Shown one piece after another: positions 1 to 53,326 of a stretch of 53,326 nt of DNA (position 1 is its first letter; each line of letters starts with the position of its first letter). This DNA is from Marinobacterium profundum (lineage in GTDB: Bacteria; Pseudomonadota; Gammaproteobacteria; Pseudomonadales; Balneatricaceae). Position numbers and translations under genes: made by a program. Location: contig NZ_BCNS01000125.1 in the NCBI RefSeq assembly GCF_001528745.1, forward strand, positions 1-53,326, in the 5' to 3' direction. The notes beneath the pieces were generated by a model, which saw only the letters and a program-made list of their open reading frames with translations, searched no databases and had not been told where the DNA came from.

Positions 1-20
1 ATTGGCCTGCGACCAATGAT

Positions 21-60
21 GAAGCATCCCTGCTTCATGTTATTAACCCGGGTTAATAAC
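21..60. repeat. Two short palindromes at the window's left edge
   Basis: Seen in sequence: a hairpin at 21-36 (GAAGCA / TGCTTC, 4-nt loop) followed by a perfect 22-bp palindrome at 39-60 made of GTTATTAACCC and its reverse complement. They lie just past the stop of the minus-strand Trypco1-like gene. The first could act in transcription ending, but there is no clear T-tract. The second is a candidate protein-binding palindrome. Function is not known. Confidence 0.5.
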
Positions 61-67
61 CCAGCCT

Positions 68-103
68 TACCTGCGATGGTATACGGCCTGCAATTCAACT
101 CAG
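68..103 (+). repeat. 36-bp direct repeat, left copy
   Basis: This 36-bp stretch recurs in the same orientation at 9461-9496 with 4 mismatches by eye. It abuts the stop codon of the Trypco1-like gene (stop at 104-106). The two copies bracket about 9.4 kb holding the TPR-CHAT-Trypco1 operon, an ISAs1 fragment and the lipase operon. It may be a recombination scar or a terminal repeat of a mobile module; no integrase is seen. Confidence 0.6.
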
Positions 104-442
104 CTAGTCGCGCCTGGTGAATTCGATTTTCATGCTGGAGGAAGCGTTGGCCGACAATCCGACGCCCATGAACCCGACCTTGCCCTCGGAACTGACCTGG
201 GCGGCGATTTCCACCTTGTTAATCTTGTAGTTTCCGGACACGTCATCGACCTTTTCCAGCATGGATTTGACCGTATCGATGAATCCGGTCAGGCTTTTTT
301 CGATGGCGCTGGAGCTGGCTTCCACGGCTTCCACGGCTTGCGCGGAAGCCGAGACACGGTCTCCTCTCGCCCGCGTGGGCCGAATGCCGTCGATTGTTTG
401 TACATCGGTTATATCGAAAATGACCAGCTTTTTTTCTGACAT
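104..442 (-). CDS. Trypco1-like (trypsin-co-occurring domain 1, CU044_2847-type) small protein
   Basis: A 112-aa protein that resembles the Trypco1/CU044_2847 family, small beta-rich proteins that occur beside trypsin-like or CHAT proteases in predicted conflict systems. The C-terminal half (VEIAAQVSSEGKVGFMG to the end SSMKIEFTRR) gives the family signature; residues about 25-60 look helical. Start: the ATG at 442-440 overlaps the stop of the CHAT gene by one base (TAATG) and has a GAGGAG ribosome site 8-9 bases upstream, so it is translationally coupled. The longer reading frame back to 553 lies inside the CHAT gene and is rejected. By position it is the third gene of a TPR-CHAT operon and may be the substrate, regulator or adaptor of the protease. 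The family call rests on pattern recognition only. Confidence 0.72.
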   Translation of the reverse strand: MSEKKLVIFDITDVQTIDGIRPTRARGDRVSASAQAVEAVEASSSAIEKSLTGFIDTVKSMLEKVDDVSGNYKINKVEIAAQVSSEGKVGFMGVGLSANASSSMKIEFTRRD

Positions 443-2040
443 TACGGTTCTCCTCGAGTTGTCGATACGGATGAGCCCCAGGCTTGAAACCCCGCCCAGA
501 ATACCGGTGATTGGAATGGGCACTGAATATCGTACCGGTGACTGTGTAGCCATGTTTTCTGCTGACGCAGGTCCACCAGGGCATCGTCGAAACAGGACTG
601 TTCGTCGGGCGATATGCTGGCTTCTATCGTTTCGATTCTATGCAGCGCCTGTTCGGCGTCGAGCTGGCGCAACCAGTGGCTGGCCCGGTATATCGCCTGC
701 TCGGGCGCGTGTTGGTCCGCGATCAGCCGATGGAACTCGGACATCAACAACAGGGTTGCCAGGTCGTCCACCCGCCAGCAGGGCGCGATGACCTGATGCA
801 CCCCGGCCGATTGCAGCAGTGCTGGAAATCCGAAAGGTTCATCGGAATTACTGCGCTGGCTCAGGCCCGACTCGCAGGATGACAGGACTATGAGCTGCCG
901 CTTGATCTGCCCGCTGTCATAGAGCTCCGACAAGGCAATCTTCCCGTCGGCTAGTGCCAGCCACGAACTGAAAGGATTCGCGGGATCGAAAACGCCATGG
1001 GTCGATAGCTGGATTCCGCCGGGTTGCGCCAAAGCCTGCCGAAACCTGGCCGTTGTGGCGGCTTGCCCGATATGGGTTGGCCAACCGCTGCCGGGAAGGC
1101 CTTCCAGTCTCGCCAGCGGCAAATCCTGCTGCGGGTCGAGGAACATGTCCAGTTGACTGACGGTTCGAGTCACGGTTGCCATCGGCCGGGTGAAAGCAGT
1201 GAGCGTATGCGCGATGGTCACCCGCTCGAACAGTTCCGACAGGTATTTGCCGTTGGACAGTCGCGCGTGGGCGAGCGGCAGGGACCGAAAGCATCGGTGG
1301 GGAATAAGTACCAGCTCATCTCCGCCAGCGGCGATATCGGGAACGGCCTGGGCCAGCATATTGCCCAACCAGTCGAGCATCAGCTCGCTGACCGCCTGCG
1401 CGCTGTTGAGCACCAGTTCCGGTGGCGCGCCCACCTGCAACGCAGCGGATTGCAGACGCGAATCGAGGGCCCAGTCGCTCAGTTGTTCCCAGTGATTGTA
1501 GACCCCTGCGCGAAAACGATCGTAGATCGGGCCATCGATCCAGTGACAGTTGGCGCCCTTTTCCGACAGTGAAATCACCGCGATGCCGGATGAACTGCAA
1601 AACAGACTGACGAGGTGTTTTTCCCGCCCGGATTCGAGCCACTTCCGCGCCTTTTCGATCGGTTGCCGTTGCGCCGCAGATGAAATCAGGTTCTTCGTCA
1701 TCTCCTGGTTCGAAAGCTCATTCGGACCGAGCTCCCCAATCATTCGGTAAAGTCTGAACAGGCGGCCTTTCGCGGCTTCGGCGATCGCCAGGCAATGCTC
1801 GGCGGGGCATTTGGCCTTCACATAGGCTTCCAGTTGCAAATAATCCAGGCGGCTCCATTCGAACAACATGGATTGCCAAACCGACGGATGGGAATGGCCT
1901 CTGGTGATCAGGTCCTGCAATGCGGCTACGGCCGCGTCGGATTTCGCGACCGCGGCTTCGTAATCACGTCGGGCCAGGGTGATACGCATTTCCATGGCCG
2001 CGGTCCGCAGGTAGGACAGCGGATCGAGTGTCGGCATCAT
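442..2040 (-). CDS. CHAT-domain (caspase-like) protease
   Basis: A 532-aa protein. The N-terminal part (about 1-140) is helical and TPR-like; the C-terminal part (about 200-530) is a CHAT domain, a clan CD caspase-fold peptidase. The catalytic pair is visible: His348 in LSTHGVF and Cys389 in VLSSCESG, with the usual helix after it (GFPALLQSAGVHQVIAPCWRVDD). CHAT proteases include the gasdermin-cleaving and Csx29-type effectors, which are switched on by a bound partner. The start ATG (2040) overlaps the TGA of the TPR gene upstream (ATGA), and the stop overlaps the Trypco1-like start, so the three proteins should be made in fixed ratio. The substrate is unknown; the Trypco1-like neighbour is one candidate. 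The domain call is firm, the biological role is inferred. Confidence 0.88.
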   Translation of the reverse strand: MMPTLDPLSYLRTAAMEMRITLARRDYEAAVAKSDAAVAALQDLITRGHSHPSVWQSMLFEWSRLDYLQLEAYVKAKCPAEHCLAIAEAAKGRLFRLYRMIGELGPNELSNQEMTKNLISSAAQRQPIEKARKWLESGREKHLVSLFCSSSGIAVISLSEKGANCHWIDGPIYDRFRAGVYNHWEQLSDWALDSRLQSAALQVGAPPELVLNSAQAVSELMLDWLGNMLAQAVPDIAAGGDELVLIPHRCFRSLPLAHARLSNGKYLSELFERVTIAHTLTAFTRPMATVTRTVSQLDMFLDPQQDLPLARLEGLPGSGWPTHIGQAATTARFRQALAQPGGIQLSTHGVFDPANPFSSWLALADGKIALSELYDSGQIKRQLIVLSSCESGLSQRSNSDEPFGFPALLQSAGVHQVIAPCWRVDDLATLLLMSEFHRLIADQHAPEQAIYRASHWLRQLDAEQALHRIETIEASISPDEQSCFDDALVDLRQQKTWLHSHRYDIQCPFQSPVFWAGFQAWGSSVSTTRGEP

Positions 2041-3665
2041 TGGTCCCTGGCGAGCTCGAGTTCGGCTTCCGCCTCGTCAACCCTGTCAAGTTGCAGCAAG
2101 ATATTCGCCCGGTTGGTATGAAGCATGGGATTCAGGGAATCTACCTCGTATTCAGCGGACTGCGGTTTGACCTCCAGGGCCTTGTCGATATATTTCAGCG
2201 CCTGCTCGAGCTTGTGCAGTTCGCGCATGGCATTGGAATAACAGTTCCAGAATATACACTGCACATGTCGGGATTTGGCATCGATGTGAGGCTCCAGCTG
2301 TTCCAGTATTCCGAGTGCAGCTACCGATTTGCGAGCTTCCGTTAAACGAGCTGCCTTTTCGTACAGCAGGTCTAACCGGACCTCCTCGTCTATCGAGTCC
2401 AGGTCCAACAGCGAATTTAGCACCTCCAGCGCATCGTCCGGGCGCGATATGGACGACAGGTAGTATTGATAGCGCATGCCTACATTGAGTTGCGCGTCCT
2501 TGTCCTCCAATACCCTGGCTGCCCGGTAAGCCGCCTCGATCTCTTCATGGACTTTACCTGCCGCGCCGATTCCCAGTTGAAGGCCGACGGACTGCTGTAT
2601 CGCGTAATCCAGCATCCTGGCGAGCAAGTCCTGCAGTCGATCGATATCCTTCAGGTTGTTGGCCTCGCGCTTGAGCTCCAGCGCCCGGATATAGCCCTTG
2701 AGGGCATCGGGCAGATGCAGATCCTGCGGCCTTCCCGAGCACTGACCCAGGGCCAGCCACAGGTCCGCCTCGGTATCGGGATCGATAGCGACCTCCGTGT
2801 TTTCCAGGATCCGGATTCCCCTGCGGGCGATTTTTTTGCCCTTTCTCAGATCTTTGGCACTGGGTTGCTGGTGCCCGGTCACGGACATCGAAAAGCGAGT
2901 GAGGAAGCCGATCAAGCCTCGCAAGGCCTGCCGCGCGGCGTCTGAACCGGGTTGGAGTTCGCAAACCCGAAAGACGAATTCCAGCCCGTAGTCCAGCGCA
3001 TCGGCGGTAATCATGCCGTCGTCCTGCAAATTGGCCCAGTGGCCAGAAAATTCCGTCAACGCCGCATCCAGAATGTCTTCCGCTGCATCGGAAAACAGCC
3101 CGCGCGCTTCGGAGATATAATCTTCGAGGGACCATTGCGTGTAGTCGCCGCCCAGTTTTATCGTCTCGTCCGGCAGTGTTTCGTCGGCAGTTACATCTAG
3201 CAGCCGGTAGAGGATTTCGCGTAATTGATAGCCCGCTGTGTCCTGGCGGCCGACGGGCCCGACGTCGGCCTCGATACGCTCCTGCAGCGCCTGTACCATC
3301 GGATGTTGCAGGTCCCGGGCCAAAGCCTCGTGGAGATAGTCTTTCGCGGCCGCATTGTCGCCCTGATAGCGCGATGCAATCACCGCCTGGTTCCAGTAGA
3401 GGTAGGCGATGTCGTCGTCGATGGTAATTGCCTGGTTCAGCTCCGCTACCATGCGCTTGAGACATTCTGGCGGCGGCAGGACTTGCAGCCGATCCGCCAG
3501 GTAGATGCGAAATTCGGTGGCACTGCCCAGGCACAGTGCGGCGTGGTGCTTCAGTAATTCGCTATCCGATTCGGCGCGGTAGAGATCGAGGCGATGGAAT
3601 GCCTGGCGATACATTTTGGCATTTCGCAGGTGCTCAACGCCCGGAGGGAGTTGATGGTTTTCCAT
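2037..3665 (-). CDS. TPR-repeat protein, first gene of CHAT operon
   Basis: A 542-aa soluble, all-helical protein. The C-terminal region has clear tetratricopeptide repeats (for example around RELHKLEQALKYIDKALEVK and the repeat ending NRANILLQLDRVDEAEAEL), and the middle has weaker helical repeats. There is no signal peptide or membrane segment. ATG at 3665 was chosen because a GGAG ribosome site lies about 9 bases upstream; the reading frame reaches 3791 but its extra residues look non-coding. The gene ends in ATGA shared with the CHAT gene. TPR partners of CHAT proteases (as in Csx30/Csx29 or TPR-CHAT) commonly sense a trigger or hold the protease inactive, so a sensor/scaffold role is the likely one here. 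Confidence 0.8.
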   Translation of the reverse strand: MENHQLPPGVEHLRNAKMYRQAFHRLDLYRAESDSELLKHHAALCLGSATEFRIYLADRLQVLPPPECLKRMVAELNQAITIDDDIAYLYWNQAVIASRYQGDNAAAKDYLHEALARDLQHPMVQALQERIEADVGPVGRQDTAGYQLREILYRLLDVTADETLPDETIKLGGDYTQWSLEDYISEARGLFSDAAEDILDAALTEFSGHWANLQDDGMITADALDYGLEFVFRVCELQPGSDAARQALRGLIGFLTRFSMSVTGHQQPSAKDLRKGKKIARRGIRILENTEVAIDPDTEADLWLALGQCSGRPQDLHLPDALKGYIRALELKREANNLKDIDRLQDLLARMLDYAIQQSVGLQLGIGAAGKVHEEIEAAYRAARVLEDKDAQLNVGMRYQYYLSSISRPDDALEVLNSLLDLDSIDEEVRLDLLYEKAARLTEARKSVAALGILEQLEPHIDAKSRHVQCIFWNCYSNAMRELHKLEQALKYIDKALEVKPQSAEYEVDSLNPMLHTNRANILLQLDRVDEAEAELELARDQ

Positions 3666-3818
3666 GTCCGTTTCTCCGACTGATCCATTGTAAGTATAGG
3701 AATAAAAAATGACTCTTTTCCTAAAATCCAGTGGTATTAGATAGGCGTTAAAACAGGTATGGAGTCCGCTGTTGCCGCACTCTATGCACATCTCAATATC
3801 GATGTAGAAGACGCGTTT

Positions 3819-3947
3819 GAGGCGTTGCGCCTAAGGCCGATTTGTTCTGCACATCCATGTGCTTCACCCCTTCGGGGTTTGCACGTTCAATCGCTCCCGG
3901 CGATTGAATGAGGCAGTTTTTGGGCACTTTTTAGGCTACAAATCGGC
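3819..3947. repeat. Nested inverted repeats (MITE-like remnant)
   Basis: The 442-base gap between the TPR gene and the transposase fragment (3666-4107) has no credible gene. It holds a 10-bp inverted repeat GCCGATTTGT (3836-3845) / ACAAATCGGC (3938-3947), inside which are hairpins ACCCCTTCGGGGT and TCAATCGC/GCGATTGA, preceded by AGGCG/CGCCT. The stretch TGAGGCAGTTTTTG near 3908 also occurs in the repeat at 16197-16361, so both probably come from one mobile repeat family. Confidence 0.55.
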
Positions 3948-4090
3948 AGAATTGCCGGTTTACACAGCGCTAGCTGCCCACCGGGCAAGCTACAGGGATG
4001 TAGCTTGTGAATAGTAGTTCTCTTAGAGCACATAAAATGACCCCTCTTTACCGAAGAGAAGTCGGCGATTCCGCCCGTAGTAGATCAGTG

Positions 4091-4111
4091 TTAAGTCCGA
4101 CAGGCTGCTAG
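4091..4111 (+). repeat. Dispersed palindromic repeat end, copy A
   Basis: TTAAGTCCGACAGGCTGC followed by TAG: one end of a short dispersed repeat. Other copies or halves lie at 16197-16361, 18455-18472, 29971-29988, 32703-32757 and 51500-51548. The last bases supply the TAG stop of the transposase fragment read on the minus strand. Confidence 0.7.
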
Positions 4112-4641
4112 AAAAGGTGCCCTACCCAGTGATGCTGGCGGTTGAAGCTTTGTGTAAATACCATTGAGCTGCCGCATACCGCAGCAGAAATTTCGTTGGA
4201 TTTTGCATCTACTTTGAACTGCCCCAACGCTATGCCGTCCTCACAGGCCCAGGCATTGACCATATGAATGGCGCCATGGTGTCTGGCTCGGGAGCCGCGC
4301 ACAGTTTTTCCATCGATGGCCACGACACCTGATAGCGGCGTATCTATCAGAATATCCTGAACCCAGGTCGTGAAAAACTCGCGGAACTGCGCAGGATCGA
4401 GCAGGGAGAACACCCTGTTGAAGGTGTCGTGTGATGGAATGCCGCCGGGGAGCCGCAAATACTGGCGAAACCAGTCCTCACGCTCGTGGGCGAAGAATTC
4501 GATGCCGTTCCAATCATCGGCCCCGCATAGCAGGGCGCAGGTGGTCATGAAAACGACTTCACCCAGGTCGTGGGTGCACTTGGCGGACTGGCGCGGGTCT
4601 TTGAGCTGCATGATACGGTCGAGTAAGGGTATGTTGGACAT
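4108..4641 (-). pseudogene. Truncated ISAs1-family transposase
   Basis: A 177-aa fragment matching the N-terminal half of ISAs1-type DDE transposases: DPRQSAKCTHDLGEV, ADDWNGIEFFA, LRLPGGIPSHDTFNRVFSLL, VVAIDGKTVRGSRA (first catalytic Asp) and the KVDAKSNEI motif. A full ISAs1 transposase is about 370 aa; here the frame leaves the family after about residue 150 and ends in a foreign tail whose stop lies in the dispersed repeat. The second Asp and the catalytic Glu region are missing, so it is inactive. ATG at 4641 is used; the frame extends 6 bases to a TTG. It separates the two minus-strand operons. Confidence 0.85.
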
Positions 4642-4803
4642 GGGCAAAAGTCCGCAAGCATCACGCTTTCACACGGTTGATGCAAGCTACGACTCGTGCA
4701 GCTGTATAAAAAACATTCATGCGTTTGCCCTGACCCCCTAATGTCCTTACCGGGCGTCACGGTGGCTTAGCGTACAAAAAATTCCGTTCCGTGAGGGCTA
4801 CCC

Positions 4804-6780
4804 CTATTCGCGGCAGGTCGCCCCGACAGCACCCTCTCCCAGGCCCGTCGGGCCAGGAAGCTCGAAATGCGCCCCGCCGATCTGAAAACTGATGTCAGCC
4901 CCCGCGACCAGTTGGTCAAGCACGGATTTCGGGAAGAAAGCATAAGCACTTCTATCCGCCCTGCCCTGCTCGGTCGCTGTCTGGCCCCCGATCCGAAAGT
5001 CTGAAACGCCATCTGCCGGTTCGATAGCCACGACGAGCTCGCGGCTTTCCGTGCAGCCAAGCGTTATCACCTGGCCGGCCGTATATGCCACTGATGCGGC
5101 CGCCTGTCCCGTGGCAGGCCAGCTATCCACCAGCGACCACTCGTCCCCTTGCGCGCTGTTCTTCTTGCTTGCTCCCGCAAGTCTGCAGTCTTCACGCTGC
5201 GCCGCCAGGTGCTCGGCTGCGGCGGTCAGATCAATGATCCCCAAAGGGATGACGCCGTTTGAATCCTCCCATTCCAGTGTGATCTTGCCTGCGCCTTCGA
5301 GTGCGGTGACAAAGGCCTCGCCGTCCTGGAATGGCTCCAATGCGATCATGTCACCGGAGCGCATGAGGCCCACCCCAAAGCGCTTTCCGCCGACGTGATT
5401 AACTATCCTGCCGCCGCTCACATCTATCGCAGCGAGTGGCTTCAACAGATCGCCTGTGAGGGCCATGCCGGCAATCCGATTATCTCCGGATTGATAGCAG
5501 TAAATGTTCGCGCGCGTGGCGCCTGACATGCCCGAAACGTTCAGGCGACCACCGGCCTCGACTGAGCTCCAGCGCCATGTCTCCGCCCTGGCTGTCGCCG
5601 GCGTTTCGACCTGGACGTCGCCTCGTAACGCGGCGATGCGTTTGGCATCCAGCTGGGCAATTCTCTGTGCACATGGCGACGCGCCGTCGGCCCACCCCGT
5701 TAGCGGCGGGGCGGCCTCGTCATAGCTTTTGGTGTTGGTCTGGTCGTTGTAACGTTCTGGCACCGCGCGCCAGAACTGCATCACCACCGCACGCCGCCCC
5801 TGAGATGCGGGCGTTTCGTGAATCACGCACGTGGCCACCACATCCGGCGGCGTCCCCCGAAATGGCGCCTCCAGTGGCATGCCAGAGCGGATCAAGGGCA
5901 GTGTCTTTGCTCCGGTAGCGAGCAACGCGCCAGCCGACGCGCCAAGGTCGAGACTCCACACACTGTAGTCCAGGTTCGCCACAAAATTTTCATCGAACCC
6001 CAAACCCTGTGATGGGCCATAGAATCCGGTCAACCCGGCTGCAATACTGCTGTTGTCACTGAAAACGAAAAACCGCCCCAGCTCGCTGTCCACTTGGCGC
6101 GGAAGCTCTCCGGCCTCACTATCCGTGGGGCGTATCTCGGGAGGCACGGGAAAGCCGGCGTTCACAATGGCATCGATCAACTCTGATATGCCGCTCACAC
6201 GCGCGCTTCCCGATTGCGCAGCTGATATCACGCCGACGAGCCCCTTTCGAGGATGCACGACAGGCGCCCCGACACTCATCGGATTGAGCACGCCGCTTCG
6301 CAGGGTAAAGCCCCGGCCTGATTGTCCGGTCACCTCGGCTGGGTCCAAGGGGCTTTCCCATCCGCCGAGGGCGCCCTGAGTCACAAACTGTACTTGTCGC
6401 CCATCTGTCTTCGGATCGAAAACTCCTACCAAGGGTTGCGCGGTGAGCCGCATATCTGAGAATTTGGCCATGATCTCGTCGTTTGGAATACTGACCGCAA
6501 TCACGGAAAGACCCTCCACGCCGGCCACAGGCCCTCCTTGTCCCGGCAGCACGGGATGGCACGCGCCTTTGTCCCAAGCGCGAAGGCAAATGCCGTCTGT
6601 GGTGGTCAACGTAGAGGATGTCAGGTAGAGAGTCCGTCCCGGTTCGCCACCAATGCTTGTGGCAGTGGCCATCGGCTCGCCTCCGGGCCCTTCAACCATG
6701 GCGCCGAAGACACTGAGTTCAGTCTGCGCGGTTACCGCTTGTGCCGTAACCAAAGCCAAAACAAGTGCGAGAAATTTCAT
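4804..6780 (-). CDS. Secreted trypsin-like pseudoprotease
   Basis: A 658-aa protein with a signal peptide (MKFLALVLALVTAQAVTAQ), so periplasmic or secreted. Residues about 20-210 follow the chymotrypsin-fold pattern, but the catalytic places look lost: LYLTSSTLTT sits where LTAAH is expected (His replaced by Thr57), and NPMSVGAPVVHPRKGLVGVISA sits where GNSGGPLV...VGVIS is expected (Ser replaced by Val170). The rest (about 220-658) is beta-rich with scattered cysteines and no recognised domain. ATG at 6780 overlaps the upstream stop (ATGA), so it is coupled to the preceding secreted protein. A binding or inhibitor-like role is more likely than proteolysis. The fold assignment is pattern-based and moderate. 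Confidence 0.6.
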   Translation of the reverse strand: MKFLALVLALVTAQAVTAQTELSVFGAMVEGPGGEPMATATSIGGEPGRTLYLTSSTLTTTDGICLRAWDKGACHPVLPGQGGPVAGVEGLSVIAVSIPNDEIMAKFSDMRLTAQPLVGVFDPKTDGRQVQFVTQGALGGWESPLDPAEVTGQSGRGFTLRSGVLNPMSVGAPVVHPRKGLVGVISAAQSGSARVSGISELIDAIVNAGFPVPPEIRPTDSEAGELPRQVDSELGRFFVFSDNSSIAAGLTGFYGPSQGLGFDENFVANLDYSVWSLDLGASAGALLATGAKTLPLIRSGMPLEAPFRGTPPDVVATCVIHETPASQGRRAVVMQFWRAVPERYNDQTNTKSYDEAAPPLTGWADGASPCAQRIAQLDAKRIAALRGDVQVETPATARAETWRWSSVEAGGRLNVSGMSGATRANIYCYQSGDNRIAGMALTGDLLKPLAAIDVSGGRIVNHVGGKRFGVGLMRSGDMIALEPFQDGEAFVTALEGAGKITLEWEDSNGVIPLGIIDLTAAAEHLAAQREDCRLAGASKKNSAQGDEWSLVDSWPATGQAAASVAYTAGQVITLGCTESRELVVAIEPADGVSDFRIGGQTATEQGRADRSAYAFFPKSVLDQLVAGADISFQIGGAHFELPGPTGLGEGAVGATCRE

Positions 6781-7640
6781 CGAACCGCCTCCAGCTCGGT
6801 GCCGTTCCAACGCCAGTCGATCCAGCATTCAAGCGCGCCCCCGGGGCATGACGGGCGCAGCGCGAGCGTACGCAGCGCGGACTTGCCAAAGGCCCGCTGC
6901 AGGATCTGCGGCTTGTGTCCCAAGAGCTGTTGACCCTTCTGTGTTTGAGTAAAGAACACCTCGATCGTGCACATGTTGATGCCACAACGCCCTGCCCCAC
7001 GCCCTTTGGAAGCGTCGGCACATGACACACCCGCCCAGTCAAGCATGATGTCGGGCTTGTCGTCCCCATCGAGCTGACCGGTTAGTTCAGCTCCTTCCGC
7101 GATCTGATAGTCGCCGGCGCATGCCTGTGCAATTAGCGCACCGGTCAGTACGGTCTTGCTGACCGAGTTGCCGCCGACATTGCCGGCTTGGCTGCGACTT
7201 ACGGGAGCGCAGCGTTCTAATGCCGCATCTATGGCTATGGATGATCCTTTTAGCGGAACGCGCATCGTGGGCTGCCTTACTGGAGTCACATCTGCTATCC
7301 GCCCTTTCTTGAGCGCTGCGATCAAATCGGCGGTGGGCGCACCGCTCCAGAGACCATCGGGCGGCGCGTGCTCTCCGGTCACGGTAAAGCTCTGACCGTC
7401 AACGACGATCGCGAAACTGTCTTGGCGGTTTGCACCTGGCACGGCAGGATACCCATGGGCAAAGATCAGCGGGTTCCCGTCGACGCAGGTCAGCGCAAGC
7501 GATCTGGCACCATCGACCGATACGCCAAACGCAGTCGGACTCTCCAATACCGTATGGCTAGTTGTGGAGAAGTTCCAATCCGCCATCGCGAGTTTCGCGC
7601 AGAGCAGAGAGAAAACGAGAAATATCATCCGCAAATACAT
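6777..7640 (-). CDS. Secreted protein of unknown function
   Basis: A 287-aa protein with an N-terminal signal (RMIFLVFSLLCAKLAMA). Two parts can be seen. Residues about 20-145 are beta-rich with paired cysteines (LALTCVDGN and AALERCAPV) and recall small periplasmic IalB/DUF1176-like modules. The second part has several more cysteines (CAGDYQ, VSCADAS, GRCGINMCTIEVF, CPGGALECWIDW), which suggests disulfides. No catalytic motif is recognised. ATG at 7640 is preceded by GGAAG; the frame upstream of it runs into the intergenic region and is rejected. It ends in an ATGA overlap with the pseudo-trypsin gene, so the two secreted proteins are probably partners. Confidence 0.6.
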   Translation of the reverse strand: MYLRMIFLVFSLLCAKLAMADWNFSTTSHTVLESPTAFGVSVDGARSLALTCVDGNPLIFAHGYPAVPGANRQDSFAIVVDGQSFTVTGEHAPPDGLWSGAPTADLIAALKKGRIADVTPVRQPTMRVPLKGSSIAIDAALERCAPVSRSQAGNVGGNSVSKTVLTGALIAQACAGDYQIAEGAELTGQLDGDDKPDIMLDWAGVSCADASKGRGAGRCGINMCTIEVFFTQTQKGQQLLGHKPQILQRAFGKSALRTLALRPSCPGGALECWIDWRWNGTELEAVR

Positions 7641-7740
7641 GTACGTGCTTCCAAAATTTGAAATCGGGTAAAGCGCCCCATTCAGAGGAGAGAACAGGTC
7701 TAGCCTTTTGCCTCTCTGATAATCAAGGGAGAGAACACGG

Positions 7741-9372
7741 TCAGGCCAGAAACTTGCCGATCTCGATGATGGTCTGTGGGTCATTGGCCACTCGCGAATG
7801 CTCGCCGGCAATCCTGATTTTATTGACCGCACCTTTGAAGTCGCGAGCAGAAGAGGTAGGCACTGTACCGTCACCGTGCCCTCCATAATCCCTTTTGTTG
7901 GTCCAGTAGTCACCGGTAGTGTCACCTCGACTGCCGACCCGTTGGTAGGTAATCGAATCAAGGGTCGGGTCTTCGCTGTCGGACCAGATCACCAGGGATT
8001 TGGACGGGACACCCGGTATCGTGAACCCAAGACTGTTTTCCTTGAAGTCCATCGCATTCTGGACATCGTTATGCCATTGCTGAGGAAAGCCGAACCGCCC
8101 CCCAAAATAAGTTTCTTGCATGGTGCCGATCCAGCGGTTGTGGCGACCAGAACGGCCTTGATACCAGATGAATTCAAGTGTGAGCCAATCGATAGCGTAT
8201 TTATCCGGCATCAACTCCCACGCAGCGGGAAAGCTGCGCGCGGCCTCTTTGAGACGGCGCTCAATATCGCGGGAGTCACCGGGGCGGCGGAAATAGTGTT
8301 TCCAGGCACTTTCAAGAATCAGGCTTTCCCAGAAGGACGTCATTTGGATGTCCGGATGCAGGACAAAATGCGCTTTGGCTGCACCATAATTTGGCGAGGC
8401 AATATAGATTGTCCGATCGATTGGCGCACCCAGTTTATGCGCCATACGTGTCACGAAGCCGCCCATCGAGTGGCAGACCACATCCGCCTTGGTCCACTTT
8501 GGATTGGCGGCCACCTTGGCACGAATTTCAGCAGCAAAGGCGGCGCCGCTGACCCGGTTGGACTTGCGCCAGTCGTAGGGAAAAATGAAAAAGTTCCTGT
8601 TAATCTCATATCCCAGCCGCTTTATCCCTTCGATCAATGGCGTATAGGCGCCAGGAAACAGGCCGATGGCGTCCACTGTGGATTGTGAAGTCAGGCCATT
8701 GACCATTTCTGACAGGATTCCGGCCCGATCCGTCATCAAGGGCAAATCGGGTGGCCAGAATGGCTTGACCGTGAGCTCGCGACCATTGCGCCAGACCTTT
8801 TTCGCCAACTGGGAGCCAAGGATTCCGGGCACAAAGAAAAGCGGCGTGTCAGCCAATTCAGGAGTGCCAGATGACGGAGGGGATTTACGGGGAGTGCTTG
8901 TAATTGGTTCTTCTGGGGTGCGCATGTTACTCGGAGTCACCTCAGCAGCCGTGCCATCTGCACGACCTTCGCCCGGCGCTTTGAAAGGATCTTCGGCCCG
9001 TCTACCCGCACCGGAGTCATCGTTAAAATCGTTCACGAATATTTGCTGCTCGCGATTGTTTCCTTTGGGCAATTCGACGTAGTCGCCTTCTTCGGGTTGC
9101 TTGGCGGCTTTTAGCTCTTCGTCGGTCATCAGGGCTTCAATCCCGGCTTCAACTTCGCTGGCCTCGGCCGTCTGTCCCAAATTGATCAGGACCGTGCGGT
9201 ATCGCACCATCAACGCAGAAATGCCGAACTCTTTTGGCGTGTCCGACTCATCAGCAAGCTCGATCGCAGCCTTTAAATAACCTGCGGCTGCCTCAGGTTG
9301 GCCTTTGCTCAAGACATCTTCGGCATTCTGGCGCAATTCATTGACCTTATGAAAAATATCTTCGGAGTTCAT
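7741..9372 (-). CDS. LCAT-family lipase/acyltransferase with TPR-like N-terminus
   Basis: A 543-aa alpha/beta-hydrolase of the lecithin:cholesterol acyltransferase (LCAT) type. LFFVPGILGSQL (about 178-189) forms the oxyanion strand; FPYDWRKS, VVCHSMGG (nucleophile Ser302), GGHGDGTVP (Asp501) and AGEHSRV (His525) complete the triad. Residues 1-90 are a helical TPR-like repeat pair and 95-175 a disordered linker. There is no signal peptide, so it acts from the cytoplasm, where phospholipid cleavage would harm the producing cell's own membrane, as expected for an abortive-type effector. It heads the minus-strand operon and is divergent from the TPR-CHAT gene. ATG at 9372 (MNSEDIF) is chosen; the longer frame to 9450 has no ribosome site. 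Enzyme class is firm, substrate unknown. Confidence 0.82.
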   Translation of the reverse strand: MNSEDIFHKVNELRQNAEDVLSKGQPEAAAGYLKAAIELADESDTPKEFGISALMVRYRTVLINLGQTAEASEVEAGIEALMTDEELKAAKQPEEGDYVELPKGNNREQQIFVNDFNDDSGAGRRAEDPFKAPGEGRADGTAAEVTPSNMRTPEEPITSTPRKSPPSSGTPELADTPLFFVPGILGSQLAKKVWRNGRELTVKPFWPPDLPLMTDRAGILSEMVNGLTSQSTVDAIGLFPGAYTPLIEGIKRLGYEINRNFFIFPYDWRKSNRVSGAAFAAEIRAKVAANPKWTKADVVCHSMGGFVTRMAHKLGAPIDRTIYIASPNYGAAKAHFVLHPDIQMTSFWESLILESAWKHYFRRPGDSRDIERRLKEAARSFPAAWELMPDKYAIDWLTLEFIWYQGRSGRHNRWIGTMQETYFGGRFGFPQQWHNDVQNAMDFKENSLGFTIPGVPSKSLVIWSDSEDPTLDSITYQRVGSRGDTTGDYWTNKRDYGGHGDGTVPTSSARDFKGAVNKIRIAGEHSRVANDPQTIIEIGKFLA

Positions 9373-9460
9373 AGTTTTACTCAATATCTTGTAAAAAATA
9401 CGAAACGAAAACGACGTTCCATGCACGGTGCAGGAAGCATAACAAGCCACGCTACTGCCC

Positions 9461-9496
9461 TACCTGCGACGGAATACGGACTACAATTCAACTCAG
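9461..9496 (+). repeat. 36-bp direct repeat, right copy
   Basis: Matches 68-103 at 32 of 36 positions. It lies in the divergent gap between the lipase gene and the TPR-CHAT gene. See the left copy. Confidence 0.6.
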
Positions 9497-9519
9497 GCAG
9501 CGTCAGGGATGCAGAAGTA

Positions 9520-9589
9520 CAGGGAGAGACGCATCCAGAGACTCTCCTACATTTTTCAATATAGGTTAATAATTAATCAGATGTAGATT
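9520..9589 (+). promoter_or_regulatory. Conserved upstream element, copy 1 (in 397-bp divergent intergenic region)
   Basis: The block beginning CAGGGAGAGACGCATCCAG recurs at 18537 upstream of the caspase-like operon (about 29 of 34 bases, one gap). Both copies are followed by ATGTAGATT (here 9581-9589). Within the block GGAGAG pairs with CTCTCC to make a hairpin. Downstream a second hairpin CGGGATCT/AGATCCCG spans 9665-9700. The gap 9373-9769 must also hold the promoters of both divergent operons; I cannot place a confident -35/-10. A shared regulator or RNA leader is possible. Confidence 0.5.
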
Positions 9590-9769
9590 GAGAATCAAAA
9601 AACACAGAGCGTGGCGATCGGCCTGCCCCATGGGCCTGCTCACGACCACGCAGCCGCCCCGACGCGGGATCTCGATACGGGTGCTGTAAGTAAGATCCCG
9701 AGCAGCCTGCGGCTCTATGCGTAAAAGCAGAACCCCCCGGATGGACAGGGACAAATCGCGGGCTTACTC

Positions 9770-10867
9770 TTGACGAATACTCCGGGTGACGGCGACCGCT
9801 GGAACGCGGATATCGAAGATGCCGTGCTGCGATACGTCAAAGCCGAGGGCTTGCCCCACGACGATCCCAACATCGAGATACTGCTCTCGCTTTTCCCCGA
9901 CGCGGATTGGGAAATCGGCGCACTGCGCCCACTGAGCCCCACCGAACAGCAACAGATCCTGCAACACATGCAGACCATATTGGATGCCCCTGACGCACAC
10001 AGCTATCGAGCAGCATTCGCGGAAGCCTTCATGGATATGGGCGTTCGCTTCATGGTTTCAACCTTTGATGTGCTCAGCCACGGCGACGAGCAGCAGCTAC
10101 AGGGTGTTCTCGAGTGCGAGAAAATCCTGGCGGACTGGTTGTTCGGCGAACGCATGACAGAGCGGGCGGACGAAGACGAACGACGCGCCCTGGTCGCCCG
10201 GCAGATTGTCGATCTTGACGACGAACTCAAACCGATGTGGCGCGCGGCTGCTCACGCAATGGCCAAGCTGCCGGACGAGCATCCGCTGCGCGACGTCGAT
10301 GAAATTCGCAATATTCTGAATGCCTGTCTGCAGGATTCCAGCGCGCAACAGGACATCGAACGCGAAATATTCACGCGCTGTGACTTGGTCGAACTTGATC
10401 TGGCGGACGAAGCACAATGTGAACAGCATTTGCAGCGGTGTTTCGAGCTGTTAGCCGATTTTGATGACGAGGAATCGAACCTGCGCTTGCGTACATCGCA
10501 TGTCTGGTTCTCGTATTTGAGTCATCAGCTCCTGGCGGCAGCAGAGGCCGGCGACGATGGACGGCGCGATCGATTCACAGGTCGAGTTGAGGCTGCGCTT
10601 GACGACATGCGCGCCTCGGCTTTGGACCAGGACCTTAAAATGCCACTCTTCGCGCTGGCCGCTGCCTACTCCTGGACTCTTCCTCGCCGCTCCGCCGAGT
10701 TGTTCGCCGAGATCCGCGGCAAGCTCGAAAAGGGCAGCGGGTGTTACCATCGACTTGGAGTCTTCGAAGGGGTGCAATGGCTGCGCTGCGACGAGCCCGC
10801 CCACGCCATCGACGCACTACTCCCTGCCATGCCGCTGCTGGAGGCCGATTACCTTAGCGCCTCCTGA
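9770..10867 (+). CDS. N-terminal (TPR-like) part of a TPR-CHAT protein, cut by a MITE
   Basis: A 365-aa all-helical, acidic protein (for example DDPNIEILLSLFPDADWEIGAL, FDDEESNLRLRTSHVWFSYL) with weak TPR-like periodicity and no membrane segment. The only in-frame start after the stop at 9722 is TTG at 9770, without a good ribosome site; a 10-codon reading frame starting ATG at 9741 ends overlapping that TTG (TTGA), so coupled initiation is possible. The last five bases of coding sequence plus the TGA stop belong to the inserted MITE at 10861-11068. Joining 10860 to 11075 restores a single 962-aa frame with the CHAT domain downstream. As it stands, only the helical regulatory half can be made from this start. 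Confidence 0.7.
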   Translation: MTNTPGDGDRWNADIEDAVLRYVKAEGLPHDDPNIEILLSLFPDADWEIGALRPLSPTEQQQILQHMQTILDAPDAHSYRAAFAEAFMDMGVRFMVSTFDVLSHGDEQQLQGVLECEKILADWLFGERMTERADEDERRALVARQIVDLDDELKPMWRAAAHAMAKLPDEHPLRDVDEIRNILNACLQDSSAQQDIEREIFTRCDLVELDLADEAQCEQHLQRCFELLADFDDEESNLRLRTSHVWFSYLSHQLLAAAEAGDDGRRDRFTGRVEAALDDMRASALDQDLKMPLFALAAAYSWTLPRRSAELFAEIRGKLEKGSGCYHRLGVFEGVQWLRCDEPAHAIDALLPAMPLLEADYLSAS

Positions 10868-11068
10868 TTACTTATGAGCCTCAGCCACTATATAGCCCAG
10901 TATCATGCTCTAATCTTAGTGAACAGGCAGGTACGGCATGATGCGGTAACCAAAGCAGGTTAGTTTTCGCTTTGATACGAGAAATTTAAACAGAAGCTAC
11001 TTCGTAACCTGTTGAATTTACTAAAGCTAAACTGGCTGGAACATGGCTGAGCTTTGTGGGTAATCAGG
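10861..11068. mobile_element. 208-bp MITE inserted in the TPR-CHAT gene
   Basis: Ends are inverted repeats: CCTGATTAC, 8 bases, CTCAGCCA at 10863-10887, and the reverse complements with the same 8-base spacing at 11044-11068. It is flanked by the 6-bp direct repeat TAGCGC at 10855-10860 and 11069-11074, as expected of a target duplication. The interior is AT-rich and partly palindromic (CAGGTTA...TAACCTG). It encodes nothing. The left end has two extra bases (CT) not matched on the right. Removing the element and one duplication (214 bp) restores an open frame. Confidence 0.88.
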
Positions 11069-11135
11069 TAGCGCGTTATTCGCATCCGAAATAAAAGCCA
11101 ACGGAAAACGGCTGCGGGATGCGGCCGTAAGCCTT

Positions 11136-12872
11136 GTGATCTCGCTCGGGCAACTCGATCGATGGGCGGAGGCATTCGAGTACGCCGAGCACTCGAAGAG
11201 TTTGCGCCTGCGCTATCGCTCCGCGCTACAGACCTCTTCGGACCGCGAACGACTGCAGGCGCTAGAGCGGGAAATGTACAGACTGCGCCGAGGGGTGCCG
11301 AGTGACTCAAGCGACAACTCGCCCCTAGCCATGGTGCTCAATCCTGTATCCAGCGAGGTCACCCGTTACAGTCTGCTGCTGGAAGAGTATCGCCAGTTGC
11401 TAAGCGGGGTGCCGGATGCAGAATTGCAGCGAGTCGGCGTACAGCAGGTCGCCGCTCGGCTTCGACCGGACGAAGCGGTACTGTCCGTCGTCGCCGGGCA
11501 TGAACAATGCCTGGTTATGCTAGTCACAGCTTCGGATTCAGACTCTCCCGCTGTCGGGACCCTGCTGGATGACTGGAATCTCGCAACAGACGCACAGATC
11601 AATGACGGCGTCTGTTCCGGATGGCTTTACAGTCTCGCCATTCTGGACCCAGCCTTTGATCGGGCCCCGGCGCTGGACAGCTTCATCGAGAAGTTCGACG
11701 CGGCTTTGGCTCCTCGCATAAAAGCGTCGATCGAGGAACACGGAATTCGCCGGCTGACGGTAATCCCGCACGACTTCATGCGCCTGGCGCCATTCTGGGC
11801 ACTGCCCTGTCTGCGGGACTTGCAGGTGACGCTGGAGATCTGTGCGGCGACCTTTCTCGATCAAGGCGCCAACCTGGCGGCGCGCATCTCCAATGCCGCA
11901 GTGGTCAGCGATCCGCTGCTGGACTTGCCCGCGGCGCTGGCTGATACATCCGCTGTTATCGATGCCTTGTCGGCTTTTGGCCTCCCCATAGATCGACTAC
12001 AGGGTCTAAAGGCCGATCGCAGCAATTTGCAGAGGGTCTTGAAGCAGACCGACTGGCTGCACTATTCGGGGCACGGTCACATACCGCTTACCGACCCGCT
12101 GGAAGCCTCATTACTGCTGAATCCAGCCTGGGGTTCGTCGAAACCCGAATCCGCCGACGAATTCTGGTCTATCAGTACGGCGGCCAGCGATGATCCCCCG
12201 GTTATGATAGACGGCAAAGGCCGAATCCAGATCGCCGGTATCGGCGTGCTGGAGGAACTGGGCGATGCGGCCTGTCGCGAACGCTTTCTCCACTGCGACG
12301 ATGGCCGCACGCTCTGGGGTACGGCCGACGAGGCTAAGCGCGGCTGCGTCGCTGATCGCTATTGCGCGGCACAGCTGTTGAGCGATGCCGACGAGCACAT
12401 GCCGAAGGTCGCCAATCTTGCCACTTGCAGCCTTGGCGCCAGTGGCTTTACCGATGTCGAGGAATGGCAGGGCCTGGTTGCTGCGTTTCATCTCGCAGGT
12501 GTAAACTCAATTATCGCCGGCCTCTGGCCGGTCTCGGACGTCGCCGCGGCTGTATTTGTGCAGCTTTTCTACCAGGAAATGCGCGAGTATTCGCGCGACA
12601 ACGCAGACGGCTCCGTCGATGTCGATCTCTGCGCCGCGTTGAGCGAGGCTTCACATAAAATGAGCACGCTATCGCGCGATTTGAGTGCTAGCCTGCTGCA
12701 AAGGGCGGCCCGGCGCGAACGCGCCGCATCTCCCCGCGAAGCGCTGCAGCTTGAGCTGATCGCGGTGCGCATGCGAGAGGCAGACGAGTATCCGTTCACA
12801 TCCGCTTATCAGCACGCGGCCTTTTATCTGCTTGGGCAATCCCGGGTTACACTGCCGAGGAGACCTTTATGA
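11136..12872 (+). CDS. CHAT-domain protease (C-terminal part of the MITE-split TPR-CHAT gene)
   Basis: A 578-aa frame from a GTG at 11136; the coding sequence is open back to 11064 and originally continued from the gene at 9770. Residues 1-50 are the last TPR helices (DRWAEAFEYAEHSKSLRLRY). From about 100 on is a CHAT protease: His313 in LHYSGHGHI and Cys431 in NLATCSLGASG, followed by the conserved AFHLAGVNSIIAGLWPVSD. An insert of about 100 residues separates His and Cys. It is distant from the CHAT protein at 442-2040. The stop TGA overlaps the next start (ATGA), with GAGGAGA before it, so the operon order is intact downstream. Whether the C-terminal part is still translated from GTG is unknown; a lone CHAT domain without its TPR brake might be unregulated. 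Confidence 0.82.
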   Translation: MISLGQLDRWAEAFEYAEHSKSLRLRYRSALQTSSDRERLQALEREMYRLRRGVPSDSSDNSPLAMVLNPVSSEVTRYSLLLEEYRQLLSGVPDAELQRVGVQQVAARLRPDEAVLSVVAGHEQCLVMLVTASDSDSPAVGTLLDDWNLATDAQINDGVCSGWLYSLAILDPAFDRAPALDSFIEKFDAALAPRIKASIEEHGIRRLTVIPHDFMRLAPFWALPCLRDLQVTLEICAATFLDQGANLAARISNAAVVSDPLLDLPAALADTSAVIDALSAFGLPIDRLQGLKADRSNLQRVLKQTDWLHYSGHGHIPLTDPLEASLLLNPAWGSSKPESADEFWSISTAASDDPPVMIDGKGRIQIAGIGVLEELGDAACRERFLHCDDGRTLWGTADEAKRGCVADRYCAAQLLSDADEHMPKVANLATCSLGASGFTDVEEWQGLVAAFHLAGVNSIIAGLWPVSDVAAAVFVQLFYQEMREYSRDNADGSVDVDLCAALSEASHKMSTLSRDLSASLLQRAARRERAASPREALQLELIAVRMREADEYPFTSAYQHAAFYLLGQSRVTLPRRPL

Positions 12873-13303
12873 TACCAATCGGCGAAGTTTTGGACCGTCT
12901 GAGCGAAAACCTGGATGCGCAGGAATCCTTTATTGTTCCGAATACCGATACGCTGGTCGACGACGATATAGTCGGCCTTGCCGCTTGCTTCGCGTTAGCG
13001 GCCGATATCGACGGGGTGGAAATCTGGCGCGACGGGAAACCACGAGGCAGCTTGGCCAGGTCAGACTTCGTTGCAATACCCGGGGTTGCGAACCTGCTCG
13101 TCGGCAACAGTTTTCAGGTTCGCGGCATCGGAGCTGCCGACGGACTCCACCTGCCCGGGGATTTGAACGAAGCTCTGATCGAGTTGTGCTGTCCGGAAGA
13201 CGCTTGCGATCACCATATTTACGCGCGCCGATACAATCCCGACGACGCTCCAGACTGCCCCCATCACCCCGGTAAAAAAGTAGTTCCCTGCGATGGAAGC
13301 TGA
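12869..13303 (+). CDS. Small Cys/His-rich protein of the CHAT operon
   Basis: A 144-aa protein of unknown family. Residues 1-100 are a mixed fold (VDDDIVGLAACFALAADIDGVEIW). The C-terminus carries a possible metal-binding cluster, ELCCPEDACDHHIYARR and DCPHHPGKKVVPCDG, which could be a zinc knuckle. The start ATG overlaps the CHAT stop and has a GAGGAGA ribosome site 6 bases upstream, so it is co-translated with the protease. It ends 3 bases before the next gene. A role as inhibitor, substrate or adaptor of the CHAT protease is possible; nothing in the sequence decides. Confidence 0.7.
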   Translation: MIPIGEVLDRLSENLDAQESFIVPNTDTLVDDDIVGLAACFALAADIDGVEIWRDGKPRGSLARSDFVAIPGVANLLVGNSFQVRGIGAADGLHLPGDLNEALIELCCPEDACDHHIYARRYNPDDAPDCPHHPGKKVVPCDGS

Positions 13304-13306
13304 CCC

Positions 13307-14275
13307 TTGAATGTCGCGAGCTTCCTGACAGACGGCATCGAACGGCTCGGGCTGCGTTTCGTTCGTGTTAACCTGCTTCCCACCGGAACCCTGACGCTCT
13401 TCGTCATCGCCCTGGTGAATAGCGGTGCGCCCGGAACCGCGCCTGACTGGCATCGTTTGATGCGGGCGATGCAGGCACTGGACACATTGAACTCCGCCGC
13501 TATCGGCTTGCTCATCGTTATCGTGGCGCTGGCTCTCGAGGCCCTGCAAACCCCTATAGTGCGCATGTTTGAAGGTTATTGGGGTGCCGGCAGACTGGCG
13601 GGCTACCTGGGCGGGATACGGGCCAGGCATTGGCGGAAAAAACGCGAAAAACTCAGGAAGTTAAGTTACTCCGAGAATCCGGCCGATAAGCATTCGATAC
13701 TCCATGCGGATCAAAAGCTGCAAGCAGAATTTCCGTCGCACGACCGCGTTCTGCCCACTCGGCTGGGTAATATACTTCGCGCCGCGGAAGACAGCGCCGG
13801 CCAAAGATACGGCCTGCAGACTGTTGCCCTGTGGCCGCGACTTTACCCCTTCATCGGCGTAACCCTGCAGGCCGCACTCGGCGACGTGCGCGATCGGCTG
13901 GACATGGCGCTGCGCTGGGTCTTCTATCTGCTGATCGGTGCCATCGTCAGCGCGGCACTACTGGCTCAACATCATTACTGGTTGACGCTCCCCGCCGCCC
14001 TAAGCCTGCTCGCTCTGGGTGCCTACCTTAGCGCCTGTTTGGCCGCAAAGAGTTACGGCGTATTGCTGGCCACGGCCTTCGATCTGCATCGGTTTGATAT
14101 GCTGCGCGCGATGCGGTTACCCTTACCGCAGAACGAGTCGGAAGAAAAAACGACTGGCCAGGCACTTTCGGCCTTTCTCACGGGACAAAAGAACAGCCAC
14201 GGCCTGCCCTACACCACCGATACCGGTGCTAAACCTGCGAACGAAAACACCGCTCTAAGTGGCGGGGACGATTAG
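13307..14275 (+). CDS. Four-helix membrane protein of the CHAT operon
   Basis: A 322-aa integral membrane protein. Hydrophobic helices lie at about 20-40, 62-82 (AAIGLLIVIVALALEAL), 206-226 (WVFYLLIGAIVSAALLA) and 230-252 (WLTLPAALSLLALGAYLSA). A charged cytoplasmic segment (about 100-200, RARHWRKKREKLRK) separates the two hairpins and a polar tail follows. Start is TTG at 13307, 3 bases after the previous stop; GGAAG lies just before. Such membrane proteins often close CHAT or caspase operons as candidate pore-forming or membrane-disrupting effectors, possibly released by cleavage of the tail. That is inference; the family is not recognised. Confidence 0.72.
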   Translation: MNVASFLTDGIERLGLRFVRVNLLPTGTLTLFVIALVNSGAPGTAPDWHRLMRAMQALDTLNSAAIGLLIVIVALALEALQTPIVRMFEGYWGAGRLAGYLGGIRARHWRKKREKLRKLSYSENPADKHSILHADQKLQAEFPSHDRVLPTRLGNILRAAEDSAGQRYGLQTVALWPRLYPFIGVTLQAALGDVRDRLDMALRWVFYLLIGAIVSAALLAQHHYWLTLPAALSLLALGAYLSACLAAKSYGVLLATAFDLHRFDMLRAMRLPLPQNESEEKTTGQALSAFLTGQKNSHGLPYTTDTGAKPANENTALSGGDD

Positions 14276-14391
14276 ACAATGATTTTGCTGAACGCATCCG
14301 ACCGGCCACAAATATTATTCATGATTTCAATGCATCAAGATTCGGCACGGCTCCAGCTACCGGAGCCGGTCGTCAAGCGCCTGGAGAATGA

Positions 14392-14808
14392 ATGAACAAC
14401 CGGTTTCAGCATTACCTGCTTATCCTCCTCCTGGGGCTTTTCCCGCTTGGCGCCCTGGCCGCTACGGCACCCGTTGGCCTGCTGGACGGCATGACCTTTG
14501 TCGGCCTCAACGGCGAGGCCGGCAAGGAACTTGACCCGGATGAATACGAAGAGATCACCTTCCAGCACGGCCTGTTCACCTCGGTATCCTGCGAGCCCTA
14601 TCATTTCGAGAGTGCCGAATATGCGACCACCGTAGTGGACAATGCCATTCACTTCACCGCCGTCACCGAAAGCCCGACCCACGGCACCATCAGCTGGCAG
14701 GGCGTGGTGGAGGGCAACACTGCCGAGGTCACCTTTGTATGGACCAAGCAACGCTGGTACTGGGATACCCGCCGGGAATACTGGTTCAGCGGCACCTTGA
14801 AGGAATAA
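14392..14808 (+). CDS. Small secreted protein, unknown function
   Basis: A 138-aa protein with a clear signal peptide (YLLILLLGLFPLGALAA). The mature part is a compact beta-rich domain of about 110 aa (VGLLDGMTFVGLNGE, EEITFQHGLFTSVSCEPYHF, ISWQGVVEGNTAEVTFVW), which looks like a lipocalin-sized barrel. ATG at 14392 follows a GGAGAATGA ribosome site. The 116-base gap before it contains a hairpin CGGCTCC/GGAGCCG (14348-14368). It starts what looks like normal chromosomal sequence with the next membrane gene, 22 bases on. Confidence 0.7.
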   Translation: MNNRFQHYLLILLLGLFPLGALAATAPVGLLDGMTFVGLNGEAGKELDPDEYEEITFQHGLFTSVSCEPYHFESAEYATTVVDNAIHFTAVTESPTHGTISWQGVVEGNTAEVTFVWTKQRWYWDTRREYWFSGTLKE

Positions 14809-14830
14809 GCATGCCCTCCCGGGACGGCAT

Positions 14831-15496
14831 ATGACAGGCTCGCATCATCAGCCGGCCGGGAATACTCGACTGAGCCGTACCCTCAGGTTCGCCCTGTTGC
14901 TCGGCATTGTTATCGCGCTGAATATGGGCGGCAACTGGCTGGCCCGGCAGCTCGACCTGCAGCTGTTTCCCCGGCACGAGGCGCTGATCAGCATCATGGT
15001 GCTGGCGGCGGCCTGCCTCTATATCGCCCTGATGGCCATTCCCTTCATGCCCGGTATAGAAATAGGCCTGGCACTGATGATGCTGTTGGGCAGCAAGGGC
15101 GCCCTGCTGGTCTATCTGTGTACCCTTGTTGCCCTATCGTTAAGCTTTCTGATCGGCAGGATAATCCCTCCCCCCAGAATTTACCGGCTGCTGAGTTGGC
15201 TGCATCTTCATAGAGCCGGCGCTCGGGTCAACCAGCTTGCACCTCTGAACCGGCAACAGCGACTGGCACTGCTTGGGGAGCAACTTCCCAGGGGCATAGC
15301 GCCATTGCTGTTAAAATACCGCTACCTGACTGTTGCCGTCGCCCTTAACCTGCCCGGCAATGCCCTGATTGGCGGGGGCGGCGGCATCGGCCTGGCAGTG
15401 GGCATGAGCAGGCTCATTCCTTTTCACGGATTTATCACCCTGATCGCCCTGGCCGTGGCCCCGGTACCGATCTGGTTTTTCTTTTTCGGTGGTTAA
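14831..15496 (+). CDS. VTT/TVP38-like (DedA-type) membrane protein
   Basis: A 221-aa membrane protein with about five hydrophobic segments. The region LNLPGNALIGGGGGIGLAVGMSRLIPFHGF resembles the re-entrant, glycine-rich loop of VTT/SNARE-associated (DedA, TVP38) proteins, which move or scramble phospholipids. It is shorter than typical TVP38 proteins by a few residues only. Probably co-transcribed with the small secreted protein before it. Family call moderate. Confidence 0.6.
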   Translation: MTGSHHQPAGNTRLSRTLRFALLLGIVIALNMGGNWLARQLDLQLFPRHEALISIMVLAAACLYIALMAIPFMPGIEIGLALMMLLGSKGALLVYLCTLVALSLSFLIGRIIPPPRIYRLLSWLHLHRAGARVNQLAPLNRQQRLALLGEQLPRGIAPLLLKYRYLTVAVALNLPGNALIGGGGGIGLAVGMSRLIPFHGFITLIALAVAPVPIWFFFFGG

Positions 15497-15580
15497 ACAT
15501 ACGGGTGCCAGCACAGTCAGGAGGCACCATGCGGTTAATTGGGCCATGCCTGCGACCTTATTATTCAGGAAATAAAGGTA

Positions 15581-16183
15581 TTATTTTTTTAGTTTCACTA
15601 CTTGGGTATTGGTTAACCGCTTTCCGTTATAACGGATTACTGCCTCGATATGCTGATGTGATTGCTTTGGTAGTGCATCAGTTTTTAATTGAACGATGAA
15701 CCTGTCTGTACCTGCCTTTGAAATACTCTGCGATATTGGAATTGAGACTTCCGCATAATCCTGTCCCTGGTACGGGAAGGTGACCTGTGTTTCATATTTC
15801 ATACTGGAGCTGTCTTCACCCGCAAGCAGTTGATCAACGCCTGAGCCCTCGGATAGCACGTAGACTGCCGACGCGGTATTGAAAGATTGCAGGCCACCCC
15901 GCGGTTTATCCTGCCCATAAAATGCAAGTTGCAACTCAACCAGCTGCGATTCCTGTGCCAGTGCATTGCGCACAAGAAAATCCAGGGTTAGGCCGGAAGT
16001 GTCTGTCGGTTTTATAAGTCGAAAGTCGTCAATGGAAACCTCTGGTTCTGGCGGGGTCATGCGGGGCGAGAAAAGAAGGATTCCACCGAGAGCCGAGCTG
16101 TATAGCAGCCACAAGACGACCAGCCAACGTACCCATACGGAATAAGACTGAAAAAATGGAATCAGATCAACGAAATCTTTCAT
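15581..16183 (-). CDS. Single-pass membrane protein, partner of the subtilase-TPR gene
   Basis: A 200-aa protein with one transmembrane helix (about 17-40, VWVRWLVVLWLLYSSALGGILLF) and a beta-rich C-terminal domain probably in the periplasm (VSIDDFRLIKPTDTSGLTLDF). ATG at 16183 has AGGAA 7 bases upstream. It follows the subtilase-TPR gene on the same strand, with a dispersed repeat (16197-16361) placed between. No family is recognised. A membrane anchor or substrate for the neighbour is possible. It is convergent with the VTT gene; the 84 bases between hold nothing clear. Confidence 0.6.
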   Translation of the reverse strand: MKDFVDLIPFFQSYSVWVRWLVVLWLLYSSALGGILLFSPRMTPPEPEVSIDDFRLIKPTDTSGLTLDFLVRNALAQESQLVELQLAFYGQDKPRGGLQSFNTASAVYVLSEGSGVDQLLAGEDSSSMKYETQVTFPYQGQDYAEVSIPISQSISKAGTDRFIVQLKTDALPKQSHQHIEAVIRYNGKRLTNTQVVKLKK

Positions 16184-16196
16184 GATATTATTCCTG

Positions 16197-16361
16197 CAGT
16201 CTGTCGGACTTGACCGATCGTAGCGAGGGAAAGTCCGTTTTGAGGCAGTTTTTGAGCTCTTTTGAGACGAATAGTGGTTCTATTTAACGAAAAATAGCGC
16301 GGAAAATGACCAAAATCGGCTTTTCCGCAGCAGATTAGCGTTAAGTTCGGCAGGCTGCTAG
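16197..16361. repeat. 165-bp dispersed palindromic repeat, copy B (complete)
   Basis: Begins CAGTCTGTCGGACTTGA and ends TTAAGTTCGGCAGGCTGC plus TAG, which are inverted repeats of each other. The interior holds TGAGGCAGTTTTTG and other stretches shared with 3905-4111. Its end supplies the TAG stop of the subtilase-TPR gene. A non-coding MITE-like element. Confidence 0.75.
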
Positions 16362-17503
16362 CCTAGTCGCCTTTTGGTTTCAGCTATAATCTCTTTCAGA
16401 CGGGGATATTCGTGGTTTTTCTGCTGCAGTTTCTGGAATGTATAAAGCGCCTGATCGATCCGGTCGAGATTCAAATATGTCAGGCCAAGATTAAACGCAG
16501 CTTGTTGGTCTTGAGGGTCTTGGCGTAGCGCCTCACTTAGCAAAATCTCAGCCTGATCGAACCGCTCCTGCATAAAACGCACAGCACCGAGATGGCTCCG
16601 TACAAGCGTTGCGCCCGGGTCCAACTCTAAGGCCTGTTGCAAGTTAATCACTGCCGTATTGAAGTCTTCGGACTGGATGTCCAGCAAAGCCATTTGAAAC
16701 AGGGCTCCAGTATTCTTATGTTGTGCCAGTGACAAAGCGTACTGTTTCCGCGCGGTTACGAAATCACCGGCCCGCGAGGCACGGTTACCGAGATCCAGGT
16801 AATACTGCCAGGGCTGATAAAGTGGATCATCAGTGGGCGCATATATATCGCCTTTCCCAGAGCTTGCCGTCACCTTCCCTCCACGGAGCTCACCAACGGA
16901 CATCAGGTTTGGTGCGCTGCAAGCCGCAGGATAAACTTTCACCTCTGGGCCAAAATTGCCGGCGGCGGCAAAAAACATGGTGTCGCTATGCTGAGTGATC
17001 GCCTCACAGAGGTTTTCGAATTCTTTTGTATCGCCACGAAACCCCAAGCTGAGGTTGACGAGTTTGGCGCCTTGCTCCACGACCCAGTCTATAGCCTGGA
17101 TCACCGCGTCGACGCTGGGTACGCCATATTGATCCGTCACCCTGGCGCTGATAAGCGCTGGATACTCAAATTTTTCCCCTAACAACCCCTGTATTTCAGG
17201 GTCAGCATGTAACCTGAGCGTTTGAAGAGCAACCAGGGTGCCATGACCGATGTTGTCTGCCGGATCAGTACCGGCGAAAGACTTCATCGCCACCACTAGA
17301 TTGCGCAGCTGCGGATGATCAGCTAGAACTCCCGAATCGATGATACCAATGCGAACGGCATCAGCAGAGGGAGTTGGCAATAACTGCGGTACCCCCGGAA
17401 TCAGCAGTGCATGCCCGGTTACCGGGTTATAGACCTCTTCCAGCGAGGGTGAACCTCCGAGTAAAAAGGCGTTTCGTGCGTCGCCCGAATTTTGCGCGGC
17501 CAT
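16358..17503 (-). CDS. Subtilase-like domain fused to TPR repeats; catalytic Ser motif absent
   Basis: A 381-aa protein. Residues 48-222 are an S8 subtilisin-like domain: Asp56 in IGIIDSGV, His87 in NIGHGTLVA, the LVNLSLG strand and oxyanion Asn183 in AAAGNFG. The domain then stops at KGDIYAPT: the GTSMA(T/S)P motif with the catalytic Ser is missing, and TPR repeats follow at about 235-380. So it cannot work as a normal subtilase; it may be a pseudoenzyme or need a Ser from another chain. No signal peptide, hence cytoplasmic. ATG at 17503 has a strong GGAGGAG site. Its stop lies in the dispersed repeat, so the true C-terminus could have been altered by the insertion. Confidence 0.75.
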   Translation of the reverse strand: MAAQNSGDARNAFLLGGSPSLEEVYNPVTGHALLIPGVPQLLPTPSADAVRIGIIDSGVLADHPQLRNLVVAMKSFAGTDPADNIGHGTLVALQTLRLHADPEIQGLLGEKFEYPALISARVTDQYGVPSVDAVIQAIDWVVEQGAKLVNLSLGFRGDTKEFENLCEAITQHSDTMFFAAAGNFGPEVKVYPAACSAPNLMSVGELRGGKVTASSGKGDIYAPTDDPLYQPWQYYLDLGNRASRAGDFVTARKQYALSLAQHKNTGALFQMALLDIQSEDFNTAVINLQQALELDPGATLVRSHLGAVRFMQERFDQAEILLSEALRQDPQDQQAAFNLGLTYLNLDRIDQALYTFQKLQQKNHEYPRLKEIIAETKRRLG

Positions 17504-17550
17504 AACTCCTCCTGCAAAAAATTAGCAAGACCCACTGAAAAATGTCCGTT

Positions 17551-17805
17551 TTAATCCCTTGTTATAACGGCCGGATAATTTTCACTTAAATTTATTCTCA
17601 AGTGTTCCTTTTGGGTTAGGATGTAGGTTAACAAAGTATAAATAAAAATAACTATTCCCAACATTTCGAGAAACTCTTCGCATGTATAAAATATAGAATA
17701 AAGAACCCCCTTAGTACCATGTAACTCTGCATGCCATCCCCCAAGCATTTCAAAACCAATAGCACCTAAAACAAACAACCCACCAGACACAAGAAATAAC
17801 TTCAT
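17551..17805 (-). CDS. C-terminal part of a frameshifted membrane protein
   Basis: 84 aa with two hydrophobic helices (VSGGLFVLGAIGFEMLGG and GIVIFIYTLLTYI) and the EEFLEMLG motif. Its ATG overlaps the stop of the frame at 17802-18266 by 4 bases, immediately after an A6 run on the coding strand. The two parts look like one membrane protein of about 240 aa; a one-base slip at the A-run would join PKK to MKLFLVSGG. Unusually AT-rich for this window. Confidence 0.55.
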   Translation of the reverse strand: MKLFLVSGGLFVLGAIGFEMLGGWHAELHGTKGVLYSIFYTCEEFLEMLGIVIFIYTLLTYILTQKEHLRINLSENYPAVITRD

Positions 17806-18266
17806 AATTTTTTAGGCAACACTAATAAAAATTTAAAATATGAAATTAAAAAAACAACCAAAAAAACACCGTAAGGAATAACCCATGCATAATATAACAA
17901 ACCTGAAGCCCCAAAAAAATCTCTAGTCGGAGTTCCTAAATTCTCATGAATAGATGATATTTCATCTATAGATAAGAATAAAAATATAAACGACAATACT
18001 CCCCACAAAAAATAAGGCTCATGTTTATTTCTATGAATAATAGAAATAAACAAAAGTAAGATACTGGCAAAAACCAATGCTATTGACGAGTAAAGTGTTG
18101 GAATGTTCTTTTCGGCATTAAAATCAAATAGACTAACCAAACCATAAACATGGTCATGTTCAAAGTATATTCTAGAAATTATCCCCATAACATTCGCCAT
18201 TAGTAAAAAACTAATAACAAAAACGAACAAACGTAATATTTTTTCGGGTGTTATATCAATAGTCAT
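17802..18266 (-). CDS. N-terminal part of a frameshifted membrane protein
   Basis: 154 aa with four hydrophobic helices and the motif FLFLSIDEISSIHENLG, which I recognise from a family of uncharacterised membrane proteins with an acidic IDE(A/I)..IHE sequence. ATG at 18266 (MTIDITPEK) is used; the frame upstream to 18383 has no membrane character. The frame stops at an A-rich site and continues in the next frame (17805-17551). The region 17,550-18,300 is far more AT-rich than its neighbours, suggesting recent acquisition. Confidence 0.6.
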   Translation of the reverse strand: MTIDITPEKILRLFVFVISFLLMANVMGIISRIYFEHDHVYGLVSLFDFNAEKNIPTLYSSIALVFASILLLFISIIHRNKHEPYFLWGVLSFIFLFLSIDEISSIHENLGTPTRDFFGASGLLYYAWVIPYGVFLVVFLISYFKFLLVLPKKL

Positions 18267-18454
18267 TATGTAAACCCATTTATGGCATTTTGACTGCAAA
18301 CGATTTGTATCCTGGCCTCGAGGCCAAATTGCCTGATCCAGTATTGCCTGATGAATTTTCGTCAAAAACGGGGGCAATCGCACACTGGATCTACAAACAC
18401 GGGTAGACGCCTGAAAAACACGCTACCGCCCTTCCGATAACGGAATACTGCCTC

Positions 18455-18472
18455 GCAGCCTGTCGGACTTAA
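18455..18472 (-). repeat. Dispersed palindromic repeat end, copy C
   Basis: GCAGCCTGTCGGACTTAA, the same terminus as the repeats at 4091, 16197 and 51500. It lies in the 633-base gap 18267-18899, together with the upstream element and a decayed coding stretch. Confidence 0.65.
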
Positions 18473-18536
18473 CACTGATCTACGCGGCTCGGGCATCCTG
18501 CACCACGAACCACGAACCATGACGAAAAAACAGCAG

Positions 18537-18586
18537 CAGGGAGAGACACACCCAGAGACTCCCCCTGCATTGTCTAAATGTAGATT
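18537..18586 (+). promoter_or_regulatory. Conserved upstream element, copy 2
   Basis: The block starting CAGGGAGAGACACACCCAG matches 9520-9553, followed here after 6 bases by ATGTAGATT (18578-18586). CAGGGAGAG can pair with CTCCCCCTG to form a 9-bp hairpin with one mismatch. The differences between the copies partly keep the pairing. Both copies precede plus-strand operons of the island. Confidence 0.5.
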
Positions 18587-18591
18587 AAAAA

Positions 18592-18899
18592 ATGATCAAA
18601 AATAAACCAAAACTCGAAAAACAACCCCGAGCCTGGCGGTCCACCTGCCTGACCAGGCGCTGCGCCACTGGATCAACGGCAGCGGCCAGGGCGGAAAAGG
18701 CGATGGGCAGATTGATCCCGGTATGTGGATCACCCAGGCGGTCGATCTTCTCCCGGTGCTGGTCGGCGAGGTTTTTCGAGGTGCCCTATACTCAAATGAC
18801 ACTAGCAGCCTTTCCCTCGCGACGACCGGCCAAGCCCGACAGGCAGCCAGGGAACCCAACTTGGGTTCGACTATCGATTTTTTGTATGAGGTGATCCCA
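18592..18899 (+). pseudogene. Decayed short coding stretch upstream of the caspase-like gene
   Basis: An ATG at 18592 opens MIKNKPKLEKQP in one frame. From about 18630 the coding-like sequence is in another frame: SLAVHLPDQALRHWINGSG, then DPGMWITQAVDLLPVLVGEVF, open to the caspase-like gene. The stretch after copy 1 of the upstream element (about 9605) reads SVAIGLPHGP, similar to SLAVHLPDQA. So a small gene or N-terminal module may once have followed both elements. No family recognised. Confidence 0.35.
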
Positions 18900-21593
18900 A
18901 TGCCCCCTCCCTTTTCACAACTCAACCAAGACGAATTCTCTGAACTACTGGCGCAGTTCAGCTTCACCCGGCGTATTAATATGGTGCACGTCCATCATAC
19001 CTGGCGGCCGAACCATGCTCAGTATCGGGGGCATGCCTCTATAGAAGGCATGTGGCGCCATCACACTCAGACCAATGGCTGGCGGGATATCGCGCAACAT
19101 GTGTCCATTGGTCCCGAAGGAGCCATCTGGCTGGGCCGCAACTTCAACCTGTCACCGGCGAGCGCTGCGGGGCATAACGGGTCGCTGGATAGCGGCCCTT
19201 TTATGATTGAAGTTATTGGTGATTTCGACCTCGGCCAGGATCAGCTGATGGGGTCGCAGCGATCAGCCCTGATCCATGTTATTGCAGCCGTACAAGGGCA
19301 TTTTAATTTGCCCAGCACGGCCATCATGTTTCATAACATGATGTCGACGAAGAGTTGCCCCGGGACCTCAGTCGTATTTGACGAACTGGTGGGCGAAGTC
19401 CAAGCCAAGCAGGCCAGCGCACTGCGCAATAGGCAGATGACAGAGCAGCAGCGGCGTATTGCCGAAGCCTTAACGCAACTTAACAGGGAAGTACCCGCGC
19501 CCCGTGGCGACGAATCTCTTGCCGAGCATGACCCCCAGGGTGAGTTTGAACGGGGTGGTTTTGGGTCTTCTTCCGGCCTGAGCAGCGATATAATCGACAG
19601 CCTGCGACCGCATGTCATCAACCTGCGCGGAGGGCAATTCTCAAACGACGGCAGCATGACAACCACGCCCCAGGAGGTCGATACGCTCATCGACCAGCAT
19701 CTAGAGGCGGCTCTCGCTCAGGCCCAGGCACAACAGCAGCCCCTGCGAATTATGCTGTATGCCCACGGTGGGCTGGTGGACGAGAATGCTGGCCTGATGC
19801 AAGCCTATAAGCGTCTTGCCTGGTGGAAAAAGAATCATATTTATCCGATCAGCTTTGTCTGGGAGTCCGGCCTTTTTGAAACCATTACCGATCGACTGAA
19901 AAAAGCATTGGGCCAAGGTGAGAGGGCCATCGACTTTTTTGCCCCCACCGACTTTATTATTGAGAAATCGGCTCGGGCACTGAAGGTGGACAACATCTGG
20001 CGAGGCATGAAGAGTGCGGCAGAAGCCGCCAGTGCCGATGATGGTGGTGCCTTCTACACCGCAAAAAAACTGCAGGGATTTTGTGCTCGGCACGCTAATA
20101 ACGTTGAATTGCACGCCGTGGGTCACAGCGCCGGATCCATCTTTCACGCCTATTTGCTAACTGCCTGTCAACGTCTTGGTCTGCCAGCCTTTCGCTCGCT
20201 ACAATTACTGGCCCCTGCCGCTAATATCGACCTCTTCAAGAGTCATATTGTGCCTTTGCTTGGGCACAAACACGGCGTTGACAAGCTCACCCTGTTTACC
20301 ATGACTCGCCACTATGAGAAGGCGGACCATTGCGCTCATATTTATCGAAAATCCCTGCTCTACCTGGTCTCTGCAGCCCTTGAGACACGGGTAAATACGC
20401 CAATTTCAGGTCTGGATGAATCTTTGCGTGCTGATGCCGAAACCGTTGATTTATTCGGCCTGGGGGGCCGCCCAGGGCGCGCGGATATCCACTGGGCCGT
20501 ATCCAGCACCACGGCGTCCACTTCACACGGTGGATTTGATGATGACACGGCAACCCTGGCCAGCGTGGTACGTAACATTCGGGGTTTAAGCCAAACGGAC
20601 CCTGTCGTGGATTACCCATTGAAAGATGATGGCAACGCGAAGCGAGGCGCAACAGCCGGCAACCGCTACGCCCTGTGTATTGGTATTAATCAATACTCAC
20701 GCAAACCCTTGGCTGGCTGCGTGGCAGATGCCCAGGCCTGGGGTACCTGGCTGGGGAGCCACGGCTTTGAAGTCAGCTTTCTACTGGATCAGGAAGCCAG
20801 GGCGGCTGCCATTGTGGATGGCATCGATAAATTGCTGTCGAAGGCGACGGCTGAGGATGTGGTGGTCATCCAGTTTGCCGGCCACGGTACTCAGATCGCT
20901 GATAATTCTGGCGATGAAGCGGATCAACTTGATGAGGCCTGGGTGCCGGTTGATTTTGAGTCCGGTAACTTCATTATTGATGACATGCTGGGAGACCTGT
21001 TCGATCGTCATCGTGACCGAGGCGTAGAACTCGTGCTGTTCACTGATTGCTGCCACTCCGGTACTAGCACCCGTGCCGCATTTGACGCCCAGGCACCAGA
21101 GAATCAGAGTAATAGTCGTTTTCTTGACGTCGAACCCGAGCTGCAGAGACAATTCAATCAAAAGCACGCTGCCAGAACACTCGCAACGACCCGAAATGAT
21201 GCTGTTGGCTGGGAGATTCACTATGCCGCCTGTCAGGATCACCAGTCCGCCTATGAAGAGAACGGACAGGGCAATTTCACCCGGGCCAGCCTTAACATTC
21301 TGCAGGCCATAACCGATAACCAGATGACGTACGGTATGCTGGCCGACAACATCATCAAAAGCTTCAGCAACAACCATCTGCAGACACCCAACTTCCGCGC
21401 CCGCAGTCACCGACGTGGGCAAAAGCTGTTTAGCGCCCTATCACAGCAGGGCGCCACGCCCAGCAGCCAAAGCACCCATGTGAATATCAGCCATGCCCAT
21501 ACCCCCCCAGAGTACACAGACTCGCTTGAGAGAATAGAGCGCAGACTGGATGAAATTTCCAGCCTTCTTCGCAATAGACCCAGTAACGGCTGA
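18900..21593 (+). CDS. PGRP/amidase + alpha/beta-hydrolase + caspase-like triple-domain protein
   Basis: An 897-aa protein with three enzymatic modules. (1) Residues 20-165: N-acetylmuramoyl-L-alanine amidase/PGRP fold (MVHVHHTWRP, GWRDIAQHVSIGPEGAIW, IEVIGDFD) with Zn ligands near His33, His145 and Cys153 (FHNMMSTKSCPG), the spacing seen in T7 lysozyme. (2) Residues 280-495: alpha/beta-hydrolase (IMLYAHGGLVDE; AVGHSAGS, Ser410). (3) Residues 588-800: C14 caspase/metacaspase-type domain (ALCIGINQY; His662 in FAGHGTQ; Cys718 in FTDCCHSG). A predicted coiled coil ends it (SLERIERRLDEISSLLRN). No signal peptide. ATG at 18900 is chosen for GAGGTGA 5 bases upstream; the frame is open further back. 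Cell-wall fragment sensing wired to a protease is an attractive reading. Coupled to the metallopeptidase 3 bases downstream. Confidence 0.9.
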   Translation: MPPPFSQLNQDEFSELLAQFSFTRRINMVHVHHTWRPNHAQYRGHASIEGMWRHHTQTNGWRDIAQHVSIGPEGAIWLGRNFNLSPASAAGHNGSLDSGPFMIEVIGDFDLGQDQLMGSQRSALIHVIAAVQGHFNLPSTAIMFHNMMSTKSCPGTSVVFDELVGEVQAKQASALRNRQMTEQQRRIAEALTQLNREVPAPRGDESLAEHDPQGEFERGGFGSSSGLSSDIIDSLRPHVINLRGGQFSNDGSMTTTPQEVDTLIDQHLEAALAQAQAQQQPLRIMLYAHGGLVDENAGLMQAYKRLAWWKKNHIYPISFVWESGLFETITDRLKKALGQGERAIDFFAPTDFIIEKSARALKVDNIWRGMKSAAEAASADDGGAFYTAKKLQGFCARHANNVELHAVGHSAGSIFHAYLLTACQRLGLPAFRSLQLLAPAANIDLFKSHIVPLLGHKHGVDKLTLFTMTRHYEKADHCAHIYRKSLLYLVSAALETRVNTPISGLDESLRADAETVDLFGLGGRPGRADIHWAVSSTTASTSHGGFDDDTATLASVVRNIRGLSQTDPVVDYPLKDDGNAKRGATAGNRYALCIGINQYSRKPLAGCVADAQAWGTWLGSHGFEVSFLLDQEARAAAIVDGIDKLLSKATAEDVVVIQFAGHGTQIADNSGDEADQLDEAWVPVDFESGNFIIDDMLGDLFDRHRDRGVELVLFTDCCHSGTSTRAAFDAQAPENQSNSRFLDVEPELQRQFNQKHAARTLATTRNDAVGWEIHYAACQDHQSAYEENGQGNFTRASLNILQAITDNQMTYGMLADNIIKSFSNNHLQTPNFRARSHRRGQKLFSALSQQGATPSSQSTHVNISHAHTPPEYTDSLERIERRLDEISSLLRNRPSNG

Positions 21594-21596
21594 GTA

Positions 21597-23447
21597 ATGA
21601 TGACCGAGCAGATTCGGTTTGGCGATCGCTTATTTTTACCGGTGCTAATGGCGCCCTATCGCCTTCGCGCCGATGATCCGCCGCAGCGTAAATTGTGGAT
21701 CTACGTTTTGGATCCGGCCGGTATAGGCCTGAAGAAACCGACTCAATGTGTCGATATTCCCTATGAGCCCCTGGGCGCAGAAGGTATCCGTGGCGCCGTG
21801 TTTGAAGTAGAGCACGCGCCCTTGCCGAGTTATCTTCGCAAGCATCTCGATTGGCCTGATCGGCTTATTCAGGAGTTTGAAAATAAACCCTTGCATCTCG
21901 ATGAACCCAGACTGGCCATGTCTGGGGGCATTGCGCCCTGTACGGGAACTCCCCTGTTTGCGGGTCAGATGGCGTATGCGGTATGCCAACGCGTGTACGA
22001 GTCTTTCACCGAGGCCCTCGGCCGCTCTCCAACCTGGGGCCCCTGGGCGGCGCACCGTATTCGTAACGGCGAGGCAGCCACGCTAAGAATACAACCCTTC
22101 GCACTTGAAGAGGCCAACGCCTACTATGATGCCGACAGTGGAACACTCAAATTCGGTGTCTTTGAAACAGTGCCTGACGGTTCGAGCAACCTGTTACCCG
22201 GTGGGCTCGTGATGACGACCCTGTCCCATGACATTATCGCCCATGAGGTAACCCACGCTCTGCTCGATGGTATGCGCGCCCATTTTCGGGTGAATACACA
22301 CCCTGATGTGCCAGCCTTTCATGAAGGGTTCGCCGATCTGGTGGCTCTGTTTCAGCACTTTCGGTATCCCAGCCTGGTAGAACAGGCCATTGAAGACCAC
22401 GGCGGGCTGAACTCAGACATGCTGCTGGAATTGGGCAGGGAATTCGGCGAAGCGCTGAGTGGTGTAGAAGGAAGATCCTTGCGCCACGCCATACAGCAGA
22501 CGGTTCTGCCTGGCCAGAGTGCAGACAGCCAACCACTGAGTTATACAGACGCACCCGTGAATGAACCGCACAAGCGATCTGGTGTTCTGGTCTCGGCCAT
22601 ATTCTCCGCCTATTTACAGATATACGAAGGCCGCGCGAAAGAACTGCTCCGGCTCGCCAACTTTGCCACCCATGGACAACAACAGCGCGCCTTGCCAAGC
22701 GAACTTATTTCTCTGCTGGCAAACGAGGCCACAAAAATAGCCGAGGAGTTTCTCAACGTCTGTATCAGGGCAATTGACTACTGCCCTCCCCTGGACGTGC
22801 GCTTCGGTGACTATCTGCGCGCGATCATCACTGCCGACCGGATGCTGAACAAGGAAGACGGTACCGGTATGCGCGAAGCCCTCATACGCGAGTTTCGTCG
22901 CCGAAATGTAGATTTGCGTAAAGTGCGCGATTTAAGTGAATATTCACTCGAATGGAACTCACCTTCACCGATAGACAGACCTCAGATACCGGGGCTTGCC
23001 TGGTCTCAATTGCGCTTCGCCAATGATGGTTTAACGGCGCAAAGCGTAGCAGAAGTAGAGCAGCAGGCCGGGGCACTTGGAGACTTTCTGTCCTTTCAGT
23101 TAGATCAAGGCAGCCAGCTTGTCTCTGAGCTTGGTCTCACGGGTATCAGCGGTGATTTTGGGCCTATAACCATTGAATCGCTTCGTCCGGTTGCCAGGCG
23201 TGCTCGAAACGGACGGTTACTGCACGGTATGGTCGCCGAAATTTCACAGTGCTGCAGTACCCCTGACGGCCCCGCCTGGGGTGGCTCCACCTTGGTGCTG
23301 ACGGAAGAAGGTCAAATAGAGTTCGCCATCCGTAAACGAGTCGATGATGAAGAACGCCTGTCGGCTCAGCGAAAAAACCTGAGAGATTCAGAGGGAAATC
23401 CAAACTTTTCATTCAAACATATGCATGGCTTACATGACCAGGGATAA
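21597..23447 (+). CDS. HExxH zinc metallopeptidase (M4-like gluzincin)
   Basis: A 616-aa protein. The zinc site is HDIIAHEVTHALLDGM (His216, Glu217, His220) with the third ligand Glu243 in AFHEGFADLVALF, the thermolysin (M4-like) arrangement. An upstream strand NAYYDADSGTLKFGVF also fits M4-like enzymes. No signal or propeptide is seen, so unlike secreted thermolysins it should be cytoplasmic. The C-terminal 250 aa (RRARNGRLLHGMVAEI, EGQIEFAIRKRV) is a separate unrecognised domain. Start ATG at 21597 or 21600; it begins 3 bases after the caspase-like gene. Likely a second effector or activating protease of the same system. Its stop lies in a GGATAAATGGGGTCAG repeat. Confidence 0.82.
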   Translation: MMTEQIRFGDRLFLPVLMAPYRLRADDPPQRKLWIYVLDPAGIGLKKPTQCVDIPYEPLGAEGIRGAVFEVEHAPLPSYLRKHLDWPDRLIQEFENKPLHLDEPRLAMSGGIAPCTGTPLFAGQMAYAVCQRVYESFTEALGRSPTWGPWAAHRIRNGEAATLRIQPFALEEANAYYDADSGTLKFGVFETVPDGSSNLLPGGLVMTTLSHDIIAHEVTHALLDGMRAHFRVNTHPDVPAFHEGFADLVALFQHFRYPSLVEQAIEDHGGLNSDMLLELGREFGEALSGVEGRSLRHAIQQTVLPGQSADSQPLSYTDAPVNEPHKRSGVLVSAIFSAYLQIYEGRAKELLRLANFATHGQQQRALPSELISLLANEATKIAEEFLNVCIRAIDYCPPLDVRFGDYLRAIITADRMLNKEDGTGMREALIREFRRRNVDLRKVRDLSEYSLEWNSPSPIDRPQIPGLAWSQLRFANDGLTAQSVAEVEQQAGALGDFLSFQLDQGSQLVSELGLTGISGDFGPITIESLRPVARRARNGRLLHGMVAEISQCCSTPDGPAWGGSTLVLTEEGQIEFAIRKRVDDEERLSAQRKNLRDSEGNPNFSFKHMHGLHDQG

Positions 23448-23473
23448 ATGGGGTCAGGGATAAATGGGGTCAG
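23441..23473 (+). repeat. Tandem GGGATAAATGGGGTCAG repeat
   Basis: GGGATAAATGGGGTCAG occurs twice in a row, overlapping by one base, then runs into AGTACATTTTTATT. A related GGGATAAATGGGATAG is at 24162-24177, on the other side of the sdhB fragment and VOC gene. The first copy supplies the stop codon of the metallopeptidase. Such sequences accompany short mobile repeats in gammaproteobacteria. Confidence 0.6.
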
Positions 23474-23497
23474 AGTACATTTTTATTAGGCCACCCC

Positions 23498-23716
23498 TTA
23501 TGTAGCATCACGCATCAATTCACGCCGTATCATTCCGATTGCCGCCATGGGATTCAGACAGGAACGCCGGTATGCCAGCGTTGGATCTTGCTCACGCAGG
23601 TACCACAAAGCATCCAAAACCATACGGCTACGAAATTCTTCAGGAAGTGATAACGACTGCATATAAGGAGCATCATCACATTCAGGGTTGTATCGATAGA
23701 GCCGGACTTCAAGCAT
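23498..23716 (-). pseudogene. sdhB N-terminal fragment (succinate dehydrogenase iron-sulfur subunit)
   Basis: 72 aa. The first ~55 residues match SdhB: MLEVRLYRYNPECDDAPYMQ, MVLDALWYLREQDPTLAYRRSC. The family then continues with the REGVCGSDGM 2Fe-2S cysteines, but here the sequence switches to LNPMAAIGMIRRELMRDAT and stops. All iron-sulfur ligands except the first Cys are missing, so it is not functional. It sits between mobile-type repeats, suggesting capture of a gene fragment. Confidence 0.75.
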
Positions 23717-23770
23717 AAATTCCACTACTTAACGAAACATTGCCTTCCTATCGACCCTGCCCCGAATTTG

Positions 23771-24148
23771 TTATTTTTTTCCATCGGGTCGTTCAGCAAA
23801 ATGAAGAAGAACACCCGCCGGGTCCCAGACGTGGGTTATGAGTAATCCCCATGGCTTCAGATCTGGCGGTGCCACTTTCGTGCCTTTGAAATTCTCCATT
23901 AATTTTATTCTCTCGAAATGGTCGTACCACTCCTGAGCGGAGTTAACCATAAAGTGGAGCATCAGACTGTGAGCGTAGTTATTGTGATTTTTTGGCAAGA
24001 GAAGAAATCTATAACCAAAATTCGTGTCAATTTCACAGACCTCCCCATCGTCCCAATTGACGGTGAATCCGATGCATTCATAGAACGCCTTCGACACCTC
24101 AAAATCATTCGAAGGAACAAATGGCTTGAAGTCTGTTATCTCACGCAT
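23771..24148 (-). CDS. VOC-family (glyoxalase/bleomycin-resistance fold) protein
   Basis: A 125-aa protein with the vicinal-oxygen-chelate layout: FVPSNDFEVSKAFYECIGFTVNWDDGEVCEI in the first module and LMLHFMVNSAQEWYDHF to HVWDPAGVLLHFAERP in the second. It is single-domain and so would dimerise. Some metal-ligand places appear changed, so substrate and activity cannot be named. ATG at 24148 has GGAGC upstream. Flanked on both sides by GGGATAAATGGG repeats, so it may be a mobile cassette. Confidence 0.78.
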   Translation of the reverse strand: MREITDFKPFVPSNDFEVSKAFYECIGFTVNWDDGEVCEIDTNFGYRFLLLPKNHNNYAHSLMLHFMVNSAQEWYDHFERIKLMENFKGTKVAPPDLKPWGLLITHVWDPAGVLLHFAERPDGKK

Positions 24149-24253
24149 AATTCACAGCTCCGGGATAAATGGGATAGAAGTTATACCGACTCCTTGAATC
24201 AAATAGCGTTCCCAGCGGGAAGAATATTTTTGTAGTCTGGTCCTGTCGTGGAA

Positions 24254-25069
24254 TCAGCCCCCGAGGCGGTTGCCAATATGCTTCAGTGGTCCAATCCTAA
24301 ATTCGTAACGGCCTCGTGAATCGGGACAGCGAAAAGTGAGCTTTGGTGGCGTGGTCTTCCAGGCGTAACTGAGTTGCACGACATAGCTCAAATTTGCGGG
24401 GAGTCGGCTAAAACTGAATTCGCGAACATGATTTGTACTTTTTGATATAAAATCCTCTGACACCAACTTCCCATCTGGAGTCAGCAGGAACACTTTCTCA
24501 ATCTTTTCGGTCTGCCCCCTATCGCCTATGCCCACGAAATTCATCGTCGATGTAACCTGGCCAGTGACGGTACAGTCTCGTTTTGGGCGCGGCACGGGAA
24601 GATCCCCGCCAGGCTCCGATGCGCATATCTCGATACCTTGTAACCCAAAGCCCGCTTTACTCTGCAAAGGGACAGCGTATTTAGTGACACTTCGTGGGGA
24701 CACGCTTTCCACCCGCACGCGCTGTTCTGTTGGGCTACCGCTCGCACCCTTCTTGTAAATCAGTCTAAAAACCAGATCGACACAATCGTAGTGCTGCGCC
24801 GAACTATTGGTAATGGTACCAGCGATTCCGCCTGGCGGGGGCAGGCTATTATCGCTACGGAACATGACTCTTAGATCATCCTCGGGGGCTGCAAAGGCCG
24901 CAGAACAGAATACGTAAAGAGCTAAACAGAAGCATGCAGATGCAGTATTATGCTTGATTCCAGATCGTGAAAAACGGGATATTTTGGGCACGACAAAGTC
25001 AGTCACTTTTTGCTCTAATCCACAGCCCTCATAAGGGGTAACCTTCGGTAAGGCTAGAAAAACTGGCAT
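24254..25069 (-). CDS. Exported or membrane-anchored protein of unknown function
   Basis: A 271-aa protein. A hydrophobic segment at about 42-60 (SACFCLALYVFCSAAFA then APEDDL) looks like a signal sequence preceded by an unusual 40-residue extension. The mature part is beta-rich (IAGTITNSSAQHYDCVDLVFRLIYKK, CTVTGQVTSTMNFVGIGDRGQ) and recalls Ig-like or FxLYD-type domains. ATG at 25069 is chosen because GGAGGT lies 6 bases upstream; the frame runs to 25189. No family is firmly recognised. Confidence 0.62.
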   Translation of the reverse strand: MPVFLALPKVTPYEGCGLEQKVTDFVVPKISRFSRSGIKHNTASACFCLALYVFCSAAFAAPEDDLRVMFRSDNSLPPPGGIAGTITNSSAQHYDCVDLVFRLIYKKGASGSPTEQRVRVESVSPRSVTKYAVPLQSKAGFGLQGIEICASEPGGDLPVPRPKRDCTVTGQVTSTMNFVGIGDRGQTEKIEKVFLLTPDGKLVSEDFISKSTNHVREFSFSRLPANLSYVVQLSYAWKTTPPKLTFRCPDSRGRYEFRIGPLKHIGNRLGG

Positions 25070-25486
25070 TGTGAGACCTCCATGGGTTTGAGGGTCATGG
25101 ATGTACTCTTTGTGAGGCCCATCGAAACTGATTTGTTGCGGCGGATCACGCATCTCCATATTTTGAGTATAGTCCGGGTAAGCGTCCACACAAGTTTCAT
25201 TCGGAAAATTTGACTCGACAAAAATAGTCTGCAGGGTCTTTCATCATTTCGGCGCGAACTGGATTTTTTCTATATAACGATAAAGATGAAATAGATACTC
25301 AGATGCATTAACCAAGAAAGTTTTCCATAAAATAAAAAAAGATTGAGCAGCTTTCAATTTAATGAGATCCAAAGCCTCTTATATCACCGATTATAAAAGT
25401 TAAATGTAGCGACTTACTGATTCAGAAAAGAACGAAAATCACCCGATATTTACATTTAAATTCAACACTTTATTTTTCAATCACTA

Positions 25487-25545
25487 CACGGAAATTGACG
25501 GATGGCTTTTTTAACTGTAAAGCATTCTTTACAGTTTTTTCCGTG
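25487..25545 (+). terminator. Strong stem-loop with T-tract inside a larger stem
   Basis: AACTGTAAAG / CTTTACAGTT (25513-25536, loop CATT) followed by TTTT on the plus strand: a textbook intrinsic terminator. An outer pair CACGGAAA (25487-25494) / TTTCCGTG (25538-25545) encloses it, so an antiterminator or longer fold is possible. No plus-strand gene is found in the 2 kb before it; the AT-rich 25190-25480 could encode a small RNA. The gap 25190-26201 otherwise holds only repeats. Confidence 0.65.
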
Positions 25546-25841
25546 CAGCCGTAAGTATTAACGTGAAAAATGATACAGGTAGAAACTGCGAGCCTGCTAT
25601 CTGATGACGCTTCGGGCGACAGCTATCGCGCCTGGTACGGCAGTACCATCGTGAGCGGTGGTGTTCTCCAGCAGAAGTCCAGTTACCCCAGTACCACCGA
25701 AAGGCGAAATACGGATTTGTAGAATACAGTAAATGTTCTGCTGGCAGATTCGATCCAGTGCGGCTTTCATCTGCCCCCCGTCAAACACCCCATCATGCCA
25801 CCCTCTGCGACTTGGAGCGCACCAACCCTATTCAAAGCTTC

Positions 25842-25866
25842 GCCGCGGGGCGCGGCTCCTACGGGT
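25842..25866. repeat. REP-like palindrome
   Basis: GCCGCG GGG CGCGGC followed by TCCTACGGG, the same layout as Pseudomonas-type REP sequences (GC-rich hairpin then CTCCTAC). Single copy seen in this window. Confidence 0.5.
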
Positions 25867-25920
25867 GCGAAGACGTATCGCCATCGGCATATAATTGAAC
25901 TCTGCACCATTACCACCAAT

Positions 25921-26198
25921 ACATCAGAGCGGCTTACATTCCCCTTATGAGCAGAAAATTGCTCCTGCATTTTCTGGCTATCGGCCATCCATGGCCGTAT
26001 GCCGGCGAGCACTGAGGTCATTCGGCGAATTGGCCCGCAGGGGCGCAACAGGGACTGATGCGCCTCCGATGAGGTACATGGATGTACCGTCAGCGGAGCC
26101 CGTCGAATGATCTCAGAGCGCAGCGGAAAGGCTTCTTCGGAGGGCATTCTTCAAGGTAAAAAGTCTGGGATACTTTCTTTGCACGAGCAAAGAAAGTA
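25921..26198 (+). repeat. Dispersed ~280-bp repeat, copy 1, ending in a 12-bp hairpin
   Basis: Shares blocks with 30007-30235: ACATCAGAGCGGCT, CCCTTATGA, GCCGGCGAGCACTGAGGTCATT split in two here, and ATTCTTCAAGGTAAA. It ends in the perfect hairpin TACTTTCTTTGC acga GCAAAGAAAGTA (26171-26198), just after the fadE stop, which may help end that transcript. An internal ~50-base stretch is absent from copy 2. Frames in it are not genes. Confidence 0.6.
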
Positions 26199-26201
26199 AT
26201 G

Positions 26202-28418
26202 CTACAGCTCTGCAAAACGATCCACCGCCACCGCCTCTGCAATGGCCTTGTCAGCACTGCGCAGTGCCTTCGCCTCCTCCTGCGTAAGCAGCTTCTGCTC
26301 CAGCGCCTCGTCAACAGACTCAATGCGGGCATTGTGCAGCCGTGCCCGCAGGGGTTCTGTTGCCACCACCTGCACAAAGGCCTGCTCGACCAGGTCCACC
26401 CCCTCCCCCGGATTGCCGGGATAGACTCCCAGGGTAAGGCGGTCGCGCACCGGGCCCGGTGTCAGCAGGCGCTCGGCGCAGGCTGAGGTTAACGCATCGG
26501 ATGGGCCTGATGCCCAGCGACCGAGCGGAAATACACTCAGGCGCAGCAGCCAGGACACCGGTTTGGATGGGAAGTTATCGATCACTTCGTGCAGGGATTG
26601 CTCTATGCGCACCAGACCACGCTGCATGCAGGCATCCAGCAGCACGCGGTCATCCCTGGCACGGCCGTCATCTTCGAAGCGCTTGAGGGCACAACTGAGC
26701 AGGAACAACTCTCCGAGTACATCACCAAGGCGGCCCGACAGCATTTCGCGGCGCTTGAGGTCGCCCCCCAGCGTCAGCAGACTGACTTCCGTCACCCAGG
26801 TAAGGGCGGCGGAAAAACGACTGAGCTTGCGGTAGTGTGGCGCCAGTTCGGCGGCATCCAGCGGCGCGGCAGCGAGATAACCCAGCGTCGCCCCATGAAA
26901 GAGGCTGCGCAGCAGTGTCTTGGTGGCAAAAGCGGCGTGCCTGAGCAGCAGCGGATCAAAAGCGGCGACGGCCTTGGCTTCGTCGGGCTCGGCGGCGGCC
27001 TGCATTTCATCCAGCAGATAGGGATGGCAGCGCACCGCGCCCTGGCCAAACACGATCAGACTGCGGGTGAGTATATTGGCGCCCTCCACTGTGATGGCCA
27101 CCGGTATGGCCCGGTACAGATTGCCGAGGTAATTGCGCGGCCCGTCACACACGGCCTTGCCGCCGTGAATATCCATGGCGTCGTTAATAATCTCGCGCAT
27201 GCGGGCGGTGGCCTGCACCTTGAGGATGGCGGACACAACCGCCGGCACCTTGCCCTGGTCCAGTGCCTGGGTTGTGGCCAGGCGTGCAGCATCAATCAAA
27301 TAGAGACTGCTGGCCATACGGCCAAGCGCTTCCTGCACGCCTTCAAAACGCCCCACCGGCACGCCGAACTGATAACGCACGCGGGCGTAGGCACCGGTAG
27401 TGCGGGCCGCCAGTTTGCCAGCGCCAACACTCAGGGATGGCAGCGATATGCTGCGTCCGGCGGCCAGCGCGCTCATCAGCATCTTCCAGCCCTGGCCGAC
27501 GCAGTCCTGGCCCCCCAGCACCCAGTCCATGGGCATGAAGACATCTTCGCCTTCGTTGGGGCCATTAAGAAAGGCTTGCAGGGCAGGATAATGCCGCTCG
27601 CCAATATTAATGCCGGGGGTATTTGTGGGCACCAGCGCGACCGTAATGCCGATGGACTCGACATCCCCCAGCAGGTGATCAGGATCATAGAGTTTGAAGG
27701 CCAGACCCATCAGGGTCGCTATGGGCCCCAGGGTGATATAGCGCTTGGCCCAGCTGACGCGCATGCCCAGCACCTGCTCGCCCTGGTAGTCGCCATAACA
27801 GACAATGCCACTATCCGTCATGGATGCAGCATCGGAACCGGCTTCGGGGCTGGTAAGAGCAAAACAGGGAATCTCCCGGCCATCGGCCAGGCGTGGAAGA
27901 TAGTAGTCTTTTTGTGCGTCGGTACCGTGGTGCAGCAGCAACTCGCCGGGCCCCAGGGAGTTGGGCACCATAACGGTAACCGCCACGGCAATGCTGCGGG
28001 TCGAGAGTCGCATCACCACGGCGGAATGGGCGGAGGCCGAAAAGCCCAGACCGCCAAATTCCTCAGGGATAATCATGCCAAAAAAGCGCTGCTGACGCAG
28101 AAAGTCCCAGATGGGCTGGGGCACCGCACGCTGCTCTACGGTAAGCTCCCAATCATCAATCAGGCTGCATAGCAACGTAACAGGGCCATCCAGAAACGCC
28201 TGTTCTTCCTCCGTCAGATGCGGTGGCCCCGAAGACAACAACTGCGCCCAGTCGGGCTTGCCGGACAACAGCTGTGCATCCCACCAGAGCCCGCCCGCCT
28301 CCAGCGCCTCGCGTTCGGTATCTGAAATGGGCGGCAACAGCGCCTTGATGCGCCGCAGCACAGGCCCGCTGATATAACGCCTGCGCCAGCGTCCGATAAC
28401 GCCTTGCGTCTGCTGCAT
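26202..28418 (-). CDS. fadE: Acyl-CoA dehydrogenase FadE
   Basis: A 738-aa flavoprotein for the first step of fatty-acid beta-oxidation (acyl-CoA to trans-2-enoyl-CoA). The N-terminal membrane-associated region is shorter than in the 814-aa E. coli protein. The acyl-CoA dehydrogenase core is clear: IPEEFGGLGFSASAHS, PCFALTSPEAGSDAASM, GVQEALGRMASSLYLIDAARL and DIHGGKAVCDGPRNYLG. The FadE-specific C-terminal domain (DUF1974-type) follows (ALKRFEDDGR to the end). ATG at 28418 has GGGGAGC 6 bases upstream. It stands alone; lhgO is on the same strand 118 bases upstream. Confidence 0.93.
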   Translation of the reverse strand: MQQTQGVIGRWRRRYISGPVLRRIKALLPPISDTEREALEAGGLWWDAQLLSGKPDWAQLLSSGPPHLTEEEQAFLDGPVTLLCSLIDDWELTVEQRAVPQPIWDFLRQQRFFGMIIPEEFGGLGFSASAHSAVVMRLSTRSIAVAVTVMVPNSLGPGELLLHHGTDAQKDYYLPRLADGREIPCFALTSPEAGSDAASMTDSGIVCYGDYQGEQVLGMRVSWAKRYITLGPIATLMGLAFKLYDPDHLLGDVESIGITVALVPTNTPGINIGERHYPALQAFLNGPNEGEDVFMPMDWVLGGQDCVGQGWKMLMSALAAGRSISLPSLSVGAGKLAARTTGAYARVRYQFGVPVGRFEGVQEALGRMASSLYLIDAARLATTQALDQGKVPAVVSAILKVQATARMREIINDAMDIHGGKAVCDGPRNYLGNLYRAIPVAITVEGANILTRSLIVFGQGAVRCHPYLLDEMQAAAEPDEAKAVAAFDPLLLRHAAFATKTLLRSLFHGATLGYLAAAPLDAAELAPHYRKLSRFSAALTWVTEVSLLTLGGDLKRREMLSGRLGDVLGELFLLSCALKRFEDDGRARDDRVLLDACMQRGLVRIEQSLHEVIDNFPSKPVSWLLRLSVFPLGRWASGPSDALTSACAERLLTPGPVRDRLTLGVYPGNPGEGVDLVEQAFVQVVATEPLRARLHNARIESVDEALEQKLLTQEEAKALRSADKAIAEAVAVDRFAEL

Positions 28419-28536
28419 GAGCTTGCTCCCCTGCTGCCGAATGTTCAGCTAAGCATAGTCGCAATCCACCGCCATCAGGGGGCTTTGACGGTATACAGGC
28501 ATCACAGCTATCAGCTGACAGCTTAAGGCTTAAGGC

Positions 28537-29745
28537 TTAAGCCTTCTCCACCAGCCCCTTAAGCTGCGCAACTATGTGGGCACCGATGGGTATTGCGGAT
28601 GTGGCCGCAGGCGACGGCGCATTACATACCACCAGCGCGCGCTTCGTATTGACGAACAGGAAGTCATCCACCAGGGCACCATCCGGTGTCACAGCCTGGG
28701 CGCGGATGCCGGCGGGGTACGGTGTCAGATCTTCCAGGCGCAGCTGCGGGCAGTATTTCTGCACCAGTTTCAGATAGCCGCGCTTGAACAGGGAGTTTCT
28801 GAACTCGGACAGGCTGGCGCGAAAGTTCTTCAGCAATACCCGGCGCAGGCCCGAATAGCACAGCATCTCCAAACTGTCCCTGAGGCTGATATCGGTCTTG
28901 CGATAACCCTCGCGTTTGAACGCCAACACCGCATTGGGACCCACGGTCACAGTGCCATCGATCATGCGGGTCAGGTGCACCCCCAGGAACGGCAGATCCG
29001 GGTCCGGAATCGGGTAGATCAAATGATTGACGATGCGATTGTGCTCGGGCGGCAGCAAAAAATACTCGCCTCGAAACGGCAGTATCTTGAAGCTCGGTTC
29101 AAGCCCCAGCAAACGCACCACGCGATCCGCCATGAGCCCGGCGCAGGCCACCAGATAGCGCCCCCTAAAAGTACCGCCGCTGGTATTCACCTCTACGCCA
29201 TCGCCGCTTTCATCAATGGCGGTGACTTCGGTGGCAAACTTCAAATTGCCGCCAGCCGCTTCCACCAGAGCACCCATCTGGGTGGTGATTTCGGTGTAAT
29301 TGACGATACCCGTTGAGGGTACAAAAATGGCCCCCACGCCGCTGATGTTGGGCTCGCGCGCTTTGAGCTGTGTCTCGGACAACACCTCAATCTCGATGCC
29401 GTTTTCCTCGCAACGTGACACCAGCGCCAGCATGCGCCGGTACTCGGCCTCATTGGTGGCTACCAGCAGCTTGCCGCAGGTGTCGTACTTGATGCCGTAC
29501 TGATCACAGAAGGCCCGGGTCGCCACATTGCCCTCGCGGCAGAAACGCGCCTTGAGACTGCCAGGCTTGTAATAGACCCCTGCGTGAATAACGCCGGAGT
29601 TATGCCCGGTCTGATGCTGCGCGGGCCCACGCTCTTTTTCAAGCACCAGCACCGACTGGCCGGGATAGGCCTGCTGTAGCTGCCATGCGGTGGACATGCC
29701 AAGGATGCCGCCGCCGATGACGATAAAATCATAGTTATTGTTCAT
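28537..29745 (-). CDS. lhgO: L-2-hydroxyglutarate oxidase LhgO
   Basis: A 402-aa FAD-dependent oxidoreductase (YgaF/LhgO, DAO superfamily) that oxidises L-2-hydroxyglutarate to 2-oxoglutarate and passes electrons to the respiratory chain. The FAD-binding motif is VIGGGILGMSTAW, then QTGHNSGVIHAGVYYKPGSLKA, typical of this family; YPIPDPDLPFLGVHLTR and the C-terminal GIRAQAV also fit. ATG at 29745 (MNNNYDF) is chosen with AGGGCA 8 bases upstream; the frame upstream reads non-coding sequence. Downstream, 28507-28545 carries a small palindrome and three copies of TTAAGGC before fadE. Confidence 0.93.
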   Translation of the reverse strand: MNNNYDFIVIGGGILGMSTAWQLQQAYPGQSVLVLEKERGPAQHQTGHNSGVIHAGVYYKPGSLKARFCREGNVATRAFCDQYGIKYDTCGKLLVATNEAEYRRMLALVSRCEENGIEIEVLSETQLKAREPNISGVGAIFVPSTGIVNYTEITTQMGALVEAAGGNLKFATEVTAIDESGDGVEVNTSGGTFRGRYLVACAGLMADRVVRLLGLEPSFKILPFRGEYFLLPPEHNRIVNHLIYPIPDPDLPFLGVHLTRMIDGTVTVGPNAVLAFKREGYRKTDISLRDSLEMLCYSGLRRVLLKNFRASLSEFRNSLFKRGYLKLVQKYCPQLRLEDLTPYPAGIRAQAVTPDGALVDDFLFVNTKRALVVCNAPSPAATSAIPIGAHIVAQLKGLVEKA

Positions 29746-29941
29746 GCATTGCCCTGCGTCTGGGTAAAAAGTCCTGCTGCGTAAAGTCCTGCTCCTGCAC
29801 ATCCCTGTGCCCGCAGGATGACCGCCAGGGAGGGCGGAAATACTGAAAATGCAGGAGCGGTATTTCAGTGAAGTACGTCCCTGTACAAACCCTGCTCTCG
29901 CACATCCTGTGCCCGCAGGATAAGTACGTCCCTGTACAAAA

Positions 29942-29966
29942 AGGCCGGGTTCAATGAACCCGGCCT
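29942..29966 (-). terminator. Intrinsic terminator (minus strand)
   Basis: AGGCCGGGTTC / GAACCCGGCCT, a perfect 11-bp stem with a 3-nt loop, followed on the minus strand by TTTT. It would stop transcripts coming from the TRAP permease gene before lhgO. Nearby, AGTACGTCCCTGTACAAA occurs twice (about 29872 and 29922). The gap 29746-30474 has no gene; it also holds repeat halves at 29971-29988 (AGTCCGAAAGGCTGC) and 30007-30235. Confidence 0.75.
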
Positions 29967-30006
29967 GGCAAGTCCGAAAGGCTGCTAGTTGCCCACTGCC
30001 ACCGAA

Positions 30007-30235
30007 ACATCAGAGCGGCTCTTGCTTCCCCCTTATGAAGCCGGCGAGCACTGAGGTCATTATGCGATCAGGCCTGAAAGGTTGATACAGGGACTGTATC
30101 GACGCCGATTAGCACAGGGATGTGCACTCCCTACCTTGAAGGCCGCCCGCAGAATGGTGTCAGAACGCAGTAAGACGGCTTCATTGGGGCGTATTCTTCA
30201 AGGTAAAGAGCTTTGGTTGCTTTCTTTGCGCGTGC
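30007..30235 (+). repeat. Dispersed ~280-bp repeat, copy 2
   Basis: Matches 25921-26198 in order and orientation, including ACATCAGAGCGGCT, GCCGGCGAGCACTGAGG and ATTCTTCAAGGTAAAGA, but lacks one internal stretch and its terminal hairpin is degraded. It lies downstream of the TRAP permease gene, as copy 1 lies downstream of fadE. Confidence 0.6.
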
Positions 30236-30474
30236 GCGCCAGCAAGGCGCAATAAAAACCATCAAATCGCTCCGATACCCCAGCCTGCACAGATTCAAAC
30301 ACAGCCACCTTAATCTCGTCTCAATCATCGAAACCAGATCAAGTTGGCAGCAACCCGCCGCACGACGGAACGCCGCCCGGAGCAATTCGCTTGGGTAAAC
30401 GGTGCGATTCGCTTCGCTCATCAGCACCCTACAGGCACCCTGCAAAAGCACGTGCCCCGCCCCCCAAATCAGTC

Positions 30475-32613
30475 CTAATGGGCGGTTGCGGCGGCGCTGA
30501 TGCCGCGACGGCTATACATAAAGAGCCCAATAAAGACCGCCAGACCCGCCAGATCCACCGACCACATGTCGTGGGGCCAGAGCATGGCCGTACCGGCAGC
30601 ACCGCAGACCAAGCGCAACGGCAGGTTTAGCTTGCTCTCCAGGTGCCCTTCCATAAAGCCGACAAAGGCATAGAGACCAAAGAGCGCGAACACGAACACC
30701 CGCATCACTTCTTCCGCCGAGCCGCCAATCAGGTTGGTGTAGCCAAACAGCAGCGGCACTACATAGAGGCCCTTGGCGATCTTCCAGGCGGTAAAGCCCG
30801 TCGCCATCGGAGGCGTCTTGGCAATCGCTGCCGCGGCAAAGGCCGTGAGGCACACCGGTGGCGTAACGTTGGAGTCCTGCGACAGCCAGAAAATGATCAT
30901 ATGGGCCGACAGCAGCGCCATGGACAGCACCACAGGGTCCACCGCCTGGGTCATCAACTGCCCCATAAAGTCCGGTGGTACCAGCGCCAGCAGCGCCTTG
31001 GCATCGATCTCCGACATGGGGGATGCCAGCAGCGCCACCTTCTCCGGATCCACCAGCATAAATATCATGCGCGCCGCTTCCGGCAGACCACCGCTGACCA
31101 TCAGTTCGATCAGCTTGGTTTCGGCAATCAGGTTATAAAGCGCCGGCGCCGACAGGGTCGCGAGCACTATATAAGCTGCAGTTACCGGCAAGCCCATGCC
31201 CAATACCAGGGATGCCAGACCCACCAGCAGTATGGTGATCAGCAGGCTGCCACCGGCCCAGTCGGAAATCATTAGCGAAAAGGTATTGCCGATACCGGTC
31301 ATGGCCACCACATTCACCACCAGGCCTACAGCCACCAGCAGCATCGCCGTGGTCGCCATATTGCGCGCCCCCTGTGCCAGGGCATCAAACACCGCCATGG
31401 GGCCCATGGGATTTTTCGACAGCCAGGATGCCACCACCACCGAGATAATCGAGATACCCGCGGCATAGGTCGGCGTAAAGCCGTAGATCAGCAGCCCAAC
31501 CAGTACGGCCAGTGGCAGCAGGAAGTGCCAGCCTTCTTTCATGACCTCTTTCAGCGGGCGGGTATCCAGCTCCACGGATTGAGCATGACTGCGCATGGCT
31601 TCCACACGTACATAGAAACCCACGGACATGAAGTACAGCAACGCAGGCAGTGCAGCCATGGCGACAATGTCGACATAGGGGATCTGGGTGTAGGACGCCA
31701 TGATAAAGGCACCCGCCCCCATCACCGGCGGCATCAGCTGCCCACCGGTGGATGCGGCAGCTTCAACACCGGCTGCAAAGCGCGCAGGGAAGCCCGCACG
31801 GCGCATCAGCGGAATGGTGATGACGCCGGTGGAAACGGTGTTGGCTACCGAGGAACCCGATACCGACCCCATGAGGCCAGAGCCCAGTACGGCGACAAAA
31901 CCCGGGCCACCGACAAAGCGCCCGGCAGCGCAGCGCGACAGTTCAATAATGAAGTCGCCGGCGCCGGAGCGAACCAGGAAGGCACCGAACAAAATAAACA
32001 TAAAGACAAAGGTCCATGAAATGCGGGCTATGGAGCCGAACATGCCATCGGAACCGAAATAGGAGCGGTACAGCAGAGTCTCAAGGCTGAGGCCGGCAAA
32101 ACCGAACATGCCGCCGATAAAGGGGCCCCACCAGAATACATAGGTCAGCGCCACCACAATCAGGCTGGGAATAAACCAGCCAGTGGTGCGACGCGCCATT
32201 TCCAGTGCTATACCGATCGCCAGCAGTGAGAACACCCAATCGAGCGTGACAAACTCAACGCCGCGATCATAGAGGGCATCTTCAAAGCGGATCAGGTAAA
32301 GCGCACAGGCGATAGCCGCAAGCCCCACCAGAATATCCAGCATCAGCACGGTACGCTGACCTGCGCGGGTCTGACTTTTAAATCCAGGCACCATCAGGGC
32401 ACAGATCAGCGCAAAGCCGCCGAAATGGACCGCCGACACATAGAGTTCGGACCAGGTACCCAGGGTATTGAAATAGATGTGAATCAGCGAGAATAGTACG
32501 CCAATCCAGTATACGACGCGGCCGACTGACGACTCCGCAGGACGCTGAGCCAGTTCGAGGCTCTTGAGTTTGTCCGCGGTTTCCTGATCGGTATCCGGGA
32601 TTGCTGTACTCAT
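30475..32613 (-). CDS. TRAP transporter fused permease (TAXI type, DctQM fusion)
   Basis: A 712-aa inner-membrane protein combining the small (4-helix) and large (12-helix) TRAP permease parts in one chain, as usual for TAXI systems. The large-subunit signature is present: VLGSGLMGSVSGSSVANTVSTGVITIPLMRRAGF, then AAASTGGQLMPPVMGAGAFIMA, and GMGLPVTAAYIVLATLSAPAL. It uses an ion gradient to import an organic acid or amino acid-like solute handed over by the TAXI binding protein encoded just upstream (32775-33803). Start ATG 32613 lacks a strong ribosome site. The 161-base gap to the binding-protein gene holds an inverted-repeat element. Confidence 0.93.
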   Translation of the reverse strand: MSTAIPDTDQETADKLKSLELAQRPAESSVGRVVYWIGVLFSLIHIYFNTLGTWSELYVSAVHFGGFALICALMVPGFKSQTRAGQRTVLMLDILVGLAAIACALYLIRFEDALYDRGVEFVTLDWVFSLLAIGIALEMARRTTGWFIPSLIVVALTYVFWWGPFIGGMFGFAGLSLETLLYRSYFGSDGMFGSIARISWTFVFMFILFGAFLVRSGAGDFIIELSRCAAGRFVGGPGFVAVLGSGLMGSVSGSSVANTVSTGVITIPLMRRAGFPARFAAGVEAAASTGGQLMPPVMGAGAFIMASYTQIPYVDIVAMAALPALLYFMSVGFYVRVEAMRSHAQSVELDTRPLKEVMKEGWHFLLPLAVLVGLLIYGFTPTYAAGISIISVVVASWLSKNPMGPMAVFDALAQGARNMATTAMLLVAVGLVVNVVAMTGIGNTFSLMISDWAGGSLLITILLVGLASLVLGMGLPVTAAYIVLATLSAPALYNLIAETKLIELMVSGGLPEAARMIFMLVDPEKVALLASPMSEIDAKALLALVPPDFMGQLMTQAVDPVVLSMALLSAHMIIFWLSQDSNVTPPVCLTAFAAAAIAKTPPMATGFTAWKIAKGLYVVPLLFGYTNLIGGSAEEVMRVFVFALFGLYAFVGFMEGHLESKLNLPLRLVCGAAGTAMLWPHDMWSVDLAGLAVFIGLFMYSRRGISAAATAH

Positions 32614-32702
32614 AGGAAGTATCCGTGGGCTATCAACAGAAAAAGAGGGTCTGCCGCAGGTCTGGGCCCGCGACAGAGGTCACATAAGCGCACCGAACCT
32701 AG

Positions 32703-32757
32703 GCAGCCTGTCAAACTTAAGCTGTTCCAGGATCGGTCAAGTTCGAAAGGCTACCAG
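32703..32757. repeat. Dispersed palindromic repeat, copy E (short form)
   Basis: GCAGCCTGTCAAACTTAA and TCAAGTTCGAAAGGCTACC face each other with 16 bases between, so the RNA can fold into a long stem. It sits between the TRAP binding-protein and permease genes and could lower permease expression or stabilise the upstream message. Confidence 0.65.
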
Positions 32758-32774
32758 GCCCAGTGCGACCGCCA

Positions 32775-33803
32775 TTAGTTGGCGATCAGGTGCTCAGGGA
32801 TTTCGACGCCCACTTCCTTGTAGTAGCGAGCAGCACCGGGGTGCAGCGGAACCGGCAGGCCGGCGATAGCTTTTTCCAGTGCCATGTCCTTGGTAGCCTT
32901 GTGGATACCGTTCAGGAAGGCCAGGTTTTCATACACGGTTTTAGTCAGCTGATAGACGTCTTCTTCGGGGATATCATCACGTACCGCCAGAAAATTGGGC
33001 TGTGCCATGGTCTGCACATCCTGCGTCTGACCAGGATAGGTATTGGCAGGAATGGTGAAGCGCGTCCACAGCTTGTAGCGGCCATTGGCCTTGGTAATTT
33101 CCTCATCGGTGAAATCCAGAATGCGGATATCACTGCCAAGTGCCGCAAAGGCACGGGTAATGGCCGAGGTCGGTACGCCGGACGGAATGTTCATGCCATC
33201 CACGGTGCCATTCTGCAACGCATCAGCGGAAGGTCCGTAACCCATGTACGCCATGTCGATCTTGTCCGCATCCAGTCCCAGGTTACCAATGATGGTCAGA
33301 CCCGAACCTTCAGTACCGGAGTTCTTGGGCCCGATGGAGAACTTGTTACCCTCCATGTTCTTCAGGTCCATGATGGTGCCCTTGGGGGCAAACTCGTTCT
33401 TCACCACGAACTGTTCAACGTTCTGCCACAGCATGGTGACCGAGCGCAGGCCTTTCTGCGGGCCGGAATTCTTCAGATCACCCTCGCCTTCCCAGGCCCA
33501 GGCGCCGTACAGGCCCTGCAGGATCGCAAACTGAGCTTCGTTTTCGCGCATCAGCTTGATGTTTTCGCCGGAACCGGCCGAGTTGATCGCCGACATGGCC
33601 ATGCCGATGGCTGGCTCAAGCTTGACCTTGGCCAGGGTGGCCAGGGCCACACCCACGGGGTAGTAAGTACCGCCGGTGGAGGCGGTCGCCAGAATATAGG
33701 AGCGATTCTCGGCAGCCTGACCCAGGGTCGCGACAGTGCCCAGAGTACTGGCGACCAGCGCCAGGCCAAAACCTTTCAGAAGCGTGCGTTTTGTCAAACT
33801 CAT
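32775..33803 (-). CDS. TAXI-family TRAP transporter solute-binding protein
   Basis: A 342-aa periplasmic protein with a signal peptide (MSLTKRTLLKGFGLALVASTLGTVATLGQAA). TAXI features: YILATASTGGTYYPVGVALATL near the N-terminus, SAGSGENIKLMRENEAQFAILQG, and the late IDGMNIPSG-like ligand region (GTVDGMNIPSGVPTSAI). It captures the solute and delivers it to the fused permease downstream. ATG at 33803 is preferred; an ATG at 33824 is also in frame. A sigma-54 promoter lies about 50 bases upstream, so it is probably activated by the DctD-like regulator encoded next door. The solute cannot be told from sequence. Confidence 0.92.
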   Translation of the reverse strand: MSLTKRTLLKGFGLALVASTLGTVATLGQAAENRSYILATASTGGTYYPVGVALATLAKVKLEPAIGMAMSAINSAGSGENIKLMRENEAQFAILQGLYGAWAWEGEGDLKNSGPQKGLRSVTMLWQNVEQFVVKNEFAPKGTIMDLKNMEGNKFSIGPKNSGTEGSGLTIIGNLGLDADKIDMAYMGYGPSADALQNGTVDGMNIPSGVPTSAITRAFAALGSDIRILDFTDEEITKANGRYKLWTRFTIPANTYPGQTQDVQTMAQPNFLAVRDDIPEEDVYQLTKTVYENLAFLNGIHKATKDMALEKAIAGLPVPLHPGAARYYKEVGVEIPEHLIAN

Positions 33804-33853
33804 ATCTGTGTGTTCTCTTGTCATTATGGGAAAAACGGTTGCCGAATCACTAA

Positions 33854-33869
33854 AGCAAACATGATGCCA
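33854..33869 (-). promoter_or_regulatory. Sigma-54 (-24/-12) promoter of the TRAP operon
   Basis: On the minus strand: TGGCATCATGTTTGCT, with GG and GC exactly 10 bases apart as in TGGCAC-N5-TTGC. Transcription would begin near 33843, leaving a leader of about 40 bases before the ATG at 33803. An AT-rich stretch upstream (33870-33905) could bend for IHF. Confidence 0.78.
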
Positions 33870-33941
33870 ACCATGAAAATAAATTTATATCATTGTAATT
33901 AAAGAGATTTCCAGAAGAGGGTAAGCGACCAAAGATCCAAT

Positions 33942-34084
33942 CGGCAGTTTTTTGCTTATTCAGAGCGGCTCTCGTCGGCCATAAATGGCCTACTGCTAAC
34001 GAAAAGCTAATAAAAGCCGCTCAACAACCCTCTACAACGGCCTGTTTGACCACAGGTACAACAGGTATAGGCAAAAAACCGCCG
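33942..34084. repeat. 143-bp imperfect inverted repeat between TRAP and dctD-like genes
   Basis: Ends CGGCRGTTTTTTGCYTAT pair over 18 bases with 2 mismatches. Nested pairs inside: GAGCGGCT / AGCCGCTC and GGCCAT AA ATGGCC. It is MITE-like, and its CAGAGCGGCT stretch is shared with the repeats at 25921 and 30007. It lies 70-210 bases upstream of the sigma-54 promoter, where an activator site is expected. Confidence 0.65.
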
Positions 34085-34244
34085 ACTTCCCATGACAAGA
34101 AGGAAATCAGCGACTTATAACGCGGTTATTTCTGGTTTATATAAAGCGATGCGTATTGCTCCAGGCGCGGGGCAGGCATCGAAAAATAGCGCAGAGCGGT
34201 CAAGCAGGTACAAAGACAGAAGCACAGTGGCCAGCGCTGCCCCT

Positions 34245-35672
34245 TCAATCTTCGCAGCCACCCTGCACATAATCGCTGCGGTTAAGGCCGTAGCGCGTCA
34301 TCTTCTGATTCAGGGTACGCCGTGGCAGATCCAGCTCGTCCATCACCGCCTTGATGGAACCGCCATGGCGCTGCAGTGACTGGCGGATAACCTCGGCCTC
34401 GAAAGCCCCTACCTGCACACCAAGCGGCTGCGTGCTCAGATTAGCGTTGGAGCCACTACCCAGTGGTTGCCCACCTGAGGCGGAATTAAAGGTGCGCGCA
34501 GCCTGCATCGGCGTAATGGCCGGGAACAGCAAATCTGCCAGCTGCACCCGGGCATCGAGCGCAAACCGTAGCGCAATGTTTTTCAACTCACGCACATTGC
34601 CCGGCCAGTTGTAGCTCAGCAGTGTACGACGCTCCAGATCCGTTATCCTGCGCGGATCGCGCTCGTGCTGGGCCGCGCAGCGCTCAACATAGTATTCGAA
34701 CAGCAGCGGTATATCGTCCAGGCGATCGCGCAGCGCCGGGATATGCAGCTGGGAGACATTAAGGCGGTAATACAGATCCTCGCGAAAGCCTTCTTCCACC
34801 CGCAGATCCGCCTTGGCGGCGGCCACCAGGCGCAGGTTAACGGCAATGGGGCTGTTTCCTCCCAGGCGCTCGATGACCCCCTCTTGCAGGGTGCGCAGCA
34901 GTTTGATTTGAAGATGCGGCGGCATGCTTTCGATTTCATCGAAAAAGAAGGTACCGCCATCGGCATACTCGAATTTGCCGATGCGCTTTTTCACAGCCCC
35001 GGTAAAGGCGCCGGCTTCATGGCCGAAGAGCTCGCTTTCTATCAGGGATTCAGGGATGGCGCCGCAGTTAACCGGCACAAAATGATGGCTGCGCCTGTTG
35101 CTGAATTCATGCAGACACTGGGCCACCAGCTCCTTGCCGGTGCCGGTCTCACCGTAGATGATAACGTTGGTATCTATGGATGCCAGCAGCAGGATTTCCT
35201 GTTTCAGCCGCACAATGGCCGGCGACAAACCAATAAGACGTGCGTCGATGCCCGACTGGGATGCCAGATTGTGCTGCAGGCGGTCATTTTCCAGCATCAA
35301 CCGACGCTTGTCACAGGCACGCTGCACCGTCGCCACCAGGCGCTCGGGAACAAAGGGCTTCTCGATAAAATCGTAGGCCCCCTCGCGCATGGCCTGGGTC
35401 GCCATATCAATATCGCCGTGCCCCGTGACCAGCACCACCGGCAAGCCCGGTATCCGCGACAACGCCTCATTCATCAGCGCCATGCCGTCCATCCCCGGCA
35501 TACGCACATCGGTAACAAGCACACCCGCAAATCCCGGCTGCAGCTGCACGAGTGCGGCCTCTGCAGCGTTGCAGCTGATAACCTCAAAGCCCGACAGGCG
35601 CAACCATTGCTCGGTCGCCTTGCGAACCATTATTTCATCATCAACCAGTAAAACCGTACCTTGTTCAAGCAT
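34245..35672 (-). CDS. Sigma-54-dependent response regulator, DctD-like
   Basis: A 475-aa NtrC-family activator. Receiver domain at about 6-120 with phospho-acceptor Asp55 (LVTDVRMPG); AAA+ domain about 145-380 with GETGTGKE (Walker A), the sigma-54 contact loop GAFTGA and [10 protein letters not shown] (Walker B); Fis-type helix-turn-helix at the end ([20 protein letters not shown]). In DctB/DctD systems it turns on a dicarboxylate transporter. Here no DctB kinase is adjacent, and the likely target is the neighbouring TRAP operon with its sigma-54 promoter. ATG at 35672 (MLEQGTV) is chosen over the one 21 bases earlier. Confidence 0.92.
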
Positions 35673-35873
35673 CAAAAACATCCTGTGTAGCAACCACCAG
35701 AGAAGCGCTTTGCGAAGCCCCCTAATTCACCGTCAACCGGCAATATCCACCCCTGCCGAAACATCAAAAACATCCTGTGTAACAAAACGCCAGTAACCAC
35801 TGTTTGGCAGTCTTTAGATGTTCTATAGCAGCAGTAGATAACGGTATAAGTCTGATACCAACCTAACCCCGAG

Positions 35874-36254
35874 TTAACGGTATAAAGTATCTGTTCCCCA
35901 CGCCAGTTCCAGCGCCTTGCGCTCCACCACCTTAAGGCCGCGCACCACCAGGCTGTAGGAATGATCGATCATTCGCTGCACTTCACCGTCCGGCAGCGAG
36001 CCATCCAGCAACACCGTGTTCCAGTGGCGCTTGTTCATGTGATAGCCCGGCTGGACCGCTTCAAATACATCCCGCAGCATCTGCGCCTGCACCGGGTCGC
36101 ACTTGAGGTTAAGGCGCGCTCCGTTTTTGTCCGTGATCAGCAACGCGAACATTTTCTGTTTAATTTTGAACACTGCAGGCCCGGGGCCAAAGGGATAGTC
36201 TTCCCAGGCGTCGGGTTTGCCAAGCAGATAATCACGCGTGTGCTGAGCGTCCAT
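35874..36254 (-). CDS. MmcQ/YjbR family protein
   Basis: A 126-aa CyaY-like-fold protein. Family features: RDYLLGKPDAWEDYPFGPGPAVFKI at the start, ARLNLKCDPVQAQMLRD, and PGYHMNKRHWNTVLLDGSLPD, the most conserved stretch. Members are called DNA-binding proteins but their role is poorly known. ATG at 36254 follows AAGGAT by 8 bases; a GTG at 36275 is also in frame. Confidence 0.88.
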   Translation of the reverse strand: MDAQHTRDYLLGKPDAWEDYPFGPGPAVFKIKQKMFALLITDKNGARLNLKCDPVQAQMLRDVFEAVQPGYHMNKRHWNTVLLDGSLPDGEVQRMIDHSYSLVVRGLKVVERKALELAWGTDTLYR

Positions 36255-36281
36255 GGGTACAAATCCTTGCGTCACGAGCGG

Positions 36282-36869
36282 TTAAAGTATTTCGATGGAC
36301 TCGACGTAAATCAGCTCGCAGGCTCCGCGGCCTATATCGTCCCTCGTCAGCGAACTCTTCCAGCGCCAGCCATCGGGGCTGGTTGCCTGTATCAGGTAGC
36401 CACTGATACGCACCAGATCACCGGTCCTGACCGACGCAATCTGCCGCTCGACATAAGTATCCGCCGGCACCATATGCATGTTGGCGCTGCTCTGCTCGAT
36501 CTGCTGGCGTGGAACCGGGAACTGTTCGGTACGCCAGCGATACCAGCGCCCGGACTGGCGAATGTCGATACGATCCAGCACCCGACTATCGGACATAACG
36601 CCCCATCCCAGCGCCAGATCATACTTCGACAGATCCGACTCCCTATCCAGCCAGTAGCGCTCCTTGCCGAGCACCCGCGCATTGATTTCGAATTCGGCCA
36701 GCGCATCTATGCGATAGCCATCATGATCGAAGGGCGCACGGCTGACCGGCGCCTGGTGCGGTAACTGTTCAACCAGCACGCCGTCGCTCTGGCTGCGCTC
36801 GCCCTCCGGGAAAAACAGCACGGCCATCACGCCCAGTGCCAACACTCCCAGTAGTTTGTTTGCAGCCAT
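36282..36869 (-). CDS. Conserved exported/membrane-anchored protein
   Basis: A 195-aa protein with one N-terminal hydrophobic segment (LLGVLALGVMAVLFF), so anchored with its bulk in the periplasm. The stretch YDLALGWGVMSDSRVLDRIDIRQSGRWYRW is typical of an uncharacterised family common in gammaproteobacteria; GDLVRISGYLIQAT and ACELIYVESIEIL fit a beta-rich OB-like end. ATG at 36869 has GGAGAGA 5 bases upstream. It precedes the YjbR gene by 27 bases, so they may be co-transcribed. Confidence 0.75.
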   Translation of the reverse strand: MAANKLLGVLALGVMAVLFFPEGERSQSDGVLVEQLPHQAPVSRAPFDHDGYRIDALAEFEINARVLGKERYWLDRESDLSKYDLALGWGVMSDSRVLDRIDIRQSGRWYRWRTEQFPVPRQQIEQSSANMHMVPADTYVERQIASVRTGDLVRISGYLIQATSPDGWRWKSSLTRDDIGRGACELIYVESIEIL

Positions 36870-36988
36870 ACTGTCTCTCCGCGCATGCCAACACTATGGT
36901 CATTGCACTCATCAATTGCATTCAGTGCACTTTAATCCCAGAGCCTCGTCTAAGGTTACAGATACCTGCGGCAGAAACCAAAACCCTG

Positions 36989-37357
36989 ATGAACACTCAG
37001 CATTCTATTACGGTCTACTACGATGGCACCTGTCCGCGCTGCAGGCGCGACCGCGCCCGCTATGAAAAGCTGGCTGGACCTGCGGCGGATACCCTCTGCT
37101 GGTTCGATATCAGCGGCCAGGATGCCGAGCTGCTCAGCCTTGGCATAGACCCCTACAAGGCACTCACCGAGCTTCATGTGAAAGATGGGCAACAACGAAT
37201 TCATAGCGAGCTGGACGCCTACATCCTGCTGATGCGCCGGGTTCCGCTGCTTAAGCCCCTGGCCTGGCTCATTGGCTTGCCACTCATCAGGCCCCTGCTT
37301 TCCCACTGCTATCATCGGTGGGTGATGCTCAGACTCAGAAAAAGTCAGCGACTTTGA
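36989..37357 (+). CDS. DUF393 (DCC family) thiol-disulfide oxidoreductase-like protein
   Basis: A 122-aa thioredoxin-fold protein of the DCC family: YYDGTCPRCRRDRARYEKL carries the CPxC motif (Cys residues in CPRC) in place of the usual CxxC active site. ISGQDAELLSLGI and HSELDAYILLMRRVPLLKPLAWL are family-typical. Function likely redox, substrate unknown. ATG at 36989 (MNTQHS) is used. Confidence 0.85.
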   Translation: MNTQHSITVYYDGTCPRCRRDRARYEKLAGPAADTLCWFDISGQDAELLSLGIDPYKALTELHVKDGQQRIHSELDAYILLMRRVPLLKPLAWLIGLPLIRPLLSHCYHRWVMLRLRKSQRL

Positions 37358-37379
37358 GGCAGTACCCTGTTGCCAAAAG

Positions 37380-37418
37380 CAGTACTTTAGTACTGGTTGT
37401 TAGGGGCCATGGTAGAAT
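37380..37418 (+). promoter_or_regulatory. Candidate LuxR-type operator and promoter
   Basis: A perfect palindrome CAGTACT TT AGTACTG at 37380-37395, then 17 bases, then TAGAAT (37413-37418) as -10. The right arm of the palindrome covers the -35 place, the usual layout for a class II activator. The same 16 bases occur at 42617-42632 before nosP, and a half site (CAGTACTTT) at 43962 before the porin. The natural candidate binder is the LuxR-type AgmR encoded just downstream. Confidence 0.65.
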
Positions 37419-37451
37419 TTTTATCACCCGAAAGGCGCGTTCTAATTGGGC

Positions 37452-37748
37452 ATGAATATAAAAAGCTGGATTCTGCCGCCTCTCATTTGTCTGCCTGTCT
37501 CGCTGTCATTGCCACTGTCGGCGGCACAAAGCGAGGCCACCGAGAATAACACCCGGCAGTTTTCCACTGATGACTACCCCAATGCGCAGCATTGCCGCCT
37601 GACTCCTGGCAGCATTGACCAGGAAAATACCCGTTTAACAACCACCGCCAGCGACCGGCAGCAGCTCAAAACACACACCCGACTGACCGAGCCAAAACAC
37701 CGTGCAGCGGTTAAGATAGCGCGAGCAACAGCCACCGGCGCTTTTTAG
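37452..37748 (+). CDS. Small exported protein upstream of agmR
   Basis: A possible 98-aa protein with a signal peptide (WILPPLICLPVSLSLPLSAAQ) and a hydrophilic remainder (NAQHCRLTPGSIDQENTRL). ATG at 37452; no strong ribosome site. It follows the promoter at 37380-37418 and is 49 bases before agmR. Unrecognised; could be a real leader gene or chance. Confidence 0.4.
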   Translation: MNIKSWILPPLICLPVSLSLPLSAAQSEATENNTRQFSTDDYPNAQHCRLTPGSIDQENTRLTTTASDRQQLKTHTRLTEPKHRAAVKIARATATGAF

Positions 37749-37797
37749 CCGCAGCCACCACGGCGCTGCCGGATAATAACTATAACGGAGAGACCCC

Positions 37798-38463
37798 GTG
37801 TACAAGATACTGATTGCAGATGATCACCCGCTGTTCCGTGAAGCCATTACCAATGTCATCAGCACCAGTTTTCCGGGGTGCGAAACCATCGAAACAGAGA
37901 GCCTTGATAGCGCGCTGGCATTGACACTGGAGCAGGATGATCTGGATCTTATTCTGCTGGATCTGAACATGCCGGGCATGCACGGCCTTAACGGCCTGAT
38001 TACGCTGCGCAACGAAGCCCCCACGGTACCGGTGGTGATCGTTTCCGCCGAAGAGGACAAGCAGATAGTGCTGCAGGCGATTACCTACGGCGCCGTTGGC
38101 TTCATTACCAAATCATCGCCCCGCGATCAGATGACCCAGGCACTGCAGCAGATTTTGGACGGCAACGTCTATCTGCCCTCCGATATCATCCGCTCCAGCA
38201 AGCCCGAAAGCCGCCGCCATCGCAATGACGAAAACCGTATCCCGGTGGAGCTGCTGTCTTCCCTGACCCGCCGCCAGCTGCTGGTACTAGAGCGCATGGC
38301 CACGGGGGAGTCCAACAAGCAGATTGCCTACAACCTCAATATCGCCGAAACCACGGTTAAAGCCCACGTCTCGGCCATATTGCGCAAGCTCGGCGTACAT
38401 AACCGCATCCAGGCCGTGCTCTCGGCCGGCAATATCGATTTCGCCCAATACCTGCGTCGTTAA
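37798..38463 (+). CDS. agmR: LuxR/NarL-family response regulator AgmR (ErbR-like)
   Basis: A 221-aa regulator: receiver domain with Asp55 ([14 protein letters not shown]) and a LuxR-type helix-turn-helix at the C-terminus ([35 protein letters not shown] split over residues ~145-180). The N-terminus [17 protein letters not shown] and [28 protein letters not shown] closely match Pseudomonas AgmR/ErbR, which governs alcohol or glycerol oxidation genes. Starts with GTG at 37798 after GGAGA. Its likely kinase, NahK, is encoded convergently next door, as in Pseudomonas. Confidence 0.88.
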
Positions 38464-38642
38464 TAAAGGAAGGGTGCCGTTAAAAAGGAGCGGCGCCATT
38501 AAAAGAACCTGAGTTAAAAGCGCAAACCTTAAGCGACGAACACGCAGCGCAACACTGCATTTCAGTCCCTCACCCTCACCAGCTGTTCATCCCGTCTTTT
38601 ATCCAGCCCTGGCAACGGCTGTTAGACGTGACCGCAAGGCGT

Positions 38643-41246
38643 TCAGCCACGGGTGTTCAGCAGATGATTGAGCGTGGTCTTGAGCTTCATGGGGCGAACG
38701 GGCTTGTGCATCAACAGATAACCCAGATCGCGGATCTGCTGCTTTAGCTCATGACTGTAGTTGGCGGTGACCATCAATACCGGCAGATCATCGTTGCGCT
38801 GGCGCTTGATATCGGCCACCAGGTCGATGCCATTGTCGTCGTTATCCAGGTGGTAATCGACGATTAGCAGATCCACCAGACCATCGGCCACCGACACCTT
38901 AAGCTGCAGGTCCGTCAGCGACAGCGCGGTCACCACCTCGCAACCCCAACCCTGCATCAGGGTTGCCATGCCATCACAGATGGCCTGATCGTTATCCACC
39001 ACCCACAGACGCGCATTGTCGAGCCAGGCCTGGGCTGGCTCACGATGAACCGGCACGCTATCACTGCGGGGTTCGAGGGTTCCCAGTGGCACCTCTACCG
39101 AAAACACAGATCCGCGCCCTGGCACCGAGGTCACCGCCACCTGATGCCCAAGAATGCGGGAGATCTTGTCGACGATGGCCAGACCCAGGCCCAGGCCTTT
39201 GTCGTGATGACCGCCGCCCTGGGGCAGAATCCGTTTGAACTCCAGGAAAATTTCGGTGAGCTTCTCCTCGGCAATACCGATACCGGTGTCCCACACTTCG
39301 ATCAGCAGACTGTCGCGGCGCCGGCGGCAGCCAAACAGAATCCGGCCGGTCTCGGTGTAGCGCAGCGCATTGGAGAGAAAGTTGCGCAGTATGCGCGCCA
39401 GCAACTGACTGTCGGAGCGAATCACCGCATCACTGCTGACAAAGCGCAGCTGCAGATTTTCCTTGCGCGCCACCTGGCTGTATTCGTTGGCGATATTCTG
39501 CAGCAGCTCGCGTACGCAAAAGGCGTTGATATCAGGCGTGATCACACCGGCATCCAGTTTGGATATATCCACCAGAGTGCTAAGCAGACTCTCGACATCG
39601 GCCAGGGAATTGCTCACCGACCCCACCAGGCGTGACACCGGCTCCGCCATATCCTGCTCCTGCAGCGCACCGGTAAACAGGCGGGCGGCGTTGAGCGGCT
39701 GTAACAGATCATGGCTCACGGCAGCGAGGAACTTGGTCTTGGACAGGTTCGCCTGCTCTGCCTCTTTCTTGGCTTCACGCAGGCGTGCCTCTATGGCAAC
39801 GCGCTCATGGATCTCCTGGCGCAGCTTGTCATTCAGCGCCGTCAGCTCGGCGGTGCGTTCACCCACCCGATGTTCAAGGTGCTGATAGGCCTGTTCCAGC
39901 GCATGGGCGGTACGACGCCGCTCGGTAATATCGCGGATCATGACGAAAATACCCACGGCACGGCCGCTGCTGTCCATATTCGGCACATAGGATTTGAGCA
40001 TGCAGCGCACTTCGCCGTGCAGGTTTTTCTCGTCGATCTCAAAGGTCACGCTCTCGCCGGCCAGAGCGCGCTCCATATAGGGGCGAATCTTGCGGAACTG
40101 GGTTTCGCCCTGAACTTCACTGATCAGGCGGCCATTCAGCTCGCCCCGCGGCCAGCCGTACCACTCGTCATAAACCTTGTTGCTGAACTGGTAACGCAGA
40201 TCCTCGCCCACATAGCCAATCAGAGCGGGAACATGGTCGGTAATCAGGCGGATCCACTGCTCGCTTTCACGCAGGGTTTCGGCGTAGCGGTGCCGTTCGG
40301 TAATATCGGTATAGGTATTAACGTAGCCGCTCGCGGGCATGGGGTGGGTGCGAATCTCCAGCACCCGGCCATCAGGCAGGGTCTGCTCCAGCGCCTGAAC
40401 ACCATCACTGCATTGCAGCGCCGTAATCGGAGCCAGTACGCTAACGTCGCCGCCTGCCACCAATTCTGTGAACAGCCGCTGCTGGGGCACCTGCGCAGGG
40501 TCAATGCCGCTAAGTTCGATGAAGCGATGATTCCAGACTTCAAGTTCGCCCAGTCCGTTCACCAGGGCCACACCCTGGGAAAGGTGATCCACAAGGCTTT
40601 GCAGTAAACGGGATTTTTGCGCCAGCGCCCGTTCGCGTTTTGCCTCCTCGAAGGCCTTGAGTTCGGTAATATCGGTATAGAGCACCACCAGACCACCGTC
40701 ACGGGTGACCTTTTCATTAACCTGCATCCAGTGGCCGTTAGCCAGCTTCATCACCGGGCTGCCGGAGCCTGCGCGGGAGCCGCTTTCCTCCAGAATCAGG
40801 CCATGTTCGTCGGCCAGGCGTTTAAGGTCAGCAATGGTGGTGCCGTCTTCAATGCGAATACCGGTGCCATGCCAAAAGGCGCGAAAGTGACTGTTGGACA
40901 GCAGAATACGGCGGTCGCGATCAAACAGCACAAAGCCATCGGAAATGCTTTCAATCGCATCGATCAGTCGCTGCTGCGACATCTCGGCTTCTTCACTGGC
41001 CAGGGTCAGGGCGCGATTGCTGCGCTTGAGCTGCAACAGGGCACTGTTGAGTGCTTCTGTGCGTTCGCGTACCTGTTCGGCCAGCACCACAGAATGTTCG
41101 AAGGCGCCGTAGGGGTCGGCACGATGCCCCCCACCGGATTCAACCCGCTCGATCAGGGCGCCATTGATCTTGCGCAGCTTGGCATTATCTCGCTCCAGCT
41201 CAGCGATGCGCGCCTGCAACTCAAGCATCTGCTCGGAGGCACTCAT
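38643..41246 (-). CDS. nahK: Hybrid PAS sensor histidine kinase NahK (ErcS'-like)
   Basis: An 867-aa soluble kinase. Order: N-terminal coiled coil (1-90), three PAS domains (about 95-200, 215-320, 330-445), coiled-coil linker, HisKA with His512 in AAVSHDLLQPLNAARLF, ATPase domain (FLSNALRYT; DTGIGI; KGLGLGLAIV) and a C-terminal receiver with Asp797 (LLIVDYHLD). No membrane segments. In Pseudomonas and related bacteria NahK is inhibited by NO-bound NosP and controls biofilm and quorum traits. It follows nosP by 24 bases. The histidine box HDLLQPLNA is typical of this subfamily. Confidence 0.9.
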   Translation of the reverse strand: MSASEQMLELQARIAELERDNAKLRKINGALIERVESGGGHRADPYGAFEHSVVLAEQVRERTEALNSALLQLKRSNRALTLASEEAEMSQQRLIDAIESISDGFVLFDRDRRILLSNSHFRAFWHGTGIRIEDGTTIADLKRLADEHGLILEESGSRAGSGSPVMKLANGHWMQVNEKVTRDGGLVVLYTDITELKAFEEAKRERALAQKSRLLQSLVDHLSQGVALVNGLGELEVWNHRFIELSGIDPAQVPQQRLFTELVAGGDVSVLAPITALQCSDGVQALEQTLPDGRVLEIRTHPMPASGYVNTYTDITERHRYAETLRESEQWIRLITDHVPALIGYVGEDLRYQFSNKVYDEWYGWPRGELNGRLISEVQGETQFRKIRPYMERALAGESVTFEIDEKNLHGEVRCMLKSYVPNMDSSGRAVGIFVMIRDITERRRTAHALEQAYQHLEHRVGERTAELTALNDKLRQEIHERVAIEARLREAKKEAEQANLSKTKFLAAVSHDLLQPLNAARLFTGALQEQDMAEPVSRLVGSVSNSLADVESLLSTLVDISKLDAGVITPDINAFCVRELLQNIANEYSQVARKENLQLRFVSSDAVIRSDSQLLARILRNFLSNALRYTETGRILFGCRRRRDSLLIEVWDTGIGIAEEKLTEIFLEFKRILPQGGGHHDKGLGLGLAIVDKISRILGHQVAVTSVPGRGSVFSVEVPLGTLEPRSDSVPVHREPAQAWLDNARLWVVDNDQAICDGMATLMQGWGCEVVTALSLTDLQLKVSVADGLVDLLIVDYHLDNDDNGIDLVADIKRQRNDDLPVLMVTANYSHELKQQIRDLGYLLMHKPVRPMKLKTTLNHLLNTRG

Positions 41247-41270
41247 GGGCGGCGAGCTCGCAGTGCCCTG

Positions 41271-42434
41271 TCAGCGCAGCTCATGACGGTAACCTCCGAT
41301 CGCCACACCGGTGAAGGTCTGATTCAGGTGCATGCCGTTGAACTGCTCTCCATAGGTATTAAAGCCAATAACCCGGTGCGCCTGCAGGTAATCAGATGTG
41401 ACCCCATCAAGCCCTGTGTACTCGGCCTCAAGGCGACGCAGAAAACAATCGCAGCCAATGACCAGCCGCGGTGTGCCTATGGCCTGCTCTATACGTGCAA
41501 ACTCGGCGTCCAGGTTTTCCAGCATGGCGCCCGGGCGCATGGCCGTCAGCACTATGCCGTTCTCCACGGCGCAGTAGAACGTCATACTCAGATCAGGATT
41601 GACCCGCTGAATGGAACGCACGTAGTAATCGTCACCGATACGAACCGCCACCGGGTTGAGCGCAAAGGCACGATAATCCAGCGCCGTCACCTCGACCCCC
41701 AGCACTCTGGCGTACTCCAGAGCCGCGGGCTCGGCATTGAGTTCGGTCACGGTACGGCTGTCCGGATCAGCACCCGTGACCACCATTTTGTCACCGGGGT
41801 GTTCTATATGGTGGCTGGAAAACACCTCGAAATCGCAGCGGGTATTGAACATCAAGACCACGGCGGCATCGGTATGAAAACGCCCCTCGAAGAACACATG
41901 GGTATTGGCGAGGTGAATATCATCGCCGGCCGAACCACCAAAATTGGGAATGCTGCCCAGCGCCGAATTAAGTGCCACCAGGAAGAGTTCCTCCTGACTC
42001 GACAGACCATCAAGCAGCGTAAGGGCAAAGGTATTACGCTTTATCGGCGCCAGGTTGCGGCCACGACAGCCCGCTGTAAGGTTTTCCACCACGGCCTGGG
42101 CGTCGGTCAGGGAAAAACGCCCTATCTGCTTCACCAGCTGACCTTCAATGGCAAAACCGCGGCCATCAAAGCCAATGGCGGTTACGCAGCCCTGACCATA
42201 GCCCTGGGGGGTAATCTCACCTGCAGTGGTGCAACCAGCCAGGCCAACGCCTGCGAAATCGGCCTGCAGCGCGGCGCCCAGGGCTTCAAGGTCGTATTCG
42301 GCGGAACAGAAGAAAAGCACAAAGCCCAAGTGAGGGCTGCGCAGTGAATCGCAAAGTTCACGCGATGCCGTGACAGAGTCGGTGCTGTAGCTCACCGCGG
42401 TGGTTGCAGCTGGCTGGAGGTCTTCGAGGGTCAA
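41271..42434 (-). CDS. nosP: FIST-domain nitric-oxide sensor NosP
   Basis: A 387-aa FIST protein (FIST_N about 35-230, FIST_C about 235-370): VGLAGCTTAGEITPQGYGQGCVTAIGF, NFGGSAGDDIHLANTHVFFEG, and SCDCFLRR-like VIGCDCFLRRLEAEY near the end. FIST proteins beside NahK-type kinases are NosP haem sensors of nitric oxide. Starts with TTG at 42434, with GGGAGG 6-7 bases upstream. Operon nosP-nahK, with a palindromic operator candidate about 185 bases upstream. Confidence 0.9.
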   Translation of the reverse strand: MTLEDLQPAATTAVSYSTDSVTASRELCDSLRSPHLGFVLFFCSAEYDLEALGAALQADFAGVGLAGCTTAGEITPQGYGQGCVTAIGFDGRGFAIEGQLVKQIGRFSLTDAQAVVENLTAGCRGRNLAPIKRNTFALTLLDGLSSQEELFLVALNSALGSIPNFGGSAGDDIHLANTHVFFEGRFHTDAAVVLMFNTRCDFEVFSSHHIEHPGDKMVVTGADPDSRTVTELNAEPAALEYARVLGVEVTALDYRAFALNPVAVRIGDDYYVRSIQRVNPDLSMTFYCAVENGIVLTAMRPGAMLENLDAEFARIEQAIGTPRLVIGCDCFLRRLEAEYTGLDGVTSDYLQAHRVIGFNTYGEQFNGMHLNQTFTGVAIGGYRHELR

Positions 42435-42616
42435 CGCTAGCCTCCCGGGAGTAACAGCGTCAGTGACAGAAAGAAGGTAGATTCTATTGTAGGCGGTACC
42501 AGGGTACAGCTTAAATGCTACTTAGGAACAGCCTGCGAACATCCCTTTAAGACACTGATTAATAGCATATTTAAAGTCAACCAGGTATTGAAACCAAGGT
42601 AACACCGGCGACAATT

Positions 42617-42632
42617 CAGTACTTTAGTACTG
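42617..42632. promoter_or_regulatory. Palindromic operator candidate upstream of nosP
   Basis: CAGTACTTTAGTACTG, identical to 37380-37395. It lies between the porin terminator and nosP (start 42434). No clear -10 at the right distance was found. The rest of 42435-42616 shows nothing else. Confidence 0.6.
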
Positions 42633-42643
42633 AACGAAACCAC

Positions 42644-42700
42644 AAATAAAAACGCGGTTGCAGATACTGGAGAAGGGGGTAACCAGTATCTGCAACCGCG
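42644..42700 (-). terminator. Porin terminator
   Basis: A perfect 18-bp inverted repeat (42653-42670 with 42683-42700; arms start CGCGGTTGCAG and end CTGCAACCGCG) and a 12-base loop, followed on the minus strand by TTTTTATTTG. It lies 20 bases after the porin stop. Confidence 0.9.
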
Positions 42701-42719
42701 TCACCGCGACCTGTTCGTA

Positions 42720-43871
42720 TTACCAGGTCAGTACTGCACCGACTGCGATGGTGTCGGTATCCTCGAAGTCAGAACCACCCACGGCGACTTCGGTACGATT
42801 CAATTCTGCCACCAGCTTTAGATTTTCGTTTAGATCGTGGAATACGGCGACGGCTGTGTTGCTGTACTCGGCATCGGCGCCCATCAGCAACGGATCATTG
42901 CTGCTTTCGTTCTCACCATAGGACAAAACAAAGCGGTTTGCACCCAGTGTGTAAGAAGCCTGAGTCAAAAAACCCTGCACATCGTTGTTCTCGGACGTCA
43001 CCAGATTGCTCAATCCTGCCACGGTGCCCAGTCCCTGACCATCAATGGCTGAGGCTGTGAGCGACAGACCACCGAACTTGACGTTCACGCCGCCCGACAC
43101 ACCACGGGAATCTACATTAGCGCCGCCGGACGCCGAACTCTGATAAAGACCACCCACCCAGGTCTTGAAGGAGCCACCATCAAAATCGCGTTTATAGGTC
43201 AGCTCGGTTTCAAACCGGGGCATCTCTTCGGACGATGCATCGCCGGTTTTGCTCGGGTCCATGATGCCGCCCGCAAACTGCAGACCCTTGGCCACCGGCG
43301 AGCGATAGGTAATCTGTGCCACCGGAAACGGATAAACATAACCGCTACCGATATTGCCGAAGGACACGTTACCGCCATCCACCAGCCCAAGGGTATCGGA
43401 CACCTGGCCGTGGCCGAGCAAGAGTTCATCGGACAGAATATTGCTACGGCTGAAAAGGCCGAAGTCCTTGCCGATCAGTACCTGACCAAAGTCGCCATCC
43501 ACTGTGCCGTAGAACTGACGTACGTCTATGCCACTGCGGGTACCAAGGCCTTCAGCGTCGCGATTTAAATCGGTGTCGTTAACTGTCACCCAGAAGGATG
43601 AACGGGCGCCGAGTTTAAGTTCGCCCGCCTGCTTGGTCATGTTGAAACCAATCCAGTTAGGCAAAAAGCCCATACGCACCCGGGCCTGGTCTCTATCTCC
43701 CAGAGGGCCGCCTTCCACACTGCTCTGGGTATAGAAGACATTGACCAGACCATCGGTACTGAAAGTCGTGCCCTCGTTGTCATAGAGGGTAATCCCGGCC
43801 TGGGTCTGGCCTGATAACAGCAGCGCCACCGCGGCTGGCAACAGTTTCACAAGCATTTTTTTATTTTTCAT
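42720..43871 (-). CDS. Outer-membrane porin
   Basis: A 383-aa beta-barrel porin of the general trimeric type (gammaproteobacterial Porin_4/OmpC-like). Signal peptide MKNKKMLVKLLPAAVALLLS ends at GQTQA. The mature chain alternates amphipathic strands and loops (GLVNVFYTQSSVEGG, ARSSFWVTVNDTD, FYGTVDGDFGQVLIGKDFGLF) and ends VGAVLTW with the C-terminal aromatic needed for Bam assembly. ATG at 43871 has AAGGAAAC just upstream. The 346-base gap before it (43872-44217) holds a half site CAGTACTTT at 43962-43970 and an AT-rich TATAGC, possibly its promoter. Confidence 0.9.
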   Translation of the reverse strand: MKNKKMLVKLLPAAVALLLSGQTQAGITLYDNEGTTFSTDGLVNVFYTQSSVEGGPLGDRDQARVRMGFLPNWIGFNMTKQAGELKLGARSSFWVTVNDTDLNRDAEGLGTRSGIDVRQFYGTVDGDFGQVLIGKDFGLFSRSNILSDELLLGHGQVSDTLGLVDGGNVSFGNIGSGYVYPFPVAQITYRSPVAKGLQFAGGIMDPSKTGDASSEEMPRFETELTYKRDFDGGSFKTWVGGLYQSSASGGANVDSRGVSGGVNVKFGGLSLTASAIDGQGLGTVAGLSNLVTSENNDVQGFLTQASYTLGANRFVLSYGENESSNDPLLMGADAEYSNTAVAVFHDLNENLKLVAELNRTEVAVGGSDFEDTDTIAVGAVLTW

Positions 43872-44217
43872 TGTGTTTCCTTGGATTGGGTTTGGCTTAA
43901 GGCTTGAGCCATTATCCGTACCCGCAACCCACCAAAACACAGCCTGTTTGGCTATAAAAAACAGTACTTTGGCGCTTGTAGCTAGAGTCGGGTGCAAAGT
44001 CGCGGTGTAGCGACGAAAAGCGTGCTACACCTCACCCTCTACCCGCCTGGGGCTTATAGACCCCAACCCGGCCCCGGTCTTAAGTAGTGCTTTATCACGC
44101 AGGTGCAACAGCCGCAGCTGCAATCCTTGTCGCAGTAACTTGTCGGTTTCAGCTATTCTGTGGAGGTATCAAAGGCGGGAACGACTGCGGACCCGCTGTT
44201 CTAACAGGAGTCGATTG

Positions 44218-44667
44218 ATGAAAAGAATTTTTATATTGCTGATCAGCACCGCCGCGGTGCTGTTCGGTGCTGCGCCCCAGGCATCGGAACTGTCTGACCA
44301 GCTGATCAGGGATGCGCGGCAAAGCTGTGCCGCCTATCAGGCGGGCGAACTCGGTTATCAGCCCGGTACCATTCGGGTGATCGATCTCAATCGCGATGGC
44401 GTTGAGGATGAAATCATCGACGAAAGTACCTACAGCTGCACCTCGTCAGCCACCCAGTTCTGCGATGCGACCGGCTGCGGCCTCAAGGTTATTGTCAATA
44501 ATCAGATTCTGGAGCGCCATGTGCGCCAGTGGCAGATCATAGATTGGGACAATGACCGCATGTTGCTGCTGTCACTGCACGGCTCCCAGTGTGGCACCCA
44601 GTCAGCCCAGGGCTGCTACGAAGCCATCACCTGGGTCGATGGAGATTTTCGTAGCGTACGTCGCTAG
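44218..44667 (+). CDS. Small exported Cys-rich protein
   Basis: A 149-aa protein with a signal peptide (FILLISTAAVLFGAAPQA). The mature domain has several cysteines (QSCAAY, YSCTSS, FCDATGCGLKVIVNN, SQCGTQSAQGC) and an EF-hand-like acidic stretch DLNRDGVEDEIID seen in repeat-type secreted proteins. ATG at 44218 has AGGAG 7 bases upstream. Function unknown. Confidence 0.75.
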   Translation: MKRIFILLISTAAVLFGAAPQASELSDQLIRDARQSCAAYQAGELGYQPGTIRVIDLNRDGVEDEIIDESTYSCTSSATQFCDATGCGLKVIVNNQILERHVRQWQIIDWDNDRMLLLSLHGSQCGTQSAQGCYEAITWVDGDFRSVRR

Positions 44668-44731
44668 CGAGGCTGTCTTGCAATACCTAACTTACTGCGA
44701 ACCACCTGAGCTTGGCTAAATAGTGGACAAG

Positions 44732-44768
44732 ACTGAGCCTGAACACCATAACGGCTTCCAGGCTCAGT
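44732..44768. terminator. Probable bidirectional terminator
   Basis: ACTGAGCCTG / CAGGCTCAGT stem (17-base loop) between convergent genes ending at 44667 and 44781; followed by TCTGTTCT on the plus strand. Not a strong T-tract. Confidence 0.5.
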
Positions 44769-44780
44769 TCTGTTCTGATG

Positions 44781-45257
44781 CTAAAGGCCAAGTTCGGTCA
44801 GGCCTGGATGATCATCGGGGCGCCTCCCCGAGGGCCAGCGAAACTTGCGCTCAGCCTCGGTGATAGGCACATCGTTGATGCTTGCATGGCGCTGCGCCAT
44901 CAGGCCATTGTCGTCAAACAGCCAGTTTTCATTGCCGCAGGCACGAAACCAGGCGCCGTTGTCATCCTGCCACTCGTAAACAAAGCGCACGGCGATGCGA
45001 TTGTCGGTAAAGGCCCAGAGCTCCTTGATCAGCCTGTATTCATGTTCGCGCTGCCACTTGCGCTGCAGCAGGTCGCGTATTTGCTCCCGCCCGGTGACAT
45101 ATTCGGATCTGTTGCGCCAGCGACTGTCCGGCGTATAGGCCATGCTTACTCGATCTGGGTCCTGACTGTTCCAGGCATCTTCCGCCAGGCGGATTTTCTG
45201 CATTGCGGTGTCGCGGTTAAAGGGTGGTAGTGGAGGTCTGGGCTGCTCGGTTGTCAT
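44781..45257 (-). CDS. DUF1348 / NTF2-like protein
   Basis: A 158-aa SnoaL/NTF2-fold protein of the DUF1348 family: [26 protein letters not shown], then ITGREQI-type [40 protein letters not shown] and the ending [16 protein letters not shown] are all typical. No defined activity is known for the family. ATG at 45257 follows AGGGGATC. It lies 66 bases downstream of the PPOX gene on the same strand. Confidence 0.9.
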
Positions 45258-45323
45258 TTTTGATCCCCTCTGGGTCTGCTCTCGGGTATATGTTTTTGAT
45301 CTTCTTTCTGGGTGTTATATCGA

Positions 45324-45932
45324 TTACCGACTCAGTTCACAGGCCGCGAGCTGTGCCCGTAGACGCTGATTTTCTTCGCGCAACGGTTGCAGTTGCTGTT
45401 CAATTTCCGGCTGGGTATAGCGCGGCACCAGGTGCTGCGGGCAGTTCCAGTCAAAGGCTTCAATCTGCACGATAAACCCCCGTTCAATACTGGCCTTGTA
45501 ATCTGGTACGGCGAGCCTGGACAGCGCCTCGCTTTGTGCATCCAGCTCGCGTACCCGACCCAGCAGCTTTAGACGGGCCTTGTTAGGATAATCCATCATG
45601 ATCAGTGCCACGCGGTCGTCGATGCGAAAGTTGCCGGTGCTGATGTACTGCCGGTTGCCCTTGAAGTCGGCAAAGCCAATATTCCGATCATCAAGCACCC
45701 GAACAAAACCTGCGGGTCCACCACGGTGCTGTACATAGGGCCAGCCGGTTTCACCAACACTGGCCATGTAAAAGCTGTCTCTTGCTGCAATAAATTCTGC
45801 TTCTCGCGGACCTAAGCGATTGTGATGATCTTCGCCCTGCTCCATCCTGGCATAGCTGGAACGGCTGCCCATGGCCTGCTGCGCATCGCGCACTGAGGCG
45901 GTAAAAGCTAACTCGGCGAATCGGTGTCCCAT
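45324..45932 (-). CDS. Pyridoxamine-5'-phosphate-oxidase-family flavoprotein
   Basis: A 202-aa split-barrel flavin-binding protein. ARDSFYMASVGETGWPYVQHRGGPAGFVRVLDD and FADFKGNRQYISTGN match the PPOX-like family; FNRQ-like residues bind FMN in relatives. The C-terminus adds a coiled coil (EIEQQLQPLREENQRLRAQL). ATG at 45932 (MGHRFAE) has AGGAGGT 5 bases upstream; the frame extends to 46016. Divergent from a LysR gene, which probably regulates it. Confidence 0.88.
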   Translation of the reverse strand: MGHRFAELAFTASVRDAQQAMGSRSSYARMEQGEDHHNRLGPREAEFIAARDSFYMASVGETGWPYVQHRGGPAGFVRVLDDRNIGFADFKGNRQYISTGNFRIDDRVALIMMDYPNKARLKLLGRVRELDAQSEALSRLAVPDYKASIERGFIVQIEAFDWNCPQHLVPRYTQPEIEQQLQPLREENQRLRAQLAACELSR

Positions 45933-46071
45933 TCTGTACCTCCTGGCTGCCGGACCCTGCAACTTGGTCGGCCTTGCGTTGCTGCGTCGGTGAAAAGTCA
46001 TGATGACAAATATCACTTGCCAGAAGAATTCTTAGAAAAGACAATTAATTATTCCACCTGAAGGAATAGTC

Positions 46072-46986
46072 ATGGATAAGTTCCACCTCATGAGCGTATT
46101 TGTCGCCGTCGCCGAACAGCAGGGTTTCGCCGCCGCCGCCCGCAAACTGGCCATTTCGCCCCCTGCGGTCACCCGTGCCATTGCCGCACTGGAAGAAAAC
46201 CTGGGTATTCAGCTTTTGCAGCGCACCACACGTATCGTGCGCCCTACCGAAGCGGGTCTGCGTTATCTGGAAGATGCCAGGCGTATCCTGAGTGATGTCG
46301 ATGCCGCAGCAGATGCGGCCGCTGGCGTCAACGCTCAGCCCCGTGGCCACCTGACCGTGACGGCGCCGGCGCTGTTCGGACGCATTTTCGTGCTGCCGAC
46401 ACTGATCGAGTACCTGGAAACCTATCGCGAAACCCGCATGTCGAGCCTCTTCCTGGATCGCATCGTCAATATGCTGGAAGAAGGTGTGGATGTGGGGGTG
46501 CGGATCGGCGAGCTGCCAGATTCCAGCATGCGCGCTCTGCGCGTGGGCTCCGTACGCCTGATGCTCTGCGCATCACCCGCCTATCTGCAGCAACACGGCA
46601 GGCCCGAAACACTGCAGGCACTAGAGAGCCACAGCATTATCGCCTCAAGCGCCGGCAGTGGCGCAGCTCTTGGAGACTGGCTATTTCACACCAGCACCGG
46701 GCCCCACAGTATTAGGGTGCAACCAAGGCTCAGTGTCACCACCAACGATGCCGCCATAGAAGCGACAGTTCAGGGATTGGGAATTACCCGGGTGCTGTCC
46801 TATCAGGTCGCAGAGCATATCAGCAGCGGCGCGCTCGAGATTTTGCTGAGCGACTCAGAGCCGGCACCGCGCCCCATTCATATAGTGCATCGCGAAGGCC
46901 GCTACGCCAGCGCCAAAGTACGTGCGCTGGTCGATCTGCTGGCACAGCGACTGCGAGCAAACCCTGCGCTAAGCCACGAATCTTAA
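46072..46986 (+). CDS. LysR-family transcriptional regulator
   Basis: A 304-aa regulator: N-terminal winged helix (FVAVAEQQGFAAAARKLAISPPAVTRAIAALE) and a substrate-binding-like domain (RGHLTVTAPALFGRIFVLP, LFLDRIVNMLEEGVDVGVRIGEL) of the AaeR/PA-type subgroup. It is divergent from the PPOX gene; the 139-base gap 45933-46071 probably holds a shared operator, and the PPOX-DUF1348 pair is the likely target. Effector unknown. Confidence 0.92.
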   Translation: MDKFHLMSVFVAVAEQQGFAAAARKLAISPPAVTRAIAALEENLGIQLLQRTTRIVRPTEAGLRYLEDARRILSDVDAAADAAAGVNAQPRGHLTVTAPALFGRIFVLPTLIEYLETYRETRMSSLFLDRIVNMLEEGVDVGVRIGELPDSSMRALRVGSVRLMLCASPAYLQQHGRPETLQALESHSIIASSAGSGAALGDWLFHTSTGPHSIRVQPRLSVTTNDAAIEATVQGLGITRVLSYQVAEHISSGALEILLSDSEPAPRPIHIVHREGRYASAKVRALVDLLAQRLRANPALSHES

Positions 46987-46995
46987 TTAAGCTTT

Positions 46996-47044
46996 GGGGC
47001 AAGGGGCAAGGGGCAAGGGGCAAGGGGCAAGGGGCAAGGGGCAA
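46996..47044 (+). repeat. Seven tandem GGGGCAA repeats (G-quadruplex prone)
   Basis: GGGGCAA repeated exactly seven times without error, 10 bases after the LysR stop. The G-rich strand has runs of four G separated by CAA, which should form stable G-quadruplexes in DNA or in the lysR message. Copy number may vary by slippage. Confidence 0.95.
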
Positions 47045-47120
47045 AACAAGATAACGGTATAAATTCGAGACAACAAGGAACATATTCAACAGGGAAGCTG
47101 GCGATGCCATTAGTGTCTGA

Positions 47121-47831
47121 TTACCACTGCAGCCAACAGCCCCTTTGCTGAAAATATGCCTGCAGCACTTTGTAATCCGGGCAATGGTGTTCCACCAGGC
47201 GCCAGAAGCGCGGCGAGTGATCAAAATGGCGCAAATGGCACAGCTCATGAATCAGTACATAATCTGCTGCCTCAGGACGGGCCATGATCAGCCTCCAGTT
47301 CAGGGATATCTGGCCACGGCTGTCACAACTGCCCCAGCGGCGGCGAAAGCCGCGAATCGATACCCCTGCGGGATTCAGGCCCGTGTATCGGCCCAGCTCC
47401 AGCAGGCGTGGGCCAAGCACTTCCTCGGCCTGCTGTATAAACCACTGCTGTAGCAACATGCTGACCGCTTCTGCCGCAGGCCTGCGAATACGGCGTGACA
47501 TGGTAACCCTTAACTCATCGCCCTCTATCCTTACCGCAGAAGCCCCCGCCAATTGCCAGTGCAAGCGGTAGTCCTGCCCCTGCCAGGGAATAAGCCCGCC
47601 CTCGACGATCTCAATGCCATGGGCTTCCTGGCGTACCTGCTGACGATCCAGATGACTCAGCACCCATTGCCGGCGACTTTGCACAAAGTCATGCACCCAC
47701 TGCTCACTAACCCATTCGGGCACACGCACCAGCACCGCATCGGCGTTGATCTGTATGGCGGCGCTCTTGCGCTTGCTGCGTACCACTTTATAGTCAAACG
47801 GTAGCAGTGCCTGGTTACGACTGTCGGTCAT
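47121..47831 (-). CDS. YgjP-like (DUF45, M48-related) metallopeptidase
   Basis: A 236-aa protein of the YgjP/SprT-like WLM group. Signature: RRWGSCDSRGQISLNWRL, then VLIHELCHLRHFDHSPRFW with zinc site His195-Glu196-His199 and His205. The N-terminal part (VVRSKRKSAAIQI) is also typical. Role in cells poorly defined. ATG at 47831. Confidence 0.92.
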   Translation of the reverse strand: MTDSRNQALLPFDYKVVRSKRKSAAIQINADAVLVRVPEWVSEQWVHDFVQSRRQWVLSHLDRQQVRQEAHGIEIVEGGLIPWQGQDYRLHWQLAGASAVRIEGDELRVTMSRRIRRPAAEAVSMLLQQWFIQQAEEVLGPRLLELGRYTGLNPAGVSIRGFRRRWGSCDSRGQISLNWRLIMARPEAADYVLIHELCHLRHFDHSPRFWRLVEHHCPDYKVLQAYFQQRGCWLQW

Positions 47832-47924
47832 GGGGCTGTGCAGATACTCTGTATTCTAATTTGACGGTGACTCGGCCCAACGCTCTCAACAAAGGCCGGC
47901 GGCCATTATACGGAAGAATGGATT

Positions 47925-48515
47925 ATGGAACCGATAACTGCGTTAAATTGTGAGGCCCTGGTGGAGGAAATCCGCCAGTGCCGACACTGCCAGGGCCTGC
48001 CGGAATCCGCGCGTCCGATACTGCAGGCGGCCAGCAACGCCAGGATACTGATCATCGGGCAGGCCCCCGGTGCCCGCACCACAATCCAGGGCCGCCCCTT
48101 TGATGATGCCAGCGGTGATCGGCTGCGCAATTGGCTCGGACTCACGCGGGAACAGTTCTACGATTCTGGCTGCCTTGCCATCATGCCCATGGGGTTTTGC
48201 TTTCCGGGCTCAGCCGCCAGTGGCGACAAGCCACCGCGCAAGGAGTGTGCACCCTTGTGGCATCCGCGCCTGCTTGAATCCATGCCGAAAATCCGCCTGA
48301 CGCTGCTGATCGGCCAGTATGCCCAGCGCCGCTACGTTCCGGGCAAGTACGCCTCGCTCACTGAAACAGTATTGCACTGGCGTGAACTGCCCGCGGACTG
48401 CCTTCCCCTGCCCCACCCTTCGCCACGCAACCAGCGCTGGCTCAAGAGCAACCCCTGGTTTGACGACGAACTGGTGCCAGAGTTGCGTCTGCGGGTGCAG
48501 CAGGCGCTGGCATAG
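47925..48515 (+). CDS. Uracil-DNA-glycosylase-superfamily protein
   Basis: A 196-aa UDG-fold protein: EIRQCRHCQGLPESARPIL, IIGQAPGARTTIQGRPFDD (motif 1, GQAPG at 45-49) and the late PLPHPSPRNQRWLKSNPWF (motif 2 His). The usual base-excision residue is not certain, and no 4Fe-4S cysteine set is complete (CRHC only), so repair activity is likely but unproven. ATG at 47925 with GGAAGA upstream. Confidence 0.87.
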   Translation: MEPITALNCEALVEEIRQCRHCQGLPESARPILQAASNARILIIGQAPGARTTIQGRPFDDASGDRLRNWLGLTREQFYDSGCLAIMPMGFCFPGSAASGDKPPRKECAPLWHPRLLESMPKIRLTLLIGQYAQRRYVPGKYASLTETVLHWRELPADCLPLPHPSPRNQRWLKSNPWFDDELVPELRLRVQQALA

Positions 48516-48528
48516 CAAGCCGCCGTCG

Positions 48529-50499
48529 TCACAACTGGCGTACACAGGCACGCACGGCAGCAAGATAGGCTTTTTGTATTCTGGGCTCGCCGCCTTCGGC
48601 ATAACGCAACTGCTCATACAGCCGTGCCACAGTGCCAATAATCGGTGCCAGATCAGGCCGCGCCAGCGCAATGCGCTGGGCATAGCGCCCCACAGGCTCA
48701 CCGGGTTTGCGCCCAAGCCCGCGACTCTCGAAACGGCCACTCAGGCGCAGCAAGGCCGCATCCACCGGATCTTTTGTTTTGGGCCTGCGCTGACGCAACA
48801 GGCCGAGCGCGACCCAGCCCAGCACCAGACTGAAGGGGATCAGCAGCCCCAGCGCCAGTTTCCACAGCGTGACTTCACCAAGCAGTTTTTGCAGCAGGTC
48901 ATTCTGGCGCAACTGATAACTAAGCACCCAGCGATGCCAGACAAAGTTCAGTGCATCGGTCCGCATGCGCAATGTATTGATCCAGCTAATATGCCCAAAT
49001 CGCACTGGCGAAAGCGGCGTATCAGACAGAAATCCCGGCTGACTGGACAGCAGTTGCTCGGCACTTTGTTCGATACGCTCAGGTGCCACAGCTGCGGTTG
49101 GGTCGACGCGCACCCAGCCCCGCCCCTGGTGCCAGACCTCAGTCCAGGCATGGGCCTCGAACTGGCGCACCACCAGATAATTTTCATAGGGGTTCCACTC
49201 GCCCCCCAGATAGCCCCCGACAATACGGGTCGGCACACCCGCGGCGCGTAACAGGAAAGTCAGACTACTGGCAAAATGACCGCAAAAGCCTTCCTGAGTA
49301 TCAAACAGAAAGTCATCAATGCTGTCATCACCCAGACGCTCCGGTGTCAGGGTGTAGCTAAATTCCCGCCCATAAAGCGCCAGCGCCCGGGCCACAAGAC
49401 TTTCGGTTGAGGCATCCTCCGCTCGCCAGGACAGGGCCAGCGCCCGGGCGCGTTCGTTGCCCCGTTCAGGCAGCACCAGATAGCGCTCGCGCTGCGCCGC
49501 CGTCAGGGGTTGAAAACTGTCACTGGAAAGGCGTGATGCCAGGGCGAAGTCCACTCGCTGGCGAATCTTGGCCGGCGCCCTTAGCGTCTGATTGGCCTGC
49601 ATACGCAGCGGCCAGGGAGCCGAAACCGGATAGTCCAGCGCATAGACCCAGGGCTGGCCACTGGGCTCCTGCGTAATGTTATACCGCAGCAAAGTGCCGG
49701 ACTCAGAGTCTGGTGACTGGAAGAGGCTACGGTCCTTTTCCGCCTCCCAGCGCCGGCCGTCGAAACGGTCATAGGTCAGACCGCGCCAGTATCGACTGGA
49801 CGGTGGCGGCGGCCTGCCATTGTCAAACTGCACCCTAAAGGCAACTTCACTGGAACCGGTCAGCCGACTCACATCCCCCGGCGACAGCGTATCCGACAGC
49901 CCAGTGCGTGCCTCGCCCTGCGCCAGGGGTGCATACCAGATCGGCCCTATGCGCGGCACCACCACAAACAACACCACCATAAGCGGCAATGCCGGCAGAA
50001 CCAGCCGAATCGATGCACGCAATGGTCGCCAGAAGTCGGGATGGCGCTCGCTCTGGTAGACAGAATTCAGCGCCGCCGTTATCAGCACCAGCACCAGGGC
50101 GACATAGAGGGCATGCAACAGGCTCTGACCAAAAAGCAGCTCGGTAGCGGCAAGGAAATAGGCGACATAAATCAGCACCAGTGCATCGCGGCGCTTGTAA
50201 ATTTCGAGCAGTTTGAGGGAAAAACCCGCGAACAGCAGCGCCACCGCGAGTTCAGGCCCGTTGCCCCGACCGATAGACATGATCACACCGATGCCGGCCG
50301 TCACCGCCATCATGAACTTAACGCTCCAGTGCGGAAAGGATGTGCGCCCCAGATACACCCACAGGCGCCAGCCCAGGGCGCCAAACGTCATCAGCGGCAA
50401 CCACCAGGGCAGGCGCAGACTGTGGGGCAAAAGCACTGCGACCACCATAAGCAACTGCCATAACAAGGCCGGGCGAGTAAGTTGATACACCGCCTTCAT
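48529..50499 (-). CDS. tgpA: TgpA-like transglutaminase membrane protein (DUF3488)
   Basis: A 656-aa protein: about six N-terminal transmembrane helices (DUF3488), a periplasmic transglutaminase-like domain with triad Cys406 (QEGFCGHFAS), His450 (FEAHAWTEVW) and Asp466 (WVRVDPTAA), one further helix at about 560-580 and a C-terminal DUF4129-like tail. It is the homologue of the essential Pseudomonas TgpA. ATG at 50499 overlaps the DUF58 stop (ATGA); the longer frame to 50640 is inside DUF58. Third gene of the moxR-DUF58-tgpA operon. Confidence 0.92.
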   Translation of the reverse strand: MKAVYQLTRPALLWQLLMVVAVLLPHSLRLPWWLPLMTFGALGWRLWVYLGRTSFPHWSVKFMMAVTAGIGVIMSIGRGNGPELAVALLFAGFSLKLLEIYKRRDALVLIYVAYFLAATELLFGQSLLHALYVALVLVLITAALNSVYQSERHPDFWRPLRASIRLVLPALPLMVVLFVVVPRIGPIWYAPLAQGEARTGLSDTLSPGDVSRLTGSSEVAFRVQFDNGRPPPPSSRYWRGLTYDRFDGRRWEAEKDRSLFQSPDSESGTLLRYNITQEPSGQPWVYALDYPVSAPWPLRMQANQTLRAPAKIRQRVDFALASRLSSDSFQPLTAAQRERYLVLPERGNERARALALSWRAEDASTESLVARALALYGREFSYTLTPERLGDDSIDDFLFDTQEGFCGHFASSLTFLLRAAGVPTRIVGGYLGGEWNPYENYLVVRQFEAHAWTEVWHQGRGWVRVDPTAAVAPERIEQSAEQLLSSQPGFLSDTPLSPVRFGHISWINTLRMRTDALNFVWHRWVLSYQLRQNDLLQKLLGEVTLWKLALGLLIPFSLVLGWVALGLLRQRRPKTKDPVDAALLRLSGRFESRGLGRKPGEPVGRYAQRIALARPDLAPIIGTVARLYEQLRYAEGGEPRIQKAYLAAVRACVRQL

Positions 50500-51464
50500 G
50501 GCGCCGCCCGCCCATGCAGCGCCAGAGCTCGCAGTACCTGATGCCGATGCCGGCCGCCACGCCCTGGCGGGATTTCTCCCCCAGGCAGGCGCAAGCCGTA
50601 CTGAACCGGCTGGCGCGCCAGTTTGAGCGCCCAGTAACACAGCCGTGACAGCCGCTGTTCAGTGTCCAGCTCTGGCCAGAAAGACCAATCGAGCCAGAGC
50701 TGCTCATCGGCGTGATCCACAAACTGCTTGGCATGTAGTCCCTGACCTGCGGCCAGTTGTTTCCAGGCGATATGGCGCGGTGACATGCCCTGCTGGTAGG
50801 TTTCAAGGCCGGCGAAGTCCTCGCTGCCGCGCCCGCTGGCCACAGAGCCGCGCTCACCGCTACCAAGTCCCTGGGGCAGGAGGCCGCCTTCGATCGGACG
50901 CGGATACGCCAGAGCCTGCAGGTCGGTTTCGAGCCAGGTCCAGGCGCGCAGCAGACCCAGCGGGTACAAGGTTTCAATCAGCAAGGCTCCCGGTCGCCAC
51001 CAGCCCCGCTCCACAGCCTGGGCATAGAGGCGCACACGCCTTTCACTGTCGTCGATCAAATCACAGCTCACCGGTGTCTGATCCACCCAGGAAAGCTGCA
51101 GCGCTTCGTAGTTGCGCCGTCGTCCGGCCCGCAGCAGCAATTCAAACTCGGCGTTTTCTCCGACCAGACAGGGCTTGGCAGAGAGCGCGGTAATAGTGAG
51201 GCCGGCAAGGTTGCTGTAGGTATGCAAAATGGACACAACAAAGAGCGACAGCAGCACAAAACTGACCGCATACACCAGGTTATTTTCGTAGTTGATACCC
51301 AGCAGCAGGATCACCAGGGCGGCAAACAGAAACCACAGACCGGCCTTGGTCGGGAAGATGAAAATACGTTTTTGCGTCAGCGTCAGGCTTCTGGCAGGCG
51401 CATGACGCCCCAGTGCCCAGCGGCGCGCCCGTGCGCCAAGCCTGCGACTCCAGCGCTCAGACAT
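50496..51464 (-). CDS. DUF58-domain membrane protein
   Basis: A 322-aa protein with two adjacent transmembrane helices near the start (GLWFLFAALVILLLGINYENNLVYAVSFVLLSLF read in two parts) and a DUF58 domain, a vWA-related module (GSEDFAGLETYQQGMSPRHIAWKQLA is the signature). Works with the MoxR ATPase as a chaperone-like pair. ATG at 51464; ends in a coupled overlap with tgpA. Confidence 0.92.
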   Translation of the reverse strand: MSERWSRRLGARARRWALGRHAPARSLTLTQKRIFIFPTKAGLWFLFAALVILLLGINYENNLVYAVSFVLLSLFVVSILHTYSNLAGLTITALSAKPCLVGENAEFELLLRAGRRRNYEALQLSWVDQTPVSCDLIDDSERRVRLYAQAVERGWWRPGALLIETLYPLGLLRAWTWLETDLQALAYPRPIEGGLLPQGLGSGERGSVASGRGSEDFAGLETYQQGMSPRHIAWKQLAAGQGLHAKQFVDHADEQLWLDWSFWPELDTEQRLSRLCYWALKLARQPVQYGLRLPGGEIPPGRGGRHRHQVLRALALHGRAAP

Positions 51465-51499
51465 GGGGAACCTGCAACCTTTGCGACGACCGCGGACAT

Positions 51500-51548
51500 G
51501 CAGCCTGTCGGGTTTTTCCGCAGGTTAGCGTTAAGTCCGGCAGGCTGC
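51500..51548. repeat. Dispersed palindromic repeat, copy F (49 bp)
   Basis: GCAGCCTGTCGG ... TTAAGTCCGGCAGGCTGC, inverted ends, lying between moxR and the DUF58 gene inside the operon. Its end supplies the TAG stop of moxR. Confidence 0.75.
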
Positions 51549-52507
51549 TATCCAACCACATCGACCTGCTCCAGCATCTGCCGGATCAGGGCCTCGCTGC
51601 CGTGTCCGCCCACCTGCTCGGCCACGCGCAGTCGATGCCCTACCACTGGCTCCAGCAGGCTTTGCAAATCCTCGGGCACAACATAGTCGCGTCCGTGCAT
51701 ATAGGCCCAGGTGCGAGCACACTGCAACAGCGCCAGACTACCCCGCGGGGACACACCATAGGCAAACTGGGGTGATTCACGGGTGTACTGCACCAGTCGC
51801 TGCAAGTAATCGATCAGGCTGCTGGACACCCTCACCGCCTGACACTCGGTGCGAATGGCCTCCAGATCATCCTGATCAATACAGACCGCCAGGGGCGCAC
51901 GCCTGTGACGACTGTGACCTTCTGTGAGCAGCTTGCGTTCGGCTTCCGGGTCCGGATAGCCCAGTTCAATTCTCATCAAAAAGCGATCCAGCTGCGATTC
52001 TGGCAGTGGGAAGGTACCAAACTGGGTGTTCGGATTCTGCGTCGCAATCACAAAAAAGGGCTCCGGCAACGGATGACTCTGACCATCAAGCGTGACCTGG
52101 CGCTCTTCCATGGCTTCGAGCAAGGCACTTTGGGTCTTGGGCGTGGTGCGGTTGATTTCATCGGCCAACAGCATCTGGGTGAATACCGGGCCAGGGTGGA
52201 AACGAAACGCAGAAGTGCTCTGATCAAAGATGGATACACCGACAATATCCGCCGGCAGCATATCGCTGGTGAACTGAACGCGCTGAAAACTCAATCCCAG
52301 TACCTGGGCAAGTGCGTGGGCCAGGGTCGTTTTTCCCATTCCGGGCAGATCTTCAATCAGTAAATGGCCCTGGGAAAACAGACAGGTCAACGCCATTCGG
52401 ATCTGGCTTTGCTTACCCAGTATCAGGGTACCAACGCTGCTGACGGCGCGTTCGACCTTTTCCCGCAGGGCGACATTCTGTTTGTTATCCGCAGTCGATA
52501 CCTGCAT
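51548..52507 (-). CDS. MoxR-family AAA+ ATPase
   Basis: A 319-aa AAA+ protein: Walker A in EDLPGMGKTTLAHAL, Walker B MLLADEINRTTPKTQSALLEAM, sensor FFVIATQNPN, and the C-terminal lid. MoxR ATPases act with DUF58/vWA proteins in assembly or maturation of membrane complexes. Two ATGs are in frame (52513, 52507); 52507 is chosen as its spacing to GAGG (8 bases) is better. First gene of the moxR-DUF58-tgpA operon. The stop lies in the dispersed repeat. Confidence 0.93.
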   Translation of the reverse strand: MQVSTADNKQNVALREKVERAVSSVGTLILGKQSQIRMALTCLFSQGHLLIEDLPGMGKTTLAHALAQVLGLSFQRVQFTSDMLPADIVGVSIFDQSTSAFRFHPGPVFTQMLLADEINRTTPKTQSALLEAMEERQVTLDGQSHPLPEPFFVIATQNPNTQFGTFPLPESQLDRFLMRIELGYPDPEAERKLLTEGHSRHRRAPLAVCIDQDDLEAIRTECQAVRVSSSLIDYLQRLVQYTRESPQFAYGVSPRGSLALLQCARTWAYMHGRDYVVPEDLQSLLEPVVGHRLRVAEQVGGHGSEALIRQMLEQVDVVG

Positions 52508-52696
52508 TGGCATTACCTCAATGACGGACTCCGTAGAAGGACCCCTAATGCTATTAACGGGCTGCTAACCCGCCCCTGCCGGGCGCCCCATCATCTCATT
52601 AAAACAGCCGCCTGCAAATTACGGACGCCTTACAGCAAGACACCTGCCGTTGTTACAACGGCAGGTGTCAGTTTCGCGCCACACTCTGGCGCAGCT

Positions 52697-52990
52697 TCAG
52701 AATTTAAGCGGTATCGAATCGCGATGATAATCCATCACAACGCCGGCGCAGGTTTCATCATGGGGCGTAATCTGAACCAGATTGGCTTCGTGTACTCCTG
52801 CGCGGTGGCACACATCGTAGGCCTGGGTAACGTTGGCACAGGTGATTACAGCGCCATGATTGTCCTTGATCAGCTCCTTGCCACCCTCATATTCCACTTC
52901 AACCACCATGGGGCCACAGCCGGATTCGATAAAATTGACCGCTTTCAGCTTGTGACTTGAAACCAACGTCTTGAACTCGGAAATTTGCAT
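52697..52990 (-). CDS. DUF6482-like small protein
   Basis: A 97-aa cytoplasmic protein: VVEVEYEGGKELIKDNHGAVI and VHEANLVQITPHDETCAGV resemble the DUF6482 family found in marine gammaproteobacteria. No activity known. ATG at 52990 has GGAGG 7 bases upstream; the longer frame to 53107 is rejected. Confidence 0.72.
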   Translation of the reverse strand: MQISEFKTLVSSHKLKAVNFIESGCGPMVVEVEYEGGKELIKDNHGAVITCANVTQAYDVCHRAGVHEANLVQITPHDETCAGVVMDYHRDSIPLKF

Positions 52991-53155
52991 ATGCGCCCTC
53001 CGCAGATTGCACTGGGCAAGAGCCTGAAGGCAGATAGCCTCTGCCACTTCAGTGCTGTCACCTGATTGCAGCCAGTCCTTGAGCCGACATTTAAAAGCAA
53101 AAGCCAACCAATGCCCGTCTGCTGCACCTGCAGTATAGAAGCTTTATGACAACGG

Positions 53156-53319
53156 CTAGTGTAGTGTTGCACTCTTGGTGGTGCTTTAGAACGCGCTCAT
53201 TTTTTCGCCAGCCAAGGCGTGAGGCAGAGTCATAGTGGGGCTACGGCGACAACGAACAACGCAGGATGGCGGAAAAAGGGGCCGTTATAAGCTTCATATA
53301 GCGTGAAACACTACACTAG
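53156..53319. mobile_element. 164-bp MITE-like inverted-repeat element
   Basis: Ends CTAGTGTAGTGTT (53156-53168) and AACACTACACTAG (53307-53319) are perfect 13-bp inverted repeats; pairing continues past one mismatch. Inside, TTTTTTCGCC and GGCGGAAAAA form a second inverted pair. No coding capacity. No clear target duplication. The rest of 52991-53326 holds nothing else. Confidence 0.75.
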
Positions 53320-53326
53320 GAGGCTG

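Follow-up and report, generated by a model that had tools for sequence, protein, structure and literature searches.

A predicted amidase, α/β-hydrolase, and caspase fusion encoded beside a thermolysin-like metallopeptidase in Marinobacterium profundum

Metacaspases that carry a peptidoglycan amidase domain were previously described by Asplund-Samuelsson et al. (2012), who reported Amidase_2 in 4 of 671 prokaryotic metacaspases, from Polaromonas, Nitrosococcus, Chitinophaga, and Desulfobacterium (PMC3501461). The protein from Chitinophaga also contains a GDSL lipase and was termed a seemingly "highly destructive weapon", and an amidase domain was reported in the metacaspase operon of Geobacter sulfurreducens (PMC3501461). 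Subsequently, Kaur et al. (2020) described the pairing of a caspase with a neighboring α/β-hydrolase in the VMAP (MoxR-vWA) ternary systems, for which a role in conflict was proposed (PMC7159879). In this report, we describe a pair of genes from the window, the 53,326-nucleotide stretch of contig NZ_BCNS01000125.1 (C125) of M. profundum that was analyzed here. The first gene encodes Amidase_2 and caspase modules in a single protein, as in the metacaspases of 2012, and the second encodes a metallopeptidase. The lipase of the Chitinophaga protein is of the GDSL type, unlike the α/β-hydrolase of the window fusion, and the available portion of that report mentions no metallopeptidase partner (PMC3501461). 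The four proteins may nevertheless share the hidden hydrolase of the window fusion. The combination of caspase and α/β-hydrolase is common to the VMAP systems (PMC7159879) and the window, whereas in the window the hydrolase is fused, an amidase is added, and no MoxR-vWA-VMAP triad was recognized at the pair. Amidase-caspase fusions and the caspase/hydrolase pairing are therefore already known; the hidden hydrolase within the fusion, the metallopeptidase partner, and the two-class pattern described below were not found in the literature searched.

The fusion gene (18900..21593; this and all other features are on the forward strand) encodes a protein of 897 amino acids that was delineated from its open reading frame, Pfam matches, and alignment with relatives. 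The start at 18900 was preferred over a longer open reading frame from 18723 because the relatives start at the same methionine and because a candidate ribosome-binding site, GAGGTG, can be read at 18888..18893. The triple fusion proposed in an earlier note on this DNA was borne out, with the amidase and caspase identified by Pfam and the hydrolase by motifs and family conservation. The domain search that the note had suggested returned Amidase_2 and Peptidase_C14 but no α/β-hydrolase Pfam match in the window protein. The active sites named in that note stood for His145, Cys153, Ser410, His662, and Cys718, but His33 gave way to His32 as a zinc ligand upon alignment with PGRP-LB. Between two gammaproteobacteria and a cyanobacterium, the residues proposed to be catalytic do not change in any of the three modules. 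The AlphaFold2 models of both proteins of the pair, built from two-row alignments, had mean pLDDT values of 33.8 and 34.2, and no conclusion was drawn from them.

The Amidase_2/PGRP module occupies residues 1-165 (18900..19394), and the Pfam match covers residues 24-155 with a score of 36.7 bits against a cut-off of 26. The best solved structural relatives are PGRP-LB, PGRP-SA, PGRP1, and two bacterial amidases. His32, His145, and Cys153 are invariant in five aligned modules and are the likely zinc ligands; Lys151 and Gln66 are the other residues of note. His32 and His33 align with the HH pair of PGRP-LB, of which we take the first histidine to be the zinc ligand in PGRP-LB and T7 lysozyme, and hence His32 rather than His33 is assigned. 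In PGRP-LB and T7 lysozyme a tyrosine is catalytic. The fusion amidase lacks this tyrosine; Gln66 stands at the corresponding position of the PGRP-LB alignment and is invariant in the class II relatives defined below. Four stand-alone relatives of the module were found, all amidases: two of them carry an SH3 domain and LysM, respectively, a third comes from a viral contig, and the fourth is annotated as a phage lysin. The zinc ligands and the KxCPG motif are common to the fusion module and all four, and three of the four have glutamine at the tyrosine position, with tyrosine retained in the phage lysin. When viral contigs were scanned with alignments A1 and A6, a single contig (L035 and L070) yielded one stand-alone amidase. 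The module resembles lysin-type amidases, among them the one from Rhodovulum phage vB_RhkS_P1, in its Amidase_2 match, zinc ligands, and KxCPG motif (~27% identity over residues 2-158); it differs in having glutamine where the phage lysin has tyrosine and in being embedded in a chain of three enzymes.

The first variable linker (residues 166-236; 19395..19607) is 44% identical to that of locus L009 and is followed by the α/β-hydrolase module (residues 237-570; 19608..20609), which was assigned from motifs and the family alignment. The HGG motif (residues 289-291), HSAG (Ser410), and a late histidine (His543) occur in this order and are invariant in seven aligned family members; the glycine ahead of HSAG in GHSAG varies among the same seven. 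Weak profile matches were obtained for the relatives, with DUF900 in 4 of 7 and Abhydrolase_6 in 2 of 7, and the best PDB match of the module was also weak (E = 0.08). We predict from the sequence that this module is an α/β-hydrolase, namely a lipase or esterase, although lipids may not be its substrates. The third module (residues 589-834; 20664..21401) was matched by Pfam Peptidase_C14 with 77 bits against a cut-off of 21.4, and it also matched metacaspase structures. The dyad of His662 and Cys718 is invariant in three aligned fusion proteins. The module belongs to Peptidase C14 (caspase/orthocaspase) and is a predicted protease.

The ATG of the partner gene (21597..23447) is 3 bases past the stop codon of the fusion, and an ATG at 21600 is also possible. 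The product, a thermolysin-like (gluzincin) metallopeptidase of 616 amino acids, was recognized from its open reading frame and family alignment, in agreement with the M4-like gluzincin that the earlier note had placed there. The zinc motif HEVTH is found at residues 216-220 (22242..22256) and the third zinc ligand, E243, at 22323-22325. Residues H216, E217, H220, E243, D247, and H325 do not vary across the alignment of 13 family members. The order in thermolysin is HExxH, ExxxD, and a distal histidine, and this order is shared by the window protein. The PDB matches to the thermolysin family are in register but weak (E = 0.5-0.6), and 1 of the 13 members gave a profile match to the thermolysin-like family (E = 0.003). 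In contrast to the M4 family, the window protein has no Pfam match, no signal peptide, and a long C-terminal part. An export signal was not detected in either protein of the pair by hydropathy, as the earlier note had held; the highest 19-residue means were 1.17 for the fusion and 1.01 for the metallopeptidase, and the values over the first 30 positions were 0.40 and 0.58, respectively. Two controls chosen by eye, a membrane protein and a secreted protein, gave 2.66 and 1.68. The metallopeptidase of locus L012 has an internal hydropathy peak of 1.69.

The fusion and metallopeptidase pair was found again in a Halioglobus MAG, on a cyanobacterial plasmid (L023), and in another gammaproteobacterium (L010). 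The metallopeptidase gene is always downstream of the fusion on the same strand, with gaps of 3 (window), 22 (L009), 4 (L010), and 322 (L023) bases. The window, L009, and L023 each have the fused order intact, and in L010 it is split over two frames, so the homologues do not carry the modules in separate genes only and the order is conserved. The metallopeptidase of L023 is also split over two frames; these two-frame genes reflect either assembly error or decay. The window fusion and metallopeptidase are 66% and 67% identical to their L009 counterparts. This identity, together with a dN of 0.28 and a saturated dS of 2.8 for the fusion, and linkers that evolve faster than each of the modules, argues for conservation of the pair beyond chance. 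A fifth locus, L012, yielded no more than a weak match to the caspase profile (E = 3e-6) and no Pfam match. The class II metallopeptidases form one clade (99/97) in a tree with L049 and L013 as the outgroup and L043 left out, in which L048, L054, and the outgroup carry a long-branch warning and the Kovacikia row is an N-terminal part. The distribution is patchy, at 8 of 398 genomes of the phylum and 1 of 293 of the order, with the own genome included. The whole fusion occurs in the own genome only among 116 genomes of the family, and no match spanning more than one fusion module was among those listed for six other genomes of the genus. Searches with alignment A1 in the orders of G312 (three genomes) and G028 (two genomes) returned no further class II locus, and the caspase piece of G312 was not recovered by A1 at E ≤ 1e-30.

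A profile match to the metallopeptidase was obtained at 28 distinct loci, after repeat retrievals of the same place had been merged. Class I was defined by an MBL-fold gene behind the metallopeptidase (20 of 28), and class II by a preceding fusion gene or caspase piece (5 of 28). The MBL-fold gene of class I is directly downstream of the metallopeptidase, and in 7 of the 20 loci it is accompanied by a fused subtilase; 8 of the 20 match the MBL profile by construction, because the profile was built from them. Three distant loci, L013, L043 (3.4 kb only), and L049, have neither an MBL gene nor a fusion in the DNA examined. No MBL gene was matched in the DNA examined at the five class II loci (5.4 kb only for L012), and a search of the own genome with A7, conducted without a positive control, gave no match. 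The window pair was accordingly not assigned to the class I cassettes. The two classes share the metallopeptidase family, nine class I members showing 29-40% BLAST identity to the window protein, but they differ in having an MBL-fold gene downstream versus the amidase-hydrolase-caspase gene upstream. No published name for the class I cassettes was found in the literature searched. Loci L045 and L046 are near-identical, and two-frame genes also occur in class I (the MBL gene in L028 and L044 and the metallopeptidase in L048).

From annotation and partial scans, with several loci unannotated, patatin, PLD, DUF2235, subtilase fusions, and wall hydrolases were found at class I loci. Hachiman, CBASS cyclase, SIR2, or E1-like genes are near five class I loci, a raw count from the same sources. 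One MBL protein scanned with PADLOC matches the LmuA and Avs1a defense models; among ten proteins submitted to PADLOC, one of which was this MBL protein, the multiubiquitin protein of L032 and a 1481-residue protein of L048 gave no match. A metallopeptidase relative was found in 57 plasmid records, of which 35 are typed as conjugative; the neighborhoods of 14 of the 57 were examined. Relatives also occur in two phage records, of which one is an unverified 9.5-kb scaffold. The metallopeptidase alignment, run against viral contigs, gave 31 pattern matches and no relative. If these assignments are right, a protease family whose window member has no Pfam model recurs on plasmids of Pseudomonadota, Bacteroidota, Deinococcota, and Planctomycetota, adjoins defense genes in several cases, and includes a fusion class that is also on a cyanobacterial plasmid.

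The reading that we favor, held tentatively and at a little short of an even chance, is that the pair is a cytoplasmic, two-gene module for cell demolition of the abortive-infection type. Its probable role is the sacrifice of the cell itself in a conflict, for instance with an attacking phage, although the link to phage is only contextual. In the fusion, a single chain would unite three effectors, namely a peptidoglycan amidase of the lysin type, an α/β-hydrolase acting as a lipase or esterase, and a caspase. Neither protein has an export signal by hydropathy, and both would be kept latent until triggered by a conflict, for which infection by a phage or damage to the envelope is the likeliest candidate. 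The metallopeptidase, the caspase, or both may then cleave the fast-evolving linkers and free the modules. The hydrolase would attack the inner membrane and so open the way to the wall for the amidase, much like a holin acting ahead of an endolysin, and the proteins of the cell would be destroyed by the two proteases. The metallopeptidase is a member of a broader mobile family whose genes elsewhere precede an MBL-fold gene. In class II the fusion gene takes the place of the MBL gene as the constant neighbor, and this genomic pattern suggests a functional swap. It is possible, with a likelihood of perhaps one in three, that the two classes constitute a mobile immune-system family in which a constant cytoplasmic thermolysin-like protease is combined with exchangeable effectors, either MBL with or without subtilase and lipases, or the single-chain amidase-lipase-caspase. 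If so, this chain would breach membrane, wall, and proteome at once and would be a host-made counterpart of the phage holin-endolysin cassette. If this reading is right, the pair, with its two genes and four predicted active sites, offers a compact system in which to study the roles of bacterial caspases and of the hydrolases paired with them.

The earlier note had instead suggested that the amidase module could be a cytoplasmic sensor of wall fragments during phage lysis. In the form considered here, fragments released by phage or antibiotics would bind to it and thereby switch on the caspase, hydrolase, and metallopeptidase. The PGRP-LB, PGRP-SA, and PGRP1 structures among its best relatives, the missing export signal, and the invariant Gln66 in place of the PGRP-LB tyrosine are consistent with this proposal. 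Gln66 alone is no argument for a sensor, because three of the four stand-alone amidases share it, nor is it an argument against one; the zinc ligands and KxCPG are retained, all four relatives outside the fusion are amidases, and wall fragments would need to enter the cytoplasm. We consider a sensor unlikely, and from sequence comparison the module is preferred as an effector because its stand-alone relatives are lysin-type amidases.

Use against other cells, with the pair delivered by an extracellular contractile injection system or exported in some other way, would also fit three lytic-type enzymes in one chain without a signal peptide by hydropathy. A sheath gene and an eCIS_core gene are indeed present in the own genome (controls matched in 3 and 0 of 14 genomes, respectively), but they are on contig C122 rather than C125, and no injection or immunity gene was recognized among the scanned neighbors. 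Delivery by a type VI system was set aside, as no VipB sheath was found in the own genome, in a search whose control matched 1 of 14 genomes, that of E. coli. Export is judged quite improbable. Slightly less probable still is a set of enzymes for wall and protein turnover or developmental autolysis with no role in conflict. Metacaspase-amidase proteins were earlier tied to autolysis and developmental lysis (PMC3501461), but the patchy and often plasmid-borne distribution, the defense genes near several metallopeptidase relatives, and the restriction of the whole fusion to one of 116 genomes of the family, with no multi-module match among those listed for six other genomes of the genus, argue against such a function. 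The conjugative plasmids, the two phage records, and IS remnants close to the window copy would suit a counter-defense or maintenance weapon of plasmids or phages; the window copy shares its contig with metabolic genes, no antitoxin-like partner was recognized, and this is the least probable of the explanations considered. Cell demolition by the host remains the preferred reading.

Several described systems were compared with the pair and rejected. The sole PADLOC model that matches the pair is "caspase", with no match to the metallopeptidase, and the pair was not assigned to a known PADLOC anti-phage system. No MoxR, vWA, or VMAP genes of a ternary system were recognized among the scanned window genes near the pair; a MoxR-like gene is located 28 kb away at 51551-52513, near a TgpA/transglutaminase gene (bpMoxR, 24.9 against a cut-off of 27). 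The EACC1-associated caspase system was rejected with an NCBIfam score of 24.8 bits against a cut-off of 140; an EACC1 gene is expected upstream, and the nearest upstream gene-like open reading frame (17802-18383) is on the opposite strand to the fusion. No NTPase switch or STAND sensor was recognized beside the pair. The window also encodes two CHAT proteins, an LCAT-like hydrolase, a subtilase-TPR gene, and a transposase fragment. Weak PADLOC matches elsewhere in the window were to the IetS, subtilase, and TPR models (the subtilase-TPR protein) and to BovA (a CHAT protein). When the window was compared with stretches of four genomes of the genus (two of ~5 kb only), homology was found from ~26.2 kb rightwards, with short matches further left.

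The gene at 18900-21593 (+ strand) is an open reading frame for a protein of 897 amino acids, in which residues 24-155 match Amidase_2 and residues 589-834 match Peptidase_C14, both over the Pfam cut-off. The closest solved structure for the N-terminal part was found to be PGRP-LB, and those for the C-terminal part GSU0716 and metacaspase-1. The stretch between these modules was without a Pfam match. The motifs HGG and HSAG (Ser410) and a late histidine (His543) are common to seven aligned members of this stretch, and weak matches to Abhydrolase_6 and DUF900 were obtained with some relatives; on the strength of its motifs and its family, rather than of any solved or modeled fold, we assign it to the alpha/beta-hydrolases. 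With two modules assigned by Pfam and the third in this way, the triple fusion proposed in the earlier note is upheld. A papain-like (C1) peptidase is joined to relatives of the middle stretch in Sinorhizobium, in Eleftheria (as annotated), and in a genome from the same genus as the window; in Mesorhizobium a relative is a separate gene adjoining a caspase. The joined C1 peptidases at L026, L031, and L014/L050 (the last from the window's own genus) represent another protease-hydrolase fusion.

The metallopeptidase gene (21597-23447, + strand; open reading frame of 616 amino acids) is co-directional with the fusion gene and separated from it by 3 bases, in keeping with the coupling described earlier. 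Hydropathy gave no signal peptide or transmembrane segment in either protein, which agrees with the absence of export signals first noted. The metallopeptidase carries HEVTH (216-220), E243, D247, and H325, and H216, E217, H220, E243, D247, and H325 are invariant across 13 aligned members. Among solved proteins, a profile of the family gave only three weak matches (E 0.5-0.7), to two members of the thermolysin family and an endothelin-converting enzyme, and one of the 13 members matched Peptidase_M4 (E 0.003).

Both genes are present in a Halioglobus metagenome-assembled genome (L009), with identities to the window of 66% for the fusion and 67% for the metallopeptidase. The dN and dS for the fusion were 0.28 and 2.8 (saturated); dN for the metallopeptidase was 0.25, and dS was not computable. 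The amidase, hydrolase, and caspase modules are 76, 72, and 63% identical, the two linkers 44 and 27%, and the tail 47%. No proposed catalytic residue differs between the fusion proteins of the window, of L009, and of the cyanobacterium Kovacikia, the last of which is 42% identical. Some 1.1 kb ahead of the fusion gene of L009, and divergent from it in orientation, 22-1323 (- strand) encodes a protein that resembles an RHS-repeat core by eye; its Pfam search, with part of the sequence masked, was without a match.

Metallopeptidase members were found in 5 of 369 genomes of the class (E <= 1e-5) and 8 of 398 of the phylum (E <= 1e-15), the window's own genome counted in each; among 293 genomes of the order, only its own has one. 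Members also occur in 57 plasmid records and 2 phage records, one of which is an unverified scaffold. The neighborhoods examined came from one of the phage records, 14 of the plasmid records, and a set of the genomes, and home-made profiles were used to recognize and classify 28 distinct loci with a family member. At 20 of these (class I), an MBL-fold gene lies immediately downstream of the metallopeptidase, as called with a profile built from 8 of the 20, and in 7 of the 20 a subtilase is fused to the metallopeptidase. At 5 of the 28 (class II), the MBL profile was without a match in the DNA covered. An amidase-hydrolase-caspase gene precedes the metallopeptidase in the window, L009, the gammaproteobacterial L010, and the cyanobacterial plasmid L023, and the module order is conserved. 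The fusion is split over two frames in L010, as is the metallopeptidase in L023, which may reflect assembly error or decay. The fifth locus, L012, has only a 95-residue caspase-profile piece (E 3e-6), near a contig end and without a Pfam match. At three loci with distant members, neither the MBL gene nor the fusion was found. In the tree, the class II metallopeptidases group in a single clade (support 99/97), which takes up 5 of the 27 rows and recurs in 98% of 200 bootstrap trees; the long branches of which the tree program warned lie outside it. The MBL profile had no match in the window's own genome, in a search run without a positive control.

Class I neighbors include patatins (L034, L048, L030), a PLD protein (L033), and DUF2235 proteins (L025, L032, L051). 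Hachiman HamA/HamB (L034), a CBASS cyclase (L051), a SIR2 protein fitting ThsA models (L025), and E1-like proteins (L032, L030) are individual cases of defense genes nearby. MBL-fold genes were placed at 9872-11473 in L034 and 9874-11436 in L033; the latter product, the sole MBL protein scanned, fits LmuA and Avs1a models. The pairing of MBL-fold and thermolysin-like proteins is by itself a candidate defense cassette.

The earlier note regarded the amidase module as a cytoplasmic sensor of wall fragments. Gln66 of the fusion aligns to a tyrosine of PGRP-LB, and this replacement would suit a role in binding or sensing. However, the same glutamine is found in three of four amidase relatives outside the fusion, namely L035 (viral contig), L071 (with SH3), and L072 (with LysM), with tyrosine in L073 (annotated phage lysin). 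We favor an effector role, because these non-fused relatives are amidases and all four keep KxCPG; a sensor is unlikely. At two class I loci, wall hydrolases are separate genes (L028 has GH25 and Amidase_2, L055 a Cell Wall Hydrolase).

This general kind of system is already known from a 2012 survey and a 2020 analysis. The former lists Amidase_2 in 4 of 671 metacaspases, and a Chitinophaga protein of amidase, GDSL lipase, and caspase is called there "what seems to be a highly destructive weapon" (PMC3501461). These proteins share amidase and caspase with the fusion, but the Chitinophaga lipase is of the GDSL type. In VMAP ternary systems, according to the 2020 analysis, an alpha/beta-hydrolase gene always neighbors the caspase (PMC7159879), whereas in the window the hydrolase is inside the caspase protein. 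As far as the open-license literature searched tells, the hydrolase hidden within an amidase-caspase fusion, the coupling of the fusion to a thermolysin-like protease, and the alternation of MBL and fusion within the metallopeptidase family are new. The four amidase-metacaspases of 2012 may share the hidden hydrolase.

The active-site residues are unchanged, export signals are absent by hydropathy, the genes are adjacent and co-directional, and they co-occur in one clade of a patchy, often plasmid-borne family with defense genes near some relatives. On this basis, we propose that both proteins would be kept latent until set off by a trigger, that cleavage would occur at the linkers of the fusion, and that the membrane would be attacked before the wall, with cell death as the outcome. 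Alternatively, the pair could be injected cargo. Type VI delivery is unlikely because a VipB gene was not found in the window's genome. However, L074 (26991-27482) and L076 (6375-6608) on C122, another contig of that genome (G000), carry genes for a contractile sheath and for an eCIS_core protein, probably of an extracellular contractile injection system. Injected cargo therefore stays a rival to the latent pair, although these genes sit on a contig other than the window's.

The left part of the window has the look of a mobile region rich in conflict genes. CHAT-domain (caspase-fold) proteins are encoded at 445-2040 (- strand) and 11136-12869 (+ strand), the former adjoined by a TPR gene on the same strand (2040-3791), and a second candidate lipase, an LCAT/alpha-beta-hydrolase protein, at 7744-9450 (- strand). 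The subtilase-TPR protein at 16361-17503 (- strand) is perhaps an inactive S8 peptidase, as judged from its sequence, in which the GTS-type catalytic serine motif was not found. PADLOC returned "caspase" for this stretch and otherwise only weak matches: BovA was hit by one CHAT protein, and the subtilase-TPR protein hit IetS, subtilase, and TPR models. The G+C content is 0.47-0.55 across 16-26 kb and 0.54-0.62 elsewhere. A 32-nt inverted repeat (97%) has arms 14.3 kb apart, at 4080-4111, beside a DDE_Tnp_1-associated transposase fragment (4111-4647), and at 18452-18483, roughly 0.4 kb upstream of the fusion gene; the arms are possible insertion-sequence ends. Directly behind the metallopeptidase gene, a 72-residue piece fitting Fer2_3 (2Fe-2S domain; 23501-23716, - strand), which we take to resemble the start of sdhB, is probably what a rearrangement left of a gene.
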